DNA from: Stieleria varia
Lineage (GTDB): Bacteria; Planctomycetota; Planctomycetia; Pirellulales; Pirellulaceae
DNA length: 64,000 nt
NCBI RefSeq assembly: GCF_038443385.1
Contig: NZ_CP151726.1
Span: 5,890,001-5,954,000 of the forward strand
Reading direction: 5' to 3'
Of this stretch, positions 1 to 64,000 are shown one piece after another (positions within the stretch are counted from its first letter, which is position 1; each line of letters opens with the position of its first letter). The notes under the pieces are model-generated. The model made no database searches. It saw only the letters and a list, made by a program, of their open reading frames with translations, and had not been told where the DNA came from. The position numbers were made by a program, and so were the translations under genes.

Positions 1-1220
1 CTTAATCGTTGGTCCAGGACCGCCATGTTGACGGGAACGGATACGGTTCCATGCAGTGGTGTTAGCTGACCTTCAAGCAGTCGAATGACGGTGGTCTTGC
101 CGGACCCGTTGGGCCCCACAAGGGCGACTCGCTCGGGACCGATCAGTGAAAAAGAGAGGTTATGAATGATGGGCCTGTCAGAATCATAGCCAGCGGTAAC
201 GGCATCGAACGTTGCGACGATGCGACTGTTTGGGAGCCCGGTTGATTGGACTGTAATCGAAAGTTCATCCAGGATTTCAAGCCGTGCACGAGCTTGCTCG
301 ACGGTTTCTATCGCTTGAGCCCTTTGTCGCATGGTACGTCTTATGCGGTCGCCCTTGCTCGATTCGGCGCTGTTTTTTCTTGCACCCGACAGTATGCGTG
401 GGATGTCACCTCGGGATTGAGTTCTGGCACCGGCGGCATCTCGACGCTGCTTTCGTTCTATCGTCGTTTGGGCATCTCGCTTGACCTTGACCGCGTATCT
501 TTCCGCGTGCGCCAGATGATGTTGCGCGGCTTCCAGCTCGATCGCTTTTTGCTGGCGATAGTGACTCCAATTGCCTCCGTAGCGAGTAACGCCAATTGAC
601 GTCAGTTCGACAATCGCGTCCATCTGTTCCAACAGCTCTCGATCGTGGCTGGCAACAATCGCACCAGCTTTCCAGTTGGAGAGCAGATTGATCACCGCCT
701 CGCGTCCGGCGCGATCCAGATTGTTCGTCGGCTCATCGAGCAGCAGGAAATCAGGAGCTTGGTACAGCACGACCGCGATGCATGCCCGGGTCCACTGACC
801 TCCGGAGAGCTCGCAAAGTCGTGTGTCGGGGCGGACCTTCAGGCCAACTCGCCCCAGCGCCGCCGCTATCCGTTCTTCAAGCGTCCAGTCGGCATCCGCG
901 AGCTCGTCAATATTTGCTTGACCCGCTTCGGCTCGACGCAAGATTTCAATCGCTTTGCTGGCGCCGAAAAGATCGGCGACGGTTTCGTCTGGTTCAACTT
1001 GCACTTTCTGTTGCAGCACGCCCAACATACCAGTGACGGCAACGCCACCCGTTGCAGGCGGCAGCTCACCACTGATGAGTTTTATCAGCGTCGACTTGCC
1101 GACGCCATTTCTTCCGACCAGTCCCATTCGCTCACGACTCACACTCAGATCAAGGTTGCGAAACAGATTGTGACCGTCCGGTGTGGACCAACTGATCCCG
1201 GTCAATGTGATTTGCGACAT
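1..1220 (-). CDS. ABC-F family ATPase, C-terminus cut off by window edge
   Basis: The minus-strand frame starts at ATG 1220 and stays open to the left edge, giving at least 406 residues. Two ATP-binding cassettes are visible. The first has Walker A GRNGVGKST near residues 36-44, signature LSGGQ near residue 140, and Walker B LLLDEPTNNLD. A linker rich in Lys, Arg and Gln follows. The second Walker A, VGPNGSGKTT, lies close to the left edge. No membrane segment is present. Tandem cassettes with a charged linker and no transmembrane domain are the ABC-F layout, soluble ATPases that act on the ribosome; some protect it from antibiotics and others tune translation. Which subtype this is cannot be told. 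It is divergent from the TetR regulator, about 100 bp away, which could control it. Confidence 0.9.
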   Translation of the reverse strand, partial: MSQITLTGISWSTPDGHNLFRNLDLSVSRERMGLVGRNGVGKSTLIKLISGELPPATGGVAVTGMLGVLQQKVQVEPDETVADLFGASKAIEILRRAEAGQANIDELADADWTLEERIAAALGRVGLKVRPDTRLCELSGGQWTRACIAVVLYQAPDFLLLDEPTNNLDRAGREAVINLLSNWKAGAIVASHDRELLEQMDAIVELTSIGVTRYGGNWSHYRQQKAIELEAAQHHLAHAERYAVKVKRDAQTTIERKQRRDAAGARTQSRGDIPRILSGARKNSAESSKGDRIRRTMRQRAQAIETVEQARARLEILDELSITVQSTGLPNSRIVATFDAVTAGYDSDRPIIHNLSFSLIGPERVALVGPNGSGKTTVIRLLEGQLTPLHGTVSVPVNMAVLDQRL

Positions 1221-1321
1221 CGCTTCTACTCTTGAACAACTGTTAATAGCACGCTACAGTGCTTTTACAGCATCTCCGTCAATAATGCAACGGGACCGTG
1301 CTATTTTTCAGCAACAAGAAA

Positions 1322-1966
1322 ATGAAACAGTATGCCATGACAAAACGAAAGGCACTTGGCCGACCGACGAAGGACGAAGCGGCGGCGATTGATGTTCGCG
1401 TCCTCGATGCGGCTCGCGCACTTTTTAGCCAAAAAGGGATTGCGAACAGCTCGATCGACGAGCTTGCCGGGACACTCGGTGTTTCTAAGCACACGATCTA
1501 CCGTCGCTATGCCAGCAAGGCAAAATTGCTCGACGCGGTGGTCGAGCGAGATATCAATGCGTTTCGTGACGAGTTGAAATCGGCAGGTGCGAAAGCAACC
1601 GACGAACTTGAGGCGCTCCACCAAATGGCACTTCGGTACTTCAAGTTCGGTTCATCTCGCGATTACTCCGCGTTCTATCTTTTGGTCAGCGCCGAGGCTG
1701 TCATTTCAGCTGACCTACGCGAACGCTTAGCTGAATGGACGAAGTTTGCACTGCAACCGGTGCTGGAAGCGATTTCGTCGGCGCAGTCCGCTGGATATTT
1801 GTGCTCTGGCAGCACTGCATCGATCGGCGAAATACTCGTTGACCTATTGGAAGGTGCGAACAATCGAGTCCGTTTGCGAGATGCGACATTGAACAGCAGC
1901 CGAGCGGCGCGGAAACTGTTTGACGATCGTTGGCAAGTTTTCGTGAAGGCAATGGCGAGTGAATGA
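1322..1966 (+). CDS. TetR/AcrR family transcriptional regulator
   Basis: A 214-residue protein with an N-terminal TetR-type helix-turn-helix: VLDAARALFSQKG, then SSIDELAGTLGVSKHTIYRR at about residues 40-60, ending in the usual Y-x-x-F/Y-x-S-K pattern (YRRYASKAKLL). The remaining ~150 residues are the variable all-helical ligand-binding domain. Possible starts are GTG 1298, ATG 1322 and ATG 1337; no clear ribosome binding site decides between them, and 1322 is a compromise. It lies between a divergent ABC-F gene and a codirectional SDR gene that begins 12 bp downstream. By family precedent it represses one or both neighbours and releases DNA on binding a small molecule; the ligand is unknown. 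Confidence 0.88.
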   Translation: MKQYAMTKRKALGRPTKDEAAAIDVRVLDAARALFSQKGIANSSIDELAGTLGVSKHTIYRRYASKAKLLDAVVERDINAFRDELKSAGAKATDELEALHQMALRYFKFGSSRDYSAFYLLVSAEAVISADLRERLAEWTKFALQPVLEAISSAQSAGYLCSGSTASIGEILVDLLEGANNRVRLRDATLNSSRAARKLFDDRWQVFVKAMASE

Positions 1967-1978
1967 GGTTCGATGGTT

Positions 1979-2812
1979 ATGTCGCAACGATGGCTGATTA
2001 CGGGTAGTTCCAGAGGCATTGGGCGAGCACTTGCTGAGGGCGTGCTCAGCGCGGGGCATCGTCTCGTCGCCACGGCGCGTAAGGCTTCGCAACTTGCTGA
2101 TCTCTTAAAGCAGTTCGGTGAACAAGTACGAACGGTAGATCTGGATGTGACCGCCCCGGTGGCCGCCGAGCAAGCATTGCGAGTCGCCGTCGATGAATTT
2201 GGCGGTCTCGATGTACTGGTGAACTGTGCCGGGTACGGTAACGTGAATTCGATTGAAGACACCGATCTTGGCGAGTTTCGTCGGCAGATTGAGACGAACC
2301 TGTTTGGATCCATCATCGTCACGAAGGCGGCCATTCCCATCATGCGTCAGCAGGGTTCGGGCCATATCATTCAGTTTTCCTCCGTGGGGGGACGCATCGG
2401 TGCTCCCGGACGGGCACCCTATTCCGCAGCGAAATGGGGCGTGGAAGGATTCTCCGAAGTGCTCGCGAGCGAGATGTCGCTCGTCGGAGTCAAAGTCACC
2501 ATCATCGAACCCGGTGGGTTTCGGACAGACTTCGCAGGCTCCTCAACTTCATTGACTGCAGGTCGGCCCGAGTACGACGCCGTCGTAGGTGCTGCTGCGC
2601 GGATGCAGCGCGCGTACGACGGTCGGCAGCCTGGCGATCCGGTTCGTGCGGCACAGGTGATATTGAAAGTCGCCGCAATGGATCAGGCACCGCTGCGTTT
2701 ACCGCTGGGCAACGACGCCGTGAACGCACTGGAGCAAGCCGATCTCGCAAGATTGGAAGAGCTTCGGCGCTGGCGTGAACTGAGCATTTCGACGGACTAT
2801 CCGGAAGAATGA
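1979..2812 (+). CDS. Short-chain dehydrogenase/reductase (SDR)
   Basis: A classical SDR of 277 residues. Visible motifs are the dinucleotide-binding TGSSRGIG near the N-terminus, NCAGYG in the middle, the catalytic Ser in FSSVGG, and YSAAK with Tyr and Lys four residues apart. The extended C-terminal part after PGGFRTDF resembles the oxidoreductase/retinol-dehydrogenase-like SDR group. Arg following the glycine motif (TARKASQL) after the second strand suggests NADP(H) preference. ATG 1979 is chosen over ATG 1973 because GAGGT at 1965-1969 is then about 9 nt upstream. It forms an operon with the TetR gene (12 bp gap), so it is likely a detoxification or modification enzyme under that repressor. 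The substrate cannot be read from sequence. Confidence 0.9.
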   Translation: MSQRWLITGSSRGIGRALAEGVLSAGHRLVATARKASQLADLLKQFGEQVRTVDLDVTAPVAAEQALRVAVDEFGGLDVLVNCAGYGNVNSIEDTDLGEFRRQIETNLFGSIIVTKAAIPIMRQQGSGHIIQFSSVGGRIGAPGRAPYSAAKWGVEGFSEVLASEMSLVGVKVTIIEPGGFRTDFAGSSTSLTAGRPEYDAVVGAAARMQRAYDGRQPGDPVRAAQVILKVAAMDQAPLRLPLGNDAVNALEQADLARLEELRRWRELSISTDYPEE

Positions 2813-3096
2813 CTCCGTTGGACGCTCAGAACAATGACAGCGACTTGAAACGCTTTAACGTTGAGGAACGCAATCCCTAAAAAACCCCCTTCCCTTTTTC
2901 GCAATCCTCATCAAATCCGCGAAAGTAGCCCCCCCCGAGGAGTCGGTCGGACGTTTGTGGCCAATGGGATTCCGCTCCACCTGCTGAGAATTCATTTGCT
3001 GTCACGATTCGATCATGACGGCGGGCTCCGTTTCTTGGTACATCTCTTGGATCACGAATCGGCATCCCTCCGTTGATTGCAAGCATCTGATCCGCC

Positions 3097-4119
3097 ATGA
3101 AACTGTTTTTCAAACGATTGGCCGCCAAAAACTCAGTCGCCCAGTCCTCAGTCGCCCAGTCCTCAGTCGGCCAGTCCTCAGTCGGCCAGTCCTCAGTCGC
3201 CCCAACTGCTGCCGGTGATCGCATTCGCAGTCCGGCAATCGGATCAGGCACGCTGCGCGATGACGAGGCTTTGGCGTTGTCGCTGGACAATGTCAGCAAG
3301 AAGGCGTTTCTCACGGTGATCCGCAGCCGCGCTGACATCGGTGTGCATGCATTGCTTTCGCAACGAACAGTGATCGGACGCAACGAAAACTGCACCTTTG
3401 CGTTGCACGACTTGAAAGTCTCTGGATCACACGCCTTGATCACTCGCACCAGCGATGGCGATTTCATTCTCGAAGATCTGAAGTCGACCAACGGCACACG
3501 TGTGGGATCGCAGTTGGTCGTCGGGCAAACCGTGTTGCGAGACGGAGACAAGATATTCTTGGGAGAGACCGTGATTCGTTTTTCACTGGCCGACGAACTG
3601 GACATTCATTTTCACAACGAAGTGGCAACGTTGGTCGGGACGGATCCGTTGACGGGCCTACCATCAAAGCGGCGTTTTGACGAGTCGCTCGAGTTTGCGA
3701 TTCAGAACGCGATCAGCGGGCGTACTTCGCTCGCCGTCTTGATGATGGACATGGACGGTGTCAAACAGATCAATGATGCGCACGGTCATGCATTTGGAGC
3801 TTTTGCGATCAAGGAAACGGGTCGGTTGATCGCCCGGGTGCTCGACTCCAACGGGCAAGCCTGTCGGTTCGGCGGCGACGAGTTCACCGCTTTCCTGGCC
3901 GGGTACACTTTGCCATCCGCCTGTGCCGTCGCCGAACGAATCAGGATGGCGGTCGAATCGGCTGGTTTGGAAAAAGACGGCATCCCGCTGCATCCCACCA
4001 TCAGCATCGGCGTAGCGTGTCTTTCTGATGCCAGCACATCATCACTCGCTCTGGTCACCCGTGCGGACGAAGCTCTGTACCGAGCCAAAGCTCTAGGAAA
4101 AAATCGGGTCGTTTCATGA
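3097..4119 (+). CDS. FHA-GGDEF diguanylate cyclase
   Basis: A 340-residue protein without membrane segments. The N-terminal ~35 residues carry a Ser/Val/Gln-rich pentapeptide repeat. A forkhead-associated domain spans about residues 75-165, with IGRNENC, SGSHALI and STNGT, the expected phosphothreonine-binding positions. A GGDEF domain follows from DPLTGLPSKRRF, with MMDMDGVKQINDAHGH and an intact RFGGDEF active site. The canonical inhibitory RxxD site five residues before GGDEF is absent; an R-V-L-D lies three residues too far upstream, so product feedback may be lost. The probable role is c-di-GMP synthesis controlled by binding a phosphorylated partner, perhaps a Ser/Thr kinase substrate. 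It stands alone with intergenic sequence on both sides. Confidence 0.93.
   Translation: MKLFFKRLAAKNSVAQSSVAQSSVGQSSVGQSSVAPTAAGDRIRSPAIGSGTLRDDEALALSLDNVSKKAFLTVIRSRADIGVHALLSQRTVIGRNENCTFALHDLKVSGSHALITRTSDGDFILEDLKSTNGTRVGSQLVVGQTVLRDGDKIFLGETVIRFSLADELDIHFHNEVATLVGTDPLTGLPSKRRFDESLEFAIQNAISGRTSLAVLMMDMDGVKQINDAHGHAFGAFAIKETGRLIARVLDSNGQACRFGGDEFTAFLAGYTLPSACAVAERIRMAVESAGLEKDGIPLHPTISIGVACLSDASTSSLALVTRADEALYRAKALGKNRVVS
3133..3203 (+). repeat. In-frame 15-bp tandem repeat in the FHA-GGDEF gene
   Basis: Four full copies of tcagtcg(c/g)ccagtcc lie at 3133-3192, followed by a partial fifth. The period is five codons, so copy-number change would keep the frame and only lengthen or shorten a Ser-Val-Ala/Gly-Gln-Ser linker ahead of the FHA domain. 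Units 1-2 share one variant and units 3-4 another, as expected from recent slippage. Confidence 0.9.
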
Positions 4120-4500
4120 ACGTCGGACTGCCCTTCAACCTGTCGCTCTCAATGAATCGATGGAGCGCGAGTTGCAAGGCAGTTACTCTCGACATATCCG
4201 CCATTATCCTTCGGCGGAAACGCAAAAGCAGTTAGGAAGCGACGATCCATTTGCTAGTGCGCCTGGTAATGGATTTGCCAGAAATCCTTTTGGGCAGGAT
4301 TTCAGGCGGAATCCAATACGCTATCGAGTGATGAGGCGTTCCTGAGTAGCCGAAACTCTCTGCTGCCACCAAGCGTCGGGCTTCACCGCGACACAGGTTT
4401 CAAATCAAACGAAATATGACCGACATGGCAAAATTCAGTCTCGTCGGATTGTACAATCATAGCGATTCTACACTCCTTGACTTGACCTCCAAGATTGATC
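4120..4500. other. Intergenic, 381 bp, no gene seen
   Basis: Short open frames here (for example 4160-4345) show no recognisable motif and no ribosome binding site. No strong hairpin or repeat was seen. It probably holds the promoter for the SLOG gene that starts at 4501, but no convincing -35/-10 pair could be picked. Confidence 0.5.
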
Positions 4501-7500
4501 ATGGCTGAACCAAATGGGGCACGAGAGCAAACTCAACCTGCTGAACAAACCATCAGTCCCTCGGAAACGTCCCTGAGCCAGGGGGCGACACACGGGGGCA
4601 AACCCGGCTCCAACTACCACGTGCGCGACCGGCCCGCGTTCATCGTTGGCGTCACCGGAAACATGGATTGCACCGAACGGGAACAGATCAAGGATCAGGT
4701 GAGATGGCTATTTCGCTTTCTGAGGCGAGGAACCACGGCTCACCCGTATGATGAAGTCGTCAAAGAACTCTTGTCCGGCCTGATCCCTTTGAGTTGTCCT
4801 CATCAAGACACCGAGCGTCAGCAGGCTCCTCACCATCAACACGATCACGAACCAATGGCGGATCCGAGTTCTGTCTATCGTGAGTTCTTTGACGAATGGC
4901 CGGGACTGGATGACATTCCCATCATCGTGCTCAGCTCTCTGGCACCAGGTGCTGATCAATTGGTCGCTCAAGTCGCCTTGGAACCGGAATTTCGTGACAA
5001 CGGATTTACCCTCCGTTGTCCGCTCCCCTTTCCCGTAAATGTCTATCGCACCGCGTCCACCTTCGTCAGAAGCGATCCAACGAATCCCACACCTGAGCAA
5101 AGGGCTGCTGACAAAAAGCGGCAGCAGGACTTGAGGGACATCATTCCAAGCGACAACGACGAACGATGTTTTACCGTTGCCTTGAAATCCGACATGTCGC
5201 TTTCCACGAGTGAACTAGCCGCTAAACACACTCGCGACTCAGCCAATGCCCAACAACGACGCCTGCGGTATCAAGCTGCCGGCGAGTACATCGCCGCGTA
5301 CAGTCATCTCATGATCGCGATTTGGGATCACCAATATGACTCCGACACGACGGCGGGCACCGCAGCGATCGTCAACGCTCGCCGCACCGGCCTGACACCC
5401 GACTTGCTGCCTTCGACATCTGCGTTGCCGCTACCGCCCGATGATCCGACATTCCACATTTTCTCTAAACGTGAAAAACGCAAGGAATGCAAGGTCGCAT
5501 GCGCTCCGGATTGGTCAACCCGCTGGCTGTTCCCCAAGACTTGCCCCGAGCATTTCGGCGATCCGAATTCGTCCACCGGAAAGGCGTTGGCGGACAATAA
5601 CGCCGACTGGCAGCAGCAAGGACTGTGCATCCTGACTCGATCTACGCAATTGTTGAGAGCTTTCTGTCGTCGCAAGAACGTTGACGCCATACGAGCAGAG
5701 GAGCACCTGAATGATTTTCTCACGCACGATGGCAAGTGCTATGTCAACGAGTTGCGGTCCAGTAGCAGCGGTCTGCTGAAAAGGATCCAACGTGTGGCAG
5801 ATCTTCGTCGTCGCGCTACAAATTGCCAGTACGACGAATCAGCGAAATCAAAGGACATTCTCACCGCTCTGTTTTGGTTGACGCTGGCCGCCGCACTGAT
5901 GATCGGTGCGTCTCACCACTGGCATCCTCAAAATGTTCAACACACAGCGACGCACCATCACGATAAAGATAAGAACGAGCCCACGATTCCGCAGGTGCCC
6001 CCAGAACCTGATCCGGACTCCGGAGCCGAGACGGAAATGGAGGTTTCTGCCAGCAATGTCACTGACGTTGAGTCAAATGATAACGAGCTCACAAATGACT
6101 CCGGGGACGACGAATCACAACGCGGCGTAGGTGCAGAACCACCGATCACCGACGTCAAACCGCCACAGGAAACGGCCACAGGGGAGAAACCCGCGGGAAA
6201 CCTCGATGAGAATCCCACCGAGACCGCAGAGGACACTCCCATCGGATGGCAGGCATCACCTTGGCCGCTGATTGCGATGTTGTTTCGGGCTGTGACCGCA
6301 ATATTGGGAATCGCGATCGCCTACTTCGCCCTCCGTTACTTTCATCGCTGTCGACCGCGTCAACACGGAGCCAGTGCGGAGGACCTACGCGCGATTGCCG
6401 AAGGCTCAAGGGTGCAAATGTTATGGCACATTGCCGGGGTCGGGCAGTCGGTTGCGGCCAATTATTTGCAACGACAACGAGGTGAACTGAGCTGGATTCG
6501 CAAAACGATTCGCTCCGTCGGAATGCCCTACGAAGATACTCGATGGCTATTCGATGAGCTGAACAATTCGTTGAAAATCAACCTGCTGAAATGCGTGCGA
6601 TTCAATTGGTTGCGCGGACACGAACGCAATGCCCAATTCAACTATTTCAAGAGAACCACATCCGACTACGTGATGCATCTGCACTTCTGGCACAAGTTTG
6701 GCAGCCTGTTGGTGATTGCTGGATTGATCCTGTGCGTGATCTTTGTGGCAGCGGCGATTGTGGATACGTTTCACCACGATTCGCTTGATTTGCTCGCACA
6801 ATGGTGCTGGAGTCACTACGTGTGTTGGTTGCTGGTGCCGCCGGTGATCGCGATAACGATCCTCGGCTGGCGAGTCTGGAATAAGGAGTGGAAGGACGCG
6901 TTGCCGCAAAACATCGAGCCTTTTTTCGAACGCTGCATCCCCACCAAGGAATCCACGAACTTTGCCCACCATCCAGAAAGTTTCAGTCGACAGATGCTGG
7001 TCAATTTCTGTTGCTTCCTGCCCTCTGCTGTGATCGTCGCCGCCGTTGCATTTTTGCTTTGCGTCTTGTTTTCGCGATGGGAGATGCTGCCCAATACCGA
7101 AGCTTGGTTGATCATCCTGTCCAGCAGTCTGTTGGTCGCGGGAGGCCTCTCCATGGCTTGGCCAGAACGTCGACTTTATCCGGAATCGATCTATCAATAC
7201 GGTGCGATGGCCAACCTTTTCCAACTGGCTGCCAATCGCGTCGACCAGTTGTTCAAGGAGCTGGAGTCCGCGCATGAGATCGACCAGGACGAAGAACTGC
7301 AGCAGCGTCTGGCGAACGAACATGGATCCCAACTACCTACCGAAGAACGTGCGGATTTTAACCACAATGCCTATGTCGCAGAATTGCGAGCAGACGCTCA
7401 GAATCGAATTCAACAGCTCATCGCGGAAATCCAACAACTGTATTTTGAGCTGGGCAAAGAAGCGTTGGATGAGAATGCAGAATGGTTAATCCTGCACCGT

Positions 7501-7533
7501 GCACGACCGCTGGAACCCGTTTTGGCGGCGTGA
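4501..7533 (+). CDS. SLOG-domain protein with SLATT-like multi-pass membrane region
   Basis: A 1010-residue protein. Residues ~45-310 read as a SLOG (SMF/DprA-LOG) Rossmann-like nucleotide-binding domain: GVTGNMD at ~48-56, SLAPGADQLVA at ~146-157, then YEIAAYSHL-like and IWDH segments and GTAAIVNARRTG at ~285-297. A hydrophobic segment (~452-472) is followed by a ~100-residue acidic Pro/Glu/Asp-rich linker and another membrane helix (~588-611). The C-terminal half has about four more hydrophobic helices (~732-757, 774-795, 832-857, 868-886), a coiled coil, and the ending AEWLILHRARPLEP, which resembles SLATT effector domains. SLOG/SLATT proteins are predicted to sense NAD-derived or other nucleotide signals and act on the membrane. 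It lies 239 bp upstream of a STAND/TIR-Nudix pair on the same strand. ATG 4501 is preferred over TTG 4495. The SLOG call is fairly secure; the SLATT call is by resemblance. Confidence 0.75.
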   Translation: MAEPNGAREQTQPAEQTISPSETSLSQGATHGGKPGSNYHVRDRPAFIVGVTGNMDCTEREQIKDQVRWLFRFLRRGTTAHPYDEVVKELLSGLIPLSCPHQDTERQQAPHHQHDHEPMADPSSVYREFFDEWPGLDDIPIIVLSSLAPGADQLVAQVALEPEFRDNGFTLRCPLPFPVNVYRTASTFVRSDPTNPTPEQRAADKKRQQDLRDIIPSDNDERCFTVALKSDMSLSTSELAAKHTRDSANAQQRRLRYQAAGEYIAAYSHLMIAIWDHQYDSDTTAGTAAIVNARRTGLTPDLLPSTSALPLPPDDPTFHIFSKREKRKECKVACAPDWSTRWLFPKTCPEHFGDPNSSTGKALADNNADWQQQGLCILTRSTQLLRAFCRRKNVDAIRAEEHLNDFLTHDGKCYVNELRSSSSGLLKRIQRVADLRRRATNCQYDESAKSKDILTALFWLTLAAALMIGASHHWHPQNVQHTATHHHDKDKNEPTIPQVPPEPDPDSGAETEMEVSASNVTDVESNDNELTNDSGDDESQRGVGAEPPITDVKPPQETATGEKPAGNLDENPTETAEDTPIGWQASPWPLIAMLFRAVTAILGIAIAYFALRYFHRCRPRQHGASAEDLRAIAEGSRVQMLWHIAGVGQSVAANYLQRQRGELSWIRKTIRSVGMPYEDTRWLFDELNNSLKINLLKCVRFNWLRGHERNAQFNYFKRTTSDYVMHLHFWHKFGSLLVIAGLILCVIFVAAAIVDTFHHDSLDLLAQWCWSHYVCWLLVPPVIAITILGWRVWNKEWKDALPQNIEPFFERCIPTKESTNFAHHPESFSRQMLVNFCCFLPSAVIVAAVAFLLCVLFSRWEMLPNTEAWLIILSSSLLVAGGLSMAWPERRLYPESIYQYGAMANLFQLAANRVDQLFKELESAHEIDQDEELQQRLANEHGSQLPTEERADFNHNAYVAELRADAQNRIQQLIAEIQQLYFELGKEALDENAEWLILHRARPLEPVLAA

Positions 7534-7552
7534 GTTGATGTACGCCCACGTC

Positions 7553-7662
7553 GGAGTCTAGCCTTCAGGCGATCGAGCACTGAGATAGATTCAGGGAAAG
7601 GCGGCTTCAGACGATCGAGTACTGAGATGGATTCAGGAGTAGGCGGCTGAAGCCTGGACTCC
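7553..7662. repeat. Palindromic intergenic repeat, family A copy 1
   Basis: Outer arms at 7553-7568 (ggagtctagccttcag) and 7647-7662 are inverted repeats with two mismatches. Inside, a 42-bp unit beginning cttcag is present twice in tandem (from 7563 and from 7605). The same arms recur at 12339-12422. No ORF is carried, so this looks like a REP/MITE-type element between the SLOG gene and the STAND gene. Confidence 0.85.
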
Positions 7663-7772
7663 AACGGGGATTTCGTGATCCCTGTACCTCGTTCCGAACG
7701 CGAACGCTGACTACCAATCGGTTATAGTCTTGCCATTGCGTTTCATATCCACACTGCGGGGAAAGGCTCTCG

Positions 7773-10700
7773 ATGTCGCGGCGACTGTTTCTTTCCATGG
7801 GCTCGGACGAGTTCGAAAAGCCCGACGCTCGGTTTCCGGGATTTCGCTCCGCGATGGCGGCCTACTTGCGCCGCGCGGATTGTGCGGTCAAGGTGCAGGA
7901 GGAGTTTCGCCAAGCAGTGGAATGGGACACCGTCGAAAAACTGGCCGAGTACATCCAAGGCTGCGACGCCGTCGTCCATCTGCTGGGACAGCAGCCCGGA
8001 TCGATCGCCAGTGAGTCTGCTCGGAAAGCCTTTCTCGCCAACTCGACGCTTTTAGGCGGAAAGGAATTTCTCGCCGACTATCCAGAGCTGCAAAAAACAC
8101 TCGGCGATTGCTCCGACCTGACCTACACCCAGTGGGAAGCCTTTCTGTCGATTCACTACAGCGTGCCGCTGTTCATTTATGCGACCGACGACGCAGGCAA
8201 AACGCAGCCATCACACATCGAGCGACTGAAGTCCGCAGGAAAGCATGCCGAGTCGTTTCACAGCGATGTCGACTTGTTCGGAAAACTGATCGGTGACCTG
8301 CGAAGCATTCTGCCCGAGATCCCGGAACTCACTCAACGGATCGCGGTCTCAAAATTCTTGCAGCACGTTGCCGAAGTTTTCCTCGGTCGCGAAGCGGAAC
8401 TCGAATTCCTGGACGGTGCGTGGGACAGGCGGATCAATGTGCTGAGCCTGATCGCCTGGGGCGGTGTGGGCAAGACGTCACTGATTTGCCAGTGGATTCA
8501 ACGAAGCTTCATCGACCGCGATTGGAAAGACGACTCGGGGGCCCCGTCGTTGTGGCGGTACTTTGACTGGACGTTTTACGATCAAGGTACCGGTTCGCTG
8601 GACGACGAATCAGCCAACCGTACCGGCAACGTGGGCGATTTCTTTGAGCAGGCCCTCACGTTCTTCGGCGATCCCGACCCCAAACTCCCGGGCAAAGGAA
8701 CGCGGCTCGCGGAGCTGGTGCGGCAGCAACACACGCTACTGATCTTGGACGGCATGGAACCGCTGCAGGCGCCGCCGAACTCCAATCAAGCCGGTCAGTT
8801 GCTCGATCCCGAATTGCACAATTTGCTGGTTGCGCTCGCGCAGCAGAATCCCGGCCTGTGCCTGATCTCCAGCCGACAGCATGTCCGTGATCTGGCCGGT
8901 TTGCGGGGTCGGGCGGCGGAGATCAAGGATTTGGAAGAGCTAACGACCGAAACCGCCATCCGTCTGCTCCGCAAGATGCAGATCACCGGCACGGAGGAGG
9001 AACTGCAGGAAGCCTGCAAAAAGTTCGATTGTCACGCGCTCAGCCTGACGCTGCTCGGTCGGTTCTTGTTCGATGCCCACGGCGGCGACATTTCCCGAAT
9101 CGATCGCGTGAATCTGCACAAGGCCGATCGTCTCACGCGTCCAGAGCGACACCGCACGGCTTGGGGGGTGCTGGAGGCGTACGACGAATGGTTGCAAACA
9201 CACGGGTCCGATCCAACTCTGCTAGCCGTGCTGCGTCTGGTCGGTCTGTTCGATCGCCCTGGGTCTGTCGAATGTTTGCGCGAACTGCGATCGGGTGACG
9301 TGATCGCTGGTTTGACCGAGCCGATTCACAACATGGACCAGGATGAGTGGAACGTGTTGCTCAAACGTCTGGAGCGATCCCATCTGATCCGTCTGCGTCC
9401 TTCGCAAACTCTATCAGGACAACACGACGTCGACGCCCATCCTTTGGTGCGTGAGTACTTTGCGGAGCAACTGCGAAAGGAATCGTCAGAGGCGTTTCAG
9501 ACTGCTCACGGACGATTGTTTGACTACTTGTGCGAATCGACGGAGCATCAGCCTGATGGGATCGACGGTCTGCAACCGCTTTATCAAGCCGTAATGCATG
9601 GCTGCCTGGCTCAACGGCATGAAGAAGCGTTGTACGGCGTGTATGTCGAACGCATTCTTCGTGGCACTGGCCACTTTGGTAGCTACTATAGTTGTTACGC
9701 ACTGGGTGCTCATGGGGACGATTTGCGAGCAATGGCGTCGTTCTTTTTGTCACCATGGGCCAGCGTAGATTCGACTCTTGACCTTGAAGCTCAAGGGTTC
9801 GTTTTCGCCGAGGCAGCGGAAAGGTTAAGGTTGCTGGGGCGATACCAGGAAGCACTCGATCCATTCACAATTAGTGAGCAGATTGCAGTCGAAACTAAAT
9901 GCTGGGATGCTGCTGCAGTACGAGCGTCCAACCTCGGTATGTGCAGTTTGGCTTTGGGGCGAATTCCTGCCGCATTAGAATGCGTTCATCACGCTGTCGA
10001 GTACGCCGACAAAGGTAAAGATTCTTTCCTACGAGCAGACTTTAGAGCAAGTGTCGGGCACGCTCAACATATGGCGGGAGAGTTTGCTGAGGCGATCGAG
10101 TCATTCCGAACAGCGGAGACGCTGCATCTTGCGACTCAACCCAGCTATCCCCAGCTATACTCGTTTCAAGGCTACAACTACGGAAAGTTGCTCCTGGCAC
10201 AGGCTGAACGCTTCGTATGGAGAATCATTCTCGGTTCGATTCAACGTGGATCAAGAGACGAATCCGATCAACAACTTCGAGGAATCGTCGCTGCGGAACT
10301 GCGAGAGTCAGCCGCTCGCGTTGCGAACTTGTTTCGATGGCGTGACAGCACCGACAATCCCCTCACGATAGGACTGGATTATCTTTACCGTGCATTGGTG
10401 AACCTCTATTCAGAAATCCATCGTTCAGTGACATCACTTCCGAGTCGGTCGATCTCGGATTCTCAGGCAGTTCGGGACCTCGAAGTTGCGAGTCGCGAGC
10501 TGAAAAAGAGTGGTCACATCGAAGCCGTTCTCGAGTGTTACATTGCAACGGGAATGTGCCAAGCACTTTCAGGTGCTCCCATATCGTCGATTGCGTTGCT
10601 GGCCGAAGCTGAACAGATCGCCACTCGTGGCCCGATGCCACTCTACTTGGCGGACATCCACCTCACACGAGCAAGACTCATTGGAAGTCCGAAGGTGGAT

Positions 10701-10838
10701 GTTGAAGGTCTCAATGTGGACGTTCGGACCGAACTTGCCGAAGCCCGCCGCTTGATTGAAAAACACAAATACAACCGCCGGATGCCGGAGCTCCTGGATG
10801 CTGAAGCGGTGCTCCTTCACGGGGAAACGGACTCATGA
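7773..10838 (+). CDS. STAND NTPase: DUF4062-like N-terminus, NB-ARC/NACHT core, helical repeat C-terminus
   Basis: A 1021-residue protein in three parts. Residues 1-180 resemble the DUF4062 domain found on STAND proteins: an early strand LFLSMGSDEF, CDAVVHLLGQQPGS at 64-79, and YTQWEAFLSIHYSVPLFIY at 118-136. Residues ~200-560 are a STAND P-loop core with FLGREAEL, Walker A GGVGKT at 230-235, Walker B TLLILDGME at 321-329, an NB-ARC-like SSRQHV at 366-371 and CHALSLTLLGRFL. The rest is helical with TPR-like repeats, a likely ligand-sensing or oligomerisation arm. STAND NTPases act as signal-activated switches, and many are antiphage sensors. It is translationally coupled (ATGA) to the TIR-Nudix gene. 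Its stretch from about 9.8 kb is more A+T-rich than its 5' half, possibly marking a different origin of the repeat region. Confidence 0.85.
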   Translation: MSRRLFLSMGSDEFEKPDARFPGFRSAMAAYLRRADCAVKVQEEFRQAVEWDTVEKLAEYIQGCDAVVHLLGQQPGSIASESARKAFLANSTLLGGKEFLADYPELQKTLGDCSDLTYTQWEAFLSIHYSVPLFIYATDDAGKTQPSHIERLKSAGKHAESFHSDVDLFGKLIGDLRSILPEIPELTQRIAVSKFLQHVAEVFLGREAELEFLDGAWDRRINVLSLIAWGGVGKTSLICQWIQRSFIDRDWKDDSGAPSLWRYFDWTFYDQGTGSLDDESANRTGNVGDFFEQALTFFGDPDPKLPGKGTRLAELVRQQHTLLILDGMEPLQAPPNSNQAGQLLDPELHNLLVALAQQNPGLCLISSRQHVRDLAGLRGRAAEIKDLEELTTETAIRLLRKMQITGTEEELQEACKKFDCHALSLTLLGRFLFDAHGGDISRIDRVNLHKADRLTRPERHRTAWGVLEAYDEWLQTHGSDPTLLAVLRLVGLFDRPGSVECLRELRSGDVIAGLTEPIHNMDQDEWNVLLKRLERSHLIRLRPSQTLSGQHDVDAHPLVREYFAEQLRKESSEAFQTAHGRLFDYLCESTEHQPDGIDGLQPLYQAVMHGCLAQRHEEALYGVYVERILRGTGHFGSYYSCYALGAHGDDLRAMASFFLSPWASVDSTLDLEAQGFVFAEAAERLRLLGRYQEALDPFTISEQIAVETKCWDAAAVRASNLGMCSLALGRIPAALECVHHAVEYADKGKDSFLRADFRASVGHAQHMAGEFAEAIESFRTAETLHLATQPSYPQLYSFQGYNYGKLLLAQAERFVWRIILGSIQRGSRDESDQQLRGIVAAELRESAARVANLFRWRDSTDNPLTIGLDYLYRALVNLYSEIHRSVTSLPSRSISDSQAVRDLEVASRELKKSGHIEAVLECYIATGMCQALSGAPISSIALLAEAEQIATRGPMPLYLADIHLTRARLIGSPKVDVEGLNVDVRTELAEARRLIEKHKYNRRMPELLDAEAVLLHGETDS

Positions 10839-12202
10839 AAACCTTCATCAGCTTTTCCACTGCTGACCAATCGCCCGCCGATCAGTTTGTTGATGAACTG
10901 AGATTGTTTTACATCGATGACTTCTTCTTTTCGTCTCGAACGATGGACGAAGGCTACTGGTTGTCGCAGATCGAAGCCGAAATCGAACAGGCGAAATGGT
11001 TCTTTGTCCTGATTTCCAAGAACTCCGTCGCGTCGAAGTGGGTGCGGCGCGAAGTCGAATTGGCGATGTCGCTGCCGCATTTGAAAGGCCGTGTCGTTCC
11101 CGTCCTCCTGGAAGACACTCCGGGATGGGAGGATTTACACGAGCACATCGGTCGCTTGCAGACGTTCAATCTTTATCGCAACCGCGAAGAGTCGATGACT
11201 CGCATCATCGAAGGCATCTTTCGCCGACCACGACATCGACATCCACCCTATCGCGTGGGCGATGTGATGATCCAAGTGTTGATTCTCGCTGGCGGAAACG
11301 GCAGGACACGCTATCGGGATGGTGATGTGCTGTGTGACGGCCCGACAGCCGACACATCGAATCGTAAGTTCCGCCTGCCCGATGATGTGGCTCAAAACGC
11401 TGACGAGCGCATCTCTGAAACGAAGGCCGCGATGGATGCCAAAGGCCGAATGTTCGTCAACAATCCGCAAGTTCGTTTGAAGGACTACAGCTACGGCGGT
11501 TCGAAGGAGTCGGGCGGTTTGTCAGACAAACCACTGCGTCTAACACTCGGATGGACGGAGTATTTTCACACTCGGCTGACCAATCAAGAGCGAGCCTTCA
11601 TCTTGCCCGATGGTCAATCGATCGAGCTGAAATACGGTCGCGATCTGGCGGACCTTAGTGAGAGCGAATTGTCAAATCCGATTGCGACCAACATGAGTGT
11701 CGTCACCGCCGATGGCAAGATCTTCCTCGCGACACGGGGAAAGAAAGTCGCTTGGAATCCGGGTGAATTTCAACCCGCAGTCAGCGGAGATGGTCAGCCG
11801 GAGGATCTCGACGAAAACGGGGTTTACGATCCGTTTCACACCGCGATGCGTGAGGCACAGGAAGAATGCATCGGCGGTTACCCGGTCACACGTGACATGG
11901 TCACTTTCTTTGGGCTCGCTCGCACACGCGGAACGCAGTTTCCCTTTCTGTTCGGCGAAATCCGATTGCCCGTTGCCAGCACTGAACTGCCCCCACCGCT
12001 CAGCCCGTTCGAAGGCCATCCGTTTCCGATCGACTTCACGATCGACGGTGTCTGCGATTGGGTACGCAAGTATCACCTGGACCACTATCACGGTCGGCGC
12101 GGAGGCGTGATCGGCACAACGCTCTTTTCGCTACTCCAGTCGCTGCACTACGAATATCCCGACCAGTGGTCCGACGTCGCAAATCGGCTGCGCATTGCGT
12201 AG
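10835..12202 (+). CDS. TIR domain fused to Nudix-like hydrolase domain
   Basis: A 455-residue protein. Residues 1-130 are a TIR domain: KTFISFSTAD at the start, a BB-loop region near residue 40, FFVLISKNSVASKWV, and SKWVRRE, in which E73 occupies the catalytic Glu position of NAD-cleaving TIRs (W-V-x-x-E). Residues ~145-450 form a second domain with a Nudix-box-like core, TAMREAQEEC at ~336-345. REAQEE matches the REUXEE heart, although upstream box spacing is imperfect. Nudix enzymes often hydrolyse ADP-ribose or related NAD products, which a TIR NADase makes. It overlaps the STAND gene by 4 nt, so the STAND protein is the probable trigger. The TIR call is strong; the Nudix call is moderate and its activity is inferred. 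Confidence 0.82.
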   Translation: MKTFISFSTADQSPADQFVDELRLFYIDDFFFSSRTMDEGYWLSQIEAEIEQAKWFFVLISKNSVASKWVRREVELAMSLPHLKGRVVPVLLEDTPGWEDLHEHIGRLQTFNLYRNREESMTRIIEGIFRRPRHRHPPYRVGDVMIQVLILAGGNGRTRYRDGDVLCDGPTADTSNRKFRLPDDVAQNADERISETKAAMDAKGRMFVNNPQVRLKDYSYGGSKESGGLSDKPLRLTLGWTEYFHTRLTNQERAFILPDGQSIELKYGRDLADLSESELSNPIATNMSVVTADGKIFLATRGKKVAWNPGEFQPAVSGDGQPEDLDENGVYDPFHTAMREAQEECIGGYPVTRDMVTFFGLARTRGTQFPFLFGEIRLPVASTELPPPLSPFEGHPFPIDFTIDGVCDWVRKYHLDHYHGRRGGVIGTTLFSLLQSLHYEYPDQWSDVANRLRIA

Positions 12203-12207
12203 CGTAG

Positions 12208-12324
12208 CAGCTTGTTGATTTATTTGGTGTTACCGAAATACTGGTGAGCCGTTGGCCGTAAGGCCTCGGGCAATGCGTATGGCCCGGCCGCTCACGCGTC
12301 GCGGCTCACTAAATCAACAGGCTG
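12208..12324. repeat. Palindromic intergenic repeat, family B
   Basis: Outer arms cagcttgttgattta (12208-12222) and taaatcaacaggctg (12310-12324) are inverted repeats with one mismatch. Inner arms ggtgagccg (12243-12251) and cggctcac (12302-12309) nest inside. The unit starts six bases after the TIR-Nudix stop and may also work as an RNA hairpin terminator or processing signal. No ORF is carried. Confidence 0.8.
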
Positions 12325-12338
12325 TTAGGCCCCTGGTT

Positions 12339-12422
12339 GGAGTCTAGCCTTCAGGCGATCGAGTGCTTTAGGCGATCGGGGGCTCGTACAGTTCAGGTTT
12401 GATCGGCTGAAGCCTAGACTCC
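12339..12422. repeat. Palindromic intergenic repeat, family A copy 2
   Basis: Arms ggagtctagccttcag (12339-12354) and ctgaagcctagactcc (12407-12422) are inverted, with one mismatch. The element has the same orientation as the copy at 7553-7662, but only one degenerate inner unit. The two copies bracket the STAND and TIR-Nudix genes. Confidence 0.85.
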
Positions 12423-12721
12423 AACGGGGACAGACGACCTTGCTTTCCGAAATGACAACCTTTAGACAAATCTGGTGGTCGGCGTAAATCGTTGCTACAA
12501 TGACACTTGAGATGTTTTCGCGGGTCGCTGAAATAATCTGCCCTCCTGAAGCATCTCAGTTGAGAATCCACCCCGTTTCCGCACCATTTGTGTTTCGGCA
12601 ATGCGCCGATCCTGCCCCACCCGAGCGGAATTTGCAGCCTCCAGCGAAGCAAGAGCGATTCGCTGGTTCCGTTGCGTCCAAGAGTGACCGTCGACCGTCC
12701 CTTCTTTTTGAACGATCCATT

Positions 12722-14056
12722 ATGCTGAACCGCAGAAATCTGTTTCAAGCAATGGCAGCCACCGCTGGCGTTACTTTGGGAACTTCGCTCCTGCCCGAGC
12801 ACCTTTTGGCGTCACCGCTGACGGAATCGATACCGGGCAACACGACGCCCAAGCGGATCATCTTTTTTATGCAGAACCAAGGCTTCGACCCCAAGACGTG
12901 CATCCCAGCCGGATTGAAGAACAGCGGATCGCTGGCAAAGGTCAAGCTGCCTGAGCCGATCAGCCCTCTGGAACCCTACAAGGACCGACTGCACATCATC
13001 AACGGACTGCACGGCGTCCACACCAGTCCGTCGCATAGTGCTTTCTTTGGTGCCCTGGGTGGATACCGAGGCAGCGACGGTGTTCCACCCAGCGGTCCGA
13101 CGATCGACTACGAGCTGAGCAACGTGCTGCCTCAGACGCTGCTGCCGCACTTATGTATCGGCATGGACTCGATCGAGAACATGACGACGAAGCCCACGAT
13201 TGCGACGCTGTCCGCCAGCGGCGCGGGGCAACCGATCTTCATGCACTCCAATCCCAACCACCTCTACCAGATGCTCTACGGCGGCATCTCGACCGGCGAC
13301 ATTCGACGGCAGCACGAAGCACGATCGAGCATGATGAGCCAGATTGAAAAACTGGCGGCCGCCAAAGGTCAATCGCTGCCAAGCGGAGACCATCAACGTT
13401 ACGGCCAGTATGTCCAAGGGTTCAAGGAAGCCAACGGGCTTCGGGACCGACTGGAGACGGTTGCCGATCACCTCAGGAAGTTTGCCCCCACGGTGGACGA
13501 GCGATACACGCAGCCAAAATTCGAAACGGACTGGCATGATGTCCTGCTGGATCTTGGCATCTCGGCACTCACCTCGGGAATCACCAACACGTTGACCATC
13601 GGTTCTGGTCGTGGCGAAATCTTCGGCGCATGGAAAGGTCTGGGCGTCGATCAGCAAGGACACAACCTCGGCCACATGGATCAGCCCGACAATCCGATCT
13701 GGATCAAGATCCGTCAATACAACAGCCGCATGCTGGTCAAGATCATGGAGTCGCTGGAAAGCATCCCGGAGGGCAGCGGCACCATGATGGATCACACACT
13801 GGTCGTCTACACCAGCAACAATGCCGACAAACAACACACCAACGGTGCCAACTGGCCCGTGATGTTGCTGGGCAACTTCGATGGCGCCTTCAAGACTGGG
13901 TGCTTCACCCAACTGGACGGCAAACGTCCCATCAATGCGTTCTACACCACTCTGCTCAGAGCGGCCGGTCAGAACTGTGATCGATTCAACATGGACGACA
14001 AGATGGCCAAAAAATTCGACAGCGATACCGGTCCGGTGAAGGAACTGTTGGTGTGA
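12722..14056 (+). CDS. DUF1552 family secreted protein
   Basis: A 444-residue protein of the DUF1552 family common in planctomycetes. The start ATG 12722 gives [16 protein letters not shown], a twin-arginine-like signal (RRNLF then a hydrophobic stretch), so it is probably exported. The frame is open further upstream to 12500, but that extension is not signal-like. Conserved-looking segments include [12 protein letters not shown], a THGxH-like region around [17 protein letters not shown], and [15 protein letters not shown]. The distant resemblance of this family to sulfatase/phosphatase-fold proteins is known, but no reaction is established. It overlaps the DUF1592-type gene by 4 nt (GTGA), and such pairs recur in planctomycete genomes, suggesting a joint role, probably in polysaccharide or periplasmic metabolism. 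Confidence 0.88.
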
Positions 14057-16638
14057 ACAAGGCAACGTTTTTCATCCCGCTGGCATTCATTCTGTGTTTC
14101 GGTGTCGCGTCACAATCATCCGCGGAGACGTACATACCGGGGCAAAAGACCGGCAAAACATTCGCAAGCTTCGTCAAGCCGTTTCTAACGAGCCATTGTG
14201 TCGATTGTCACGGTGACTCGGATCCCGAAGGCGGGCTTTCGCTTCACGATCTCGGCCCCGTCGATGAAATCAACGCGGGGATTTGGAGAAGCGTTTGGGC
14301 GCAGGTTGCATTGAAAGAGATGCCGCCGGAGGACGCGGAGGAACTGGAGGTTGTGCCACGCCTGCAGTTGACCGATTGGATCGTCGACGAGCTGACCAGG
14401 GTGATGCAAGACAAAGGCGGATTCCGGGACCACTTGGACCCCAACAAAGGCAACTTCGTCGATCACGAATTGCTCTTTGGTCCGCTTCCTGAGGAAATCA
14501 AACTGGTGCCGACGTCCTCACCCGCTCGGATCTGGCGAGTGACACCGCAGGAACATATCACGCGGCTGAATGAGTTGATCAATAGCGAGCCCGAGTTCGA
14601 CCCCGCCAAGCCAGGTCTGCGAACACGAGGCGATGTCGTCCCCACCAACCACGGCGGTGAACTGAAGCTCTACTTTGGCGTCGACCGCATCATCCAGTGG
14701 CAAGGCGGAACGGTCGCCTATGCCACCTCCGTAAAAAGCGTCCCAGCCGTGTTGTCGTCGGCACGCAACCATGGCCTGGAAAACTACCCGGATTTCTACA
14801 CGGTCAACGGTGCCGAAGCGACCCAGATCATGGGCGTTGCCTCCGACATCATTCGCTACATGGCGTACGGCCCGCTCAGCATCGCACAGCCGTACCAAAT
14901 CACAGACGATCCGAAGTCCATCGCAGACAAGATGAAAGGTGACTTACGTGGCTTGCCAACAAGTCTTGTCTACAGCACCAAAGTCGTTCGTCCGCTGACG
15001 CCGGTGTACGACCTGATGAGCCAAGAAGGTTTTGATAACGATCGCCTGCGCGCCGCGGTGGATTATCTCTTTGAAGCGTTGACGTTCCGACCGCCGAATC
15101 AGAACGAGTCAGACGGCTACCTGACCATTGTCAAACAGTCCATCGACAAACTCGGCAAAGAGGACGGTGCAGTTCTTGGCCTGTCCGCCATCTTTCTCGA
15201 TCGCGACGCCCTGTTCCGTCCGGAATTGGTCAAAAATGGCAAGCCGGATGAGCATGGCCGCGTCATGATGAAAGATTGGGAACTGGGATTGGCCGTCAAT
15301 CATGCGCTGCGTTACATCAAACCTGATGAAACATTGCGGCAAGCCATCATCGGTGGCCGCATGCAAACACGGGACGATGTCAGACGGGAAGTGGAGCGGA
15401 TGCTGGCCGATGACAGTATCCGCAAACCGCGTGTGCTACGCTTCTTCCGAGACTTCTTTGACTACGACCTTGGCGGCTATATCTGCAAGGACAATCGGGC
15501 ATTGGCGGAAACGGGCGTCAGCAATCGGGGTACGGATCACTACCGCGCGATGTTCGATGCAACGGCGAGTACCGATCGGCTGATCGAGCTGATCCTGCAA
15601 GAAGACACAGACGTCTTGAAGCAACTGCTGACCACCGACAAGGTCGTGGCCACTCCGAGCGACAAGGTTTACTTTGGCAAGCAGCGAACCGCAGAGGAAA
15701 AGGCCGCGGCACAGCGGGAGGCAAAGAAACAGGCAGCCGAGAAAGCGGAGAGGGAAACAGCGGAGTTGGCTGCAGCGAAACAGGAACTCGCCGAACTGCA
15801 GGCGTTTATCGAAGCGAACTCGGGGGAGGAGAAGTCGAAACGCAAGGAGTTGGCGGAAAAGAAGCGGGCGGTCGCTGCCGCCGAGAAAAAGCTGGATGCC
15901 GCCACCAAAGGAAAGCGAGGCGGCAATGAAAACTTCAGTGTTGCCACGGCCGACCTCAATGGGCCGCCCATTTTTGCTCGCGTCAGTCATCGCAGCTTCG
16001 GTGCCGGATCAATGAAGCCCGAGCGAATTCTGGCCACAGCGCCGGCGGACCAGCGGTTGGGCATTTTGACCCATCCCAGTTGGCTCGTTTCGCATTCTGA
16101 TGCGATGGACAATCATGCCATTCGACGTGGACGTTGGATACGCGAACGTTTACTCGGTGGCGGAATTCCCGATGTCCCGATCACGGTGGACGCCATGCTG
16201 CCCGACGAGCCAAAGAACACGCTTCGGGAACGCATGCGAGTGACAAGAGAAACGTATTGCTGGACGTGCCACCAAAAAATGGACCCATTGGGACTGCCCT
16301 TTGAAATGTTCAACCACGCAGGATTGTTTCGTGAGACGGAACTTGGCAAGCCGGTCGACACCTCAGGCGAAGTCATCAACTCGGGCGATTCCAGACTTGA
16401 TGGTGAAGTCGACAACGCAATCGATTTGATCAAGCGGCTCGCCGAAAGCGAGCGTGTTGAACAAGTTTTCGTCCGACACGCTTTCCGTTTCTGGATGGGG
16501 CGCAACGAAACGCTTAACGATGCCCCGGCCTTGCAAGCCGCCTACCGAGCCTACAAGGACAACGGCGGTAGCATGAACGCGTTGATCACATCACTGCTCA
16601 CGTCCGATGCATTCCTGTATCGGACGGAGCAGGACTGA
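14053..16638 (+). CDS. Planctomycete cytochrome-like PSCyt1-DUF1587/1592/1588/1585 protein
   Basis: An 861-residue exported protein. It starts at GTG 14053, overlapping the DUF1552 stop, and has a clear signal peptide ([19 protein letters not shown]). CVDCH at residues 49-53 is a haem c-type motif of the PSCyt1 domain. The rest follows the DUF1587-DUF1592-DUF1588-DUF1585 order, including a second [12 protein letters not shown] motif near the C-terminus and the ending [11 protein letters not shown] typical of the family. A highly charged coiled coil of ~75 residues (about 15690-15920) interrupts the region between DUF1592 and DUF1588. The family is greatly expanded in planctomycetes; redox activity through haem is likely but the substrate is unknown. 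Confidence 0.9.
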
Positions 16639-17043
16639 GAGCGATCGAGTCCCTGCGATCGCATGAAGTGATCATTCGGACTCGAACTAGTTCTCGTCGC
16701 TGCACCGTTTCTCGACTTCCTACTGTTCTGGGTATTGACCCAGGGGATGGCAATTTTTCGAGTGTCCGTTCTTGGCGGCGTATTTCTTGGGACAATACTT
16801 CTGCGCGATCGTTCCCCGGTACGGTGTTCTCGCGGCCAGGATTGGAATCGTGGCGCCGCTCGCTGCCATTGTTGAGATGAGAGAATGCGGAAGTTCGCCC
16901 AACGGAAGGTTTTAACGACACCGCCCTAAACGAAGCCAATGATGTCTGAACTAAGGAAGATTCTACCACCGGAGGGCAGCTTGGACAAACGAAAGCGGTG
17001 TGCCGAAGGCCTAACGCAAAAACCATGTTAGGCGACCGTAACG
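16639..17043. other. Intergenic, 405 bp, no confident gene
   Basis: A minus-strand open frame at 16720-16902 encodes about 60 residues rich in Lys and with two Cys; it has no recognisable family and no ribosome binding site, so it is not called. The right end contains the attC-like hairpin described at 17009-17037. Confidence 0.45.
17009..17037 (-). repeat. attC-like heptamer pair beside the toxin gene
   Basis: On the minus strand the toxin stop (17044) is followed by GGTCGCCTAAC (17037-17027), 11 nt, and then GTTAGGC (17015-17009). The heptamers match the integron attC core consensus RYYYAAC and GTTRRRY. The whole site is far shorter than usual attC sites (57 nt or more) and lacks L boxes, so it may instead be a simple hairpin terminator. 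Confidence 0.45.
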
Positions 17044-17331
17044 CTACCGGCCACGCCAATATCCGGGACGGCGCTTTGCATGGGCCACTGCAATGACAAC
17101 GATACGATCATCGTTAACGCGAAAAACGATTTGAAACGGAAACTTGATGACACTACAGGATTGGTGTCGATCGTCAATGCTGACGAACCGCTTGGGATCG
17201 TCCATGATTGACGCAACCGCTACATCAACTGCCACCAAAAAGTTGCGTGCAGCTCTCGAACTTCGTTCGGCGTACCATTCGGCGGACTCGGAAAGTTCAA
17301 TTGTCGCATCAGGGTGAAAATCAACCTGCAT
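17044..17331 (-). CDS. RelE/ParE-family toxin
   Basis: A 95-residue protein starting at MQVDFHPDATIELSESAEWY. It has the ParE/RelE layout: an N-terminal strand, two helices with the EWYAERS pattern, VASIMDDPKRFV, and C-terminal strands FPFQIVFRVNDDRIVVIAVAHAKRRPGYW. These toxins poison gyrase (ParE) or cleave mRNA (RelE); the His-Ala-Lys-Arg-Arg-Pro-x-Tyr-Trp end is typical of the ParE-like branch. The frame is open upstream to 17436, but the start chosen overlaps the antitoxin end by 11 nt, the normal coupling for such modules. Confidence 0.88.
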   Translation of the reverse strand: MQVDFHPDATIELSESAEWYAERSSRAARNFLVAVDVAVASIMDDPKRFVSIDDRHQSCSVIKFPFQIVFRVNDDRIVVIAVAHAKRRPGYWRGR

Positions 17332-17563
17332 CGCCAATACCGTGTTTCTCAAACAATCGGGCGCGAATCGTTGACCAGCTTTCTGTTTCGACAGTTCCAG
17401 CGTCAATCTCATTGCTGCGGCGATCGATCTCAGCAAGCCACTCAGGTGAAAGACGTGGTGGATGGTCGTCGGGAACCGACGAGGCCAAGTCGTCGATCAG
17501 TCGAAGACGATCGTCAATTGGCAGTTGCGTAGCGCTTGCAAGAATGTCTTGGTATTGAGACAT
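17321..17563 (-). CDS. Antitoxin, addiction-module component family
   Basis: An 80-residue protein beginning MSQYQDILASATQLP. It has the LPxxDRLRLIDDLASSVPDD helix and the later LSPEWLAEIDRRSNEIDAG segment, matching the small 'putative addiction module component' family (TIGR02574 type) usually found ahead of ParE/RelE toxins. The start 17563 is chosen over 17596 because GTTAGGCGACC just upstream looks like the module border. It would neutralise the toxin encoded directly downstream and probably autoregulate. Confidence 0.87.
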   Translation of the reverse strand: MSQYQDILASATQLPIDDRLRLIDDLASSVPDDHPPRLSPEWLAEIDRRSNEIDAGTVETESWSTIRARLFEKHGIGDAG

Positions 17564-17568
17564 AGCTA

Positions 17569-17579
17569 GGTCGCCTAAC
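17569..17579 (-). repeat. Border repeat of the toxin-antitoxin module
   Basis: On the minus strand GTTAGGCGACC ends five bases before the antitoxin ATG. It is the exact inverted copy of 17027-17037, so the module sits between 11-bp perfect inverted repeats. GCCTAACG on the plus strand is also a direct repeat of 17009-17016. Confidence 0.7.
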
Positions 17580-17590
17580 GGGTTTTGGGG

Positions 17591-17619
17591 CGACACCCCC
17601 TATCAATAGTGGGGTGTCG
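17591..17619. repeat. 9-bp perfect palindrome upstream of the antitoxin
   Basis: cgacacccc (17591-17599) and ggggtgtcg (17611-17619) form a perfect inverted repeat with an 11-nt spacer. It lies about 30 bp upstream of the antitoxin start, where an autoregulatory operator or an attC hairpin could be. Confidence 0.5.
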
Positions 17620-18142
17620 GGGAGGATTTGATTGCTTTTAGATTAGCGGGTTTTGGGGCTTGGGGAAAGATTTGTTGTCAGGTGGCAGCTGGTAGATGGG
17701 CCTGTATGGAGATTGAGAGGCCTCTCTTGATGGCAACGCACAGCGTGAGAAGTCGACCGCTGTGGGGATGGCCGACGGGGGCTGCGGGGGGAAAGAAGCT
17801 TGATTGCTTGCGACGAGACTCAGGCGATCTCGAAGGCGGCTGGGCTACTCGCGTGGATAGCGACTCAAGACGTGGGCGGTGATGCGGGCGGAAAGCATCT
17901 CATAGAAGCCCGCTTCGTGGACGCGATCGGACTGGGCTTTGGGTAGTTTTGCGAGTTCCGGTTTCCACTGCTCGATCGGTGGCAGTTGGATTGTGACGTA
18001 TACCAGGGCGAGATTGGGCTGTTCAAATTTGGGGTGTGGGGCTGTGGCGCTCCGCAAGTTTCTGTCACGTCCCTCGGGTCCCTCGGGCGTAGCTGAAAGG
18101 GAACAGTTGCGAAGCACGGCACAAGGCGTCTGGCTTGTGCTT

Positions 18143-18219
18143 GGGCGGATGGTGGTGTTCGTTTTCGACTTGGAAAGTCGAACGACAATCATCGCTCGAC
18201 TTCCCAAGTCGATAGCGTG
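18143..18219. repeat. Palindromic intergenic repeat, family C copy 1
   Basis: A 77-bp unit containing the hairpin tcgacttggaaagtcg ... cgacttcccaagtcga. A nearly identical copy in reverse orientation lies at 28647-28723. No coding capacity of its own. Confidence 0.88.
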
Positions 18220-18303
18220 CCCCGCCACGCGTTTTGCCGTTCCCAATCATTGACTCGCGCAGACAGGCCTCCTCCTCGCATTCGCCTCAGCGGCTAACCG
18301 CGA

Positions 18304-18328
18304 CCTCCCCCAAGTTCCTTGGGGGAGG
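18304..18328. repeat. 11-bp perfect hairpin
   Basis: cctcccccaag (18304-18314) and cttgggggagg (18318-18328) are exact inverted repeats around a 3-nt loop. No T-run follows on either strand, so a simple intrinsic terminator is doubtful. The flank tgacagtggacaagaaac recurs, slightly altered, at 20344-20361 and inverted near 20283. Confidence 0.6.
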
Positions 18329-18432
18329 TGACAGTGGACAAGAAACAGCTCAAAGAAAAACGTCGAAACATCAAGTCAACGCCAAATTTTGATCAGCCCA
18401 GTGGTCGAGTCCATGCGATCGCGCTGGCGCGA

Positions 18433-18855
18433 TCATTTGGACTCTACTAGTTTGAGTTCCAGCTCAATGCTTTCGCCGGCAACAACCTGGATTTCCTTCG
18501 GCTCCAATACCAATGCCTCGGGTTTCTTTCCGTTGCGACGCTTGGGACGTTCAAAGCTGACGTCGCCAGGACCCGCCTGAACGAACTCATGCTTCAGGCG
18601 ATGGGTTCCCGTAGCAGCGCCGGGCTGGCCGGGCAAATAGTACGCCGTGAACTTTCCTTCTGCGTCGGTCCTTGCCAAGGACGGGCGACCTTCGATCGGA
18701 ATCAGCTCGATGCTGACATTCGGTACAGGTTTTCCGTCGGATAGCACCACACCAGTGACTTGTCCCAGCGAAGGACCACCAGGACCGCAGCCGACAAAGG
18801 TGGTCAGCGCAGTCGCCAAAGCGACCGAAGTGAAGACAGCTTTTTCTTTCGTCAT
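18433..18855 (-). CDS. Small lipoprotein, carboxypeptidase-regulatory-like fold
   Basis: A 140-residue protein with a lipoprotein signal: MTKEKAVF, a hydrophobic run, and a Cys in FVGCGPGG. The mature part (GVVLSDGKPVPNVSIELIP, then ARTDAEGKFTAYYLPG) has the beta-sandwich pattern of carboxypeptidase regulatory-like/Ig-like domains. It starts two bases after the DUF1559 gene stop, so it is cotranscribed. DUF1559 gene plus small lipoprotein is a recurring pair in planctomycetes; a surface or periplasmic structural role is inferred. Confidence 0.85.
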   Translation of the reverse strand: MTKEKAVFTSVALATALTTFVGCGPGGPSLGQVTGVVLSDGKPVPNVSIELIPIEGRPSLARTDAEGKFTAYYLPGQPGAATGTHRLKHEFVQAGPGDVSFERPKRRNGKKPEALVLEPKEIQVVAGESIELELKLVESK

Positions 18856-18857
18856 GA

Positions 18858-19982
18858 TCAATACTCCTTGTCTATGACCCAGTGGTCGGCGCGGCCGTTC
18901 AAGGCCGGAAAAACGTTTACAAAGTCGACGCTGTCGGTGATGAATCGAACCGAGCCATCTCCATAGAGAAACTGAACACCACCGACATGCTGAGATCGAA
19001 AACCATTGTGCAAGGTCGTTTCCCACTCTTGCGTGTAGTTTCCTGAATAGAGGCTGTTGTTGGGAAAGCGTGGGACCGTCACATTGGCCGTTTGCCCCCA
19101 CCAAGGCGCGGCCCCCCATTCAAAGAACATTCTGTTGGACGACCACATGCCGCCGTTGCCGCGACCGGGGCGTGCGTCATACCGCTTGCGATCAAAGTCG
19201 TACATGTAGGCGCCGTGTTCTCCCACGGCAATCGTGTTGCTCAAACCATCCAGCACACTTGCGAAGGTACGTCTGGTGAACCTGTTGTTCCGCATGGAAA
19301 AAAAGCCGTCATCCTGAAGCCATCCGTATCCGGTCCATGTCGCGGTCCCGTTGTAGTAACGATCCCAGTTGAATTCTGTGTCTCCAGGGTCGTAGTAGTA
19401 TCCGACAGAACCAACGTAATCCGGGATCTGAACGCTGTACGTCGCGGGAGCGTTGGAATCCCAAGCGCGCGTCGCATTGCTGGCGTTCTGGATTCGCTCC
19501 TTCGGCATTGCACTTGATGGACAATAGTAAGAAGGCACACGGGATTCCGACATGACTTTCCAATTCTTGTTTGGCAGTCCGGATGCGTTGGTGTCGCTGA
19601 AGTCAGTCCCGGAGTAGTCGAGCTTTTCAGCAACCGCAGTTTGTTCCAACTGAGGCAAGATCGTTACCAGCCAAGAAGGACACGCTGGCGGAGTCGGGCC
19701 ACTCGTCGATGTCGTATCGGGTGAACCCAGGTTGCCCGGTATTTGACGGAACGCATCGTGGTAGTTGTGAACCGCAATGCCGATTTGTTTCAAGTTGTTC
19801 GAGCACGACATGCGTCGCGCGGCTTCTCGCGCAGCCTGTACCGCGGGCAGCAGCAAGCCGACCAAGATACCAATGATTGCGATCACAACGAGCAGTTCCA
19901 CGAGTGTGAAAGCGCGCTCGCCTGCGTAACGCTTTCTCGTGTCGGAAATCGAAGGGACGGATCCTCTCGAAGAAGTGGACAT
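18858..19982 (-). CDS. DUF1559 family prepilin-like protein
   Basis: A 374-residue protein with an N-terminal type IV pilin/pseudopilin methylation signal: ERAFTLVELLVVIAIIG followed by the hydrophobic helix and the planctomycete hallmark LLPAVQAAREAARRM and NNLKQIGIAVHNYHD. The C-terminal part holds VGGVQFLYGDGSVRFI, the ending conserved in the DUF1559 (SBP_bac_10) family. ATG 19982 is chosen over 20072 because it places a short basic leader before the signal. The family is highly expanded in planctomycetes, assumed to be processed by a prepilin peptidase and exposed at the membrane; function is not established. It is the first gene of an operon with the lipoprotein. Confidence 0.92.
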   Translation of the reverse strand: MSTSSRGSVPSISDTRKRYAGERAFTLVELLVVIAIIGILVGLLLPAVQAAREAARRMSCSNNLKQIGIAVHNYHDAFRQIPGNLGSPDTTSTSGPTPPACPSWLVTILPQLEQTAVAEKLDYSGTDFSDTNASGLPNKNWKVMSESRVPSYYCPSSAMPKERIQNASNATRAWDSNAPATYSVQIPDYVGSVGYYYDPGDTEFNWDRYYNGTATWTGYGWLQDDGFFSMRNNRFTRRTFASVLDGLSNTIAVGEHGAYMYDFDRKRYDARPGRGNGGMWSSNRMFFEWGAAPWWGQTANVTVPRFPNNSLYSGNYTQEWETTLHNGFRSQHVGGVQFLYGDGSVRFITDSVDFVNVFPALNGRADHWVIDKEY

Positions 19983-20918
19983 CAAGCTTTCCTGTTGATG
20001 GGGTGAGTCTTTCTCGTCGCCAACCGAACCGGCGACCTGGATGCCGGCTAAGCGAATGCGGTGCCAAAACACATGGCTGTGAAATGAGCGTTGACGCAGA
20101 GAAACTTGCGTCGATGCTTCATTGGGGAAAGATCAAGCACCAACGTTTATGGCAGCGAACGTCCGCTCCACCCTTAAGCTCGAGTGAACTTGAGTTCGAA
20201 TGAAAAAAGATTTGCGTTCCAGCGATCGCTGATCCGTTTGATTCGCCTATCGCCTGTACGAGTGTGCACAAAAAACAGGCAAGCATTTCCTGTCCACTGA
20301 CACGTCACTCACTGACACGACACTCAACGAACCTGGGGAGATGACAGTGACAAGAAACGGATCGCCGACATCATTTGCCCTGTCGCCCTGGGCTTTCATA
20401 CTCGGCCCTTTCGGGACACGGGGCCAACAGATCTAGGCGGATGGCGAGTCAGGTCGCCGCAGGCTCGCGACTGCGGCAATCATGGTGCCTTTAGCAGGCT
20501 AGAAGGGTTTTACGTGGGGTTCCTCGCTGCTTGCCGTTGCTAGTTCTGCTTTGCTGTGTAATATTTCCGGCTTGAAACGCCAATGCTGACGAATTTCTGC
20601 GGGCACGGAAGCGAATTCTTGATTGAAAGTCGCTTCTGATTTGAGTCTGCTCTTGCTAACAACGCTTGTTGTTCGCGATAGAGCCACTCGCTCGCTGTTC
20701 TTCAGTCCTGCACACTGCCCGCTTCGGTACCATCCCTTGCGGGCTTTGGCTCAAAATGACTTTGTGAAAATAATCACAAAGTCATGAAGGGCTTCGCAGT
20801 GGGCGGCAATGCATTCCGTGCCGGTCGCACGGTTGAATTGAGATTCGTGCGGACGGGCAGGCCGTGGATGAGCGGTTTTGCGAACGAATAGACAACGCGA
20901 GGCGAGTGATTCATCGAA
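19983..20918. other. Intergenic, 936 bp, upstream of DUF1559 gene and of nqrA
   Basis: Divergent promoter region for the DUF1559 operon (minus) and the nqr operon (plus). It contains a perfect 12-bp palindrome (20756-20785) and another GC-rich hairpin, gcccgc ... gcgggc, at about 20717-20743. A 62-codon minus-strand frame at 20499-20687 has no recognisable motif and is not called. Confidence 0.5.
20756..20785. promoter_or_regulatory. Perfect 12-bp palindrome upstream of nqrA
   Basis: atgactttgtga (20756-20767) and tcacaaagtcat (20774-20785) are exact inverted repeats around a 6-nt spacer, about 134 bp upstream of the nqrA start. It is A+T-rich relative to its surroundings and could be an operator for a dimeric regulator or an RNA hairpin in the leader. 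Function is inferred from position only. Confidence 0.5.
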
Positions 20919-22277
20919 ATGATTACGATCAAAGAAGGCTTGGACCTGCCGATTTTGGGGAACCCTGAGCAACATGTTCAGGTTGCCAAGCCCGTCACGC
21001 GAGTGGCCTTGCTCGGCGATGACTACATCGGCATGAAGCCCACGATGTTGGTTCAGGTGGGTGATCGCGTGAAGCTTGGGCAGCCGTTGTTCACGGACAA
21101 GAAAACCGAGGGCGTGATTTTTACGTCGCCCGCTGCTGGAATGGTTGCCGAGATCAATCGTGGTGCCAAGCGAAAATTCGAGTCGATCGTGATCGACGTC
21201 GATCAGAATCCGGGCGATGACGATGTGGTGGTTTTCGATCAAGCCGCAGGAGCTGACCCGCTGGCACTTGGCCGCGAGGGGGTTCAAAACGTGCTGGTCG
21301 AAAGTGGTCTTTGGACAGCGATTCGCACGCGGCCCTACGGTCGTGTCCCGGCACTAGGCTCGGTCCCTCACTCGATCTTTGTCCAAGCGATCGACACGAA
21401 TCCGCTGGCGGCGGACCCTGTCGTCGCGATGGCTGATCGCAAGGATCAGTTCACACTCGGCCTGAGTTGTTTGACTCAGCTCACCGATGGCAAAGTCCAC
21501 GTGTGCAAGGCTGCTGGTGCTGAGATCCCTGGCTCGGGTGTCGCTGGTGTGACGGTCACTGAGTTTGCCGGCCCTCATCCCGCTGGATTACCCGGCACAC
21601 ACATTCACATGCTGGATCCGGTTGGACCTGGCAAGGTGGTTTGGTACATCAACTATCAAGACGTGATCGCAATCGGAGCATTGCTCAGCAGTGGCAAGCT
21701 CGATGTGCGACGCGTGATTTCGCTCGCCGGTCCGGTGGTCAAGCAACCGCGTTTGCTGGAGACTCGCCTGGGCGCGGATGTTTCTCATTTGGTGGACGGC
21801 GAGATCGATGGTGATGTCAAAGTGCGTCAGATTTCCGGTTCTGTGTTGCACGGCCGAACCGCGGCCGGTTTCCATACTTACTTGGGACGCTACCACAATC
21901 AAATTTCGGTTCTGGCGGAAGGCGACGAGCGAGAGTTCCTGGGCTGGCAGAAACCCGGCTTTGACAAGTTCTCCGTAACACGTGTGTTCGCTTCGGCGAT
22001 GTTGCCCAACGCCAAGTTTGCTTTCACGACCAGCACCGGCGGCAGCGAGCGTGCGATGGTTCCACTGGGAACTTATGAGAAAGTCATGCCGCTGGATATC
22101 TTGCCGACTCAACTGCTGCGGTCGTTGATCGTTCGCGACACTGACCAAGCCCAAATGCTGGGTGTTTTGGAATTGGAAGAAGAAGATTTGGGACTGTGCA
22201 CCTTCGTCTGTCCCGGAAAGTACGAATACGGATCATTGCTGCGTGAAAACCTGACAACGATCGAGCGTGAAGGTTAA
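20919..22277 (+). CDS. nqrA: Na+-translocating NADH:quinone reductase subunit A
   Basis: A 452-residue protein matching Nqr[17 protein letters not shown] at the start, an N-terminal biotinyl/lipoyl-like segment ([31 protein letters not shown]), [18 protein letters not shown], and a C-terminal [21 protein letters not shown]. NqrA is the cytoplasmic-face subunit that contributes to the quinone site. It is the first gene of nqrABCDEF. It has no cofactor motif of its own, as expected. The 82-bp gap to nqrB is the largest in the core of the operon apart from that before nqrF. Confidence 0.97.
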
Positions 22278-22358
22278 ATCGAGCGTGAAGGATAAACGGA
22301 ACGGACCATTTTTTCCCTGCGAAAGCTCATCGAAAGGCTCTCCCAGAAAGCTTAAATC

Positions 22359-23660
22359 ATGAAACTACTTCGAAACGCGTTGGACAAAGTCCATCCCTTG
22401 TTCAGCAAGGGTGGCATTTTGGAAAAGGCGTATCCCATGTACGAAGCGTTGGACACGTTTTTGTACACGCCCGGGGAAGTCGCCCACGGCACCACCCACG
22501 TCCGAGACAACATCGACCTGAAACGGATGATGATCACGGTGGTGATGGCGCTCGTTCCGGTCACGCTCTTTGGAATGTGGAACGTGGGCTATCAAGCCAA
22601 CACGGCCATCGCCCAAGCGGCGTCGGTAGGCATGGGATACACCGGCGATTGGCACTACACGATTCACCACTTCATGGGTTTTACCAACGACCCAGGAAAC
22701 ATTGCCGATTGCTTTACCCTTGGCCTGATCCACTTCCTGCCGATTTACATCGTCTGCATGTTTGTCGGAGGTCACGTCGAGCTGGTCTTTAGTGTGCTGC
22801 GAGGCCACGAGATCAACGAAGGATTCCTGGTCACGGGGCTATTGTTTCCGCTGACGTTGCCTCCCTCGATCCCACTTTGGCAAGTCGCCGTGGGGATCAC
22901 GTTCGGGGTGATTGTCGCGAAAGAGGTCTTCGGAGGCACGGGACGAAACTTCCTGAACGTCGCTCTAACCAGTCGAGCTTTCCTGTACTTCTCCCACGCC
23001 GGTGAAATCAGCGGCGACAAAGTGTGGACGGCAGCGGACGGTTTCAGCGGTGCGACCGCTTTAGGTCAAATGGCCAGCCCACCGAACCCGGATGCGGTTG
23101 CCGCCGATGGCATCACCGCCGCACTGACTTCGGTCAACTATTCGCTCGGTGCCGGCGACCAACCTGCTCGCTGGACCGACAGCATCACTTGGATGGATGC
23201 CTTCCTGGGCAATGTCCAGGGTTGCATCGGAGAGACGAGCACATTGCTGTGCATCGTGGGCGCGGCCATCTTGATCATGACCGGGATCGGTTCCTGGAGG
23301 ATCATGGCCGCTGTGATCGGCGGCGTGATTGGGACATCAATCTTCCTCAACCTCGTCAACGTCGGCACCAACCCGATGATGGGATTGCCGTTTTACTGGC
23401 ACTTGGTCATCGGTGGCTTGGCGTTCGGATTGGTTTTCATGGCGACAGACCCGGTCAGCGCTTCGATGACAGAGACGGGAAAATGGTGGTACGGCGGGTT
23501 GATCGGATTCATGACCGTGCTGATCCGCTGCCTCAATCCCGCGTTCCCCGAAGGCATCATGTTGGCGATCTTGTTCGGCAACGTGTTCGCACCACTGATT
23601 GATTACTTCGTCGTCTATTTCAACGTTCGCCGGAGGATGGCACGCTATGCAACAACGTGA
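22359..23660 (+). CDS. nqrB: Na+-translocating NADH:quinone reductase subunit B
   Basis: A 433-residue polytopic membrane protein with about ten hydrophobic segments. The covalent FMN attachment motif [11 protein letters not shown] is present, with T233 as the flavin-bearing residue (S-G-A-T). NqrB forms part of the sodium channel and the riboflavin/FMN electron path of the NQR complex. [20 protein letters not shown] before the motif is also typical. The stop overlaps the nqrC start by 14 nt, implying translational coupling. FMN would be attached by the ApbE domain encoded downstream. Confidence 0.97.
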
Positions 23661-24474
23661 TTCCCTGGGCTACACCATCATGGTCGCCGCCGTTCTGTGC
23701 GTCGTGTGCAGTCTGTTTGTGAGTGCGGCCGCGGTGGGCTTGAAGAGCAAGCAAGAAGCCAACAAGGTCTTGGACCGCAAGAAAAACATTTTGGACGCCG
23801 CTGGACTTTCCACCGGTGAATTTGGAAAGGTCGCCAACGAACTGTCCGTCGAACAGATTGATCTGCTGTACAAACGCGTCAGTGAAGGTCTGGTGGACCT
23901 GCAAACCGGTGAGTACGTCACCGACAGAAACGTGGCAGAATATGATCCCCGTGAAGCAGTCAACAAAAAGGAAACCAGCATCGAACTGATCAATCCTGAG
24001 TTCGATCCAGGCGTCAAGAAACGTGAGACGATCGCCAAAGTCTACTTCGTCACGCCTCCCGATGCTGACAAGTTTGACCAGATTGTGCTGCCGGTCTACG
24101 GCAAAGGGCTCTGGTCGACGCTGTACGGTTACCTGGCTCTCAAGAGTGACTTCAACACCATTCAGGGCCTGACGTTTTACGAGCATGCCGAGACGCCCGG
24201 ACTGGGCGGCGAGGTCGACAACCCAAAATGGAAAGAGCTCTGGGAAGGTAAGAAACTCTACGGTGAAGACGGCAAACCGAAGGTGGAGGTCGTCAAAGGC
24301 TCTGCACCCAGCGGCAACAGTTACGCCGTCGATGGACTCTCCGGAGCAACCATCACCAGTCGTGGCGTCACTAACCTGATCCGATACTGGGCGAGCGATG
24401 ACGGATACGGTCCGTTTCTGGACAAACTGGCCGAGAACCCTGTAGGACCACCAGCCCAAGAGGCAGGAGAGTAA
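23647..24474 (+). CDS. nqrC: Na+-translocating NADH:quinone reductase subunit C
   Basis: A 275-residue protein with one N-terminal membrane helix ([22 protein letters not shown]) and a periplasmic FMN-binding domain. The flavinylation motif is [13 protein letters not shown], with T235 expected to carry covalent [17 protein letters not shown] and [10 protein letters not shown] are conserved NqrC segments. ATG 23647 ([10 protein letters not shown]) is chosen rather than 23599, because the longer version only adds a shadow of nqrB. It overlaps nqrB by 14 nt, and nqrD starts two bases after its stop. Confidence 0.97.
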
Positions 24475-24476
24475 AC

Positions 24477-25103
<627 letters not shown>

Positions 25104-25107
25104 AGAG

Positions 25108-25761
25108 ATGAGCGAGATCATTGAAACCCACTTCAGCATTTTCCTCAAAGCCGTCTTTGTAGAGAATCTTGCGCTCGCATTCTTTCTCGGAATGTGCACG
25201 TTCTTGGCATTGAGCAAGAACGTCAAGATCGCTCTCGGACTCGGCTTGGCGGTGATTGTTATCGAAGCCATCACGGTTCCGGCGAACCAGCTCGTCTACG
25301 ATTTGCTGCTGAAAAAAGGAGCCCTCGAGTGGGTGAACTCCAGCGGGATGGTTTCCGTCGAAACGAGAGACTTCTCACAAGTTGACCTATCGTTCTTGGG
25401 ATTCATCAGTTTCATCGGTCTGATCGCCGCGATGGTGCAGATCCTTGAGATGGTGCTCGATAAGTTCTTCCCGCCGCTCTACAACGCGTTGGGAATCTTC
25501 TTGCCGCTGATCACCGTGAACTGCGCCATCTTGGGTGCATCACTTTTCATGCAAGAACGCAACTACACCTTCGGGGAATCTTGCACTTACGGACTCGGTT
25601 GCGGTATCGGTTGGGCCTTGGCAATCGCCGCGTTGGCCGGCATTCGCGAAAAGATGAAATACAGCGATGTTCCGCCACCCCTTCGTGGTTTAGGTATCAC
25701 GTTCATTACGGTTGGACTGATGGCTCTGGCCTTCATGTCCTTCAGCGGAATCCAACTGTAG
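25108..25761 (+). CDS. nqrE: Na+-translocating NADH:quinone reductase subunit E
   Basis: A 217-residue membrane protein of the RnfA/NqrE family, the inverted-topology partner of NqrD. Visible landmarks are [27 protein letters not shown] and, further on, [19 protein letters not shown], carrying the Cys that help bind the shared iron centre. The start ATG 25108 follows GAGGAGG in the nqrD tail, a clear ribosome binding site. Alternative start 25090 would lie inside nqrD. A 104-bp gap separates it from nqrF. Confidence 0.97.
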
Positions 25762-25865
25762 CGGCAGTCATAGCGACAATGGGTTGCAGCAGGCAGGAGT
25801 TGCTTGCTGCATCTGAAAGACAAAACTTAAACACTTAATTTCACTCGACAGCGAGTCATCGACTG

Positions 25866-27083
25866 ATGGAAATTTTCCTCGGCGTATTCATGTTCACGGT
25901 AGTGGTGGTTGCACTGGTGCTCGTGATTCTTGCCGCCAAGAAAGGCTTGGTCGCCTCTGGGCCGGTCAAGATCATGATCAACAACCAGAAAGAAATCGAA
26001 GTCCCGGCAGGCGGCAAGCTGCTTGGTGCTTTGGCCGACGCCGGCGTATTCGTCTCCAGTGCCTGCGGTGGCGGCGGAACATGCGCCCAGTGCAAGGTGC
26101 ACGTCCAATCCGGTGGTGGAGAGATCCTGGCGACCGAAAAGAACCACATCACAAAGAAGCACGCTGCTGAAGGCGAACGGCTCAGTTGCCAAGTCGCTGT
26201 CAAGCAAGACATGGTCGTCGAAGTGCCACCGGAAGCTTTCGATACCAAGAAGTGGGAGTGCACGGTCCGAAGCAATCATAATGTTGCCACGTTCATCAAA
26301 GAATTCGTGCTGGAACTCCCCGAAGGCGAAGAAGTTGACTTCCGAGCAGGCGGCTACATCCAAATCGAATGTGACCCACACGTCATTCACTACAAAGATT
26401 TTGACATTGAAGAAGAGTACCACGAGGACTGGGACAAGTACAACATTTGGAAGTATGTCTCTGACGTCAAGGAACCCGTCGTTCGAGCGTACTCGATGGC
26501 AAACTATCCCGGCGAAAAGGGCATCATCATGCTCAACATCCGGGTCGCCACGCCACCGCCTCGAAACGACACCGTGCCTCCGGGCAAGATGAGCAGTTGG
26601 ATCTTTAGCCTCAAACCAGGCGACAAAGCAACCATCAGCGGCCCCTACGGTGAGTTCTTTATCAAAGACACCGACGCTGAAATGGTTTACATCGGCGGTG
26701 GTGCCGGCATGGCTCCCCTGCGAAGTCACATCTTTGAGCTATTCAAGCGTCGCAAAACCAATCGCAAAGTCAGTTACTGGTACGGCGGACGTAGCTTGCG
26801 GGAACTGTTCTACATAGATCACTTCCGGGATATTGAAAAAGACTTTCCGAATTTCCAATTCAACATCGCGCTTTCCGATCCGTTGCCCGAAGACAACTGG
26901 GACGGTTACAAAGGGTTCATCCACCAAGTCCTGCTCGACAACTACCTCAGCACGCACCCAGCTCCCGAGGACATCGAGTACTACATCTGTGGACCGCCGA
27001 TGATGAACCAAGCTGTCTTCCGTATGCTGGATGATCTCGGTGTTGAGCCAGAAAACATCGCGTACGACGATTTCGGCGGCTGA
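25866..27083 (+). CDS. nqrF: Na+-translocating NADH:quinone reductase subunit F
   Basis: A 405-residue protein: one N-terminal membrane helix, a plant-type [2Fe-2S] ferredoxin domain with Cys 67, 73, 76 and 108 ([11 protein letters not shown] and LSCQV), then a FAD-binding domain with RAYSMANYP and an NADH-binding domain with [15 protein letters not shown] and [12 protein letters not shown]. NqrF takes electrons from NADH and passes them to the NQR membrane subunits. The ending AYDDFGG is typical of NqrF. The apbE-nqrM fusion gene starts 40 bp downstream. Confidence 0.97.
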
Positions 27084-27123
27084 TTTTTTCCAGCATCTCC
27101 ACGCCCAAGCCTGTCTGCAGACA

Positions 27124-28536
27124 ATGAATTCGCACATGCACAGCCGAACCGCCCGCATTCTCAGCCGGTGGTTCGGCTGCGTTCTTTTCTACACCCTCGC
27201 ACTTGGTGCCCTCAACGGATCATCGGTTGCGGCACAAGAAGCGACTCAGCCTGAGACTCCGGCAGAAACTCAAACCACAGCGCCCGAAAGTCAGTTGCGA
27301 GAGTTTCGCGGCGCGACCATGGGCACCAGCTACATGGTCAAGATCTTCGGGCACGCGGACGTACCCGACGATGAGATTCGCTTTTCCGTCGACGCGGAAC
27401 TGAGACGCGTCAACGACCAGATGTCGACCTATCTGCGGTCCTCCGAGATCAGCAAGTTCAACGTCTCAGACTCGACCGACTGGTTTCCAGTCAGCCAAGA
27501 CTTCGCCGACGTCGTTGATTTTGCTCAAGCGGTTTCTGCCAAGACCGATGGTGCTTTTGATGTCACCGTTGGCCCATTGGTCAACGCCTGGAGTTTCGGT
27601 CCCGCCGAGCGCACGGGCACACCCCCGACGTCTGATGAAATCGCATCGCTGATGAAATCGATCGGCTACCAGAAACTGTCTGTCCGCTTGGATCCACCCG
27701 CGTTGAAGAAAAACATTGCATCGCTCCAAGTCGACCTGTCGGCGATCGCGAAAGGACACGGCGTGGACCGTGTGGCAAGAATTCTGGAGGAGAAAGGCAT
27801 CCATGATTTCTTTGTTGAGATCGGTGGGGAAGTTCGTACCAGTGGCTCTAAGGACGCAGACGTATGGCAAGTCGGCATCCAGCTACCCGACAGCGTTCGC
27901 GAAACACCGATGCTGGCTCATGCGATGAGCACCGACGAGGGCGCTGATGAATCGATGGCCACATCTGGAGACTACCGAAACTATTACGAAGTCGATGGAA
28001 AACGGATTTCACACACGATCGATCCTCGGACCGGACAGCCCATCGAACATTCCCTGGCATCGGTGACCGTGATTGCTGATAGTTGCATGGCCGCTGATGC
28101 TTGGGCGACCGCGTTGAACGTAGTCGGGCAACAGTCCGGCATGAAGCTTGCCAAACAGGAGGGACTGAGCACGCTGCTCATCGCTCGTACAGAGAACGGA
28201 TTTGAAATGACCGGAACCGGGTCACTAGCTCAGTACGTTCCTCAGGTCCAATCAGATTCGGGTTCGGGGTCTCCGCAGCAGCCCCCGCAACAAACCATGC
28301 TGCAAAGCATTCTGCCGATCGCCGCGTTGACCTTTGTCGTCTTCAGCATCGTATTGATCGCAATGGCCGTGGGCGTGCTGTTCGGTGGCAAGTCCATCAG
28401 CGGTTCGTGTGGCGGACTGGCCAACAAGACCGATGAGAATGGCGCGACCAGTTGTTCCTTGTGCAGCAATCCATCGGACGCCTGCAAAGAACTGCGCGAA
28501 AAGATGCAGTCCAAATCCGAGGCCTCAAACACATAG
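27124..28536 (+). CDS. apbE: ApbE FAD:protein FMN transferase fused to NqrM-like domain
   Basis: A 470-residue protein with an N-terminal signal or anchor. Residues ~60-375 are ApbE: GATMGTSYMVKI, MSTYLRSSEISKFN, VGPLVNAWSFGP, DLSAIAKGHGVDRV, GGEVRTSG, SHTIDPRTGQPI and ADAWATALNV. ApbE attaches FMN to Thr in NqrB and NqrC. After a Gln/Pro-rich linker, residues ~394-470 form a membrane helix followed by GGKSISGSCGGL and a Cys-rich tail with CSLC and a fourth Cys, the layout of NqrM (DUF539), the factor needed to assemble the iron centre of NQR. The two are separate genes in the bacteria I know, for example Vibrio. ATG 27124 is chosen because 27031 lies inside nqrF. Confidence 0.92.
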   Translation: MNSHMHSRTARILSRWFGCVLFYTLALGALNGSSVAAQEATQPETPAETQTTAPESQLREFRGATMGTSYMVKIFGHADVPDDEIRFSVDAELRRVNDQMSTYLRSSEISKFNVSDSTDWFPVSQDFADVVDFAQAVSAKTDGAFDVTVGPLVNAWSFGPAERTGTPPTSDEIASLMKSIGYQKLSVRLDPPALKKNIASLQVDLSAIAKGHGVDRVARILEEKGIHDFFVEIGGEVRTSGSKDADVWQVGIQLPDSVRETPMLAHAMSTDEGADESMATSGDYRNYYEVDGKRISHTIDPRTGQPIEHSLASVTVIADSCMAADAWATALNVVGQQSGMKLAKQEGLSTLLIARTENGFEMTGTGSLAQYVPQVQSDSGSGSPQQPPQQTMLQSILPIAALTFVVFSIVLIAMAVGVLFGGKSISGSCGGLANKTDENGATSCSLCSNPSDACKELREKMQSKSEASNT

Positions 28537-28646
28537 CCGCGTCGCTCCGAGACGCGAGAGCGACTCGTTCAAAGTGTTTTGGCGAGTGGGTCTAAAAAGC
28601 AAACAGCGCAAGTCAACGTTCGCAACAGGCAAAACGCTCGACAGGA

Positions 28647-28723
28647 CACGCTATCGACTTGGAAAGTCGAGCGACAATTGTCGTTCGACTTTCCAAGTCG
28701 AAAACGAACACCACCATCCGCCC
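28647..28723. repeat. Palindromic intergenic repeat, family C copy 2
   Basis: Reverse-oriented, almost identical copy of 18143-18219. The hairpin arms are tcgacttggaaagtcga and tcgactttccaagtcga. Confidence 0.9.
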
Positions 28724-28909
28724 CCACACACACGATACGCATTGTGCCGACTTGCGCATCAGTCTGACCTGCATCTAGTGATCCGTTACAGCAAATTCTT
28801 AGGGTAGCGAAACTCGTCAAGAGTTTCGGCAGTAGTTGCAGATCACCGAAAGTCACGCACGACTCTCGCTACGGCCTCAACACAGCATTAAGTAGTAACA
28901 GACCACTGG

Positions 28910-29087
28910 CGGATGATTCACGCTGGCTCACGATAGTCATCGCAACACGTATGCGTGGAACGACTTGCGAAAATTGGCGCGAAAACAGACTGCGCATATC
29001 AGCCGCCACGCGATAGCGTCCGGTTCTTACGCCTTTCTTCGGGAACCGGACGCTATCGCGTTGCGGCTGATGAATAGTCCGGGCTAG
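28910..29087. repeat. Palindromic intergenic repeat, family D copy 1
   Basis: About 178 bp, matching 34706-34888 in the same orientation. The core is a long hairpin with arms starting cagccgccacgcgata and ending tatcgcgttgcggctg, separated by a short variable loop. Confidence 0.88.
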
Positions 29088-29253
29088 GTTCCGTTTCTAC
29101 CTGAGGGTTGTCCCTCGTTTCAGCTGCGCTTGCCGCTGATTCATCTCACGGCGGGTTCTGCGTCCTACCGTTACGCAACAGAACTTCGCTTGATTGCGCT
29201 CCCATAGCGCAACGGCCGATCCGCAAAGAGAATGAATACACGGGCTGACCAGA

Positions 29254-30534
29254 ATGAGTAAAGAAAAAAACGGCGACAACAAGCTACGCAACTTCCTCTA
29301 CGAAAACTCGATTTTTCTAGTCTTGGGTTCAGTCGTCGCGCTGATATGGGCCAATCTGGATGCCTCCTGGGGACACACCTCCTACAGTCACTTCGTCCAC
29401 TTTGATCTCCACGCGTTGATTGGGGGCGGGCACGACTCAACCGACGGGCACCATGGCGGCTTTACCGTCCATTTCCTCGTCAATGACATTCTGATGGCAC
29501 TGTTTTTTGCCATCGCGGCCAAGGAGGTTTGGGAAGCGATCTTGCCGGGCGGATCACTTTCCAACCTTCGCAAAGCCGCGACTCCACTGATCGGAACGTT
29601 GGGAGGAGTGATCGGCCCGGCAGCGATTTACCTGATCGGGGCACTGGCGTTCGGCCAGTTTCGAGAGCTGGGCGACGGATGGGCGATTCCCTGTGCAACA
29701 GACATTGCATTCAGTTACCTGATTGCGAAGCTCATTTTCGGTACGGGGCACCCCGCAATTTCATTCTTACTGTTGTTGGCAATCGCTGATGACGCGATCG
29801 GCCTAGCGATCCTTGCCGTTTTCTATCCGATGGCTGAAACTCAATTTGTCTGGTTACTGCTAACCGCAGTAGCCGTCGGTATCGGATTGACGATGAAGCG
29901 ATATGACGTGAAGAGTTTCTGGTGGTACCTGATGATCCCCGGCGTGATGAGTTGGTTCTCCTTTTACATGGCAGGGATCCACGCCGCATTGGGGCTCGTG
30001 CCGATCATTCCAACACTTCCTCACGCCCTCAAAGACACGGGACTGTTTGCCGATGATGAAGGTCACAGTGACGCACTGAATGAATTTGAGCATTGGTGGA
30101 AGAATCCTGTCGAGTTGATTCTCGGCTTGTTCGCGTTGGTCAATGCAGGCGTCGTCCTGTCATCATTTGGAACGGGAACATGGCTGGTCACGATGGGACT
30201 CTTCCTGGGCAAGCCGCTTGGGATCACGCTCTTCACTTTGGCTGCGATGAAGTTCTTAAGTTTGGAACTCCCCAGCGGCATGAATGTCCGACACGTCATC
30301 GTCATGGGATGTGTTGCAAGCCTTGGATTCACAGTCGCTCTGTTTGTCTCAACGGCCGCCTTCCCAACGCCAGGCCCCATTCAAGACTCAGTCAAAATGG
30401 GAGCTCTGCTCAGCTTCTTGGCTCCAATCACTGCATTCGGCTCCGCGATCTTGCTGGGAATTCGCCCAGTGGTCTTCGGTCCGAAAAAGGCCAAGAGCGC
30501 TTTCGGGCAATCCAAAGTCGGCGCAACGCACTGA
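29254..30534 (+). CDS. nhaA: Na+/H+ antiporter NhaA
   Basis: A 426-residue protein with about twelve hydrophobic helices. The family hallmarks are present: ATDIAFS with D150 (equivalent of E. coli D133) and the ion-binding pair D179-D180 in LLLLAIADDAIGLAI. NhaA exchanges one cytoplasmic Na+ for two H+. A His/Asp-rich loop (LIGGGHDSTDGHHGGF, ~56-70) replaces the shorter periplasmic loop of enterobacterial NhaA and might act in sensing or simply be a planctomycete insertion. With NQR 700 bp upstream it makes a sodium-handling neighbourhood. Confidence 0.96.
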   Translation: MSKEKNGDNKLRNFLYENSIFLVLGSVVALIWANLDASWGHTSYSHFVHFDLHALIGGGHDSTDGHHGGFTVHFLVNDILMALFFAIAAKEVWEAILPGGSLSNLRKAATPLIGTLGGVIGPAAIYLIGALAFGQFRELGDGWAIPCATDIAFSYLIAKLIFGTGHPAISFLLLLAIADDAIGLAILAVFYPMAETQFVWLLLTAVAVGIGLTMKRYDVKSFWWYLMIPGVMSWFSFYMAGIHAALGLVPIIPTLPHALKDTGLFADDEGHSDALNEFEHWWKNPVELILGLFALVNAGVVLSSFGTGTWLVTMGLFLGKPLGITLFTLAAMKFLSLELPSGMNVRHVIVMGCVASLGFTVALFVSTAAFPTPGPIQDSVKMGALLSFLAPITAFGSAILLGIRPVVFGPKKAKSAFGQSKVGATH

Positions 30535-30602
30535 TCTCCCAATTGCAAAACTCGCAAGTGCACATGCACTTGCGTTCGATCACCATTCAATCCGAAAGAA
30601 AC

Positions 30603-32108
30603 ATGCTCAACTCAATCAATCAACCCCGAATTCGAGAGTCCATCGATACACGTCAAAAAGCATTGGCGGTTAACCTGGACCCACGCTATTACGGCACGTT
30701 TGCTGAAATTGGGGCCGGCCAGGAGGTCGTCCGTTGGTTCTTTCGCGTCGGCGGTGGTGCCGGAACGATTGCAAAAAGCATGTCGGCCTACGACATGGCC
30801 GTCAGCGATGCCATCTACGGCAAAGCATCCCGCTATGTGTGCCGTGAGCGATTGGAGGCGATGCTCGACTATGAGCACAAACTGAATCTCGACCGTCTTC
30901 GTGACGTTCGCGGCGACACCACCGCATTCTTTGCATTCGCGGACACCGTTTCGGCACGTAATTTCCGTGGAACCAACGAATGTCATGGGTGGATGGGAAT
31001 CAAATTCCAGACGCACCCACGCGATCAAGACAGCCAGATCATATTGCATGTACGGATGCTGGATGTCGAAGCCGCGTTGCAACAGGAAGCCCTTGGAATT
31101 GTCGGCGTCAACTTGGTCCACGGCGCATTTGCACTTCATCACGAACCTGAGGAGCTGATCGCATCCCTGTTGGACGGTCTTTCCACCTCTCGAATCGAAA
31201 TCGACATGATCGAGTTCTCGGGAATTGCGTTCCGCAATGTGGATAGTCGATTGATGAGTCTCAAACTCGTCGAACTGGGGCTTTCGGGCGCCGCCATGTT
31301 CGCAAGCGATGGAACCGTACTGCAGCCCTCTGAGTTCTTTTACAAAAAACCCATCTTGGTGGAACGAGGAAGCTTTCGTCCAGTCTGCAAAGTCAATATG
31401 GATATGCTGCGCTGCGCTAACGATGCGTTCTCAGAGGTGCCGGGCAACGCAGGAAAGCAGATCGTCCAAGTCATGGAATTGACCATGAGCAATCTTAGGA
31501 CAGACGGAAAAATCGATCTTCGTGACTTTTTGGCCCGCGCCGACGTCCTGTCCGCCTGTGGCATGCCGGTTCTGATCTCGGACTATTTCGAATACTATCG
31601 GCTCGCAGACTATCTGTCGCGTTACACCAATCAGAACATCGCGATCACGATGGGCGCAGGCAGTCTGGTTCAACTCTTTGATGAAAAGTACTACGCCGAA
31701 CTGGAAGGCGGAATTCTAGAGGCCTTTGGCAGGCTCTTTAAAAACGGACTGAGAATTTACTGTTATCCACTGCTGGATCGAGAATCCGGGGAGCTTGTCA
31801 CAGTCGACAACCTAGCAATCGATCCCAAATTGCAACAGCTCTACGGCTACTTGCAGGACCGTGGCGTGATCAATGGACTCTGCGGGATCGACGAATCCTG
31901 CCTTGAAATCTTTTCTCGTGACGTATTGCAGAGGATCAAGGAGGGTGACAGGAGATGGGAAACGATGGTTCCTGATGCCGTCGCCGAGATCATCAAAACA
32001 AAACGCTATTTCGGATATCGGCCTCAGGAGGACGGCGCCAACCCCATGGTACCTCAGGGAATCGGTCTAGGCAGTTCGGCGTCTAGCTCTGCCATGCTCA
32101 CCTCCTGA
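30603..32108 (+). CDS. Conserved protein of unknown function
   Basis: A 501-residue soluble protein without signal peptide or membrane helices. I do not know its function. Prominent segments are YGTFAEIGAGQEVVRWFFRVGG, GTIAKSMSAYDMAVSDAIYG, HGWMGIKFQTHP, RIEIDMIEFSG and EGGILEAFGRLFKN. From memory, very similar proteins occur in cyanobacteria and other phyla with inconsistent annotation, so it is an old conserved family rather than an orphan. The frame is open upstream to 30093 but that part is a shadow of nhaA; ATG 30603 (or 30564) gives a plausible start. It lies 68 bp after nhaA and 46 bp before the CBS gene on the same strand. Confidence 0.85.
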   Translation: MLNSINQPRIRESIDTRQKALAVNLDPRYYGTFAEIGAGQEVVRWFFRVGGGAGTIAKSMSAYDMAVSDAIYGKASRYVCRERLEAMLDYEHKLNLDRLRDVRGDTTAFFAFADTVSARNFRGTNECHGWMGIKFQTHPRDQDSQIILHVRMLDVEAALQQEALGIVGVNLVHGAFALHHEPEELIASLLDGLSTSRIEIDMIEFSGIAFRNVDSRLMSLKLVELGLSGAAMFASDGTVLQPSEFFYKKPILVERGSFRPVCKVNMDMLRCANDAFSEVPGNAGKQIVQVMELTMSNLRTDGKIDLRDFLARADVLSACGMPVLISDYFEYYRLADYLSRYTNQNIAITMGAGSLVQLFDEKYYAELEGGILEAFGRLFKNGLRIYCYPLLDRESGELVTVDNLAIDPKLQQLYGYLQDRGVINGLCGIDESCLEIFSRDVLQRIKEGDRRWETMVPDAVAEIIKTKRYFGYRPQEDGANPMVPQGIGLGSSASSSAMLTS

Positions 32109-32154
32109 CGATCACTCAGTCCTCTCCTACTTCCATACTCCCATACGCTGTTAG

Positions 32155-33096
32155 ATGTCTGACGAACAAACCCTGCTCTCAAAACGACGTTCAAACACAC
32201 ATCCTGCTGGGACTGCGACGGTTGAAACCGCTCTCTGCATCGGTGCAATCATAGTCATTGCGCTGATCGGATATCGGCACTTTGGCCTTGCGATGAACCA
32301 GCAATTCTCCAGCATCGGCTCCCAGATGCAGAGTGACTCAGTTGCAGGTGTATCGAGTGCGACAAAGGAGTCACTGCCCCGAGGTCAAAGACAAACGCAC
32401 TTCATCGTCGATCCGATCTACGAAAACTTGGCATTATGCGCCCTGTTTGTGGCACTTGTTTCGATGACGCTGCTGCAATTCCGCCGGTTGATAGCCAAGA
32501 AACGGGATGAAGAAACGGAGAAGCGTGTCGCACCATCGGTATTGGTGCAACGAACACCGGCCTTGCAAAAGGTGCTCGCCAAACGAAATGAAATTCTGAC
32601 GCGATTGGAAGGTACGTGGGAGGCCGTCCTGCAGGGCCACGCGATGGTCGAGACGTACATGTCTCGTGACATCTTTTCCGTTGATCCCGATACTCCCAAG
32701 GAAGTCGCGTTGGAGAAGCTGAAAGAGCAGGGATTCCGTCGGTGCATGGTCACCGACGCCGAGGGCCACTTGAAAGGCGTTGTCAGTCTCAAAGACATCG
32801 CGTGCAAACCGGGGGAGAAAGTATCCGATGTGATGACGAACAAACCTCGTGTCGCAACTCCAACGATGGAAGTCCACATTGCCTTGACAGTCTTGTTGGA
32901 GAATCGGATTTCTTGTCTACCTGTTGTCAAGAATGGGTTGCTGGTGGGTGTTGTTTCGACCTCCGACCTGCTGATGGTCTTGCAATGTCTACTTCTGGAA
33001 ATCAGTTTGCATCGCAGCGACGTCTCTGGTACGTCGAATGATCGCCCTGCTCCACCAGTTGCTCCAAACACTCCCCAACTATCCACATCCGCATAG
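32155..33096 (+). CDS. CBS-domain-pair membrane protein with pilin-like N-terminus
   Basis: A 313-residue protein. The first ~50 residues (GTATVETALCIGAIIVIALIG) resemble the hydrophobic N-terminus of Flp pilins or TadE-like proteins. A second membrane helix lies at about 88-106 (LALCALFVALVSMTLL). A cytoplasmic linker leads to two CBS motifs: VETYMSRDIFSVDPDT ... GHLKGVVSLKDI, and VSDVMTNKPRVATPTM ... VGVVSTSDLL. CBS pairs bind adenosyl nucleotides or other ligands and regulate a partner. What it regulates is unknown. Confidence 0.85.
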   Translation: MSDEQTLLSKRRSNTHPAGTATVETALCIGAIIVIALIGYRHFGLAMNQQFSSIGSQMQSDSVAGVSSATKESLPRGQRQTHFIVDPIYENLALCALFVALVSMTLLQFRRLIAKKRDEETEKRVAPSVLVQRTPALQKVLAKRNEILTRLEGTWEAVLQGHAMVETYMSRDIFSVDPDTPKEVALEKLKEQGFRRCMVTDAEGHLKGVVSLKDIACKPGEKVSDVMTNKPRVATPTMEVHIALTVLLENRISCLPVVKNGLLVGVVSTSDLLMVLQCLLLEISLHRSDVSGTSNDRPAPPVAPNTPQLSTSA

Positions 33097-33245
33097 TAGG
33101 GATGTCCCCCATTTGATCGCTTCAGAGCAGTTTCGAACCGTTTTCACTAGTGGTGTCCTAGATTTCGGCAATGTGACAACAAACCGGGCAAAAGAGTTCG
33201 TCGCAACATGATAACGGCATCAAACCAGCGATAAGTTTTACAAAC

Positions 33246-34709
33246 ATGAACCAATACGTCCAAGAAATCCTTCAAAACGATCGAATTCCGTCACCACCCT
33301 CCGTCGCCATCCGATTGCTTGACTTGGTGTCGCAGCCGGACGTCAACGTTGACGAGCTGACCAAGGTGCTCAGTGCTGATCCGCGTCTGTCCGCCAGATT
33401 GATTGCTTATTGCAACTCACCCATGGTGGGGTCAAAGCGAAAGATCGCAAGTGTCCCACAAGCAGTGATGGTGCTTGGCCTACGCACGCTTCGACTTCTG
33501 TCGTTATCTTTCTCGTTGATGGACACTCAAAGCAAGTCAGATTTTGACTTCGATGATTTCTGGCGATCGTCGCTGGCCACTGCCGTTGCAGCAAAATGTC
33601 TCGGACGTCGCAGTGGACAAAGCGGCGACGAAGAGTTCTTGCTGGGACTCGTATTGAATATCGGTATGGTCGGAATGGGAGTGACATCCCCACAAAAACT
33701 AACTGAATTGCTTGCCGACGGTAAAGCGATGTCCGAGATCACGATCGAAATGGAAAACTCAGTCTTCGGGACCAATCGCTTCGAAGTCGGCGGAAAACTT
33801 CTTGAGAAATGGAACTTCCCATCCGCCATGGCTCAAACGATCGGTGATTTCAATCCAGAACAACTGAATCCAGAATCAACCCGACTTGCCCTCGGCCAAA
33901 CGCTTGCCGCACTGCTCTTGTCGACGGATGTCAGTGAAGCCCAGTTGGCCCAGGCAAAAACTGACGCGCTGACGCTCGCCCAAATCGACGATGTCGGATT
34001 CCGTGAGCTTTTTGACGAGATGGTCGCACAATGGACCGGTTACGAGAGCCTGTTCAATTTCGACTCGATCGCATACGGCTCTCTACAAGAGTTGGAGGAG
34101 CGTGCCAAAGACTCGATGATGAAGATCTCGCTTGGTATGGACTCCGAAATTCAGCGGATGACCATTGAGAGAAAAGAGTTGGAGGAAAGGGTGATGATCG
34201 ACGTTCTAACAAATCTCAAGAATCGTGCAGCGTACAATATCGAAGTCTCGGCGGCGTTCGAGCATCACCGTCGAAATCAGATGTCCATCGGAGTCGTCGT
34301 GATCGATATCGATCACTTCAAATCTGTCAACGATACCTACGGCCACGCTGCTGGTGATGACGTATTGAGGGCCGTCGGCAGATGTCTGGCCACCAACTGT
34401 CGAAAAGGCGACTCCGTGTACCGATACGGCGGGGAAGAGTTTGTCGCCGTCATTCACAACTGCGAATTTAATTCGATCAAAGCCGTTGCCAATCGATTCC
34501 TCACCGCGATTCAAGATCTGCAGATCGAAACCGACGTACATAGTTTGAAAATCACCGCAAGCTCGGGCGCATGCTGGGCGGACAAAGCCAATGTCCAATC
34601 GGTAGAGACGCTCTTCAATCATGCAGACAAGCTTCTGTACAAGGCAAAGGTCAACGGTCGCAATCAAATGTTCATCGACGATGTAACCACTCTGTCGGCG
34701 GCGACCTAG
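33246..34709 (+). CDS. HDOD-GGDEF protein, probable diguanylate cyclase
   Basis: A 487-residue cytoplasmic protein. Residues ~10-210 are an HDOD domain (PSPPSVAIRLLDLV, LSADPRLSARLIAYCNSP, SVPQAVMVLGLRTLRLL). A coiled linker leads to a GGDEF domain from DVLTNLKNRAAYN, with VIDIDHFKSVNDTYGHAAGDDVLR and an intact RYGGEEF site. RKGD five residues before GGEEF fits the inhibitory I-site, unlike the FHA-GGDEF protein in this window. HDOD domains are regulatory non-catalytic HD relatives, common beside motility and signalling genes. It precedes the flagellar region, so c-di-GMP control of motility is a reasonable inference. Confidence 0.92.
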   Translation: MNQYVQEILQNDRIPSPPSVAIRLLDLVSQPDVNVDELTKVLSADPRLSARLIAYCNSPMVGSKRKIASVPQAVMVLGLRTLRLLSLSFSLMDTQSKSDFDFDDFWRSSLATAVAAKCLGRRSGQSGDEEFLLGLVLNIGMVGMGVTSPQKLTELLADGKAMSEITIEMENSVFGTNRFEVGGKLLEKWNFPSAMAQTIGDFNPEQLNPESTRLALGQTLAALLLSTDVSEAQLAQAKTDALTLAQIDDVGFRELFDEMVAQWTGYESLFNFDSIAYGSLQELEERAKDSMMKISLGMDSEIQRMTIERKELEERVMIDVLTNLKNRAAYNIEVSAAFEHHRRNQMSIGVVVIDIDHFKSVNDTYGHAAGDDVLRAVGRCLATNCRKGDSVYRYGGEEFVAVIHNCEFNSIKAVANRFLTAIQDLQIETDVHSLKITASSGACWADKANVQSVETLFNHADKLLYKAKVNGRNQMFIDDVTTLSAAT

Positions 34710-34888
34710 CCCGGATTATTCACGCGACTCAATACGGTCATCGCAATACGTTTGCACGAAACGACTTGCGCGGATTGGCACGAAAACAGTCTGCGCATAT
34801 CAGCCGCCACGCGATAGCGTCCGGTTCTTGCACCTATACTCGGGAACCGGACGCTATCGCGTGCCGGCTGATGAATAATCCGCGCCTA
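34706..34888. repeat. Palindromic intergenic repeat, family D copy 2
   Basis: About 183 bp with outer arms ctagcccggattattca (34706-34722) and tgaataatccgcgcctag (34871-34888), and inner arms made of cagccgccacgcgata and its complement. It matches 28910-29087 in the same orientation. The left end overlaps the stop of the HDOD-GGDEF gene. Confidence 0.9.
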
Positions 34889-35067
34889 GTGCCAAGATCG
34901 CGAGTTGAGCTTTGATACCAGCACGGAGCGCAAGCGAGTGATTCACGGCGTTTTGTTCACTCGCTTGCGCCTCGTGCTGGTATTTGCATCGATTCCAATC
35001 AAGGTCAATTCAAAATCGCAGCATTAGGAAAAAAGCGTTTCTCAGTCGTCTGCAGATCGTGACGAGA
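34710..35067. other. Intergenic between convergent genes, 358 bp
   Basis: Occupied by repeat family D and a second, unrelated long hairpin (34915-34983), between the convergent HDOD-GGDEF gene and flhB. Either hairpin could serve as a transcription barrier. No gene is seen. Confidence 0.7.
34915..34983. repeat. 26-bp inverted repeat, family E hairpin
   Basis: Arms 34915-34940 and 34958-34983 (ataccagcac ... gcaagcgagtg and complement) match with two mismatches around a 17-nt loop. Only one copy was seen in this window. Probably a REP-type element or bidirectional transcription barrier. Confidence 0.8.
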
Positions 35068-36135
35068 TCAGGCACTCTTGCCGACTCGATTGACGATATT
35101 AAGAATCTCCGCCACCGCATGGTACAGCGAGAATGGGATGGCGGATCCGACATCGGTGTTCGCATAGAGAAACCGTGCGACCGGCTTTCGCTCGATCACC
35201 GCAACACCGTTTTGCTTCGCCACTTCAATGATCTTCTTGGCGAGGAAATCAGCACCTTTGGCAACAACGATGGGTGTTTCCATGGTCTCCCGGTCGTAAC
35301 TGATGGCCACGGCATAGTGCGTCGGGTTGGTGATCACCACCGTTGCCTTGGGAACGTCCGCCAGCATGCGTTTGCGACTCATCTCTGCTTGAATCCGGCG
35401 AACCCGAGCTTTCATCAGCGGATCACCTTCCTGATCCTTGTTCTCGTCCTTGATGTCTTGGCGGCTCATCATGATTTCCTGCAGATGTTTCCACTTTTGA
35501 TATCCAAGATCGATGATTCCGACGGCAAGCAGCAGCGCAGCGACTCCAGTCGCCGCATAGAGCAACACTTCGGCCATCACGCAAATCATTTCGCGAAAGC
35601 TACCGTAGCTTGACAACGCAATCATGGTCATCTTTGATCTCGCGATCCAAAGAATGATCACCAGGATCATCGTCGCCTTCAGAATGGAAAGAGCGCCGCG
35701 GACCAGCGACTTACTCGAAAAAATGCGGCCAAACCCTGCGGTTACGCTCAACTTGCCCCAGTTCAGGCCCAACGGCTTGAGGCTAAGGTTGAACTGAGTC
35801 TGCATCAACCCGCATAACAGCGCAACGACACCAATCGGAACGACAAAACCCAGGCAAGCCAAACCCACGATCTTGGAGTCCGTGATCACCCCAGCCACCA
35901 TCAATCGTGGCTCGACGATCACGGCTTCAAAATCGCTAAGGCGATGCGCCATGGACGCCATCAGGGTCTCAAAGAACGAGCGTCCAAAACCCCAAATCAA
36001 GGCAACAGCCGTCGCCATCATGATTCCGGCCATCAACTCTGAGCTGAAACCAATCTGACCCTCCTCACGCGATTTTAGCAATCGGTGCGGTGTGGCGTTT
36101 TCTGTTTTCTGATCCCGATCTTGCGTGTCAGCCAT
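35068..36135 (-). CDS. flhB: Flagellar type III export protein FlhB
   Basis: A 355-residue protein with four membrane helices in the first ~210 residues and a cytoplasmic domain carrying the self-cleavage motif N270-P-T-H, followed by YAVAISYDRETMETPIVVAKG. FlhB is the specificity switch of the flagellar export gate. Start TENATPHRLLKSREEGQI is typical. It is the last gene of the flgB-to-flhB operon and overlaps fliR by 8 nt. Confidence 0.97.
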   Translation of the reverse strand: MADTQDRDQKTENATPHRLLKSREEGQIGFSSELMAGIMMATAVALIWGFGRSFFETLMASMAHRLSDFEAVIVEPRLMVAGVITDSKIVGLACLGFVVPIGVVALLCGLMQTQFNLSLKPLGLNWGKLSVTAGFGRIFSSKSLVRGALSILKATMILVIILWIARSKMTMIALSSYGSFREMICVMAEVLLYAATGVAALLLAVGIIDLGYQKWKHLQEIMMSRQDIKDENKDQEGDPLMKARVRRIQAEMSRKRMLADVPKATVVITNPTHYAVAISYDRETMETPIVVAKGADFLAKKIIEVAKQNGVAVIERKPVARFLYANTDVGSAIPFSLYHAVAEILNIVNRVGKSA

Positions 36136-36910
36136 GGAACAGTTGCATCAGTAGATCTTCGATATTCTCACGCACACGTCCCATGTGCGTGTTCGCTGCG
36201 GCCAGAAACACGGGACAAAAGACGGCCAAGCAGAGAACGCCCAGCCCTGATCGCATGGACATGCCGACCGAAAACAAGTTCAGTGCCGGTGCGGCGCGGT
36301 TGAGCGCTGCCAGGATGAGTGTCATCAGCATCGAGAGTATCAGTACCGGACCGGCAATCAGCAGCCCTTCACCACAGACATTGCTCAGCAGCGATACTAA
36401 TGACTCTGTCGGTATCGCGTTGAGCCCTGTATCGGTTGAAAGACGATTGAATGAAACATGCAGGACCAAAATAATGAAATGGTGAACGTTGCCGACGAAG
36501 AAAAGGAGGACGGCAAACGTTTCAAACAGTCGCGAAACCAACGTCGATCCGTCTTGGCTGCCAGGATCGCTGATCGACGCGAGCGAAAGCCCTAGTTCTT
36601 GCCCCACGTAAGAGCCGGCAACCTTGGCAGGCCAGAAAAAGAGGCCCATCGCGATCGCTAAGGCAACTCCGATGCTTGCTTCTTTGAAAGTGAGAAACGA
36701 AAGACTCCAGACGCTCAAGCTATCGACACCATCTGCGGGCAAGCTGTGCACCTCCACCTCGCCGATCCAAAAGATCGCCAATGCAGCCGACAAACCAACC
36801 TTCACGAGATTGGGGAGCTGTTTCTGGCTGAACAAGGGAAAGAACGCGATAAACGCCGAGACCCGCGCCAGCACCAGCATGAACGCTACGAGAGTTTCGG
36901 GGGCAATCAT
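36128..36910 (-). CDS. fliR: Flagellar export gate protein FliR
   Basis: A 260-residue membrane protein with about six helices, matching FliR: LARVSAFIAFFPLFSQKQLPN near the N-terminus and RAAPALNLFSVGMSMRSGLG towards the C-terminus. FliR forms the export gate with FliP and FliQ. It lies between fliQ and flhB with short overlaps on both sides. fliP, usually next to fliQ, is not in this cluster. Confidence 0.95.
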   Translation of the reverse strand: MIAPETLVAFMLVLARVSAFIAFFPLFSQKQLPNLVKVGLSAALAIFWIGEVEVHSLPADGVDSLSVWSLSFLTFKEASIGVALAIAMGLFFWPAKVAGSYVGQELGLSLASISDPGSQDGSTLVSRLFETFAVLLFFVGNVHHFIILVLHVSFNRLSTDTGLNAIPTESLVSLLSNVCGEGLLIAGPVLILSMLMTLILAALNRAAPALNLFSVGMSMRSGLGVLCLAVFCPVFLAAANTHMGRVRENIEDLLMQLFHG

Positions 36911-37176
36911 CTAAGGAATTCGATCATGTTTGCGAATACATTGAGCGTGTAGTTTTGCAGCGTGGTCAGATACCAATTGGCCATCAGCATCATCACAAAT
37001 GCTACCGCGACAATCCGCGGCGCAAACGACAACGTCTGTTCTTGAACGCTCGTGACCGTCTGGCCGATGCTTACGACCAAGCCGATCACGAGACTGACAC
37101 CAACAACCGGGGCGCACAACAGCAGTGCCATCAAGAAGAAATCTTGTCCCAGAGCGACAACGTCTACCAGTTCCAT
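36907..37176 (-). CDS. fliQ: Flagellar export gate protein FliQ
   Basis: An 89-residue protein with two membrane helices and the FliQ signature LVVSIGQTVTSVQEQTLSFAP. It overlaps fliR by 4 nt. Length and topology are standard for the family. Confidence 0.96.
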   Translation of the reverse strand: MELVDVVALGQDFFLMALLLCAPVVGVSLVIGLVVSIGQTVTSVQEQTLSFAPRIVAVAFVMMLMANWYLTTLQNYTLNVFANMIEFLR

Positions 37177-37185
37177 CGTGTTCTC

Positions 37186-37911
37186 CTATTTCTTGCTCGG
37201 TCGGCTGGAAAGCGAATCAATGAGTTGATCGACAAGCACCGGGTCGCTCATTGCGCCCAGGATCTTGGATTTTTGCCGATCGGGCATCTTGTCAAGTAGT
37301 GACGCCGCAAACTCAAGCTTGCCGTTGTTTGCAAATTCCTTGAGGTAGTCGGCTGCCTGTTCCGCTTCCAGACCGGCAAACCAGCTCTTGACGTCGTTGA
37401 CTTTGTTGTCCAGATCCTCCTGCTTGGACTGTGGGTCCTCACCCGCAGCCTTCTCCATCGCTTTCAATTCAGCTCTCTTATCTTCCAAGTCAGCCAACTG
37501 AGACTCGATGGTGCCACTCAAACGCTGCAACAGCTCCACCTTCGCGTCAATGCCTTCGCTGAATGCCCGAAGCTCCTCCTGCTCTGTCTGTAGGTCGTTG
37601 AGCAGTAAGGCGACTCGATTCTCGTCTTTCGCGACCCGCTGTTCTCGCTGAACCAACTGCTGTTCCATTCGCCGAATGGAATCACTCATCTGCACGACAG
37701 CTTCCACCGAGACCGCTTCCTCGGGCCGAAACGAAACCGGTACAGCTTGAACATCCAACTTGCTTTCGTCCTCGGTTGTCGCTGCTGCTGGATCACCGTC
37801 GACCAGCTTGGTTTCATCGACATCTGACTTCTTTAGCAGATAGTTTGAAACACCCAGTGAGAGGCCAAACAGACCGATGCATGTGATGGCTGCCGCAATG
37901 ATGGTTTTCAT
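37186..37911 (-). CDS. MotE-like flagellar coiled-coil protein
   Basis: A 241-residue protein with an N-terminal membrane anchor (IIAAAITCIGLFGLSLGVSNYLL), a long coiled coil (~75-175), and a C-terminal helical domain with the pattern YLKEFANNGKLEFAASLLDKMPDRQKSKILGAM, resembling the MgtE-N-like domain of FlbB/MotE. MotE-type proteins are periplasmic chaperones for the stator/motor in some bacteria. Its place directly after fliJ and before fliQ supports a flagellar role. The assignment is by architecture. Confidence 0.75.
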   Translation of the reverse strand: MKTIIAAAITCIGLFGLSLGVSNYLLKKSDVDETKLVDGDPAAATTEDESKLDVQAVPVSFRPEEAVSVEAVVQMSDSIRRMEQQLVQREQRVAKDENRVALLLNDLQTEQEELRAFSEGIDAKVELLQRLSGTIESQLADLEDKRAELKAMEKAAGEDPQSKQEDLDNKVNDVKSWFAGLEAEQAADYLKEFANNGKLEFAASLLDKMPDRQKSKILGAMSDPVLVDQLIDSLSSRPSKK

Positions 37912-37914
37912 AGA

Positions 37915-38349
37915 TCAGTTTCCCTTGCGTGCTTGCAAATACCGGTCATCCGCCTCAGCCGATTGTATGCGTTCGTGTGCGATGTCAATGTCCACGCGCA
38001 GTCGATCGATGAAGGTCTCCAAGCCACGAACTTTGGACTTTTGCTGGATCACTCTCGCCAACACTTCGTCACGAACCTCAATAGCTTTATCGACATCCTG
38101 TCCGATCGCAGCGAGGCGTTCTTGCAGTTGTACCCCGAAACACATCAGTTGCTGCAGCTCGGTGATGGAGGGTTGAGTGTGCAACAGCGTCAGGTCACGA
38201 ATCTGCTTCTCCAGAGAGTCCTGTTCGCTGCGAATGCGTTGCAGGGCAGATTCTGCAAACGAAAGCTCGGCCGATGTAGCATCGAGCGTATTCTGTTCGA
38301 GGGAACGAAGCCGCTGTACCTGCCTGAGTTTCTCGCGTAGTGCACTCAC
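37915..38349 (-). CDS. fliJ: Flagellar export protein FliJ
   Basis: A 144-residue, almost entirely coiled-coil protein of the right length for FliJ, directly downstream of fliI with a 4-nt overlap. FliJ is the stalk of the FliI ATPase ring and links it to FlhA. The sequence itself is weakly conserved, so the call relies on size, coiled coil and position. Confidence 0.88.
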   Translation of the reverse strand: MSALREKLRQVQRLRSLEQNTLDATSAELSFAESALQRIRSEQDSLEKQIRDLTLLHTQPSITELQQLMCFGVQLQERLAAIGQDVDKAIEVRDEVLARVIQQKSKVRGLETFIDRLRVDIDIAHERIQSAEADDRYLQARKGN

Positions 38350-39644
38350 TGGACGGCTCCGATAAATTGATTCAGAGCCGAGAGTTGTTGGATGGTTGTG
38401 GTGAAGTCACTTGCGTTGTTGAGCGGTTGTTGCAGAAAGCGATTGACTGCAGGAATCTTTTCTACGGCTTGATCCGATGCAGGGACAATGCCTCTCTTGT
38501 AGGCACCGATCTGGATGAGATCGTTGACGTCTCGAAAGCGAGCCATGATTTTTCGAGCGTTGGTGACATGGTTTTGATGCTCTTTGGATGTCACTTCGTT
38601 GAACAATCGGCTAACACTTGCCAACACATCGATCGCCGGATAGTGGTTTTGGTGAGCGAGATCTCGACTCAACACGATATGGCCATCCAGGATTGATCGC
38701 GCGGAATCCGCAACTGGATCATTCATGTCGTCACCGTCAACGAGAACCGTCAAAAGTCCCGTGATGGTGCCTTTGTCACTCGCCCCGAGTTGCTCTAGCA
38801 ATTGGGCCATCTTCTGAAAAACGCTGGGGGTGTATCCACGTGATGTAGGTGGTTCACCCAACAGGAGCCCCAGTTCTCGTTGTGCATGTGACAGACGTGT
38901 CAAACTGTCGAGCATCAAGAGAACGTTCTTACCTTGCTCTCGAAACCATCCTGCGATCACGATAGCTGCTTCGCTGGCACGGATTCTGGCGAGCGGTGGT
39001 TCGTCCGAGGTCGATACGATCACGATCGATTTTGCCAATCCTGCAGGTCCTAAACTCTGCTCGATAAAAGGGCGAACCTCTCGTCCCCGCTCACCTATGA
39101 GTGCGACGACATTGATATCAGACTCGGCCTGCTTTGCGATCTCGCCCAGAAGCGTGCTTTTTCCAACCCCGCTGCCAGCGAACAGACCGACACGCTGACC
39201 TTTTCCCATCGTCAACATCCCGTCGATCGCGCGAATACCCGTCGAAAATGGTTCCACGATGTTTGGACGAGTCAGCGGATCCGGTGACTTGAGCTCCATC
39301 GTCGTTCTCGGAATCCCGGTGAGTGGCGGACCACCATCGATCGGCATTCCAAAAGCGTTGACGACTCGTCCCAACATGCCCATACCGACGGGGAACCGCA
39401 TTCGAGAGCCGGTTGAGACGATCAGATCGTTGCGTCGAAAATGCTGACCGGCCTCGAACGGCATGACCTGAACTAAGTCATCGCTAAAGCCAATCACCTC
39501 CGCCAGGACACGACGATCACCTTGAGATTCAATTTGGAGGAGATCGCCAATCCCCGCATCGATCCTCGCGCATATCCGGCCTTCGACGCTCACCAGACGT
39601 CCGCAAGTCCGAATCCACTGTGACGCAGGAGGTGTTTGGATCAT
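38346..39644 (-). CDS. fliI: Flagellum-specific ATPase FliI
   Basis: A 432-residue F1-beta-like ATPase: Walker A GSGVGKST at 157-164, ALIGERGREVRPFIEQSLG, Walker B VLLMLDSLTRLSHAQRELGL, and GYTPSVFQKMAQLLEQLG. It powers or primes substrate entry to the flagellar type III export apparatus. Overlaps fliH and fliJ by 4 nt on each side. Confidence 0.97.
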   Translation of the reverse strand: MIQTPPASQWIRTCGRLVSVEGRICARIDAGIGDLLQIESQGDRRVLAEVIGFSDDLVQVMPFEAGQHFRRNDLIVSTGSRMRFPVGMGMLGRVVNAFGMPIDGGPPLTGIPRTTMELKSPDPLTRPNIVEPFSTGIRAIDGMLTMGKGQRVGLFAGSGVGKSTLLGEIAKQAESDINVVALIGERGREVRPFIEQSLGPAGLAKSIVIVSTSDEPPLARIRASEAAIVIAGWFREQGKNVLLMLDSLTRLSHAQRELGLLLGEPPTSRGYTPSVFQKMAQLLEQLGASDKGTITGLLTVLVDGDDMNDPVADSARSILDGHIVLSRDLAHQNHYPAIDVLASVSRLFNEVTSKEHQNHVTNARKIMARFRDVNDLIQIGAYKRGIVPASDQAVEKIPAVNRFLQQPLNNASDFTTTIQQLSALNQFIGAVQ

Positions 39645-40168
39645 GGAGAGCCTACGGAGTTGATTTCAAAGACCTCGTGCAGATAGCTGTCAAGCTCTAG
39701 CAGAAGCCCGCTGTGATCGGTTTCAACACGCACATCGCCTGCCCCGACGGATTTGTCCGCCAAAACGCTTACCCGCGTTATTTCTTCGTCCCGCACCCAG
39801 TCTTGAACAGCGCTTAGGCAGTCAGGAGACACATACACCGTCGCATCAATCTTGGGTGGCAGCGCGTCAACACCCCTCTTGACGTACTGGGTGACACGTT
39901 GCTCGATCAGCTCGTCGCTTCCATTGAGTACCGAACGTGCAACCTGAACAGCGGTTTCTAACACTGATTCGTTGAGGGAAATGAGCCTGCTCGCGATCAG
40001 TCTTTCCAATTGACTGATTCTTTCGAGGGAAGTCTGCAGTGACTGGAGGACCTCATCGGTTGAAATTGGCTCTGGTGTTTTCTCCACATGCGACACATGG
40101 ATCTGGAAGCCATCTCGTGAGGTAACGTTCCTGAGCACACGATCCAATGGGATGGAAAAGTGATTCAT
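39641..40168 (-). CDS. fliH: Flagellar assembly protein FliH
   Basis: A 175-residue protein upstream of fliI with a 4-nt overlap. The central helix (LQTSLERISQLERLIASRLISLNES) and the C-terminal FliH/V-ATPase-E-like domain (AVQVARSVLNGSDELIEQRVTQYVKRGV) fit FliH, the FliI regulator. It is shorter than enterobacterial FliH (~230 residues), with a reduced N-terminus. Confidence 0.9.
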   Translation of the reverse strand: MNHFSIPLDRVLRNVTSRDGFQIHVSHVEKTPEPISTDEVLQSLQTSLERISQLERLIASRLISLNESVLETAVQVARSVLNGSDELIEQRVTQYVKRGVDALPPKIDATVYVSPDCLSAVQDWVRDEEITRVSVLADKSVGAGDVRVETDHSGLLLELDSYLHEVFEINSVGSP

Positions 40169-40170
40169 CT

Positions 40171-41196
40171 TTATGCCATCTCCACCGCGCCGGACTCCAC
40201 CAGTTCGATCAGAATCTTTACGACTTCGGAACGACCGGAATCAATCTCATCTTGCTTTGCATTGGCTTTGTATTGCATTTCCTCTTGCAATGCCTCTTTG
40301 GCACGCTTGGACATGTTCCCCAAAACGTGATTGAGCAAGTCTTCTTCGACGTTTTGCAAAGCAACCACCAAGACATCGGTTTGACATTGCCCAAGCAATT
40401 TTTGCAGATCTCGCGCCTCCAATTTTTTGAGGTCATCGAATCGATACAACAACCCTTTGACTTGTTCCGCTAATTCTTCGTCGCTCTTGGCCAGTTCTTC
40501 CAGCATGGGCCCTTGTAGTGATCGGGGCATGGATCGCATCAAGCGTGCCATCTTTTCCGCCGAGTCTTCTTCCGAACGCCGCTCCTTGACATCCAACGCC
40601 AACTCCAAGGCCTTTTCGAGCACACATTGTGTGACGCGCGAACTTGTAGAGTCCTGGTTGGCCAGTTGCAAGAAAATCAAAGGACGAAGCGTCTCTGGCA
40701 GAAACTCGATCGTCTTCGCCGCATGTTCATCCGCCAGTCGCCGTACCACAATCGCAATCACTTGTGGTCGTTCATTTCTAAGCCCATGGGCGAGCTGGTA
40801 CGGGTGCACATGATTGAGGTCAACGATCAGGTTTCCGGTCAACTTTGGTGCGTCAAAACGCTTGTTCAGTTCCACCTCGACGTCGAACTGGTCCTCCGAC
40901 AACTGCAAAATAGCTGGCGCGTCATCATCATCCTCAAGGGAATCATCCTCGGCGTCGCCGCCTTTCAATCCAGAACGCCCGGAAGCCTGCAACGCCATCT
41001 GAAAGTAGCTAGAGAAGTCGTCCAGTACGAGGTCGATCTCCTCCTGACTGGGTGGGTATTGCTGAAAGTCGGTGATGGCATTCTCCAAGTTGGCCAATGC
41101 ATCACCCGAGAGCCCGGCCTTGGCAGACGCAGCGGCTTCGTCGCCCAACAGGTTGACCAGCAAGGCCAGTCGTTCCGAACGCGTTAACATGGTCAT
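40171..41196 (-). CDS. fliG: Flagellar motor switch protein FliG
   Basis: A 341-residue protein with the three FliG domains: TRSERLALLVNLLGDEAA at the N-terminus, LNHVHPYQLAHGLRNERPQVIAIV in the middle (EHPQ-like), and a C-terminal DDLKKLEARDLQKLLGQCQTDVLVVALQ with the charged torque helix. FliG couples ion flow through MotA to rotation and binds FliF. Three Met codons (41202, 41196, 41190) follow a GGGAG site; 41196 has the best spacing. Confidence 0.95.
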   Translation of the reverse strand: MTMLTRSERLALLVNLLGDEAAASAKAGLSGDALANLENAITDFQQYPPSQEEIDLVLDDFSSYFQMALQASGRSGLKGGDAEDDSLEDDDDAPAILQLSEDQFDVEVELNKRFDAPKLTGNLIVDLNHVHPYQLAHGLRNERPQVIAIVVRRLADEHAAKTIEFLPETLRPLIFLQLANQDSTSSRVTQCVLEKALELALDVKERRSEEDSAEKMARLMRSMPRSLQGPMLEELAKSDEELAEQVKGLLYRFDDLKKLEARDLQKLLGQCQTDVLVVALQNVEEDLLNHVLGNMSKRAKEALQEEMQYKANAKQDEIDSGRSEVVKILIELVESGAVEMA

Positions 41197-41211
41197 CGTC
41201 ATCTCCCAGCG

Positions 41212-42738
41212 TTAAGCGGCCTTCCGCTGGGGATTGGACTCTTCTTTCTCGGCGCCCGACCACGCCTTTACGATTCTCTCAAACACCTCCGGATTTTCTT
41301 TCACGAGTTGAGATAGCTGGCTAACATTCTCTAAACGTTCGCGATCCAACTGTGGTTGGGCAACATCGGCCCCCGACTCTGTGATCGGACGAATACGTTT
41401 GAGCAGCAGGAATCCCATGACAAACGCAAAAACCGCTGCAATTGCGAGGGATGCTTTCTCAACCAGTGATGTCAGGTTCTGCCAATCGAATGGCGCAAGG
41501 GCGATTTCGGTGTCTGGACTTGAGGAAGGAAACGGCAGCAATTCCACGGAGATCGCGTCTGTGTCTTCCCGAAAACCGACGGCATTCTTGACAATCGACG
41601 TGACCTTTTGATCCAGTCCCGCCAACAGCGTACCGTCCTCTGATTTTAAGCCAGGCGCACCTGAGTTTACGATCACGCTGACGGTCATCAGATTCCGTGT
41701 TGGCGTTACGTTTGCTTGCGTCTCTTCGGTTTTGGGGACTAGGTAGCTCGTCTTGATGTTTTCAGTTTTGCTTAGGACGCTTGCAGAGCCTTTGCGTCGC
41801 GACTGCAGGTTTGACGCAACGCCCGCAGCACCCGTCGGCGGCTCTTCGGAATTGGTGGTCGACTCCGAAATCAGGTCTTCCTGTGAGGCAACCTTTCCGT
41901 CAGGATCGTACTTGGTGATGGTCGTTGAGCCATTTGTGAAGGTGTAGTCCAAGCTCACTTGAACACTTGCGTTTCCGTGCCCGAGGAAATGAAAGAGTTG
42001 CTCCTCGGCCTTCCTGGCCAGCTTGCTTTCCGCTTCTGCGATGTACTCGACTTGATTGCTGATCTGCTTGGTTCCCTCGTCAGGAATCGTATAGTTTCGT
42101 CCATCCTTGTCAGTGATCTGCACTGCCTCGGGTCGCAAGTCCTCCACGGCGAAAGCAACAAAGGAAGCGATCGACTCGGCTTGCTGTTCACTCAGTCGTT
42201 CACCGTTGCGGAGCGTCAGCAGAACGCTGGCGGTAGGCGTAGACGTTCGGCGTTCAAAGGGTCCCTTCTCTGGGAGGTTGAGATGGACGTCGGCGTTTTC
42301 GACGACATTCATCTTCTTGATGGTGGCGGCAAGTTGGTTTTGCTTTTGGATGCGAGCGAGATTACGACGTTCGGTGGGGCTGCCAAATGCGCCTCCGAGG
42401 CTGCCGCTCATCATGTCATCGGCAGTAGCAACTCCCGTCCCTCTTGCCAACAGCTTTGCCTTTGCGTAATCCCTTTTGTCAACCAGCAAGTTGCCCCCGG
42501 CGCCAGACAGTTGGTATTCGATTCCTGCTTTATCCAATGCATCAATGACTCGATCAACCTTTTCGCCCTCTGATTCGCTTACCAGAACGACGTAACTGGG
42601 TTGGACGGACCAATAGCCAACACCCGCGATCGCGATGGCGCAGATCCCCGCCAGCAACAGAATCCCCACCCGCCCGGCAGGTGAGTTTTCCTGCCAGATG
42701 TTGAGGACGGCGTCGATGAATGGTTTGAGGGTTTTCAC
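41212..42738 (-). CDS. fliF: Flagellar MS-ring protein FliF
   Basis: A 508-residue protein with an N-terminal membrane helix (GRVGILLLAGICAIAIAGVGYW) and a second at about 440-460 (ASLAIAAVFAFVMGFLLL). Between them are the FliF ring-building domains (YVVLVSESEGEKVDRVIDALDKAGIEYQL; NVVENADVHLNLPEKGPFERR). The C-terminal tail binds FliG. It sits between fliE and fliG as usual. Confidence 0.96.
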   Translation of the reverse strand: MKTLKPFIDAVLNIWQENSPAGRVGILLLAGICAIAIAGVGYWSVQPSYVVLVSESEGEKVDRVIDALDKAGIEYQLSGAGGNLLVDKRDYAKAKLLARGTGVATADDMMSGSLGGAFGSPTERRNLARIQKQNQLAATIKKMNVVENADVHLNLPEKGPFERRTSTPTASVLLTLRNGERLSEQQAESIASFVAFAVEDLRPEAVQITDKDGRNYTIPDEGTKQISNQVEYIAEAESKLARKAEEQLFHFLGHGNASVQVSLDYTFTNGSTTITKYDPDGKVASQEDLISESTTNSEEPPTGAAGVASNLQSRRKGSASVLSKTENIKTSYLVPKTEETQANVTPTRNLMTVSVIVNSGAPGLKSEDGTLLAGLDQKVTSIVKNAVGFREDTDAISVELLPFPSSSPDTEIALAPFDWQNLTSLVEKASLAIAAVFAFVMGFLLLKRIRPITESGADVAQPQLDRERLENVSQLSQLVKENPEVFERIVKAWSGAEKEESNPQRKAA

Positions 42739-42796
42739 AGTTGGATTCAGTGGGATCGATGGAGTAGCGTTGGCGGTTTAGCACAAGCGTTACTGT

Positions 42797-43099
42797 TTAG
42801 AACTGCATTCGCATCAGTTCGTTGTAGGACTCAATGAGCTGGTTGCGGACTTCCATGAACAGTTGAAAGGACATCTCTGATTTCACAACCTGCATCACCA
42901 CTTGTTGAACGTCATCGTTCTTACCGGTAACGAGGTCATTGATTGCTGCGTCGGAGCTAATCTGGTCGTCATTGACCTTTGAAAGCAGGTCACCAAAGCT
43001 GACATCGCCGGTGTTTGCGGGTTTGGCAGACGCTGGCGATGAGGGAGGGGCGACATTGGCACTACCGTTGATGTGAGGAAGCGGTGCCGGAGACATCAT
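42797..43099 (-). CDS. fliE: Flagellar hook-basal body protein FliE
   Basis: A 100-residue protein with the C-terminal FliE pattern VVKSEMSFQLFMEVRNQLIESYNELMRMQF and the preceding VNDDQISSDAAINDLVTG. FliE joins the MS ring to the rod. It overlaps flgC by 4 nt. Confidence 0.95.
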   Translation of the reverse strand: MMSPAPLPHINGSANVAPPSSPASAKPANTGDVSFGDLLSKVNDDQISSDAAINDLVTGKNDDVQQVVMQVVKSEMSFQLFMEVRNQLIESYNELMRMQF

Positions 43100-43530
43100 C
43101 GTCCTCCTTGCAGCAGTGTCAGGGTCTTCTCCACCATTTCCTTGAACAAGCTGATTGCCCGCGTGTTCGCTTCATAGGATCGACTCGCAGTGATCAGATC
43201 CACCATTTCCTCAGGAATCTTGACATTGGAGAGTCTGACGAAGCCGTCAGCATTGGCATGGGGATGCCCCGGATTGTACACCTCGGGAAAATCCGTCATG
43301 TCGCCTTCGATCCCCACGACCTGCACGCCGTGATAGCCCTCCTTGGAATTCGCTGTGCCGATTTCATCCATGGCAGCGGAAAAGACCACCGCTTGGCGAC
43401 GATAGGGGTCGCCCGTTTCCGTCATCGTTGTGCCGGCGTTTGCAATATTGTTCGCCGTGATCTCCATTCGCATCCGCTCTGCTGCCAAGCCGGATGCACT
43501 GATATCGATCGCTGAAAATGGCCCAGACAT
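43096..43530 (-). CDS. flgC: Flagellar proximal rod protein FlgC
   Basis: A 144-residue rod protein: AIDISASGLAAERMRMEITANNIANAGT at the N-terminus and NVKIPEEMVDLITASRSYEANTRAI at the C-terminus, both signatures of the FlgB/C/F/G family and specifically FlgC. GHPHANADGFVRLSNV is also diagnostic. Located between flgB and fliE. Confidence 0.97.
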   Translation of the reverse strand: MSGPFSAIDISASGLAAERMRMEITANNIANAGTTMTETGDPYRRQAVVFSAAMDEIGTANSKEGYHGVQVVGIEGDMTDFPEVYNPGHPHANADGFVRLSNVKIPEEMVDLITASRSYEANTRAISLFKEMVEKTLTLLQGGR

Positions 43531-43567
43531 GGTTCAACGCCTCCTTGCATGAACACCCACAGACACG

Positions 43568-43921
43568 CTAACCCGAAATGGCACGTCGCATGGTATCCAG
43601 CTTTGACGCCATCAAATGCGAATAGGTTTGGAACACCAATGCGTTCTTCTTAAGCTCCGAGACTTCCCGCTCCAGATCGACGTTGTTGCCGTCAACGCGT
43701 TCGGCAAGCCCGGAAACCGTTTCCGTGCTAACGTTGTCAATGACTGAATCCTGCGCATTTCTTGATTCAAGTTGCCGCATGAGCTCGTCGTAATTGACCT
43801 GCTGAGTCTTGTAGCCCGGCGTATTGACGTTCGCAATATTCTGGCTGACGGCACGATGGTTTGCATCGACGCCTTTGAGGGCACTGCCTAGCAGGTTCAC
43901 TTGTGAAAAAATTCCGGACAT
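43568..43921 (-). CDS. flgB: Flagellar proximal rod protein FlgB
   Basis: A 117-residue rod protein with LLGSALKGVDANHRAVSQNIANVNTPGYKTQQ at the N-terminus and a C-terminal NNVDLEREVSELKKNALVFQTYSHLM. ATG 43921 is chosen over 43984, since the shorter form matches the family start. It is the first gene of the basal-body operon and is divergent from motA across ~240 bp. No clear sigma-54 or sigma-28 promoter was found there. Confidence 0.95.
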   Translation of the reverse strand: MSGIFSQVNLLGSALKGVDANHRAVSQNIANVNTPGYKTQQVNYDELMRQLESRNAQDSVIDNVSTETVSGLAERVDGNNVDLEREVSELKKNALVFQTYSHLMASKLDTMRRAISG

Positions 43922-44162
43922 GCATGTTGTATCGGCTGCGTCGACGTTGTGCTTGAGTGGCCCGATGTCGTGTTGACCTCGCAAAAGACGAGGAAACGCC
44001 CTCAGACACGCGAGGGTTTTCCCTCATTGCGGTCCTGATGAATCTGAATTGCGGAGCCTTTGATCAGTGGAACCTAGAGTCGAATAAGCCGCGTTGTATC
44101 GCGGCAAGCACGCAATCATGACTAGCCGCCTCCGTAGGGAGTCGCAACACGGGCAGGGAACA

Positions 44163-44939
44163 ATGGACATCGCAACCATTCTTGGGCTGATCCTCGGGTT
44201 CGGACTCATTCTTGTTTCCATCGCTATGGGCGGTGGTGGCCTGGGTCCGTTCATCGACATCCCCAGTGGAATGATCGTGTTCGGAGGAGCCATTGCCGCC
44301 TCGCTGATCAACTTCCCGCTCAAGAACAACCTTGGTGCGTTCGGCGTGATCATGAAATGCTTTCTTTTTAAGCTCCCTGATGCCGCCGACACCATCGCTC
44401 AATTCAAACAGTTTGCTGAGATCGTCCGCAAGGATGGACTGCTGGCACTGGAAGACAAAGTCTCTGAGATCAAAGACGACTACATGCGTCGAGGCATGGA
44501 GGCGTTGATCGGCGGTGCATCTGCCGAGGAGATCTCCGAACTGCTTGAAACCGAATTGGCGTACATTCAGACGCGACACGTCAACGGAAAGAAAATCATC
44601 GATTCTTGTGGTGCAGCCGCACCTGCATTCGGGATGATCGGAACCTTGATCGGTCTTGTTCAGATGTTGCGTGCCTTGGATGACCCAAGCAAGATCGGGG
44701 GCGGTATGGCAACCGCTTTGCTAACAACCTTGTACGGAGCATTGGTCGCGAATGTGGTTTGTATTCCATTGGCGGGCAAGCTGGAAACTCGCAGCATGGA
44801 GGAGACCATGATCCGTGAGCTGATGATTAAAGGCATCACATTGCTGGGCGAAGGCGCGACACCACGTGCCGTCGGTGAACAACTGCTCACGTTCCTGGCT
44901 CCAAAGACTCGTAGCTCGATCGAACCAAAGGCTGCGTGA
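44163..44939 (+). CDS. motA: Flagellar stator protein MotA
   Basis: A 258-residue protein with four membrane helices: MDIATILGLILGFGLILVSI, SGMIVFGGAIAASLI, and, after the cytoplasmic loop, APAFGMIGTLIGLVQMLRAL and ALLTTLYGALVANVVCIPLAGKL. The Pro and Gly positions around GTLIGL are typical. It forms the stator ring that drives FliG rotation. ATG 44163 replaces the longer 44094 frame. Its stop overlaps the first motB-like start by one base (TGATG). Confidence 0.95.
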   Translation: MDIATILGLILGFGLILVSIAMGGGGLGPFIDIPSGMIVFGGAIAASLINFPLKNNLGAFGVIMKCFLFKLPDAADTIAQFKQFAEIVRKDGLLALEDKVSEIKDDYMRRGMEALIGGASAEEISELLETELAYIQTRHVNGKKIIDSCGAAAPAFGMIGTLIGLVQMLRALDDPSKIGGGMATALLTTLYGALVANVVCIPLAGKLETRSMEETMIRELMIKGITLLGEGATPRAVGEQLLTFLAPKTRSSIEPKAA

Positions 44940-45586
44940 TGAAGAAGGAAGTCAAGTCAGATCCGCCAGAAGATATCCCAGCATGGTTCATGACCTACAG
45001 CGATGTCATCACGCTGTTGATGACGTTCTTTATCTTGCTGCTGACGTTCTCCACAACGGAGAAGGAGCGATTTGAAAAGATCACCGCAAGCTTCTCCGGC
45101 AACTCAGGCGCCACCGGTGTCGCAGGACATGCCCACGAGGGACTAGACCGCGACTGCTGGTCCACTCGTGTTCGCCCGCGGGCCGCCCGGATCGCAATGG
45201 AAGGCTCTGAGATTCCCGGTGAGATCACAGAAACTTCCGAGGCCGCCGTCGGCCGAGGACTGGAGACGGTGGACGAGGAACAGGCGAAAAAGGACGTGAT
45301 GAAGTCCTACGCCTTTCAAGCAAACTTGCCGCAACTCGTTAACGAACATAATCAACTCACCAGCCGTGGAATTCAGATCGCCGCCAAGTTGTCCAAGCAA
45401 CTCAAATCGTTGCCCGTTCACTGCGCAATCGAAATCTCCAACAAGTCAATCGCTGAGCGTGCCATCGCGTTTGCCGATCATCTCTACCACGTCGAGATGG
45501 TGCGGCCAGGCCAGATCGGCGTCGGGATGGTTGATGACATTGATTCGACAGCGGTGCGTTTCGTGATCGAAAGGTACGAGTCGTAA
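44939..45586 (+). CDS. motB: MotB-like stator protein, first copy
   Basis: A 215-residue protein with one membrane helix holding the ion-binding Asp: WFMTYSDVITLLMTFFILLLTF. The periplasmic part is shorter than in E. coli MotB (308 residues) and its C-terminal half (LPVHCAIEISNKSIAERAIAFADHLYHVE) is a divergent OmpA/MotB peptidoglycan-binding domain. It is translationally coupled to motA. A second, different motB-like gene begins right after it. Confidence 0.85.
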   Translation: MKKEVKSDPPEDIPAWFMTYSDVITLLMTFFILLLTFSTTEKERFEKITASFSGNSGATGVAGHAHEGLDRDCWSTRVRPRAARIAMEGSEIPGEITETSEAAVGRGLETVDEEQAKKDVMKSYAFQANLPQLVNEHNQLTSRGIQIAAKLSKQLKSLPVHCAIEISNKSIAERAIAFADHLYHVEMVRPGQIGVGMVDDIDSTAVRFVIERYES

Positions 45587-45587
45587 G

Positions 45588-46343
45588 ATGGGAAAGAGAA
45601 AACCACCTGAGCCGAGTACTCCTAGCAAGGCGTACCTCGTTTCCTTTGGAGACACGATGACCGCCCTTCTGGCATTCTTCATCGTTCTCAATTCTCTGGC
45701 GAAGGAGCAGACGGGCGCAAACATGTACTCCGGCACCGGATCCTTTGTCAAAGCGTTCTCCAACTCGGGACTTCCGGGCGGACTTCCGGGAAACAGATCC
45801 CGCAACATGATCCAACAGGAGCAGCAGAAACCGATCTATGCCCTGAGCGAGAACCTCGAGAAAAATCTAGACAAAACAGGTCCAGACGATACGGACAAAA
45901 AGGATCAGATCAAAGACCGTGACAAAGAAAACTTTCAAAAGTTCCTGACGGACATCGAGAAACAGTTTGGACTGAAAAATCGCCCCGAGCTAATCAACCA
46001 AATCGTTTTTGACTCCTTCGAGCCGAACGACCGTGGGACGGGCGGCTTGAGCAAACATGCCATTGAACTGCTCTCCGAAGCGATCACCAAGCTGCGTCGG
46101 TCCAACTCCAACATCGAAATCATTCTGTGGGCAAATATGCCGAGTCCCGCAAGCCTCGCGAATCGACTCGATCAATCGGTTTCTATTCGGCGCGAGGTGG
46201 AGCAAATGTTCTGGCTGACCGCTGGTGAGAAAAGTCGGATCCGATACCGTGTCAAACCTTGGCTATTCGCTGACGCCAAGCGACCCATCGTCTCCATCAT
46301 TTTCTCGCGATTGGGTGACACACCATTGGCATTGGTCCCGTAG
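45588..46343 (+). CDS. MotB-like stator protein, second copy
   Basis: A 251-residue protein starting one base after the first motB-like stop. One membrane helix includes a candidate ion-binding Asp: YLVSFGDTMTALLAFFIVLNSLA. A Gly-rich plug-like region (SGLPGGLPGNRSRN) and a charged linker lead to a C-terminal OmpA-like fold (SKHAIELLSEAITKLRRSNSNIEIILWANMP). It is only distantly similar to its neighbour, so the two are old paralogues rather than a recent duplication. Probable role: partner or alternative MotB. Confidence 0.8.
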   Translation: MGKRKPPEPSTPSKAYLVSFGDTMTALLAFFIVLNSLAKEQTGANMYSGTGSFVKAFSNSGLPGGLPGNRSRNMIQQEQQKPIYALSENLEKNLDKTGPDDTDKKDQIKDRDKENFQKFLTDIEKQFGLKNRPELINQIVFDSFEPNDRGTGGLSKHAIELLSEAITKLRRSNSNIEIILWANMPSPASLANRLDQSVSIRREVEQMFWLTAGEKSRIRYRVKPWLFADAKRPIVSIIFSRLGDTPLALVP

Positions 46344-46362
46344 CAAAATGGACACTTCCTCC

Positions 46363-46391
46363 AAACGAAACAAATCAGCTGTGTTTCGTTT
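46363..46391. repeat. 10-bp hairpin after the second motB-like gene
   Basis: aaacgaaaca (46363-46372) and tgtttcgttt (46382-46391) are perfect inverted repeats around a 9-nt loop, 20 bp past the stop at 46343. It is A+T-rich with no T-run, so only a weak terminator at best. Confidence 0.4.
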
Positions 46392-46481
46392 GACCTAGGT
46401 TGAAATATCGAGTTTCACTCCTGTCACGATCCGTGTGAAGATCTCTCTTTGCACACTGTCATCCTTTTAGAGCCTTCCCCC

Positions 46482-47306
46482 GTGAGCACAATTGATTTCG
46501 ACTTTCAAATCCCCCCTTTCTCGGCAACGGCGTCGCAGATTCTAGCGGAAATCAACTCGCCCGATGTCCAAGTCTCTCAGCTCATCAAACTGATTGAGTG
46601 CGAACCAACGATCGGCAGCCAGGTACTTCGTATGGCGAACAGTCCGGTCTACGGATGTCGTCGCGAAATCTCAACGATCGGACATGCCATTGTGATCTTG
46701 GGGTTCAGAACGGTCGCACAGCAAGCGATTGCCGCCGCTACGGGAGTCGTCTTCAACTCAGCGAATGACGAATGTGGTGACGCGCGGCGACAGACCTATC
46801 GCGAATCGCTTTCCGTCGCGACCACGGGACGGGTGCTTTCTCATCATCTCAGAATCGCGAATCCAGACGAAGCGTTCCTGTCCGGCGTGATGCACGATAT
46901 CGGAAAGCTGGTTCTCTTTCAGCACGCGGGCAGTACCTATACGGAAATGCTCAGTGAGCATCCAGATGGCAGAACCTCCGACCGCGAAATCGCACACTTT
47001 GGTGTATCACATCCGGGCCTGGGGAAAGCTTGCGGTCTGAAATGGGGGCTCCCCTACACGATCAACAAAGCCATTGAGACCCACCATGACTCAGTCTGCG
47101 AGCTGGATAGCCCGCTTTCGCAAGTGGTGGTCATGGCCAACTACGTCGCACGACGTTGGCAGATCGGTTTTGGCTTAGAGGCTGAGATCCCCGTTCACGC
47201 TGACATCGAAGAACGAATCGGTGATGTCGACGCGGCGTCCATTCGCGATGAAATAGCAGATCAGTTCGCCGCCGTCGAAGAAATTTGTCTCGGTCAGGCC
47301 TCCTAA
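46482..47306 (+). CDS. HDOD domain protein
   Basis: A 274-residue protein consisting mainly of an HDOD domain: PPFSATASQILAEINSPD, LIKLIECEPTIGSQVLRMANSPVYG, REISTIGHAIVILGFRTV, and MHDIGKLVLFQHAG, which keeps an HD pair. No output domain is attached. GTG 46482 (VSTIDFDF) is favoured; TTG 46449 is possible. HDOD-only proteins act in signalling through protein contacts. The stop overlaps the channel gene start by one base (TAATG). Confidence 0.88.
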   Translation: MSTIDFDFQIPPFSATASQILAEINSPDVQVSQLIKLIECEPTIGSQVLRMANSPVYGCRREISTIGHAIVILGFRTVAQQAIAAATGVVFNSANDECGDARRQTYRESLSVATTGRVLSHHLRIANPDEAFLSGVMHDIGKLVLFQHAGSTYTEMLSEHPDGRTSDREIAHFGVSHPGLGKACGLKWGLPYTINKAIETHHDSVCELDSPLSQVVVMANYVARRWQIGFGLEAEIPVHADIEERIGDVDAASIRDEIADQFAAVEEICLGQAS

Positions 47307-48070
47307 TGAACAGCACCAGCATCACGCGTCGGCTCTCGTTGTTCGTCGCCTTTCTGCTTGTCGCGGCGACATTCGGATTTGTCGTGATCGAAGGCTGGCC
47401 GGTGGCCGACTCGGTTTATATGACAGTCATCACCTTGTCGACTGTCGGCTTCGGCGAAGTCCAAGAACTGACGCCCAAAGGGCGAATGTACACTTCGGTG
47501 CTGATTGCCATCTCGTCAGTTCTGATGGCTGGTTGGACAGCCGGTATCACTAGTTTTTTAGTCAGTGGACAGCTCACAGGGCGTTTTCAACGTCAAAGGG
47601 ATCGAAAAATGATTAGTCGAATGCAAGATCATGTCGTGGTGTGTGGTGGTGGAATCACTGCGCTGACTGTGATCGCAAAGCTTGTTGGCGAGGGAAAACA
47701 AGTGGTTGCGATCGCAAGTGCCACTTCCGAAATCGAAGCAATCCGACAGATTTCGCCGGAGATCCCCGTGGTCGAGGAAGACGCCAAGTCTGAGTTGGCG
47801 ATGATGGACGCTAACATTCTGCACGCAAAGTATTTGGTCGCCGCGACGGAATCAGACTACGACAACCTGCTTGTCGTGATCACCGGCAAGGGGATGGGCA
47901 CGAATATCCGCGTGATCAGTTTTGCACACAGCACTGAATTGGCGAGCCGTATGTTCAAGACGGGTGCCGACGATGTTGTCTGTCCACTCGTGATCGGCGG
48001 AGAACACGTCGCAAGCTTGATCAGTGACGAGTCGCACACGGCGAACAAAAAAACCGTGCCAGCGTTCTAA
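47306..48070 (+). CDS. Two-helix K+ channel with RCK/TrkA-N domain
   Basis: A 254-residue protein: membrane helix 1 (LSLFVAFLLVAATFGFVVI), a pore loop with selectivity filter T46-V-G-F-G50 (TLSTVGFGEV), helix 2 (YTSVLIAISSVLMAGWTAG), then a cytoplasmic RCK (TrkA-N) domain from DHVVVCGGGITALTVIAKL. The GYG of classic K+ channels is GFG here, as in several bacterial channels. It probably conducts K+ under control of a nucleotide or other ligand. It is coupled to the HDOD gene and overlaps the terminator of flgE at its 3' end. Confidence 0.9.
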   Translation: MNSTSITRRLSLFVAFLLVAATFGFVVIEGWPVADSVYMTVITLSTVGFGEVQELTPKGRMYTSVLIAISSVLMAGWTAGITSFLVSGQLTGRFQRQRDRKMISRMQDHVVVCGGGITALTVIAKLVGEGKQVVAIASATSEIEAIRQISPEIPVVEEDAKSELAMMDANILHAKYLVAATESDYDNLLVVITGKGMGTNIRVISFAHSTELASRMFKTGADDVVCPLVIGGEHVASLISDESHTANKKTVPAF

Positions 48071-48082
48071 ACGCTGGCACGG
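48045..48082 (-). terminator. Intrinsic terminator for the fliK-flgD-flgE operon
   Basis: A perfect 12-bp stem, ccgtgccagcgt (48054-48065) with acgctggcacgg (48071-48082) and a 5-nt loop, followed on the minus strand by a T-run (48053-48047). It is oriented for flgE and overlaps the last codons of the convergent K+ channel gene. Confidence 0.88.
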
Positions 48083-48154
48083 TAGCATAGCTCATTGACC
48101 GTTAACCTTTACTCGCTTGCACCGCGGCAGAAGTTCAGCGATGCAGGCCCTTTA

Positions 48155-49798
48155 CTAACGGATGATGTTGGTCAGTTCTTCAAGGATATCAGCCGCTACC
48201 GTGATCGTCCTGGCGTTTGCCGAGAAACCTCGCTGGGCAACAATTAACTGCGTGAATTCTTCGGCGATATCGACATTGGAACCTTCCAACTGGCCGCCCA
48301 GGACGCTGCCGCGTCCGCCGGTGGCTCCCTCGCCCATTGACGCTTGGCCACTGTTGGACGACTGCTCGAAATAGTTGCCGCCGATCGGCGTCAATGCTTC
48401 TGAATTCAAAAAGCTCGCCATCGCGAGTTGAGCAAGCACGACAGACTTTCCGTTGGTCGCCAATCCGCTCAATTCACCGCCGGCAGTGATCGCTAAAGAA
48501 GCAATCGCCCCTGGCGGAGAGCCATCTTGGCGTTGTGTCAACGTGAACCCTGATGCCATGTGATCGAGTTGCTGAAAGTCCAATGCAATCGTCTGAGGAT
48601 TGTCTATGTCAGTGAAGTTGATCTCAATGTCGGCATCTCCAACTCCACCTGCACCCACCAATGCGTAGGTTCCATCATCGTTGAAGGTCAGATTCATTAC
48701 CGAATCGTCGATCATCACACCGGACTCGGGATTGATTCCAGCAGTGATGTTCCACGAGTTTGAATCTGTCTTGAGGAATTCAAAGGTGACTCGGTGACTC
48801 TCACCGCGCACGTCGTACACCTCCATCGACAGTTCATAAGTATCGCCCGCGCGGCCCTCCGTCGTGGCAATGAATGAGTTTCCTGCAAAGTTGGTTCCAC
48901 CGACGTTGCCGGCCGCGTCGCGGATGATCACGCTCAGATAGGCTTCACCTGTGTCGTCTGCCGTGATGGCCAATGTGCCATCAGGGTTTAACGCCGCGGT
49001 GGCTCCCGTGAGCAAAGTGTTCAACTCATTGACTAGGTCTCCCATGGTCGCTCCATTCGCATTGAACAGACTGGAAAACGGCGTCCCGTCGGGATTGGTT
49101 CCGTTGATTTCCAATTGATCACCCGCACCATAGTTGACCGTATTGAGATCCAGGTCATCCAATAGCGTGGTCAGGATCGCCGGGCCACCACCTGTTTCAA
49201 AGGCAGAGTTCGAGGAGAGAACTTCAGCCGCAGGAGGCCGCGAGCTGGAGGGCAGGTTTCCAAGAAACGATAGATTTTGAGTCGGTTCACCGGGGACATT
49301 TGCGCCGATCGGAATTTGAATCGACTTGTCATTTGGAACCTGAAACCCGACCTCCGTTGGGGTCGGCTCGCCGACGGTGCCGATCCGCTGCACCAGGAAC
49401 CCAGTCGCAGGATCGACCAGTCGCCCACTCGCGTCCACCGTAAACGATCCAGCTCGCGTGTAGACGTTTTCACCTGACGGCTGCGCGAGTGTAAAGAACC
49501 CGTCACCCTCGATGGCAAAGTCAAGTAATTCGCCTGTCGACTGCAGCGTTCCTTGCGTGAATCGACGGGAGATTTGCGCCATTTGAACCCCCGATCCGAT
49601 CGACATCGGGTTGATCCCCCCACTTGTATCGGTCGGACCTGACGCGCTACGCGTGTTGACGTACATCAAGTCACTGAAGGTCGTTGTCTGGGCCTTGAAC
49701 CCAATCGTATTCATGTTCGCAATGTTGTTGGAAACAACATCTAGTTTCTGTTGATGGGTTCGAAGCCCCGTGATTCCTGTCATCAGTGCGCGCGACAT
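48155..49798 (-). CDS. flgE: Flagellar hook protein FlgE
   Basis: A 547-residue hook protein: MSRALMTGITGLRTHQQKLDVVSNNIANMNTIGFK at the N-terminus, a long variable centre, and the C-terminal SNVDIAEEFTQLIVAQRGFSANARTI signature. ELLDFAIEGDGFFTL is a further FlgE/F/G core motif. The enlarged middle domain makes it longer than the 402-residue enterobacterial FlgE. It follows flgD in the fliK-flgD-flgE operon. Confidence 0.96.
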   Translation of the reverse strand: MSRALMTGITGLRTHQQKLDVVSNNIANMNTIGFKAQTTTFSDLMYVNTRSASGPTDTSGGINPMSIGSGVQMAQISRRFTQGTLQSTGELLDFAIEGDGFFTLAQPSGENVYTRAGSFTVDASGRLVDPATGFLVQRIGTVGEPTPTEVGFQVPNDKSIQIPIGANVPGEPTQNLSFLGNLPSSSRPPAAEVLSSNSAFETGGGPAILTTLLDDLDLNTVNYGAGDQLEINGTNPDGTPFSSLFNANGATMGDLVNELNTLLTGATAALNPDGTLAITADDTGEAYLSVIIRDAAGNVGGTNFAGNSFIATTEGRAGDTYELSMEVYDVRGESHRVTFEFLKTDSNSWNITAGINPESGVMIDDSVMNLTFNDDGTYALVGAGGVGDADIEINFTDIDNPQTIALDFQQLDHMASGFTLTQRQDGSPPGAIASLAITAGGELSGLATNGKSVVLAQLAMASFLNSEALTPIGGNYFEQSSNSGQASMGEGATGGRGSVLGGQLEGSNVDIAEEFTQLIVAQRGFSANARTITVAADILEELTNIIR

Positions 49799-49861
49799 GG
49801 TAAACTCGCTGAGTATGGAGTGGATGAATGAATTTGGTTGGGAACTGAATCAAGCAACCTG

Positions 49862-50224
49862 TTAGGGATTGGCTACACCCAGTACAGACTGCAAGTCGAT
49901 GGGCTGACCATCGACGAGCAAATTGGTGACGCCGGAAACCTGAAATAGCTCCGTTGCAACACCGGATTTGACCTCTCCGGAAATGGCATCTTGATAGGTC
50001 ACCGACTTTCCAAGCAAGCTCGTACCCTGAGTCATCTCTTGCAGTTTCAGGATGTCGGCAAAAGAAGTGTTGAGATCTTCGATACCCTCAAGAATCGAAA
50101 ACTGTGTCAAGTCATTGACCAATCCCTGTTGATCAACAGGGTCAATCGGATCCTGATTCTTGAGTTGTACGGTCAGCAACTGCAGGTAATCGACTGTTGC
50201 GACTTGTGATGAGATTCCGTTCAT
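49862..50224 (-). CDS. flgD: Flagellar hook-assembly scaffold FlgD
   Basis: A 120-residue FlgD reduced to little more than the N-terminal core: VDYLQLLTVQLKNQDPIDPVDQQGLVNDLTQFSILEGIEDLN, followed by LLGKSVTYQDA. FlgD caps the growing hook. The C-terminal Ig-like part of longer homologues is missing. It sits between fliK and flgE, as in many bacteria. Confidence 0.93.
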   Translation of the reverse strand: MNGISSQVATVDYLQLLTVQLKNQDPIDPVDQQGLVNDLTQFSILEGIEDLNTSFADILKLQEMTQGTSLLGKSVTYQDAISGEVKSGVATELFQVSGVTNLLVDGQPIDLQSVLGVANP

Positions 50225-50233
50225 GCTTTTCTC

Positions 50234-52105
50234 CTACGCGATGATGTTGAGTCCAGCGGACACTGGAAGTGAGTCGGGCGGCGGAGTGCCGACCGTTCTT
50301 TTTGTGGCTCTGTGTGTGGAGCCATTGGATTGGGGCCTGCCGTCCTGGCCTGCTCGCTCTCCCTGGCCATGTGAAATGTCGACGTTTACGTCCTCGAAAC
50401 CCAGTCCCGACAACGTCTCCAACAACAAATCACGCTGGCTCATCAATAGCTCACTTGACGCTATTTCACTGGCAATGATGTGTGTCGAGATCACGTCTCC
50501 GTGCTGTTCGACTCGGATTGTTAAATGACCGAGTTCCTCAGGGTTCAATTCCAGCGATACGCTCTGTGGTCCGTCTTGCTGGGCACTCTCGGCGAGTCCT
50601 CCCACGACAGCAATCACCTGATTGGTCAAGTGAGTCGAATGCGCCGGCGAGGGTGAGTCCTGGACGGCATAGTAAGTGTTGGGGCGAGCAATGACATCGA
50701 CCTTTGTTGCCAATGACTGCCCATCACCCAAACGGACATCCAAATCAGCCTTCGACCAAGAGTCCTCGGTAGGAACGATGTCTAGCTCACCTTGCGCGCC
50801 CCGAATGTTCTGAGATTCTCCCGAGGGATGATGAATCTGGGCGGAGGCAGAACCGTTCTGATTGCTGACGACGGTCTCGTCCCCTGGCTGAACGTCGCCT
50901 GCTTCACGGTCCTTTACGTCGAAACGGGTTCGCTCCGACTCCACACTTTCCGCATCGGCATTCTCTGATTCATCCTCGTTCGTGCTGCTCGGGTTTGAAT
51001 TATCTGCCTCGAACTCGGTCGAACTTTGGACAACCAAGTTTGCGTCATACGAACTTAACTCATGTGAAATCGGTTCATGCAAACTCGAGTCACTCGAGTT
51101 CGCATCATTTCCGCTTGCGTCATTCGCCTCGCCGATGTTCAACTCGGACTCTGCGTTTTGAATTTCAGTCGATTCCAGATCGATCGTTGAACCATCGCGA
51201 TGACTACCATTGGAAGCGGTCGCCGTGATGTTTTCCGTACCGACAACTGCGTCTGCCGTGAGAGCGGAGGAACCCGTAGTCATTGTTGTTGCATGCAGTT
51301 CGTTGGCGACCAAGAAATCGGACTGCCCCGTGACTGCCGGGCTTGAAATTGCCGGCCCAGTGGCTGCCGCGACACTTTGATCGTCATTTGACTGACGCTC
51401 ACTATGCAGCGATTGGGTTTTCAGAGGCTGAGGTTGAAACGACTCTCGAATCAACGGCTGGGACGGTGACTTAGCTGATACTTCAGTTGATTGAGAGCGT
51501 GGTTTTGTAACCGATGAATCGTTTGCCAGAACGTTCTCTCGCTCTGTCATCGGCTGGATCGATTCGCCAGTTCCTTGCTCTTCCGGCAACGTGATTTGAT
51601 TCTGCTGCTGAGCAACTTGAGGTATCAAGTGACTCTCAATGCCTTTGTCTTCAAGGCCTCTGTCTCTTGGCGGTCCAGGGCTGCTAGGAGAAACAACCTC
51701 TGTTGCGATCTCTGGATTCACAGAGGTGTCGGTCCCCGCTGTCTGCTGACCAACCCGAGGCGGTCCTGTTTCAGAAGATTCCTGTGAGTTCGATCCTTGG
51801 ACAACGTCTATTGATGTTCCAGCGTAGTTCAGTGATTCCGTCCAACCCACATCTGGTGATGACTTAAGCAGGTCAGCAGTTCCAACGCTAGGCGACGTGA
51901 GAGTTGCATCAACCAACCCCACCGCTTCATACACGTCCGTCTCTGCATCTGTTGCAATCTCGCCCTCCTGTGTCGAAACGATCTGGTTCGAAACACTTGC
52001 CAATAAATCCGCAAACGAAGTGAGCGTTTCCTCCTCACTCTTTGCAGTGGGAGTTGCGTCAGTGGTTGAGCGAAGCAGCGACAGTAGGGATGAAACGTTC
52101 GGCAC
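50234..52105 (-). CDS. fliK: FliK-like hook-length control protein
   Basis: A 623-residue protein, low-complexity and Ser/Gln/Glu-rich in its first ~480 residues, ending in a FliK-type C-terminal domain: QSVSLELNPEELGHLTIRVEQHGDVISTHII. FliK measures the hook and switches FlhB specificity. GTG 52105 is chosen because GAGGAAAATT precedes it directly, and the alternative ATG 52150 would lie within the sigma-54 promoter at 52140-52154. Confidence 0.88.
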   Translation of the reverse strand: MPNVSSLLSLLRSTTDATPTAKSEEETLTSFADLLASVSNQIVSTQEGEIATDAETDVYEAVGLVDATLTSPSVGTADLLKSSPDVGWTESLNYAGTSIDVVQGSNSQESSETGPPRVGQQTAGTDTSVNPEIATEVVSPSSPGPPRDRGLEDKGIESHLIPQVAQQQNQITLPEEQGTGESIQPMTERENVLANDSSVTKPRSQSTEVSAKSPSQPLIRESFQPQPLKTQSLHSERQSNDDQSVAAATGPAISSPAVTGQSDFLVANELHATTMTTGSSALTADAVVGTENITATASNGSHRDGSTIDLESTEIQNAESELNIGEANDASGNDANSSDSSLHEPISHELSSYDANLVVQSSTEFEADNSNPSSTNEDESENADAESVESERTRFDVKDREAGDVQPGDETVVSNQNGSASAQIHHPSGESQNIRGAQGELDIVPTEDSWSKADLDVRLGDGQSLATKVDVIARPNTYYAVQDSPSPAHSTHLTNQVIAVVGGLAESAQQDGPQSVSLELNPEELGHLTIRVEQHGDVISTHIIASEIASSELLMSQRDLLLETLSGLGFEDVNVDISHGQGERAGQDGRPQSNGSTHRATKRTVGTPPPDSLPVSAGLNIIA

Positions 52106-52139
52106 AATTTTCCTCGGAGATCGGATGATCTCATAAGAG

Positions 52140-52154
52140 GCAAAGCCCATGCCA
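52140..52154 (-). promoter_or_regulatory. Probable sigma-54 promoter of fliK
   Basis: The minus strand reads TGGCATG-GGCT-TTGC from 52154 to 52140. The consensus is TGGCACG-N4-TTGC, so there is one mismatch and the -24/-12 spacing is exact. Transcription would start near 52128, about 23 nt before the fliK GTG. A sigma-54 activator gene lies immediately upstream. Confidence 0.75.
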
Positions 52155-52374
52155 AACCAAGGGCCGCGACTTCGAATGAACGCTGTCCCTCATCACACGG
52201 CATGTATAGTCTTTGGTACCGATACGATCGTTACAACTTCCAACCGAGCGAGCAGCAACCTAGGTGTCGGTCACAAACAGGCGTGAAAGAAATTCCGCTA
52301 TCAAAAGGCACGGAAGAAGAAACTGCGCCACGATACAGAGCACCGCGTAGGCCATTCCAGCATGCCCATGTCGC

Positions 52375-53370
52375 TCAAGCAGCGTCGGTCGTCTGTTGAC
52401 CGAGCAGTCGGTACTGCCGCACTTTATTGGACAATGTGCGTGGGGAGACCCCCAGCTTTTTTGCGACGACGTTACGGTTTCCGTATTTGTCGATGGCTGC
52501 AAGGATGATTTCGCGTTCGACTTCTGCGAGCTCGGATTCGAGCCAGTGCTCAGGCAGCTCCCTCCCAGTCGCAGAGTGATGTCGAGACGAACTTGCATGA
52601 TTCGATGGTTCGTTTGTAGACAGATCGTCGCCTGTGATCTGCAGATCGGACACATCGATGAGCTCGGAGTCGCAAAGAATGCAAGCGCGATGAACGAGGT
52701 TCCGCAATTCCCGAACGTTTCCAGGCCATTGGTGTCTTGCCAGTCGCCGCATAGCATCTTTGGTAAATCCCTTGACCGAGGCTTCGCCTTCATGCTTATA
52801 GCGGGCAACAAAATGCATGGCTAATGCCGGAATATCTTCGGGACGTTGCCGGAGGGGAGGAATGTTGATGGGAATGACATTCAACCGATGAAACAGGTCC
52901 AGTCGGAACATCCCGTTATCGACTTCTTGGGCAAGATCTTTATTCGTCGAAGCGATGATGCGGACGTCATGCCGAACCGAGTCACTGCTGCCCACAGATT
53001 CGTATTCCTGACTTTCCAGCACTCTCAGTAGCTTTGCTTGCGTGGCGGTGGGAACCTCGGTCACTTCGTCCAGCAGCAGTGTTCCCCGATGTGCCAGCTC
53101 AAATCGCCCCACTCGGTCCGAAACCGCATCCGTGAACGCACCGCGTTTGTGGCCAAAGAGTTCACTTTCAATCAATTGGCTCGACAATGCCGCACAGTTG
53201 ACACGGACAAAATTCGCTTCGCATCGTGGACTCGATTGGTGGATCAACTGAGCGAACAATTCTTTCCCCGTACCGCTTTCCCCAATCAGCAATACAGGTG
53301 CGGAAGACCTCGCCGCACGTTTGGCGAGGCGAATCAGATCTCTTATCTTGATGGATTGACTTATGATCAC
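52375..53370 (-). CDS. Sigma-54 interaction domain activator with Fis-type HTH, no receiver
   Basis: A 331-residue NtrC-class activator reduced to AAA+ and DNA-binding parts. Walker A GESGTGKE at 30-37, the sigma-54 contact loop as GAFTDA at 77-82 (consensus GAFTGA), Walker B TLLLDEV at 97-103, and a C-terminal helix-turn-helix of Fis type (YGNRNVVAKKLGVSPRTLSNKV). It has no N-terminal receiver or sensor domain. Placed just upstream of the fliK sigma-54 promoter among flagellar genes, it is likely the FlrC/FleQ-like switch for late hook genes. Confidence 0.93.
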   Translation of the reverse strand: MIISQSIKIRDLIRLAKRAARSSAPVLLIGESGTGKELFAQLIHQSSPRCEANFVRVNCAALSSQLIESELFGHKRGAFTDAVSDRVGRFELAHRGTLLLDEVTEVPTATQAKLLRVLESQEYESVGSSDSVRHDVRIIASTNKDLAQEVDNGMFRLDLFHRLNVIPINIPPLRQRPEDIPALAMHFVARYKHEGEASVKGFTKDAMRRLARHQWPGNVRELRNLVHRACILCDSELIDVSDLQITGDDLSTNEPSNHASSSRHHSATGRELPEHWLESELAEVEREIILAAIDKYGNRNVVAKKLGVSPRTLSNKVRQYRLLGQQTTDAA

Positions 53371-53477
53371 TATTTTTCAGACCTGTAACGGCCAAGAAAC
53401 CTTGAGAACGATGAACGGTGACGAAGTCGCGAACCGACCAAATCGCAATCGGTGCACCATCATGTGAGACGCCGATT

Positions 53478-53867
53478 TCAGCGAGAGCTGCTCCTGGAGC
53501 CATACGCACGTTGCATTTGCACGGCTCTGACGCTTTCTTGAATTTTGGGAAACAGTCGGTTCGCTGCCTCCACGGTCGACTTCTCAAGCTGCGCTAGTTT
53601 TGGCAGCAGGTTCTTAACCAGTTCAATCGTTTCATCAGTTGGGTCTCGTATCACGCTCGGCGCAACACTGTTGCTTGCTCGAAAATCGTCTCGAAGTGGA
53701 GCCAGTCTCGATTCAAGTTCTTTGATTCCCTTAATTCTTTCACTCAACTGATCCACCGTGAAGTGAGATTCCTGGAGCATTTGATCGACGATCTCATTCA
53801 GCTCTTGGTACTGATTTCTGAGTTGGCAAGTTAATTCAATCAAAGCATCATCGATTTGCGTTGACAT
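53478..53867 (-). CDS. FlgN-like small coiled-coil flagellar protein
   Basis: A 129-residue, highly helical protein between a TPR gene and the sigma-54 activator gene. Length and coiled-coil character (LRNQYQELNEIVDQMLQE; IELVKNLLPKLAQLEKSTVEAANRLFPKI) fit FlgN-type export chaperones for hook-associated proteins, but similarity is weak. The start overlaps the upstream gene by 20 nt, so it is cotranscribed. Other helical flagellar chaperones are possible. Confidence 0.6.
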   Translation of the reverse strand: MSTQIDDALIELTCQLRNQYQELNEIVDQMLQESHFTVDQLSERIKGIKELESRLAPLRDDFRASNSVAPSVIRDPTDETIELVKNLLPKLAQLEKSTVEAANRLFPKIQESVRAVQMQRAYGSRSSSR

Positions 53868-54768
53868 ATTTGTTTGTCCTTTCGATCAAGGGTTCAATCG
53901 TCTCTGCGAGATCGTTGGCAAGCTGTCGACTGCCATCGGTCCTCTCACCCTGAGAGAGCCACCATCGAGCGACGGGAATCGGATAGTCGTTCGAGTTCGC
54001 ATTGGAAATCTCACGCAGAGTCGCGTTTGCCGTGTCTAGGTTCCCGAGTCTTCGATGGCACAACGCCGTTAGCAACTCTAGCCAAGTCTGATCGGCCTGT
54101 GTTAGCTTTGTAACGTCGACTGACTGGAAGGCTTTGAGTGCGGCCGCGTAGTTTTTCGTTTGATACAAGCTCTGCCCCAAGTCCAACGCGTTGATCGCAC
54201 TGGGCAAGACCTGAGTTGCTTGAATGGGAGGAGCAGGATCCGTTTGAACCTCCGGAGTCTCTGCTTGAACATCGATGCTTTGATCGATCTTTCTGAGAGT
54301 AGGTTCCGTGGTCGCCGGAGAAAGCGTCCCCTGTGCGGAAGGCATCTCTGTTGAGGGTTCTGCGCGGTATGGGGGTCGAGATTCAGTTGGCGTAACCCGG
54401 AGATCAGGCGCGGATGGCGTCGATTTCATTCTGCGAATCAATCGAATCCTCTGGCGTATGTCGTCTGCTTGACTCTTCGCGCTGCTGGCGATGTCAGCAT
54501 CATTCCGGCTAGCAGTGTCAGGGATGATGGGCTCTAACTTTGGCAGACTTGTGGCCGGGCTTCGGAGGCGATCTCGCACTCGATCAGCCGTTTCCATCAG
54601 CTCCTCAATGGTTGCGTCAATGTCTTGCTGGCTCGAAAGCGACTGTGCCTCAGATTCGCCTGACAAACATCCCAGCACCAAAACGGTCGCAATCAGCGCA
54701 TGCGATTGTAAAAAGCAGAATCGCGAGATGATTCGCACGAATGAATCCTTGAAAGCGTTTATGTTCAT
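53848..54768 (-). CDS. Exported TPR-type protein of the flagellar cluster
   Basis: A 306-residue protein with an N-terminal signal/anchor (HALIATVLVLGCLSGESEAQS), a Pro/Thr-rich middle, and C-terminal TPR-like helices (LDLGQSLYQTKNYAAALKAFQSVD; TWLELLTALCHRRLGNLDTANATL). It is not a standard flagellar gene. It is cotranscribed with the larger TPR/STN-like protein upstream (4-nt overlap) and the FlgN-like protein downstream. Role unknown; periplasmic assembly of the flagellum in an atypical envelope is one option. Confidence 0.75.
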   Translation of the reverse strand: MNINAFKDSFVRIISRFCFLQSHALIATVLVLGCLSGESEAQSLSSQQDIDATIEELMETADRVRDRLRSPATSLPKLEPIIPDTASRNDADIASSAKSQADDIRQRIRLIRRMKSTPSAPDLRVTPTESRPPYRAEPSTEMPSAQGTLSPATTEPTLRKIDQSIDVQAETPEVQTDPAPPIQATQVLPSAINALDLGQSLYQTKNYAAALKAFQSVDVTKLTQADQTWLELLTALCHRRLGNLDTANATLREISNANSNDYPIPVARWWLSQGERTDGSRQLANDLAETIEPLIERTNKYVNANR

Positions 54769-56897
54769 GGTTGGTCCGATGGGGCGGAGGCAGCTGTTTG
54801 TTCTTTCGATTCCGGCATCAGTCCGGCAAAGCACAATGCCGCGGAATAGTGTTGATCCGTTTGGCGGTAGCATCGCCCCATCAGATTCAACGCAAATTTT
54901 TTGGTTTCATCATCGATTGGCAAGTTCAGCAATGACTTGCACACCTGGATACATCCGTCCCAGTGATGCAACTCGTTCTCAACGGTAGCGGTCATTTTCA
55001 ACTTTTTGATTTGCAGCTGTTCATCGGCATCGGAAGATACTGTCGCAAGGGTGGTCTGCGCTGATTCGTACTCGCCGTTGGAGATCAACATCTCTGCCAA
55101 CTCCAGCGGAATGCGATTGGACCAGAACGGTCCTTTGACCAACTGGGACGCGACACTCAGATGCTCGATCGCCTTGCTCGTAAATCCAACCGAGTGAAAC
55201 GCTCTCGAAACAACCAAATGGTCGATGAAGGACTTCGCGTCCGAAGATTTCAGAGTTGCCAAGGCCAATACCAATCGCTCACCTTCATTCTGAAGTCCCC
55301 GTGTCGGCTTTGTAATTTGAAAACGAGCGAAGGCGGACAGCACACTAGACAGACGCTTCGTGGCATCATCCGTGATCAACGCTTCGTGTGTGTGCAAAAC
55401 GCGATTTGCTGAGAGTGGATCCGATTGCAACAGGTACGCTTTGACCAGCGTCAGAAAGCTATTGCGTGTGACTTCTGGATCATTTCCGATGCGCAGCCCC
55501 CGCGACGCTGCGATCACGGCGTTCTCCGGCTGGCCGAGTTGCAGTTCCAGATCGGCGATCATTCCATATGACAGGGTCTGCATCCGCGGAACGAGGGTCT
55601 GATCGAGTGACTGATAAAAACGGTCCAGCGCGGCAGAGAGATCGTTTTGCTGAACAAGCAGATTCGCTTGATTGTAGTAGAGCTTGGCACTGAGTTCTCC
55701 ACTGGGTGTCAATTCCCGAGCAGCATCGTATTTGATTCTGGCTTGATCCAAGTCGGACTGCAACAAAGCGTTATTCCCTTCACTCATCAGCAGGATGGAT
55801 CGATCGCGATCGGTCCCAAGGCCAAACTGCAACTGCTGGCTTGCCCGTCGAATTCGATCAAACTCGAACGCATCACGCTGTTTCGCCGTCAACTCGTCCA
55901 TGCTGGCAATCTCGACCAGTTTGTCAGACTGCAGCCAGGCCAGTTCCAGCGGTCCGATCAACTGATCCAGCAGTGCCGCTGCTGAAATCGCGTTTGCGTT
56001 GATGCGAAAGGAACGGCCTGCGAGTCGCGATCTGGCTTTGGAGCTGACGGAAAATTCAATGCCGGTCGACTGCTGTAGTTCAGAAATCAACGTCAGATTG
56101 GATAAGGAAAAATACTTAGCGTTAAGCAGAATAAGAGACAGATCGCCGACTGGATTCTGAATCACGTTGATCGCAGAGTCGCCTTGAGCCATGAAGACTG
56201 TTTCATCGATGCTGATGTTCTCGACCAACATCGGCTCAATCGGAGTCATGGACCATTCGTACTCCAAGTCAGAGACTCGCGATGGAGGCAGATTGCGAAG
56301 CTTCCGTTTTTGCAGACATTCGGCGAGCCGCTGTGAGATCCCGACACGAATATCCTCTGGGAGTTCCGAGAACGCATAGATGAGGAACAGCTCACTAAGC
56401 AAACAGATACTGTCCTCGTATCGTTCTTGACGTTCCCAAACGCGAGCGATGCCCATCAAGCCACGGAGTTTGTGGACAGCGGTTGACGACTCCGATTGGA
56501 TCGCCGACAGAAAATGATCCTGAGCGGAGTCGAGAAATCCCGCGTGTTCGGCAGCCAGGCCCAGTCGAATCAAGAGCGATCCACCTATCGCATCGTCCAG
56601 GCGAGCCAGTTGCTGATACTGCTGGTAGGCACCGACATAGTTGCCACCGACCAGATATCGGTCGCCGGTCTGCAACGCATCCAAATCCAGGTTCTTGTCC
56701 GTACGATTCTCGTTGAGCTTGTCGGCGATGAGGGACAACCCTCGCGACGGAAGTTCTCGTTCGGTCTGCTCTGACGTTTGATTGAGCTCACCCACATGCA
56801 ACGGAGAATCGACTCGGCTAGGCCAATTGTATGCCAGCGCACCGACCACCCCGGCGGTTAATAGTGCGGCGATCCACAATGCCTCAGGTCGAAACAC
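54765..56897 (-). CDS. Large TPR protein with secretin-N-like domain
   Basis: A 710-residue protein with a membrane anchor at residues 5-24, TPR-like repeats at ~75-200 and ~345-700, and in between (~262-332) a segment that resembles the STN/secretin N-domain: LTLISELQQSTGIEFSVSSKARSRLAGRSFRINANAISAAALL. It is the first gene of the TPR-TPR-FlgN-activator block and overlaps the next gene by 4 nt. I know no standard flagellar homologue. It is an envelope protein candidate, perhaps helping the rod or hook pass the planctomycete wall. Confidence 0.75.
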   Translation of the reverse strand: MFRPEALWIAALLTAGVVGALAYNWPSRVDSPLHVGELNQTSEQTERELPSRGLSLIADKLNENRTDKNLDLDALQTGDRYLVGGNYVGAYQQYQQLARLDDAIGGSLLIRLGLAAEHAGFLDSAQDHFLSAIQSESSTAVHKLRGLMGIARVWERQERYEDSICLLSELFLIYAFSELPEDIRVGISQRLAECLQKRKLRNLPPSRVSDLEYEWSMTPIEPMLVENISIDETVFMAQGDSAINVIQNPVGDLSLILLNAKYFSLSNLTLISELQQSTGIEFSVSSKARSRLAGRSFRINANAISAAALLDQLIGPLELAWLQSDKLVEIASMDELTAKQRDAFEFDRIRRASQQLQFGLGTDRDRSILLMSEGNNALLQSDLDQARIKYDAARELTPSGELSAKLYYNQANLLVQQNDLSAALDRFYQSLDQTLVPRMQTLSYGMIADLELQLGQPENAVIAASRGLRIGNDPEVTRNSFLTLVKAYLLQSDPLSANRVLHTHEALITDDATKRLSSVLSAFARFQITKPTRGLQNEGERLVLALATLKSSDAKSFIDHLVVSRAFHSVGFTSKAIEHLSVASQLVKGPFWSNRIPLELAEMLISNGEYESAQTTLATVSSDADEQLQIKKLKMTATVENELHHWDGCIQVCKSLLNLPIDDETKKFALNLMGRCYRQTDQHYSAALCFAGLMPESKEQTAASAPSDQP

Positions 56898-57105
56898 GAC
56901 GCAATTCCTAATCTTCGCTTACTGTGGATCACCCGATGTCGGTGATCCCTCAGCTCAATTGTTCGATACGTTAGATCAGGCACGGACAGCCTAATCGGTA
57001 CAAGGTTTTCGACGGAAAAAGCTTACGCTCTCCAAGTTTTCTAGCAAGTTGCCCGCTGACCCTTCGACAACGTTCTTTGTCCAAACATTCTTTGGAGTAC
57101 GAACC

Positions 57106-57378
57106 ATGCGAATAGAAAACAGCGGCAGCCCGATTGCACCTCAGCAAAATGCTGGGAAAGCGAGTCAAGCCGCATCAACAAATCAATCCGCTGCCAGTGT
57201 AGGCAGTTCATTAACGTCCATTGATGTGAAGTCGATCGAGAGCATCTTGGCTCTTGTCGCAGACACATCCAGCATTCGAGACACGGTCGTCGCGGACGTT
57301 AAAGCAAGAATACAAACGGGAGAATACTTAACCAAGCAGTCTGCGGTTGAGACTGCCAACGCGATTCTCAATTTGTAG
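57106..57378 (+). CDS. flgM: FlgM-like anti-sigma-28 factor
   Basis: A 90-residue protein, Ser/Ala-rich and probably disordered in its first half, ending with the FlgM helix pattern: IDVKSIESILALVADTSSIRDTVVADVKARIQTGEYLTKQSAVETANAIL. FlgM holds the flagellar sigma factor FliA until the hook is finished. GGAG sits about 9 nt before ATG 57106. It lies directly before flagellin, its classical target, although fliA is not in the window. Confidence 0.88.
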   Translation: MRIENSGSPIAPQQNAGKASQAASTNQSAASVGSSLTSIDVKSIESILALVADTSSIRDTVVADVKARIQTGEYLTKQSAVETANAILNL

Positions 57379-57474
57379 CCCGGCGTGAGGCTTGTCTCAT
57401 TCCGAACCCGACGGACGACTTCCTGACGCATGATGCCCTTCACTTTCTGATAACCCTCCCAAAGGTACTGATCC

Positions 57475-58902
57475 ATGAGTTTCAAAATTGCCAATAACGT
57501 CGGTGCTCTGAACGCCCGCAACAACCTGACACGCTCGTCGAGCGCGTTGAACAAGTCGATCGAGCGACTGTCGTCCGGTTTCAAGATCAATCGTGGTGCA
57601 GACGGCCCTGCGGCTTTGGTCATTTCGGAGAAACAGCGGGCACAGGTTGCTGGTCTACGAACCGCCATCGACAACACCGAGAAAGCCGTTTCCGTTGTTC
57701 AAACGGCCGAAGGTGCACTGAACGAAATCAACAGCATCTTGGTCAAGGTCCGCTCGCTCGCGTTGGACAGCGCCAATGCCGGTGTCAATGACAACGATGC
57801 GTTTGCAGCCAACCAAGCTGAAATCGAGAACGCCCTCGACACGATCAATCGAATCTCCAAGAACACGCAATTCGGCGAGAAACGATTATTGGACGGTTCC
57901 GCCGGAATCACCGGCACACCAGACGACGATGACGTAACGTTCTTGCGTGCCAGTGGTGCAACCAGTGCTGGTTCCTACACGGTCGAAGTCACCACGGAAG
58001 CCGAGCGTGCGAACATTACCGCTGGTGCCTCCCAGACCGGAAACCTCGCGGCAGACGAAGTTCTGACGGTTAATGGAACGAGCATCCAGCTCAATGCCGG
58101 TTTGAGCCAAGCCGGTGTGATTTCGCGAATCAACGAGTTCACCAGTCAAACGGGTGTTGTGGCCGAAGACGATCCCAACAACGCTGGCCAGACTCGATTG
58201 CGATCCATCGAGTTCGGTGCAAGCGCTAAGATTTCCGTCATCTCCGACACGGCTGCGGGTGCGGCTGGCACCACGTCAGGATTCGGCAATTCACAACTCT
58301 CAGACATTGGTCGAAACATCGAAGGCGAAATCGACGGGGTTGCTGCCAACGGTAGCGGCAACACATTGACCAGTGTTTCCGGTGCGTCAACAGGCCTGAC
58401 TGTTCGACTCGCTGCGGATGCGACCGACGAAGCGTTGAGCGTCACAGGTGCTCAAGGAAACGTGTCTGTTCAAAACAACTCGCTCGTTTTCCAAATTGGT
58501 GCCAACCAAAACCAAACGGCTTCCATCGCCATCAACTCCGTTGCCGCAGACGGGCTTGGATTGGCAGTCACCGGCAGCCGCTTCTCGAGCTTGAATGAAA
58601 TCGACATCACCTCGGCTGAAAAGGCTCAGGAGGCCCTCGCTGTCATCGACGCGTCGATCGACAACATCTCGAACATTCGAGGAGAATTGGGAGCTTTCCA
58701 AGCCAACACGCTGGAGTCAATCGCAAACAACATGCGAGCCACTTTGGAGAACACTGTGAATGCCGAGTCGGTCATCCGTGACACTGACTTTGCAGAAGAA
58801 ATCTCGCGATTCACGAACAACCAAGTCTTGGTTCAGGCCGGCACCTCGGTGCTTTCCAACGCGAACCAAACGACTCAGTCGATTCTGTCGCTGCTGCAGT
58901 AA
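57475..58902 (+). CDS. fliC: Flagellin
   Basis: A 475-residue flagellin: N-terminal D0/D1 (NNVGALNARNNLTRSSSALNKSIERLSSGFKIN, then the conserved ISEKQRAQVAGL) and C-terminal D1/D0 (ESVIRDTDFAEEISRFTNNQVLVQAGTSVLSNANQTTQSILSLL). The middle D2/D3-type domain is variable. It is the filament subunit. A strong terminator follows. No sigma-28 promoter was convincingly found in the 96 bp upstream. Confidence 0.97.
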   Translation: MSFKIANNVGALNARNNLTRSSSALNKSIERLSSGFKINRGADGPAALVISEKQRAQVAGLRTAIDNTEKAVSVVQTAEGALNEINSILVKVRSLALDSANAGVNDNDAFAANQAEIENALDTINRISKNTQFGEKRLLDGSAGITGTPDDDDVTFLRASGATSAGSYTVEVTTEAERANITAGASQTGNLAADEVLTVNGTSIQLNAGLSQAGVISRINEFTSQTGVVAEDDPNNAGQTRLRSIEFGASAKISVISDTAAGAAGTTSGFGNSQLSDIGRNIEGEIDGVAANGSGNTLTSVSGASTGLTVRLAADATDEALSVTGAQGNVSVQNNSLVFQIGANQNQTASIAINSVAADGLGLAVTGSRFSSLNEIDITSAEKAQEALAVIDASIDNISNIRGELGAFQANTLESIANNMRATLENTVNAESVIRDTDFAEEISRFTNNQVLVQAGTSVLSNANQTTQSILSLLQ

Positions 58903-58951
58903 TCTCAGAGATCAACACTCGCTTGATTTCATCAGGCGGGTGGTCCGGACG

Positions 58952-58992
58952 ATTGGCGAGGGGTGAACAGCCCCTCGCCAATTCCCTTTTTT
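58952..58992 (+). terminator. Intrinsic terminator after flagellin
   Basis: A perfect 12-bp stem, attggcgagggg (58952-58963) with cccctcgccaat (58971-58982), a 7-nt loop, and a T-rich tail ending in six T. It separates flagellin transcription from fliD. Confidence 0.93.
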
Positions 58993-59042
58993 AACTCCAT
59001 CAGCCTGTTAGCTGACAAAGCCTCCCAAAAAAACAATCCATC

Positions 59043-61037
59043 ATGTTCTCCATTGACGGCATCGTATCGGGTTTCGATTCCACTGGAATCATCGACAGCC
59101 TGCTCGGCTTTCAGCAAAGCCAGATCGATACCTTCAATACACGCAAGGCGGATATCGCGACCGAGCAAAGTGCTTTCAAAGGAATCGAAGCGCAGCTGTT
59201 GACGCTTCGTTCGTCGCTGTCACAACTGAACCGAACCCAGTCGTCCGTCTTTGATGTCAAGTCAGCAATCTCCAGCCACGAAGACATCCTCAACGTCGTC
59301 GCCGATAGCGGGGCCAATGAGGGCGTTTATCAACTGACGGTGGAATCTCTGGCGACCGCGCATCAAATCGGCTCACAGGGATTCTCCGCCAGCACCGAAC
59401 AAATCGCACAGGGAACAGTGACCTTTAAAGTCGGTGACCGAGCAGCCACGACCATCACGATCGACCAAGGAAACAACTCACTGCAGTCGTTCGTTGCTGC
59501 CGTCAATGATCAAGTCAGCGATGTGAATGCCGGAATCATCTACGACCAAGGCACTGATTCGTACCGTGTCTTGTTGACGAGTAAAGAGACAGGAGCGTCC
59601 AATGAGATTGTCGTCACGTCAGATCAGAACGGTGCAACCGGAGCGATCGTCGACTTCTCAGGTCCTGCGGTTCAAGAAGCGACCGATGCTGTTGTTCGAC
59701 TTGGCTCAGGTCCCGGCGCAATCTCCGCCAGCTTTGCGTCCAATCAGATCGACAATCTGATCGAAGACGTCACGATCGACTTACTGTCCGCAAAGCCAGA
59801 TACGACCGTTACGATTCGATTGGAAGCCGACACGAGTAAATCTCAAGAGGCGATCGAGTCCTTCGTCGCCGACTACAACTCCGTCATTGACTTCATCGAG
59901 TCTCAGACGAGATTCGTTCCAGAGACCAATCAGTCAAGTCCTCTGCTGGGTAATCGCTCGGTCAGCACCATCAAGAATCAATTGTTTGCTGCCGTTACCG
60001 ATACGATCACATCCAATGCGAGTGTCCGACGTCTCAGCCAAATCGGAATCGATGTCAACACCAAAGGTCGATTGGTCGTCGATTCCGGAAAACTCTCGCA
60101 AGCACTGCGAGGGGATATCGATGGTGTGGAGCCGAAAGACATCCGAAAGCTTTTTGGACTCAATGCTGAGTCCACTAACTCCGGAATTGAGTTTCTCGCC
60201 GGCGGAAACAGAACCGTCGATTCCAAGACTCCCTATCAAGTCGACATCACGCAAGCTGCCGAACAGGCGACCGTCACGGCCACGAACTCGCTTGCATCGA
60301 GTGTTGTGATCGATGAAACCAACAATGAGTTCACGGTGACGCTGGACGGAATTGTCAGCGAAACACTCACGCTAGCCAGTGGCACTTACACCCAAAGCGA
60401 GATCGCGGCGCACTTTCAGAATACCATCAACGGATCGGAAACGCTGGGCGTCCATCAAGTCGCCGTCAGCGTCGACACGGGCGGAAACCTTGTTGTGACG
60501 TCAGAAGCCTATGGGTCAGCATCGAAACTCTCCAGCGTTTCCGGTTCAGCAGCCTCCGTACTCGGATTCACTGGTTCGGAGAGCGATGTCGGACAGGATG
60601 TTGCTGGAAAATTCATTATCAACGGTGTGGAAGAAATCGCGAAGGGTTCCGGTCGACTGTTGATTGGAGATTCCGAAAACGAGAACACAGCCGATTTGCA
60701 GCTCTTGATCACCATGACGAGCGATCAGGTTGTTGCAGGAGTCGATGCGGACATTCAGGTATCCAGAGGTGTCTCCGGTCGTTTGGATCAATTCATCGGC
60801 AAGCTGCTTGATCCCGACACGGGATTACTCAAGACCGTTGAAGACGACTTTGACGCGAGAATCGAGTCCATCGACAAATCGATTGAACGTGTCGAAGAAA
60901 TCACTGCCGCAAAGAGAGAATCACTGCTCGCTGAGTTCACCGCTTTGGAAAGCATCATCAGTGAGCTTCAAAACACCGGTTCGTTCATTACCAATCAACT
61001 GGCGTCCATCGGACCGATCGGCTCCAACAAGAAATAG
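59043..61037 (+). CDS. fliD: Flagellar cap protein FliD
   Basis: A 664-residue HAP2: N-terminal FSIDGIVSGFDSTGIIDSLLGFQQSQIDTFNTRKADI and LSSLRSSLSQLN-like helix, a repetitive beta-rich middle, and a C-terminal coiled coil (DDFDARIESIDKSIERVEEITAAKRESLLAEFTALESII). FliD caps the filament and folds incoming flagellin. Longer than E. coli FliD (468) owing to the middle domains. It precedes fliS. Confidence 0.94.
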   Translation: MFSIDGIVSGFDSTGIIDSLLGFQQSQIDTFNTRKADIATEQSAFKGIEAQLLTLRSSLSQLNRTQSSVFDVKSAISSHEDILNVVADSGANEGVYQLTVESLATAHQIGSQGFSASTEQIAQGTVTFKVGDRAATTITIDQGNNSLQSFVAAVNDQVSDVNAGIIYDQGTDSYRVLLTSKETGASNEIVVTSDQNGATGAIVDFSGPAVQEATDAVVRLGSGPGAISASFASNQIDNLIEDVTIDLLSAKPDTTVTIRLEADTSKSQEAIESFVADYNSVIDFIESQTRFVPETNQSSPLLGNRSVSTIKNQLFAAVTDTITSNASVRRLSQIGIDVNTKGRLVVDSGKLSQALRGDIDGVEPKDIRKLFGLNAESTNSGIEFLAGGNRTVDSKTPYQVDITQAAEQATVTATNSLASSVVIDETNNEFTVTLDGIVSETLTLASGTYTQSEIAAHFQNTINGSETLGVHQVAVSVDTGGNLVVTSEAYGSASKLSSVSGSAASVLGFTGSESDVGQDVAGKFIINGVEEIAKGSGRLLIGDSENENTADLQLLITMTSDQVVAGVDADIQVSRGVSGRLDQFIGKLLDPDTGLLKTVEDDFDARIESIDKSIERVEEITAAKRESLLAEFTALESIISELQNTGSFITNQLASIGPIGSNKK

Positions 61038-61103
61038 TCGATGTAGAACACCCCGTCGAATCAGCATCACTCCTCCATCTAAGTGAAAATTCAGGGATCG
61101 AAA

Positions 61104-61514
61104 ATGAGTCAGCTAGGGATTTATCGAAAACAAAGTTTGAGCGGCGGCTGGACACGCATCGAGATGCTCGTCCAAATCTACGATCGCGCCATCGCGTCTC
61201 TGGACATCTGTTGCGACGCATTGGCCAACGGCGACAACAGCTTGTTTTCTCGGCACTTGATCATTAGCCAAAAGGCGATTGTCGCCTTGCACGCCGGACT
61301 GAAACCGGAGGAAGACGAGGTTGCCTACAACGTCGCGAGACTTCTGCATTTTGTGGTCGTATCGATCGGCGAAGGTCGCTTTGCAGACGCCAGCAGGATC
61401 CTGAAGCAATTGCGATCTGGATTTGCCGCCATCATCGAAGAGGCGAACCAACTGGAGCGAGAGGGAAAGATTCCAGCCATGGCGTCACACGACTCCTACC
61501 AGTCGACCGCATGA
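61104..61514 (+). CDS. fliS: Flagellar chaperone FliS
   Basis: A 136-residue helical protein with the FliS pattern YRKQSLSGGWTRIEMLVQIYDRAIASLDIC and a long C-terminal helix. FliS is the flagellin export chaperone. ATG 61104, preceded by AGGGA, is chosen over GTG 61083. Position after fliD supports the call. Confidence 0.9.
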   Translation: MSQLGIYRKQSLSGGWTRIEMLVQIYDRAIASLDICCDALANGDNSLFSRHLIISQKAIVALHAGLKPEEDEVAYNVARLLHFVVVSIGEGRFADASRILKQLRSGFAAIIEEANQLEREGKIPAMASHDSYQSTA

Positions 61515-61695
61515 GGGAAAACCGCCGCGGCATTCCGGGTCAAATCGTCTGTGACGGTTAACTCGATCGCACTTCTTTTCTGAGCCTTGCCGATACTCCA
61601 CATTGCCCAGACAGAACCCTGCGTCTTGGGCCTCCCCTAATGTCTGTTCGCCCTCACCGTTTCAAGACACTCGCTCAGGATGTGGCATCGCCGCT

Positions 61696-63264
61696 ATGCT
61701 CGACCACTTTGCCAACTCACATCGTTCCAGCCAAGCCAGATCGCTGAAGCAAAGAATCATGGCTCGGCGAGCCGCTTGGTGTGTTCTGATTCTCGGCGTT
61801 GCAGTATCCGCAGTTGCTTGGACAGTTTGGCAAACGCACAGACCTGTCGGGTCACTCGATGGGGATCAGCTCTTTGCCTTGCGTGCTCCCATCGGCGGGC
61901 AATTGCAGACGATTTGTCGGGTCAGCGACGTGAAAAAGGGAGACATCCTGGCAAAATTCTCTGTCCCCCGAGTCGACGATGCGATCGAGAGCTACAAGGA
62001 GAAATCCCGACGGCTACAGAGCAGCAAGCAGATCCTCGGACTAAAACCCTTGGAACTCGATACTGGCCTCTTGGCGGCGCAACGCGTTGTTCAATCAGAT
62101 CTGCGCGTGCTGCGTAACAGCTTGCAAGAATGGTTGTCCGAGCGTGAGGAACTCAGTGGAATGATTGTGATGGAACCCATGCGAGCGTCCATTCAAAAGC
62201 AAGTCCAGGCATTAGAAATGACAATCGCAGAGGTTCGTCGCGAAATCGCGGCGGCAGAAATCGAGTCCGCCAGGCTCAGTCGAGAAGTTGAGCGGGATCA
62301 TGAGCGTGCCGAACATCTGCGGGCTGCGGAGTTGGATGATTTAGATCAACAACTGACAGAACTCCGTCAGCGGATCGAGCGTGCCGAGAGTTCTGTGGCG
62401 GTCCGAGCTCCTCGTGATGGGCGCATCATTTACCAGAGTTCTTCTCCAGAATTTTTAGGCAACGACCAACCACTGCTTGTCCTTGGTCCCAAGTCCGGCT
62501 TTCGATTTCGATTGCGGCTGCCGGAATCACAGACCAACTCGCTTTCGCCAGATGAGTCGATGGTGATTATGCTGGATCGTTCACATCAAGTCCGGCGAGT
62601 GCGTGCTCGTTTCCACGGCAGTGACCCATTGCCGCTGGAACCGGGCGTCGCATTGGCTGAGTTCGAATGCTTGCTGCCCTACGAAACGGCTAGCCGCTTG
62701 GTACGTGGCGAAACGGTGTCTGCGTCACTGGACTTAAAAACACCCTGGGCAACCTTTTGGCCGATTCAGTCCGGCGCCGCATTGATCGCCTTGGGTGCCT
62801 GTGGGCTACTCTTCTTGCCAACCGCCCAGAAACGCGTCGCAGACAAGAGCAAAGCGTATCCTCCAGCGGTACAAGCAAAACCAATGATGGTCGATCGACG
62901 GATTCACAACGCCGCTACACCTCCGCACTTGCGGCGTCTGGCCGATCGGTTCCAGGCTGCAATCCAGGCCAGGAAGGTGGATTCCGCGTTGATCAGCGAC
63001 GTGGAGTCCGCCATCGTTCAGGATCAACAACAAGCCGTGGAAGTATTTTGCGATGCAGTGGGTGGTGCGATGGGTGGTGCGATGGGTGATGAACAGTCGA
63101 TTGTGCATCGAATGGAGTCCAATCTCAGTTCCATCCAATCACTGCTGTCGGAGGGGTCGACGGCGGAGGATCAGCAACGACTGGAGAGACTGTTGCAATC
63201 GATCACCGAGAGTTCACCGAGTTCTGCACGACGAGAAAAACCTGCGATGGCCGCCAAGGTTTGA
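61696..63264 (+). CDS. HlyD-like membrane protein with barrel-sandwich hybrid
   Basis: A 522-residue protein: one N-terminal membrane helix (AAWCVLILGVAVSAVAWTVW), an HlyD-type biotinyl/lipoyl segment in two halves (ALRAPIGGQLQTICRVSDVKKGD and VRAPRDGRIIYQSS) split by a long helical hairpin coiled coil, and a second membrane helix at about 375-395, followed by a ~125-residue cytoplasmic tail. The second helix and tail are unusual for membrane-fusion proteins. It follows fliS by 180 bp; whether it belongs to the flagellar system is unclear. Confidence 0.8.
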   Translation: MLDHFANSHRSSQARSLKQRIMARRAAWCVLILGVAVSAVAWTVWQTHRPVGSLDGDQLFALRAPIGGQLQTICRVSDVKKGDILAKFSVPRVDDAIESYKEKSRRLQSSKQILGLKPLELDTGLLAAQRVVQSDLRVLRNSLQEWLSEREELSGMIVMEPMRASIQKQVQALEMTIAEVRREIAAAEIESARLSREVERDHERAEHLRAAELDDLDQQLTELRQRIERAESSVAVRAPRDGRIIYQSSSPEFLGNDQPLLVLGPKSGFRFRLRLPESQTNSLSPDESMVIMLDRSHQVRRVRARFHGSDPLPLEPGVALAEFECLLPYETASRLVRGETVSASLDLKTPWATFWPIQSGAALIALGACGLLFLPTAQKRVADKSKAYPPAVQAKPMMVDRRIHNAATPPHLRRLADRFQAAIQARKVDSALISDVESAIVQDQQQAVEVFCDAVGGAMGGAMGDEQSIVHRMESNLSSIQSLLSEGSTAEDQQRLERLLQSITESSPSSARREKPAMAAKV

Positions 63265-63303
63265 GTTGAATGAACGTCAGTCATGGCTGACTCAGGACGT
63301 CAC

Positions 63304-63942
63304 TCAATCGATCAAACCGAACTCTCTGAGAACGTCACATGCCGGATGGCCACCGATGCATTGCACGGCGTGCCAGCCGCGTTGAAGCGCCGCGAGAACG
63401 TTCTCCTCGCGGTCATCTAAGAACAGAATTTCGCCCGGTGACACTCGGGCGACTCGATGAGCTTGTGATTCCGCTGCGATGTAGATGCCTGGATCGGGTT
63501 TCATCGATCCGACATCGCAACTGAGTATCATCGGGTGAAACCTGCGATCGGTCACAGCCCACCTCTGTCTCGTGATCCAATCCCAGTGGGCGACGCAGGT
63601 GTTGGAAAGCAGTCCGAACGGGATATAGCGTGCGAGTAGTCCATCGAATGCATCGCACATTCCGTCGATTGGGACAAACATGTCGCTGATGGCGTCCAGC
63701 CAATCGCTGACCGGCCAGCGATTGGGATCCATGGACAATGATTCGGCGAGTCGTTTCGCGTACGACGGGCCGTCGATCCTGCCGTGCTCGAATTCATCCT
63801 GCAATCCGCTCGTATAGATCGCTTGCTCGGCTGCCTCGATCGTTACATCAAAACGCTCGGCGACGTTTCGACAGGCGACCTTGGGATCAAACGAAACCAG
63901 CACGTTGCCGAGGTCAAAATAGACAAACCTGACATCCGCCAT
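63304..63942 (-). CDS. HAD-superfamily phosphatase, YihX-like
   Basis: A 212-residue HAD hydrolase: motif I FDLGNVLVSFD (in which the usual second Asp is replaced by Gly, as in the YihX glucose-1-phosphatase branch), motif II LLSNT, motif III Lys in MKPDPGIY, and motif IV FLDDREENV. A helical cap follows motif I. The substrate is probably a sugar phosphate, by family only. It starts seven bases after the stop of an upstream gene cut by the window edge. Confidence 0.9.
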   Translation of the reverse strand: MADVRFVYFDLGNVLVSFDPKVACRNVAERFDVTIEAAEQAIYTSGLQDEFEHGRIDGPSYAKRLAESLSMDPNRWPVSDWLDAISDMFVPIDGMCDAFDGLLARYIPFGLLSNTCVAHWDWITRQRWAVTDRRFHPMILSCDVGSMKPDPGIYIAAESQAHRVARVSPGEILFLDDREENVLAALQRGWHAVQCIGGHPACDVLREFGLID

Positions 63943-63949
63943 GATGAGC

Positions 63950-64000
63950 CTACAGTTCCCGGATTCGGATGTTTCGGTACCACGCTTCCAGCGGTTTTCC
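63950..64000 (-). CDS. C-terminal 16 codons of a gene continuing past the right edge
   Basis: The minus strand from 64000 is open and ends at TAG 63952-63950, with the last residues WYRNIRIREL. This ending is common in DUF1080 (3-keto-disaccharide hydrolase-like) proteins of planctomycetes (…RNIRIREL). Only 16 residues are visible, so the family is tentative, but tight spacing to the HAD gene supports a real operon partner. Confidence 0.5.
   Translation of the reverse strand, partial: GKPLEAWYRNIRIREL

Follow-up and report, generated by a model that had tools for sequence, protein, structure and literature searches.

The locus lies in a stretch of 64,000 nucleotides of Stieleria varia DNA (contig NZ_CP151726.1, positions 5,890,001 to 5,954,000; here, the window). 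It comprises three genes, which we call A, B and C, and two copies of a palindromic repeat.

4501..7533 (start 4501 or 4495), + strand: gene A, 1010 aa; SLOG-like N-terminus, long insert, SLATT-type membrane part
4636..5400, + strand: SLOG-like region of A, residues ~46-300, GVTG...VLSSLAPGADQLVA; limits approximate, from alignment to relatives
5836..7173, + strand: membrane part of A, with six hydrophobic stretches from residues 453, 590, 736, 774, 839 and 868
7550..7670, no strand: palindromic repeat, copy 1, 16 bp after A; predicted hairpin of -42.7 kcal/mol (7553-7670)
7773..10838, + strand: gene B, 1021 aa; DUF4062-like domain, NACHT/STAND NTPase, TPR
7773..8321, + strand: DUF4062-like (TIR-like) domain of B, from alignment and a predicted model
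8460..8477, + strand: P-loop of B (GGVGKT, residues 230-235), with G233, K234 and T235 the same in all aligned sequences
10835..12202, + strand: gene C, 455 aa; TIR-Nudix
10835..11209, + strand: TIR domain of C (Pfam TIR_2, 1.3e-15)
11522..12019, + strand: NUDT22-like Nudix domain of C; limits approximate, from a profile match to NUDT22
12336..12425, no strand: palindromic repeat, copy 2, 133 bp after C; predicted hairpin of -44.7 kcal/mol

The original prediction of three plus-strand genes was confirmed by their open reading frames, and that of a STAND NTPase and a TIR-Nudix protein by domain matches and remote homology; SLOG-SLATT is a reasonable assignment for A by remote homology. The proposed coupling of B to C likewise stood, as the ATGA at 10835-10838 is the stop of B overlapping the start of C. 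The idea of one operon was not supported: A has a palindrome of its own behind it, within the 239 bp between A and B, and this gap with its palindrome led us to reject a single ABC operon as the default; most relatives of B, moreover, lie without both partners.

The genome has 10 occurrences of the palindrome's 19-mer core, of which two are within one element. Because both copies at the locus are in direct orientation, we considered whether they form the ends of a mobile B-C cassette. This idea is weakened by the 10 genomic places, by the ordinary-looking genes that adjoin the 7 places examined outside the window, and by the internal differences between the two copies. Judged by eye from its open reading frames, the remainder of the window looks like ordinary chromosomal DNA, carrying Nqr and flagellar genes, and neither mobile genes nor further defence genes were seen there. 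The GGDEF gene upstream of the locus has strong matches (62-67%) in 8 genomes of the same genus; the 8-20 kb around these matches held no other gene of the window, and an empty site, as expected of a recent insertion, was not obtained. Rfam gave no match within window positions 1-16000, and promoter and terminator scans were at chance level or below.

Domain composition of the three proteins

In C, the match to TIR_2 reaches 58.4 bits against a cut-off of 28. The TIR domain retains a glutamate, E73 (codon 11051-11053), within WVRRE, which by comparison with SARM1 would be the catalytic position. Pfam ThsB_TIR also matches C (1.6e-4; 22.5 bits against a cut-off of 21.2), and PADLOC ThsB models match it over short stretches only (4.9e-5 to 0.015), the architecture being different. 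The Nudix half has no Pfam match of its own, and its sequence alone finds no Nudix protein in the PDB. Its relative L040, with which it can be aligned, matches NUDIX at 2e-6, and a profile of three such sequences finds NUDT22 in the PDB (5lor, 5lf9) at 3e-14, which identifies the domain as NUDT22-like. Within REAQEE, a REUXEE-type stretch (residues 339-344, bases 11849-11866), R339, E340, E343 and E344 are invariant across the three aligned rows; the Nudix box is atypical.

B has the composition of a STAND protein, with an N-terminal domain, a P-loop NTPase and C-terminal TPR repeats. Pfam finds AAA_16/NACHT and TPR in B at weak E-values, and NACHT is over the cut-off in its relative L039 (2.2e-6). 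The best structural match by E-value is the STAND-TPR chain 6mfv, at a low TM-score, and Avs3 appears among the structural matches. Three relatives have trypsin, HNH or caspase-type modules in place of the N-terminus of B. For DUF4062, B falls below the Pfam cut-off (E 0.11; 13.1 bits against 24.7), as do relatives that carry its N-terminus (3.5e-4 and 0.0039), and B is absent from the 8 DUF4062 matches in its own genome. Its residue E122 (codon 8136-8138) aligns with the glutamate of curated DUF4062 members (L043, L033). In a model of residues 1-180, strands and helices alternate (pLDDT 43-88 in ten-residue blocks) and E122 lies in helix 118-128; a list of 50 structural matches to the full B model contains no TIR chain. 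We consider "DUF4062-like" a reasonable label on the strength of remote homology. A 2026 preprint shows that the DUF4062 family consists of TIR-like NADases that act in phage defence (PMC13174449). The DUF4062-like domain of B could thus be such an NADase too, in which case B would be a sensor plus an enzyme and the locus may encode two NADases.

A itself gave three unrelated Pfam matches only (0.16-0.84) and none in PADLOC or NCBIfam; in these three collections neither SIR2, macro nor ThsA matched it at E-values up to 1, and Pfam found no SLATT/DUF4231 in it. The predicted structure was unusable (mean pLDDT 35.9). The gene has a conserved C-terminal motif, EALxENAEWLILHRxRPLEP, and its two parts were recognised through relatives. 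Among 12 relatives scanned, SLOG families matched in one member each, all below the cut-off: YAcAr (7.7e-5; another scan of relatives gave 1.1e-4, also below the cut-off), YpsA (0.0033) and DprA (0.003). In the PDB, a DprA chain matched at 0.53. For the membrane part, DUF4231 is over the cut-off in L065 (3.8e-7, 30.9 bits) and in L110 (1.9e-5; 25.4 bits against 24.7), and below it in the full-length relative L070 (2.4e-4) and in L060 (2.2e-4). SLATT_1 matches L110 and L117 below the cut-off, L110 carries two SLATT-type modules, and the Pfam scan of L108 found neither SLATT nor DUF4231. The label "SLOG-SLATT" is thus a reasonable one for A, by remote homology via these relatives.

Gene neighbourhoods of the relatives

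The profile of A matched 22 other genomes (10 of 293 and 12 of 215). We counted the loci of 12 genomes of the same phylum that have SLOG and SLATT parts and both flanks, including L060, though the profile barely matches its membrane part. Four loci at contig edges (L042, L112, L113, L115) were left out, and six SLOG-only relatives (L057, L058, L061, L114, L118, L119) were set apart. A TIR_2 domain is encoded within 5 kb of the SLOG-SLATT gene in 7 of the 12 loci (L041, L043, L044, L059, L062, L116, L117), or in 7 of 13 with contig-edge L112 included; in five of the seven, it lies 11-285 bp from the SLOG-SLATT frame. The expected number is 0.13 (Poisson-binomial P of 5e-12, for a 5 kb limit chosen with the data in view), and with TIR density raised tenfold P is 2.5e-5. 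TIR was found in none of the stretches around the six SLOG-only relatives of the same phylum.

STAND genes are also frequent neighbours: 10 of the 12 loci have a TIR or STAND gene within three genes of the A-family gene, and in L108 and L109 neither was recognised. In L111, a DUF4062-NACHT-TPR gene lies directly upstream of the SLOG-SLATT gene, at 156 bp. DUF4062 is over the cut-off within 5 kb of the A family in 2 of the 12 loci (0.024 expected, P of 2.4e-4), a count that omits the STAND gene of L110 because its DUF4062 match (6.5e-4) is below the cut-off. Other groupings are SLOG-SLATT, TIR-WD40 and a non-STAND DUF4062 protein in L043, and TIR-STAND, SLATT and DUF4062-STAND in L069. On a contig from a viral collection (L070), a full-length relative of A lies ~5 kb from a domain that aligns with the N-terminus of B; Pfam finds no DUF4062 in L070.

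One plasmid search with A found no relative, and a separate search found 9 records. A TIR gene lies within two genes in all 4 of the plasmid relatives examined; three of the four are SLOG-only, each with TIR neighbours, so the association with TIR may be a property of SLOG and not of the membrane part.

Of the 10 loci with a relative of B, one has a TIR gene and none has SLOG-SLATT, within the stretches examined, which include three contigs of less than 10 kb. The B-C pair was not found again in the loci examined, and no full-length C turned up among 39 other relatives or among 391 other genomes of the phylum. Pattern scans of viral contigs, run for C, the Nudix alignment and B, were likewise without a relative. 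The check originally proposed, whether the genes are neighbours elsewhere, thus has a mixed outcome: SLOG-SLATT recurs with TIR (the 7 of 12 loci) and there are the groupings in L111, L043 and L069, but neither the exact trio nor the B-C pair was found again in what was searched. The parts are of known kinds; the trio, and the joining of a TIR domain to a relative of human NUDT22, had no second copy in what was searched.

Possible function and relation to known systems

Seen in the sequence, the domain composition, conserved acidic residues, B-C overlap and recurrent SLOG-SLATT/TIR/STAND neighbourhood are best read as abortive infection triggered by TIR and STAND proteins and executed by SLOG-SLATT, with a Thoeris-like logic without being Thoeris. 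From these features we infer a phage trigger, NADase activity, the identity of the signal, gating of A and a role for the Nudix domain. The TPR part of B would recognise an infection cue, and B would oligomerise via its NACHT/STAND NTPase. Clustering would then activate the putative DUF4062-like, TIR-like NADase of B and also the TIR enzyme of its coupled partner C. TIR activity would convert NAD+ to ADP-ribose or a related nucleotide, which the SLOG part of A would bind, and the SLATT-type helices would then make the membrane permeable. The NUDT22-like Nudix domain of C could hydrolyse the diphosphate of the signal (or ADP-ribose), providing a threshold or a shut-off. The order of sensor, NAD cleaver and SLOG responder originally proposed survives insofar as TIR and STAND genes are common neighbours of SLOG-SLATT genes; the role of B may be wider, that of a sensor and an enzyme. 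That the locus is a modular, NAD+-based abortive-infection locus in which activation of B and C leads to A as membrane effector seems to us evenly balanced between right and wrong. Its most elaborate form, in which two NADases of different TIR clades (the DUF4062-like STAND protein and TIR-Nudix) feed one SLOG-SLATT effector and the Nudix domain is a built-in signal eraser, so that one polypeptide of a bacterial NAD-signal circuit would hold both writer and eraser, is speculative and rather unlikely.

The locus may instead hold two independent units, B and C being a self-sufficient NAD+-depleting suicide operon of DUF4062-like and TIR NADases and A a chance neighbour. B and C overlap, whereas A ends with a palindrome of its own and is set off by a gap; nine of the ten B relatives lack TIR and all ten lack SLOG-SLATT in the stretches examined; L108 and L109 show A relatives without such a partner; and a Swarozyc protein acts alone through NAD+ depletion (PMC13174449). 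That 10 of the 12 other loci have a TIR or STAND gene close to the A-family gene, directly upstream in L111, argues the other way, and we regard a chance pairing as a real but lesser possibility. Another reading makes the Nudix domain the executioner, destroying the ADP-ribose released by TIR, or UDP-sugars, and so draining nucleotides, with A minor or regulatory. The PDB names NUDT22 a uridine diphosphate glucose pyrophosphatase, the REAQEE of C is intact, and the 20 kb examined around the Nudix relatives L040 and L045 contain no match to TIR, DUF4062 or SLOG-SLATT, so these relatives may be metabolic enzymes. However, the TIR fusion and the SLOG neighbour favour an ADP-ribose-type product as the target and the Nudix box is atypical; we consider this reading very improbable.

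We give similarly little credence to a role outside phage defence, in stress or developmental cell-death signalling. According to excerpts of PMC7159879, NTP-dependent conflict systems with TIR, STAND-like and SLATT components concentrate in multicellular or aggregate-forming bacteria, including planctomycetes, and other defence genes were not seen by eye around the locus; yet presence is patchy, relatives occur on plasmids and a viral contig, and DUF4062 proteins act against phages (PMC13174449). Were TIR/STAND-triggered, SLOG-SLATT-executed abortive infection the correct reading, the locus would join the work on DUF4062 NADases with that on TIR/SLOG signalling, SLOG-SLATT proteins would be an effector that TIR and STAND sensors of this phylum use repeatedly, and the TIR-NUDT22 fusion would be a candidate self-limiting signal enzyme.

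Avs-type STAND sensors combine an N-terminal effector, an NTPase and a C-terminal repeat sensor. B has this layout, and its relatives have swapped N-termini; together with the Avs3 structural match these are points of likeness, while B and Avs are unlike in sequence family, in N-terminal domain and in partner genes. Thoeris combines the TIR protein ThsB with ThsA, which is SIR2-SLOG or TM-macro. With it the locus shares a TIR enzyme and a protein containing SLOG or TM parts for which an NAD-derived nucleotide is the expected cue. The SLOG of ThsA binds 3'cADPR (PMC11204291). Unlike Thoeris, it has an extra STAND protein and a TIR fused to Nudix, and A, without a SIR2, macro or PADLOC ThsA match, joins its SLOG to SLATT-type helices. 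Excerpts of PMC7159879 and PMC9503650 describe SLATT as a predicted nucleotide-responsive pore beside TIR and other nucleotide enzymes; in these excerpts the set of SLOG-SLATT, DUF4062-STAND and TIR-Nudix, and the TIR-Nudix fusion, are not described.

The DUF4062-like domain of B, with its glutamate in place, is followed by NACHT, as in human TEP1, NWD1/2 and NPHP3 (PMC13174449). B differs from the DUF4062 NADases in scoring under the Pfam cut-off, and from Swarozyc in its STAND-TPR part, where KpSwz has a winged-helix portal-binding part. SLATT, SLOG, Nudix and TPR do not occur in the main text of that preprint (PMC13174449). The Nudix domain of C and the region preceding it align with NUDT22 over ~140 profile positions, and differ from it in the fusion to a TIR domain.

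Domain content of genes A, B and C

As the original prediction had it, genes A, B and C lie on the same strand. The genome, 9.72 Mb, is a single contig. B and C overlap by 4 bases (ATGA), and 239 bp separate A from B.

Features of the A-B-C locus (window coordinates)
4501-7533, + strand: A, open reading frame, candidate SLOG-SLATT gene
7773-10838, + strand: B, open reading frame, STAND NTPase
10835-12202, + strand: C, open reading frame, TIR-Nudix fusion
7550-7670: palindromic repeat copy 1, behind A, predicted fold -43 kcal/mol
12336-12425: palindromic repeat copy 2, behind C, predicted fold -45 kcal/mol

The G+C content of the three genes (0.54-0.57) falls inside the window's range, and both flanks look ordinary by eye, with TetR, SDR and GGDEF-like genes upstream and a DUF1552/DUF1592-like pair, then Nqr and flagellar genes, downstream. 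The DUF1552/DUF1592-like genes, judged by eye, agree with the planctomycete origin given in the original prediction.

The reading of C as a TIR-Nudix fusion held up. Its TIR domain matches TIR_2 at 58 bits, with E73 within WVRRE, and there is no Pfam match outside it. C alone as a PDB query found no Nudix; its non-TIR part has two relatives, L040 and L045, among 245 other phylum genomes. L040 has a NUDIX match (2e-6), a profile of the three sequences reaches human NUDT22 at 3e-14, and R339, E340, E343 and E344 are invariant across them.

B is a STAND NTPase, with a P-loop at residue 230 and a TPR region. The best structural match to its model by E-value, TM-scores being low, is the STAND-TPR chain 6mfv, and Avs3 is among the matches listed. 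Three other phylum genomes encode B relatives at 38-46% identity, as do MAGs labelled Verrucomicrobia, Planctomycetaceae and Lysobacterales. The N-terminus is swapped in three B relatives, for trypsin (L036), HNH (L038) or caspase-HATPase-trypsin (L039), as expected if this domain of B is the output domain. The DUF4062 label scores just 0.11 in B itself (Pfam), whereas relatives with the same N-terminus score better (L069, 3.5e-4; L030, 0.0039), and B E122 aligns with the glutamate of DUF4062 members above the cut-off; on these alignments, the domain appears DUF4062-like. A May 2026 preprint (PMC13174449) shows DUF4062 to be a TIR-like NADase family that acts in phage defence, as in Swarozyc (glutamate E97), and in human TEP1, where it adjoins a NACHT domain. 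That work detected no hydrolysis of NAD+ by human NWD1, NWD2 or NPHP3, so a DUF4062 domain is by itself no proof of activity.

Library searches (Pfam, PADLOC, NCBIfam) gave A no family name, and its relatives are what point to the predicted SLOG-SLATT identity. A search with the single protein recovered relatives from 4 of the 245 other genomes of the phylum; with an alignment of A and these first relatives as query, 10 of 293 other genomes had one, as did 12 of a further 215. Their candidate N-terminal SLOG gives a YAcAr match of 1.1e-4 (below cut-off), and the SLAxGAD stretch aligns with DprA. SLATT-type two-TM matches occur in L065 (DUF4231, 3.8e-7), in L110 at separate places (DUF4231, 1.9e-5; SLATT_1, 3e-5, below cut-off) and, below cut-off, in the viral-collection contig L070 (DUF4231, 2.4e-4). 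A itself has six hydrophobic stretches. Judged from these relatives, A probably joins an N-terminal SLOG to SLATT-type two-TM modules, and it may be a SLOG followed by two SLATT-like modules.

Neighbours of SLOG-SLATT genes

We counted A-family genes that match both SLOG and SLATT and whose contig covers the flank on either side, leaving out the genome of the window. The 293-genome search contributed six loci (L041 to L062 below) and the 215-genome search the other six.

Partners at the 12 counted loci
L041: Roc-COR-TIR, three genes away
L043: TIR-WD40; DUF4062 protein with a cyclase-like toroid, two genes away
L044, L116: TIR
L059, L117: TIR-STAND-TPR
L060: NACHT-FGE
L062: TIR-kinase-FGE
L108, L109: none recognised
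L110: nSTAND1 with a weak DUF4062 match
L111: DUF4062-NACHT-TPR

TIR_2 lies within 5 kb, a limit picked with the data in view, at 7 of the 12 loci. The distance from TIR domain to SLOG-SLATT frame is 11, 25, 113, 161 and 285 bp at five of them and 2.4 and 4.7 kb at the other two, compared with 3.3 kb in the window. Given the number of TIR domains that these genomes carry, chance predicts 0.13 loci (P 5e-12), and a ten-fold denser TIR would predict 1.2 (P 2.5e-5). DUF4062 above cut-off falls within 5 kb at two loci, L043 and L111 (0.024 expected, P 2.4e-4). In L062 (10459-13638), one open frame with TIR, protein kinase and FGE-sulfatase domains adjoins the SLOG-SLATT gene, and in G330:C1:5259413-5271091 (partly L059) such a gene adjoins four TIR_2 domains inside 12 kb.

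SLOG-only relatives from the same searches had no TIR in any of six stretches (L057, L058, L061, L114, L118, L119), in contrast to those on plasmids. Nine plasmid records of A relatives were found; in all four examined, TIR lies within two genes. Three of the four are SLOG-only, two with an annotated caspase gene between. These plasmid clusters of TIR, caspase-family gene and SLOG-only protein are L066 6642-8483 (a Ti plasmid), L067 6617-8986 and L068 7002-8474, the caspase-family gene being annotated in L066 and L067. A Methylobacterium plasmid (L069 4460-10787; annotated FxsT, DUF4231) sets TIR-STAND-TPR, SLATT and a divergent DUF4062-STAND-TPR side by side, the last sharing 30.7% identity with B across residues 4-244. 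In the IMG/VR contig L070 (7638-15938), about 5 kb separates a full-length A relative from a domain alignable to the B N-terminus, in which Pfam finds no DUF4062. That domain is joined to a methyltransferase-like part (Pfam 0.0029), and a gene upstream looks phage-tail-like by eye.

A fixed trio or separate units

The prediction that A, B and C form one system, with homologues neighbouring each other elsewhere, stood in part: SLOG-SLATT genes recur near TIR and, in L111, beside DUF4062-NACHT-TPR. Among ten B-relative loci (three on contigs <10 kb), TIR occurs in one (L033) and SLOG-SLATT in none. Searches of 39 and of 391 other genomes gave no second full-length C, no plasmid match covered 80% of its length, and a pattern scan of viral contigs found no C relative; the stretches examined around L040 and L045 gave no match to TIR, DUF4062 or SLOG-SLATT. 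The Lysobacterales cluster in L033 (3760-18171) holds DUF4062-TPR, patatin, a TIR fragment, the B relative and TIR-nSTAND1-WD40.

The repeats behind A and C are one element type with core GTCTAGCCTTCAGGCGATC, which occurs at 10 genome places at <=2 mismatches, two of these within one element; it is exact only in the copies behind A and C, and the seven places outside the window adjoin ordinary-looking genes. A transcript-end hairpin is the likeliest reading, under which A and B-C would form separate transcription units. Another inverted repeat (12202-12330; 21-nt arms, spacing 87 nt) starts at the final base of the C stop codon. The predicted hairpin behind A, the B relatives without partners and the A-type genes without a TIR or STAND partner (L108, L109) count against a fixed trio.

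Proposed mechanism and known systems

Modular abortive infection is the most likely role of A-B-C, and we infer all of its enzymatic and physiological steps. B would sense infection and then cluster; NADase activity of B and/or C would yield an ADP-ribose-type product; the SLOG of A would bind it, its SLATT helices breaching the membrane; and the Nudix of C would limit the signal. The titles, abstract openings and passages searched yielded no description of a TIR-NUDT22 fusion or of the A-B-C set. Precedents for the mechanism are ThsB to ThsA-SLOG signalling and TM-macro effectors clustering in the membrane (PMC11204291). Another is SLATT, which is encoded next to TIR genes and predicted to act in the membrane as an effector regulated by ADPr or responding to nucleotides (PMC9503650, PMC7159879). 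A has no SIR2 or macro match, which places A-B-C outside Thoeris at the effector. The parts and logic of A-B-C are of known kinds.
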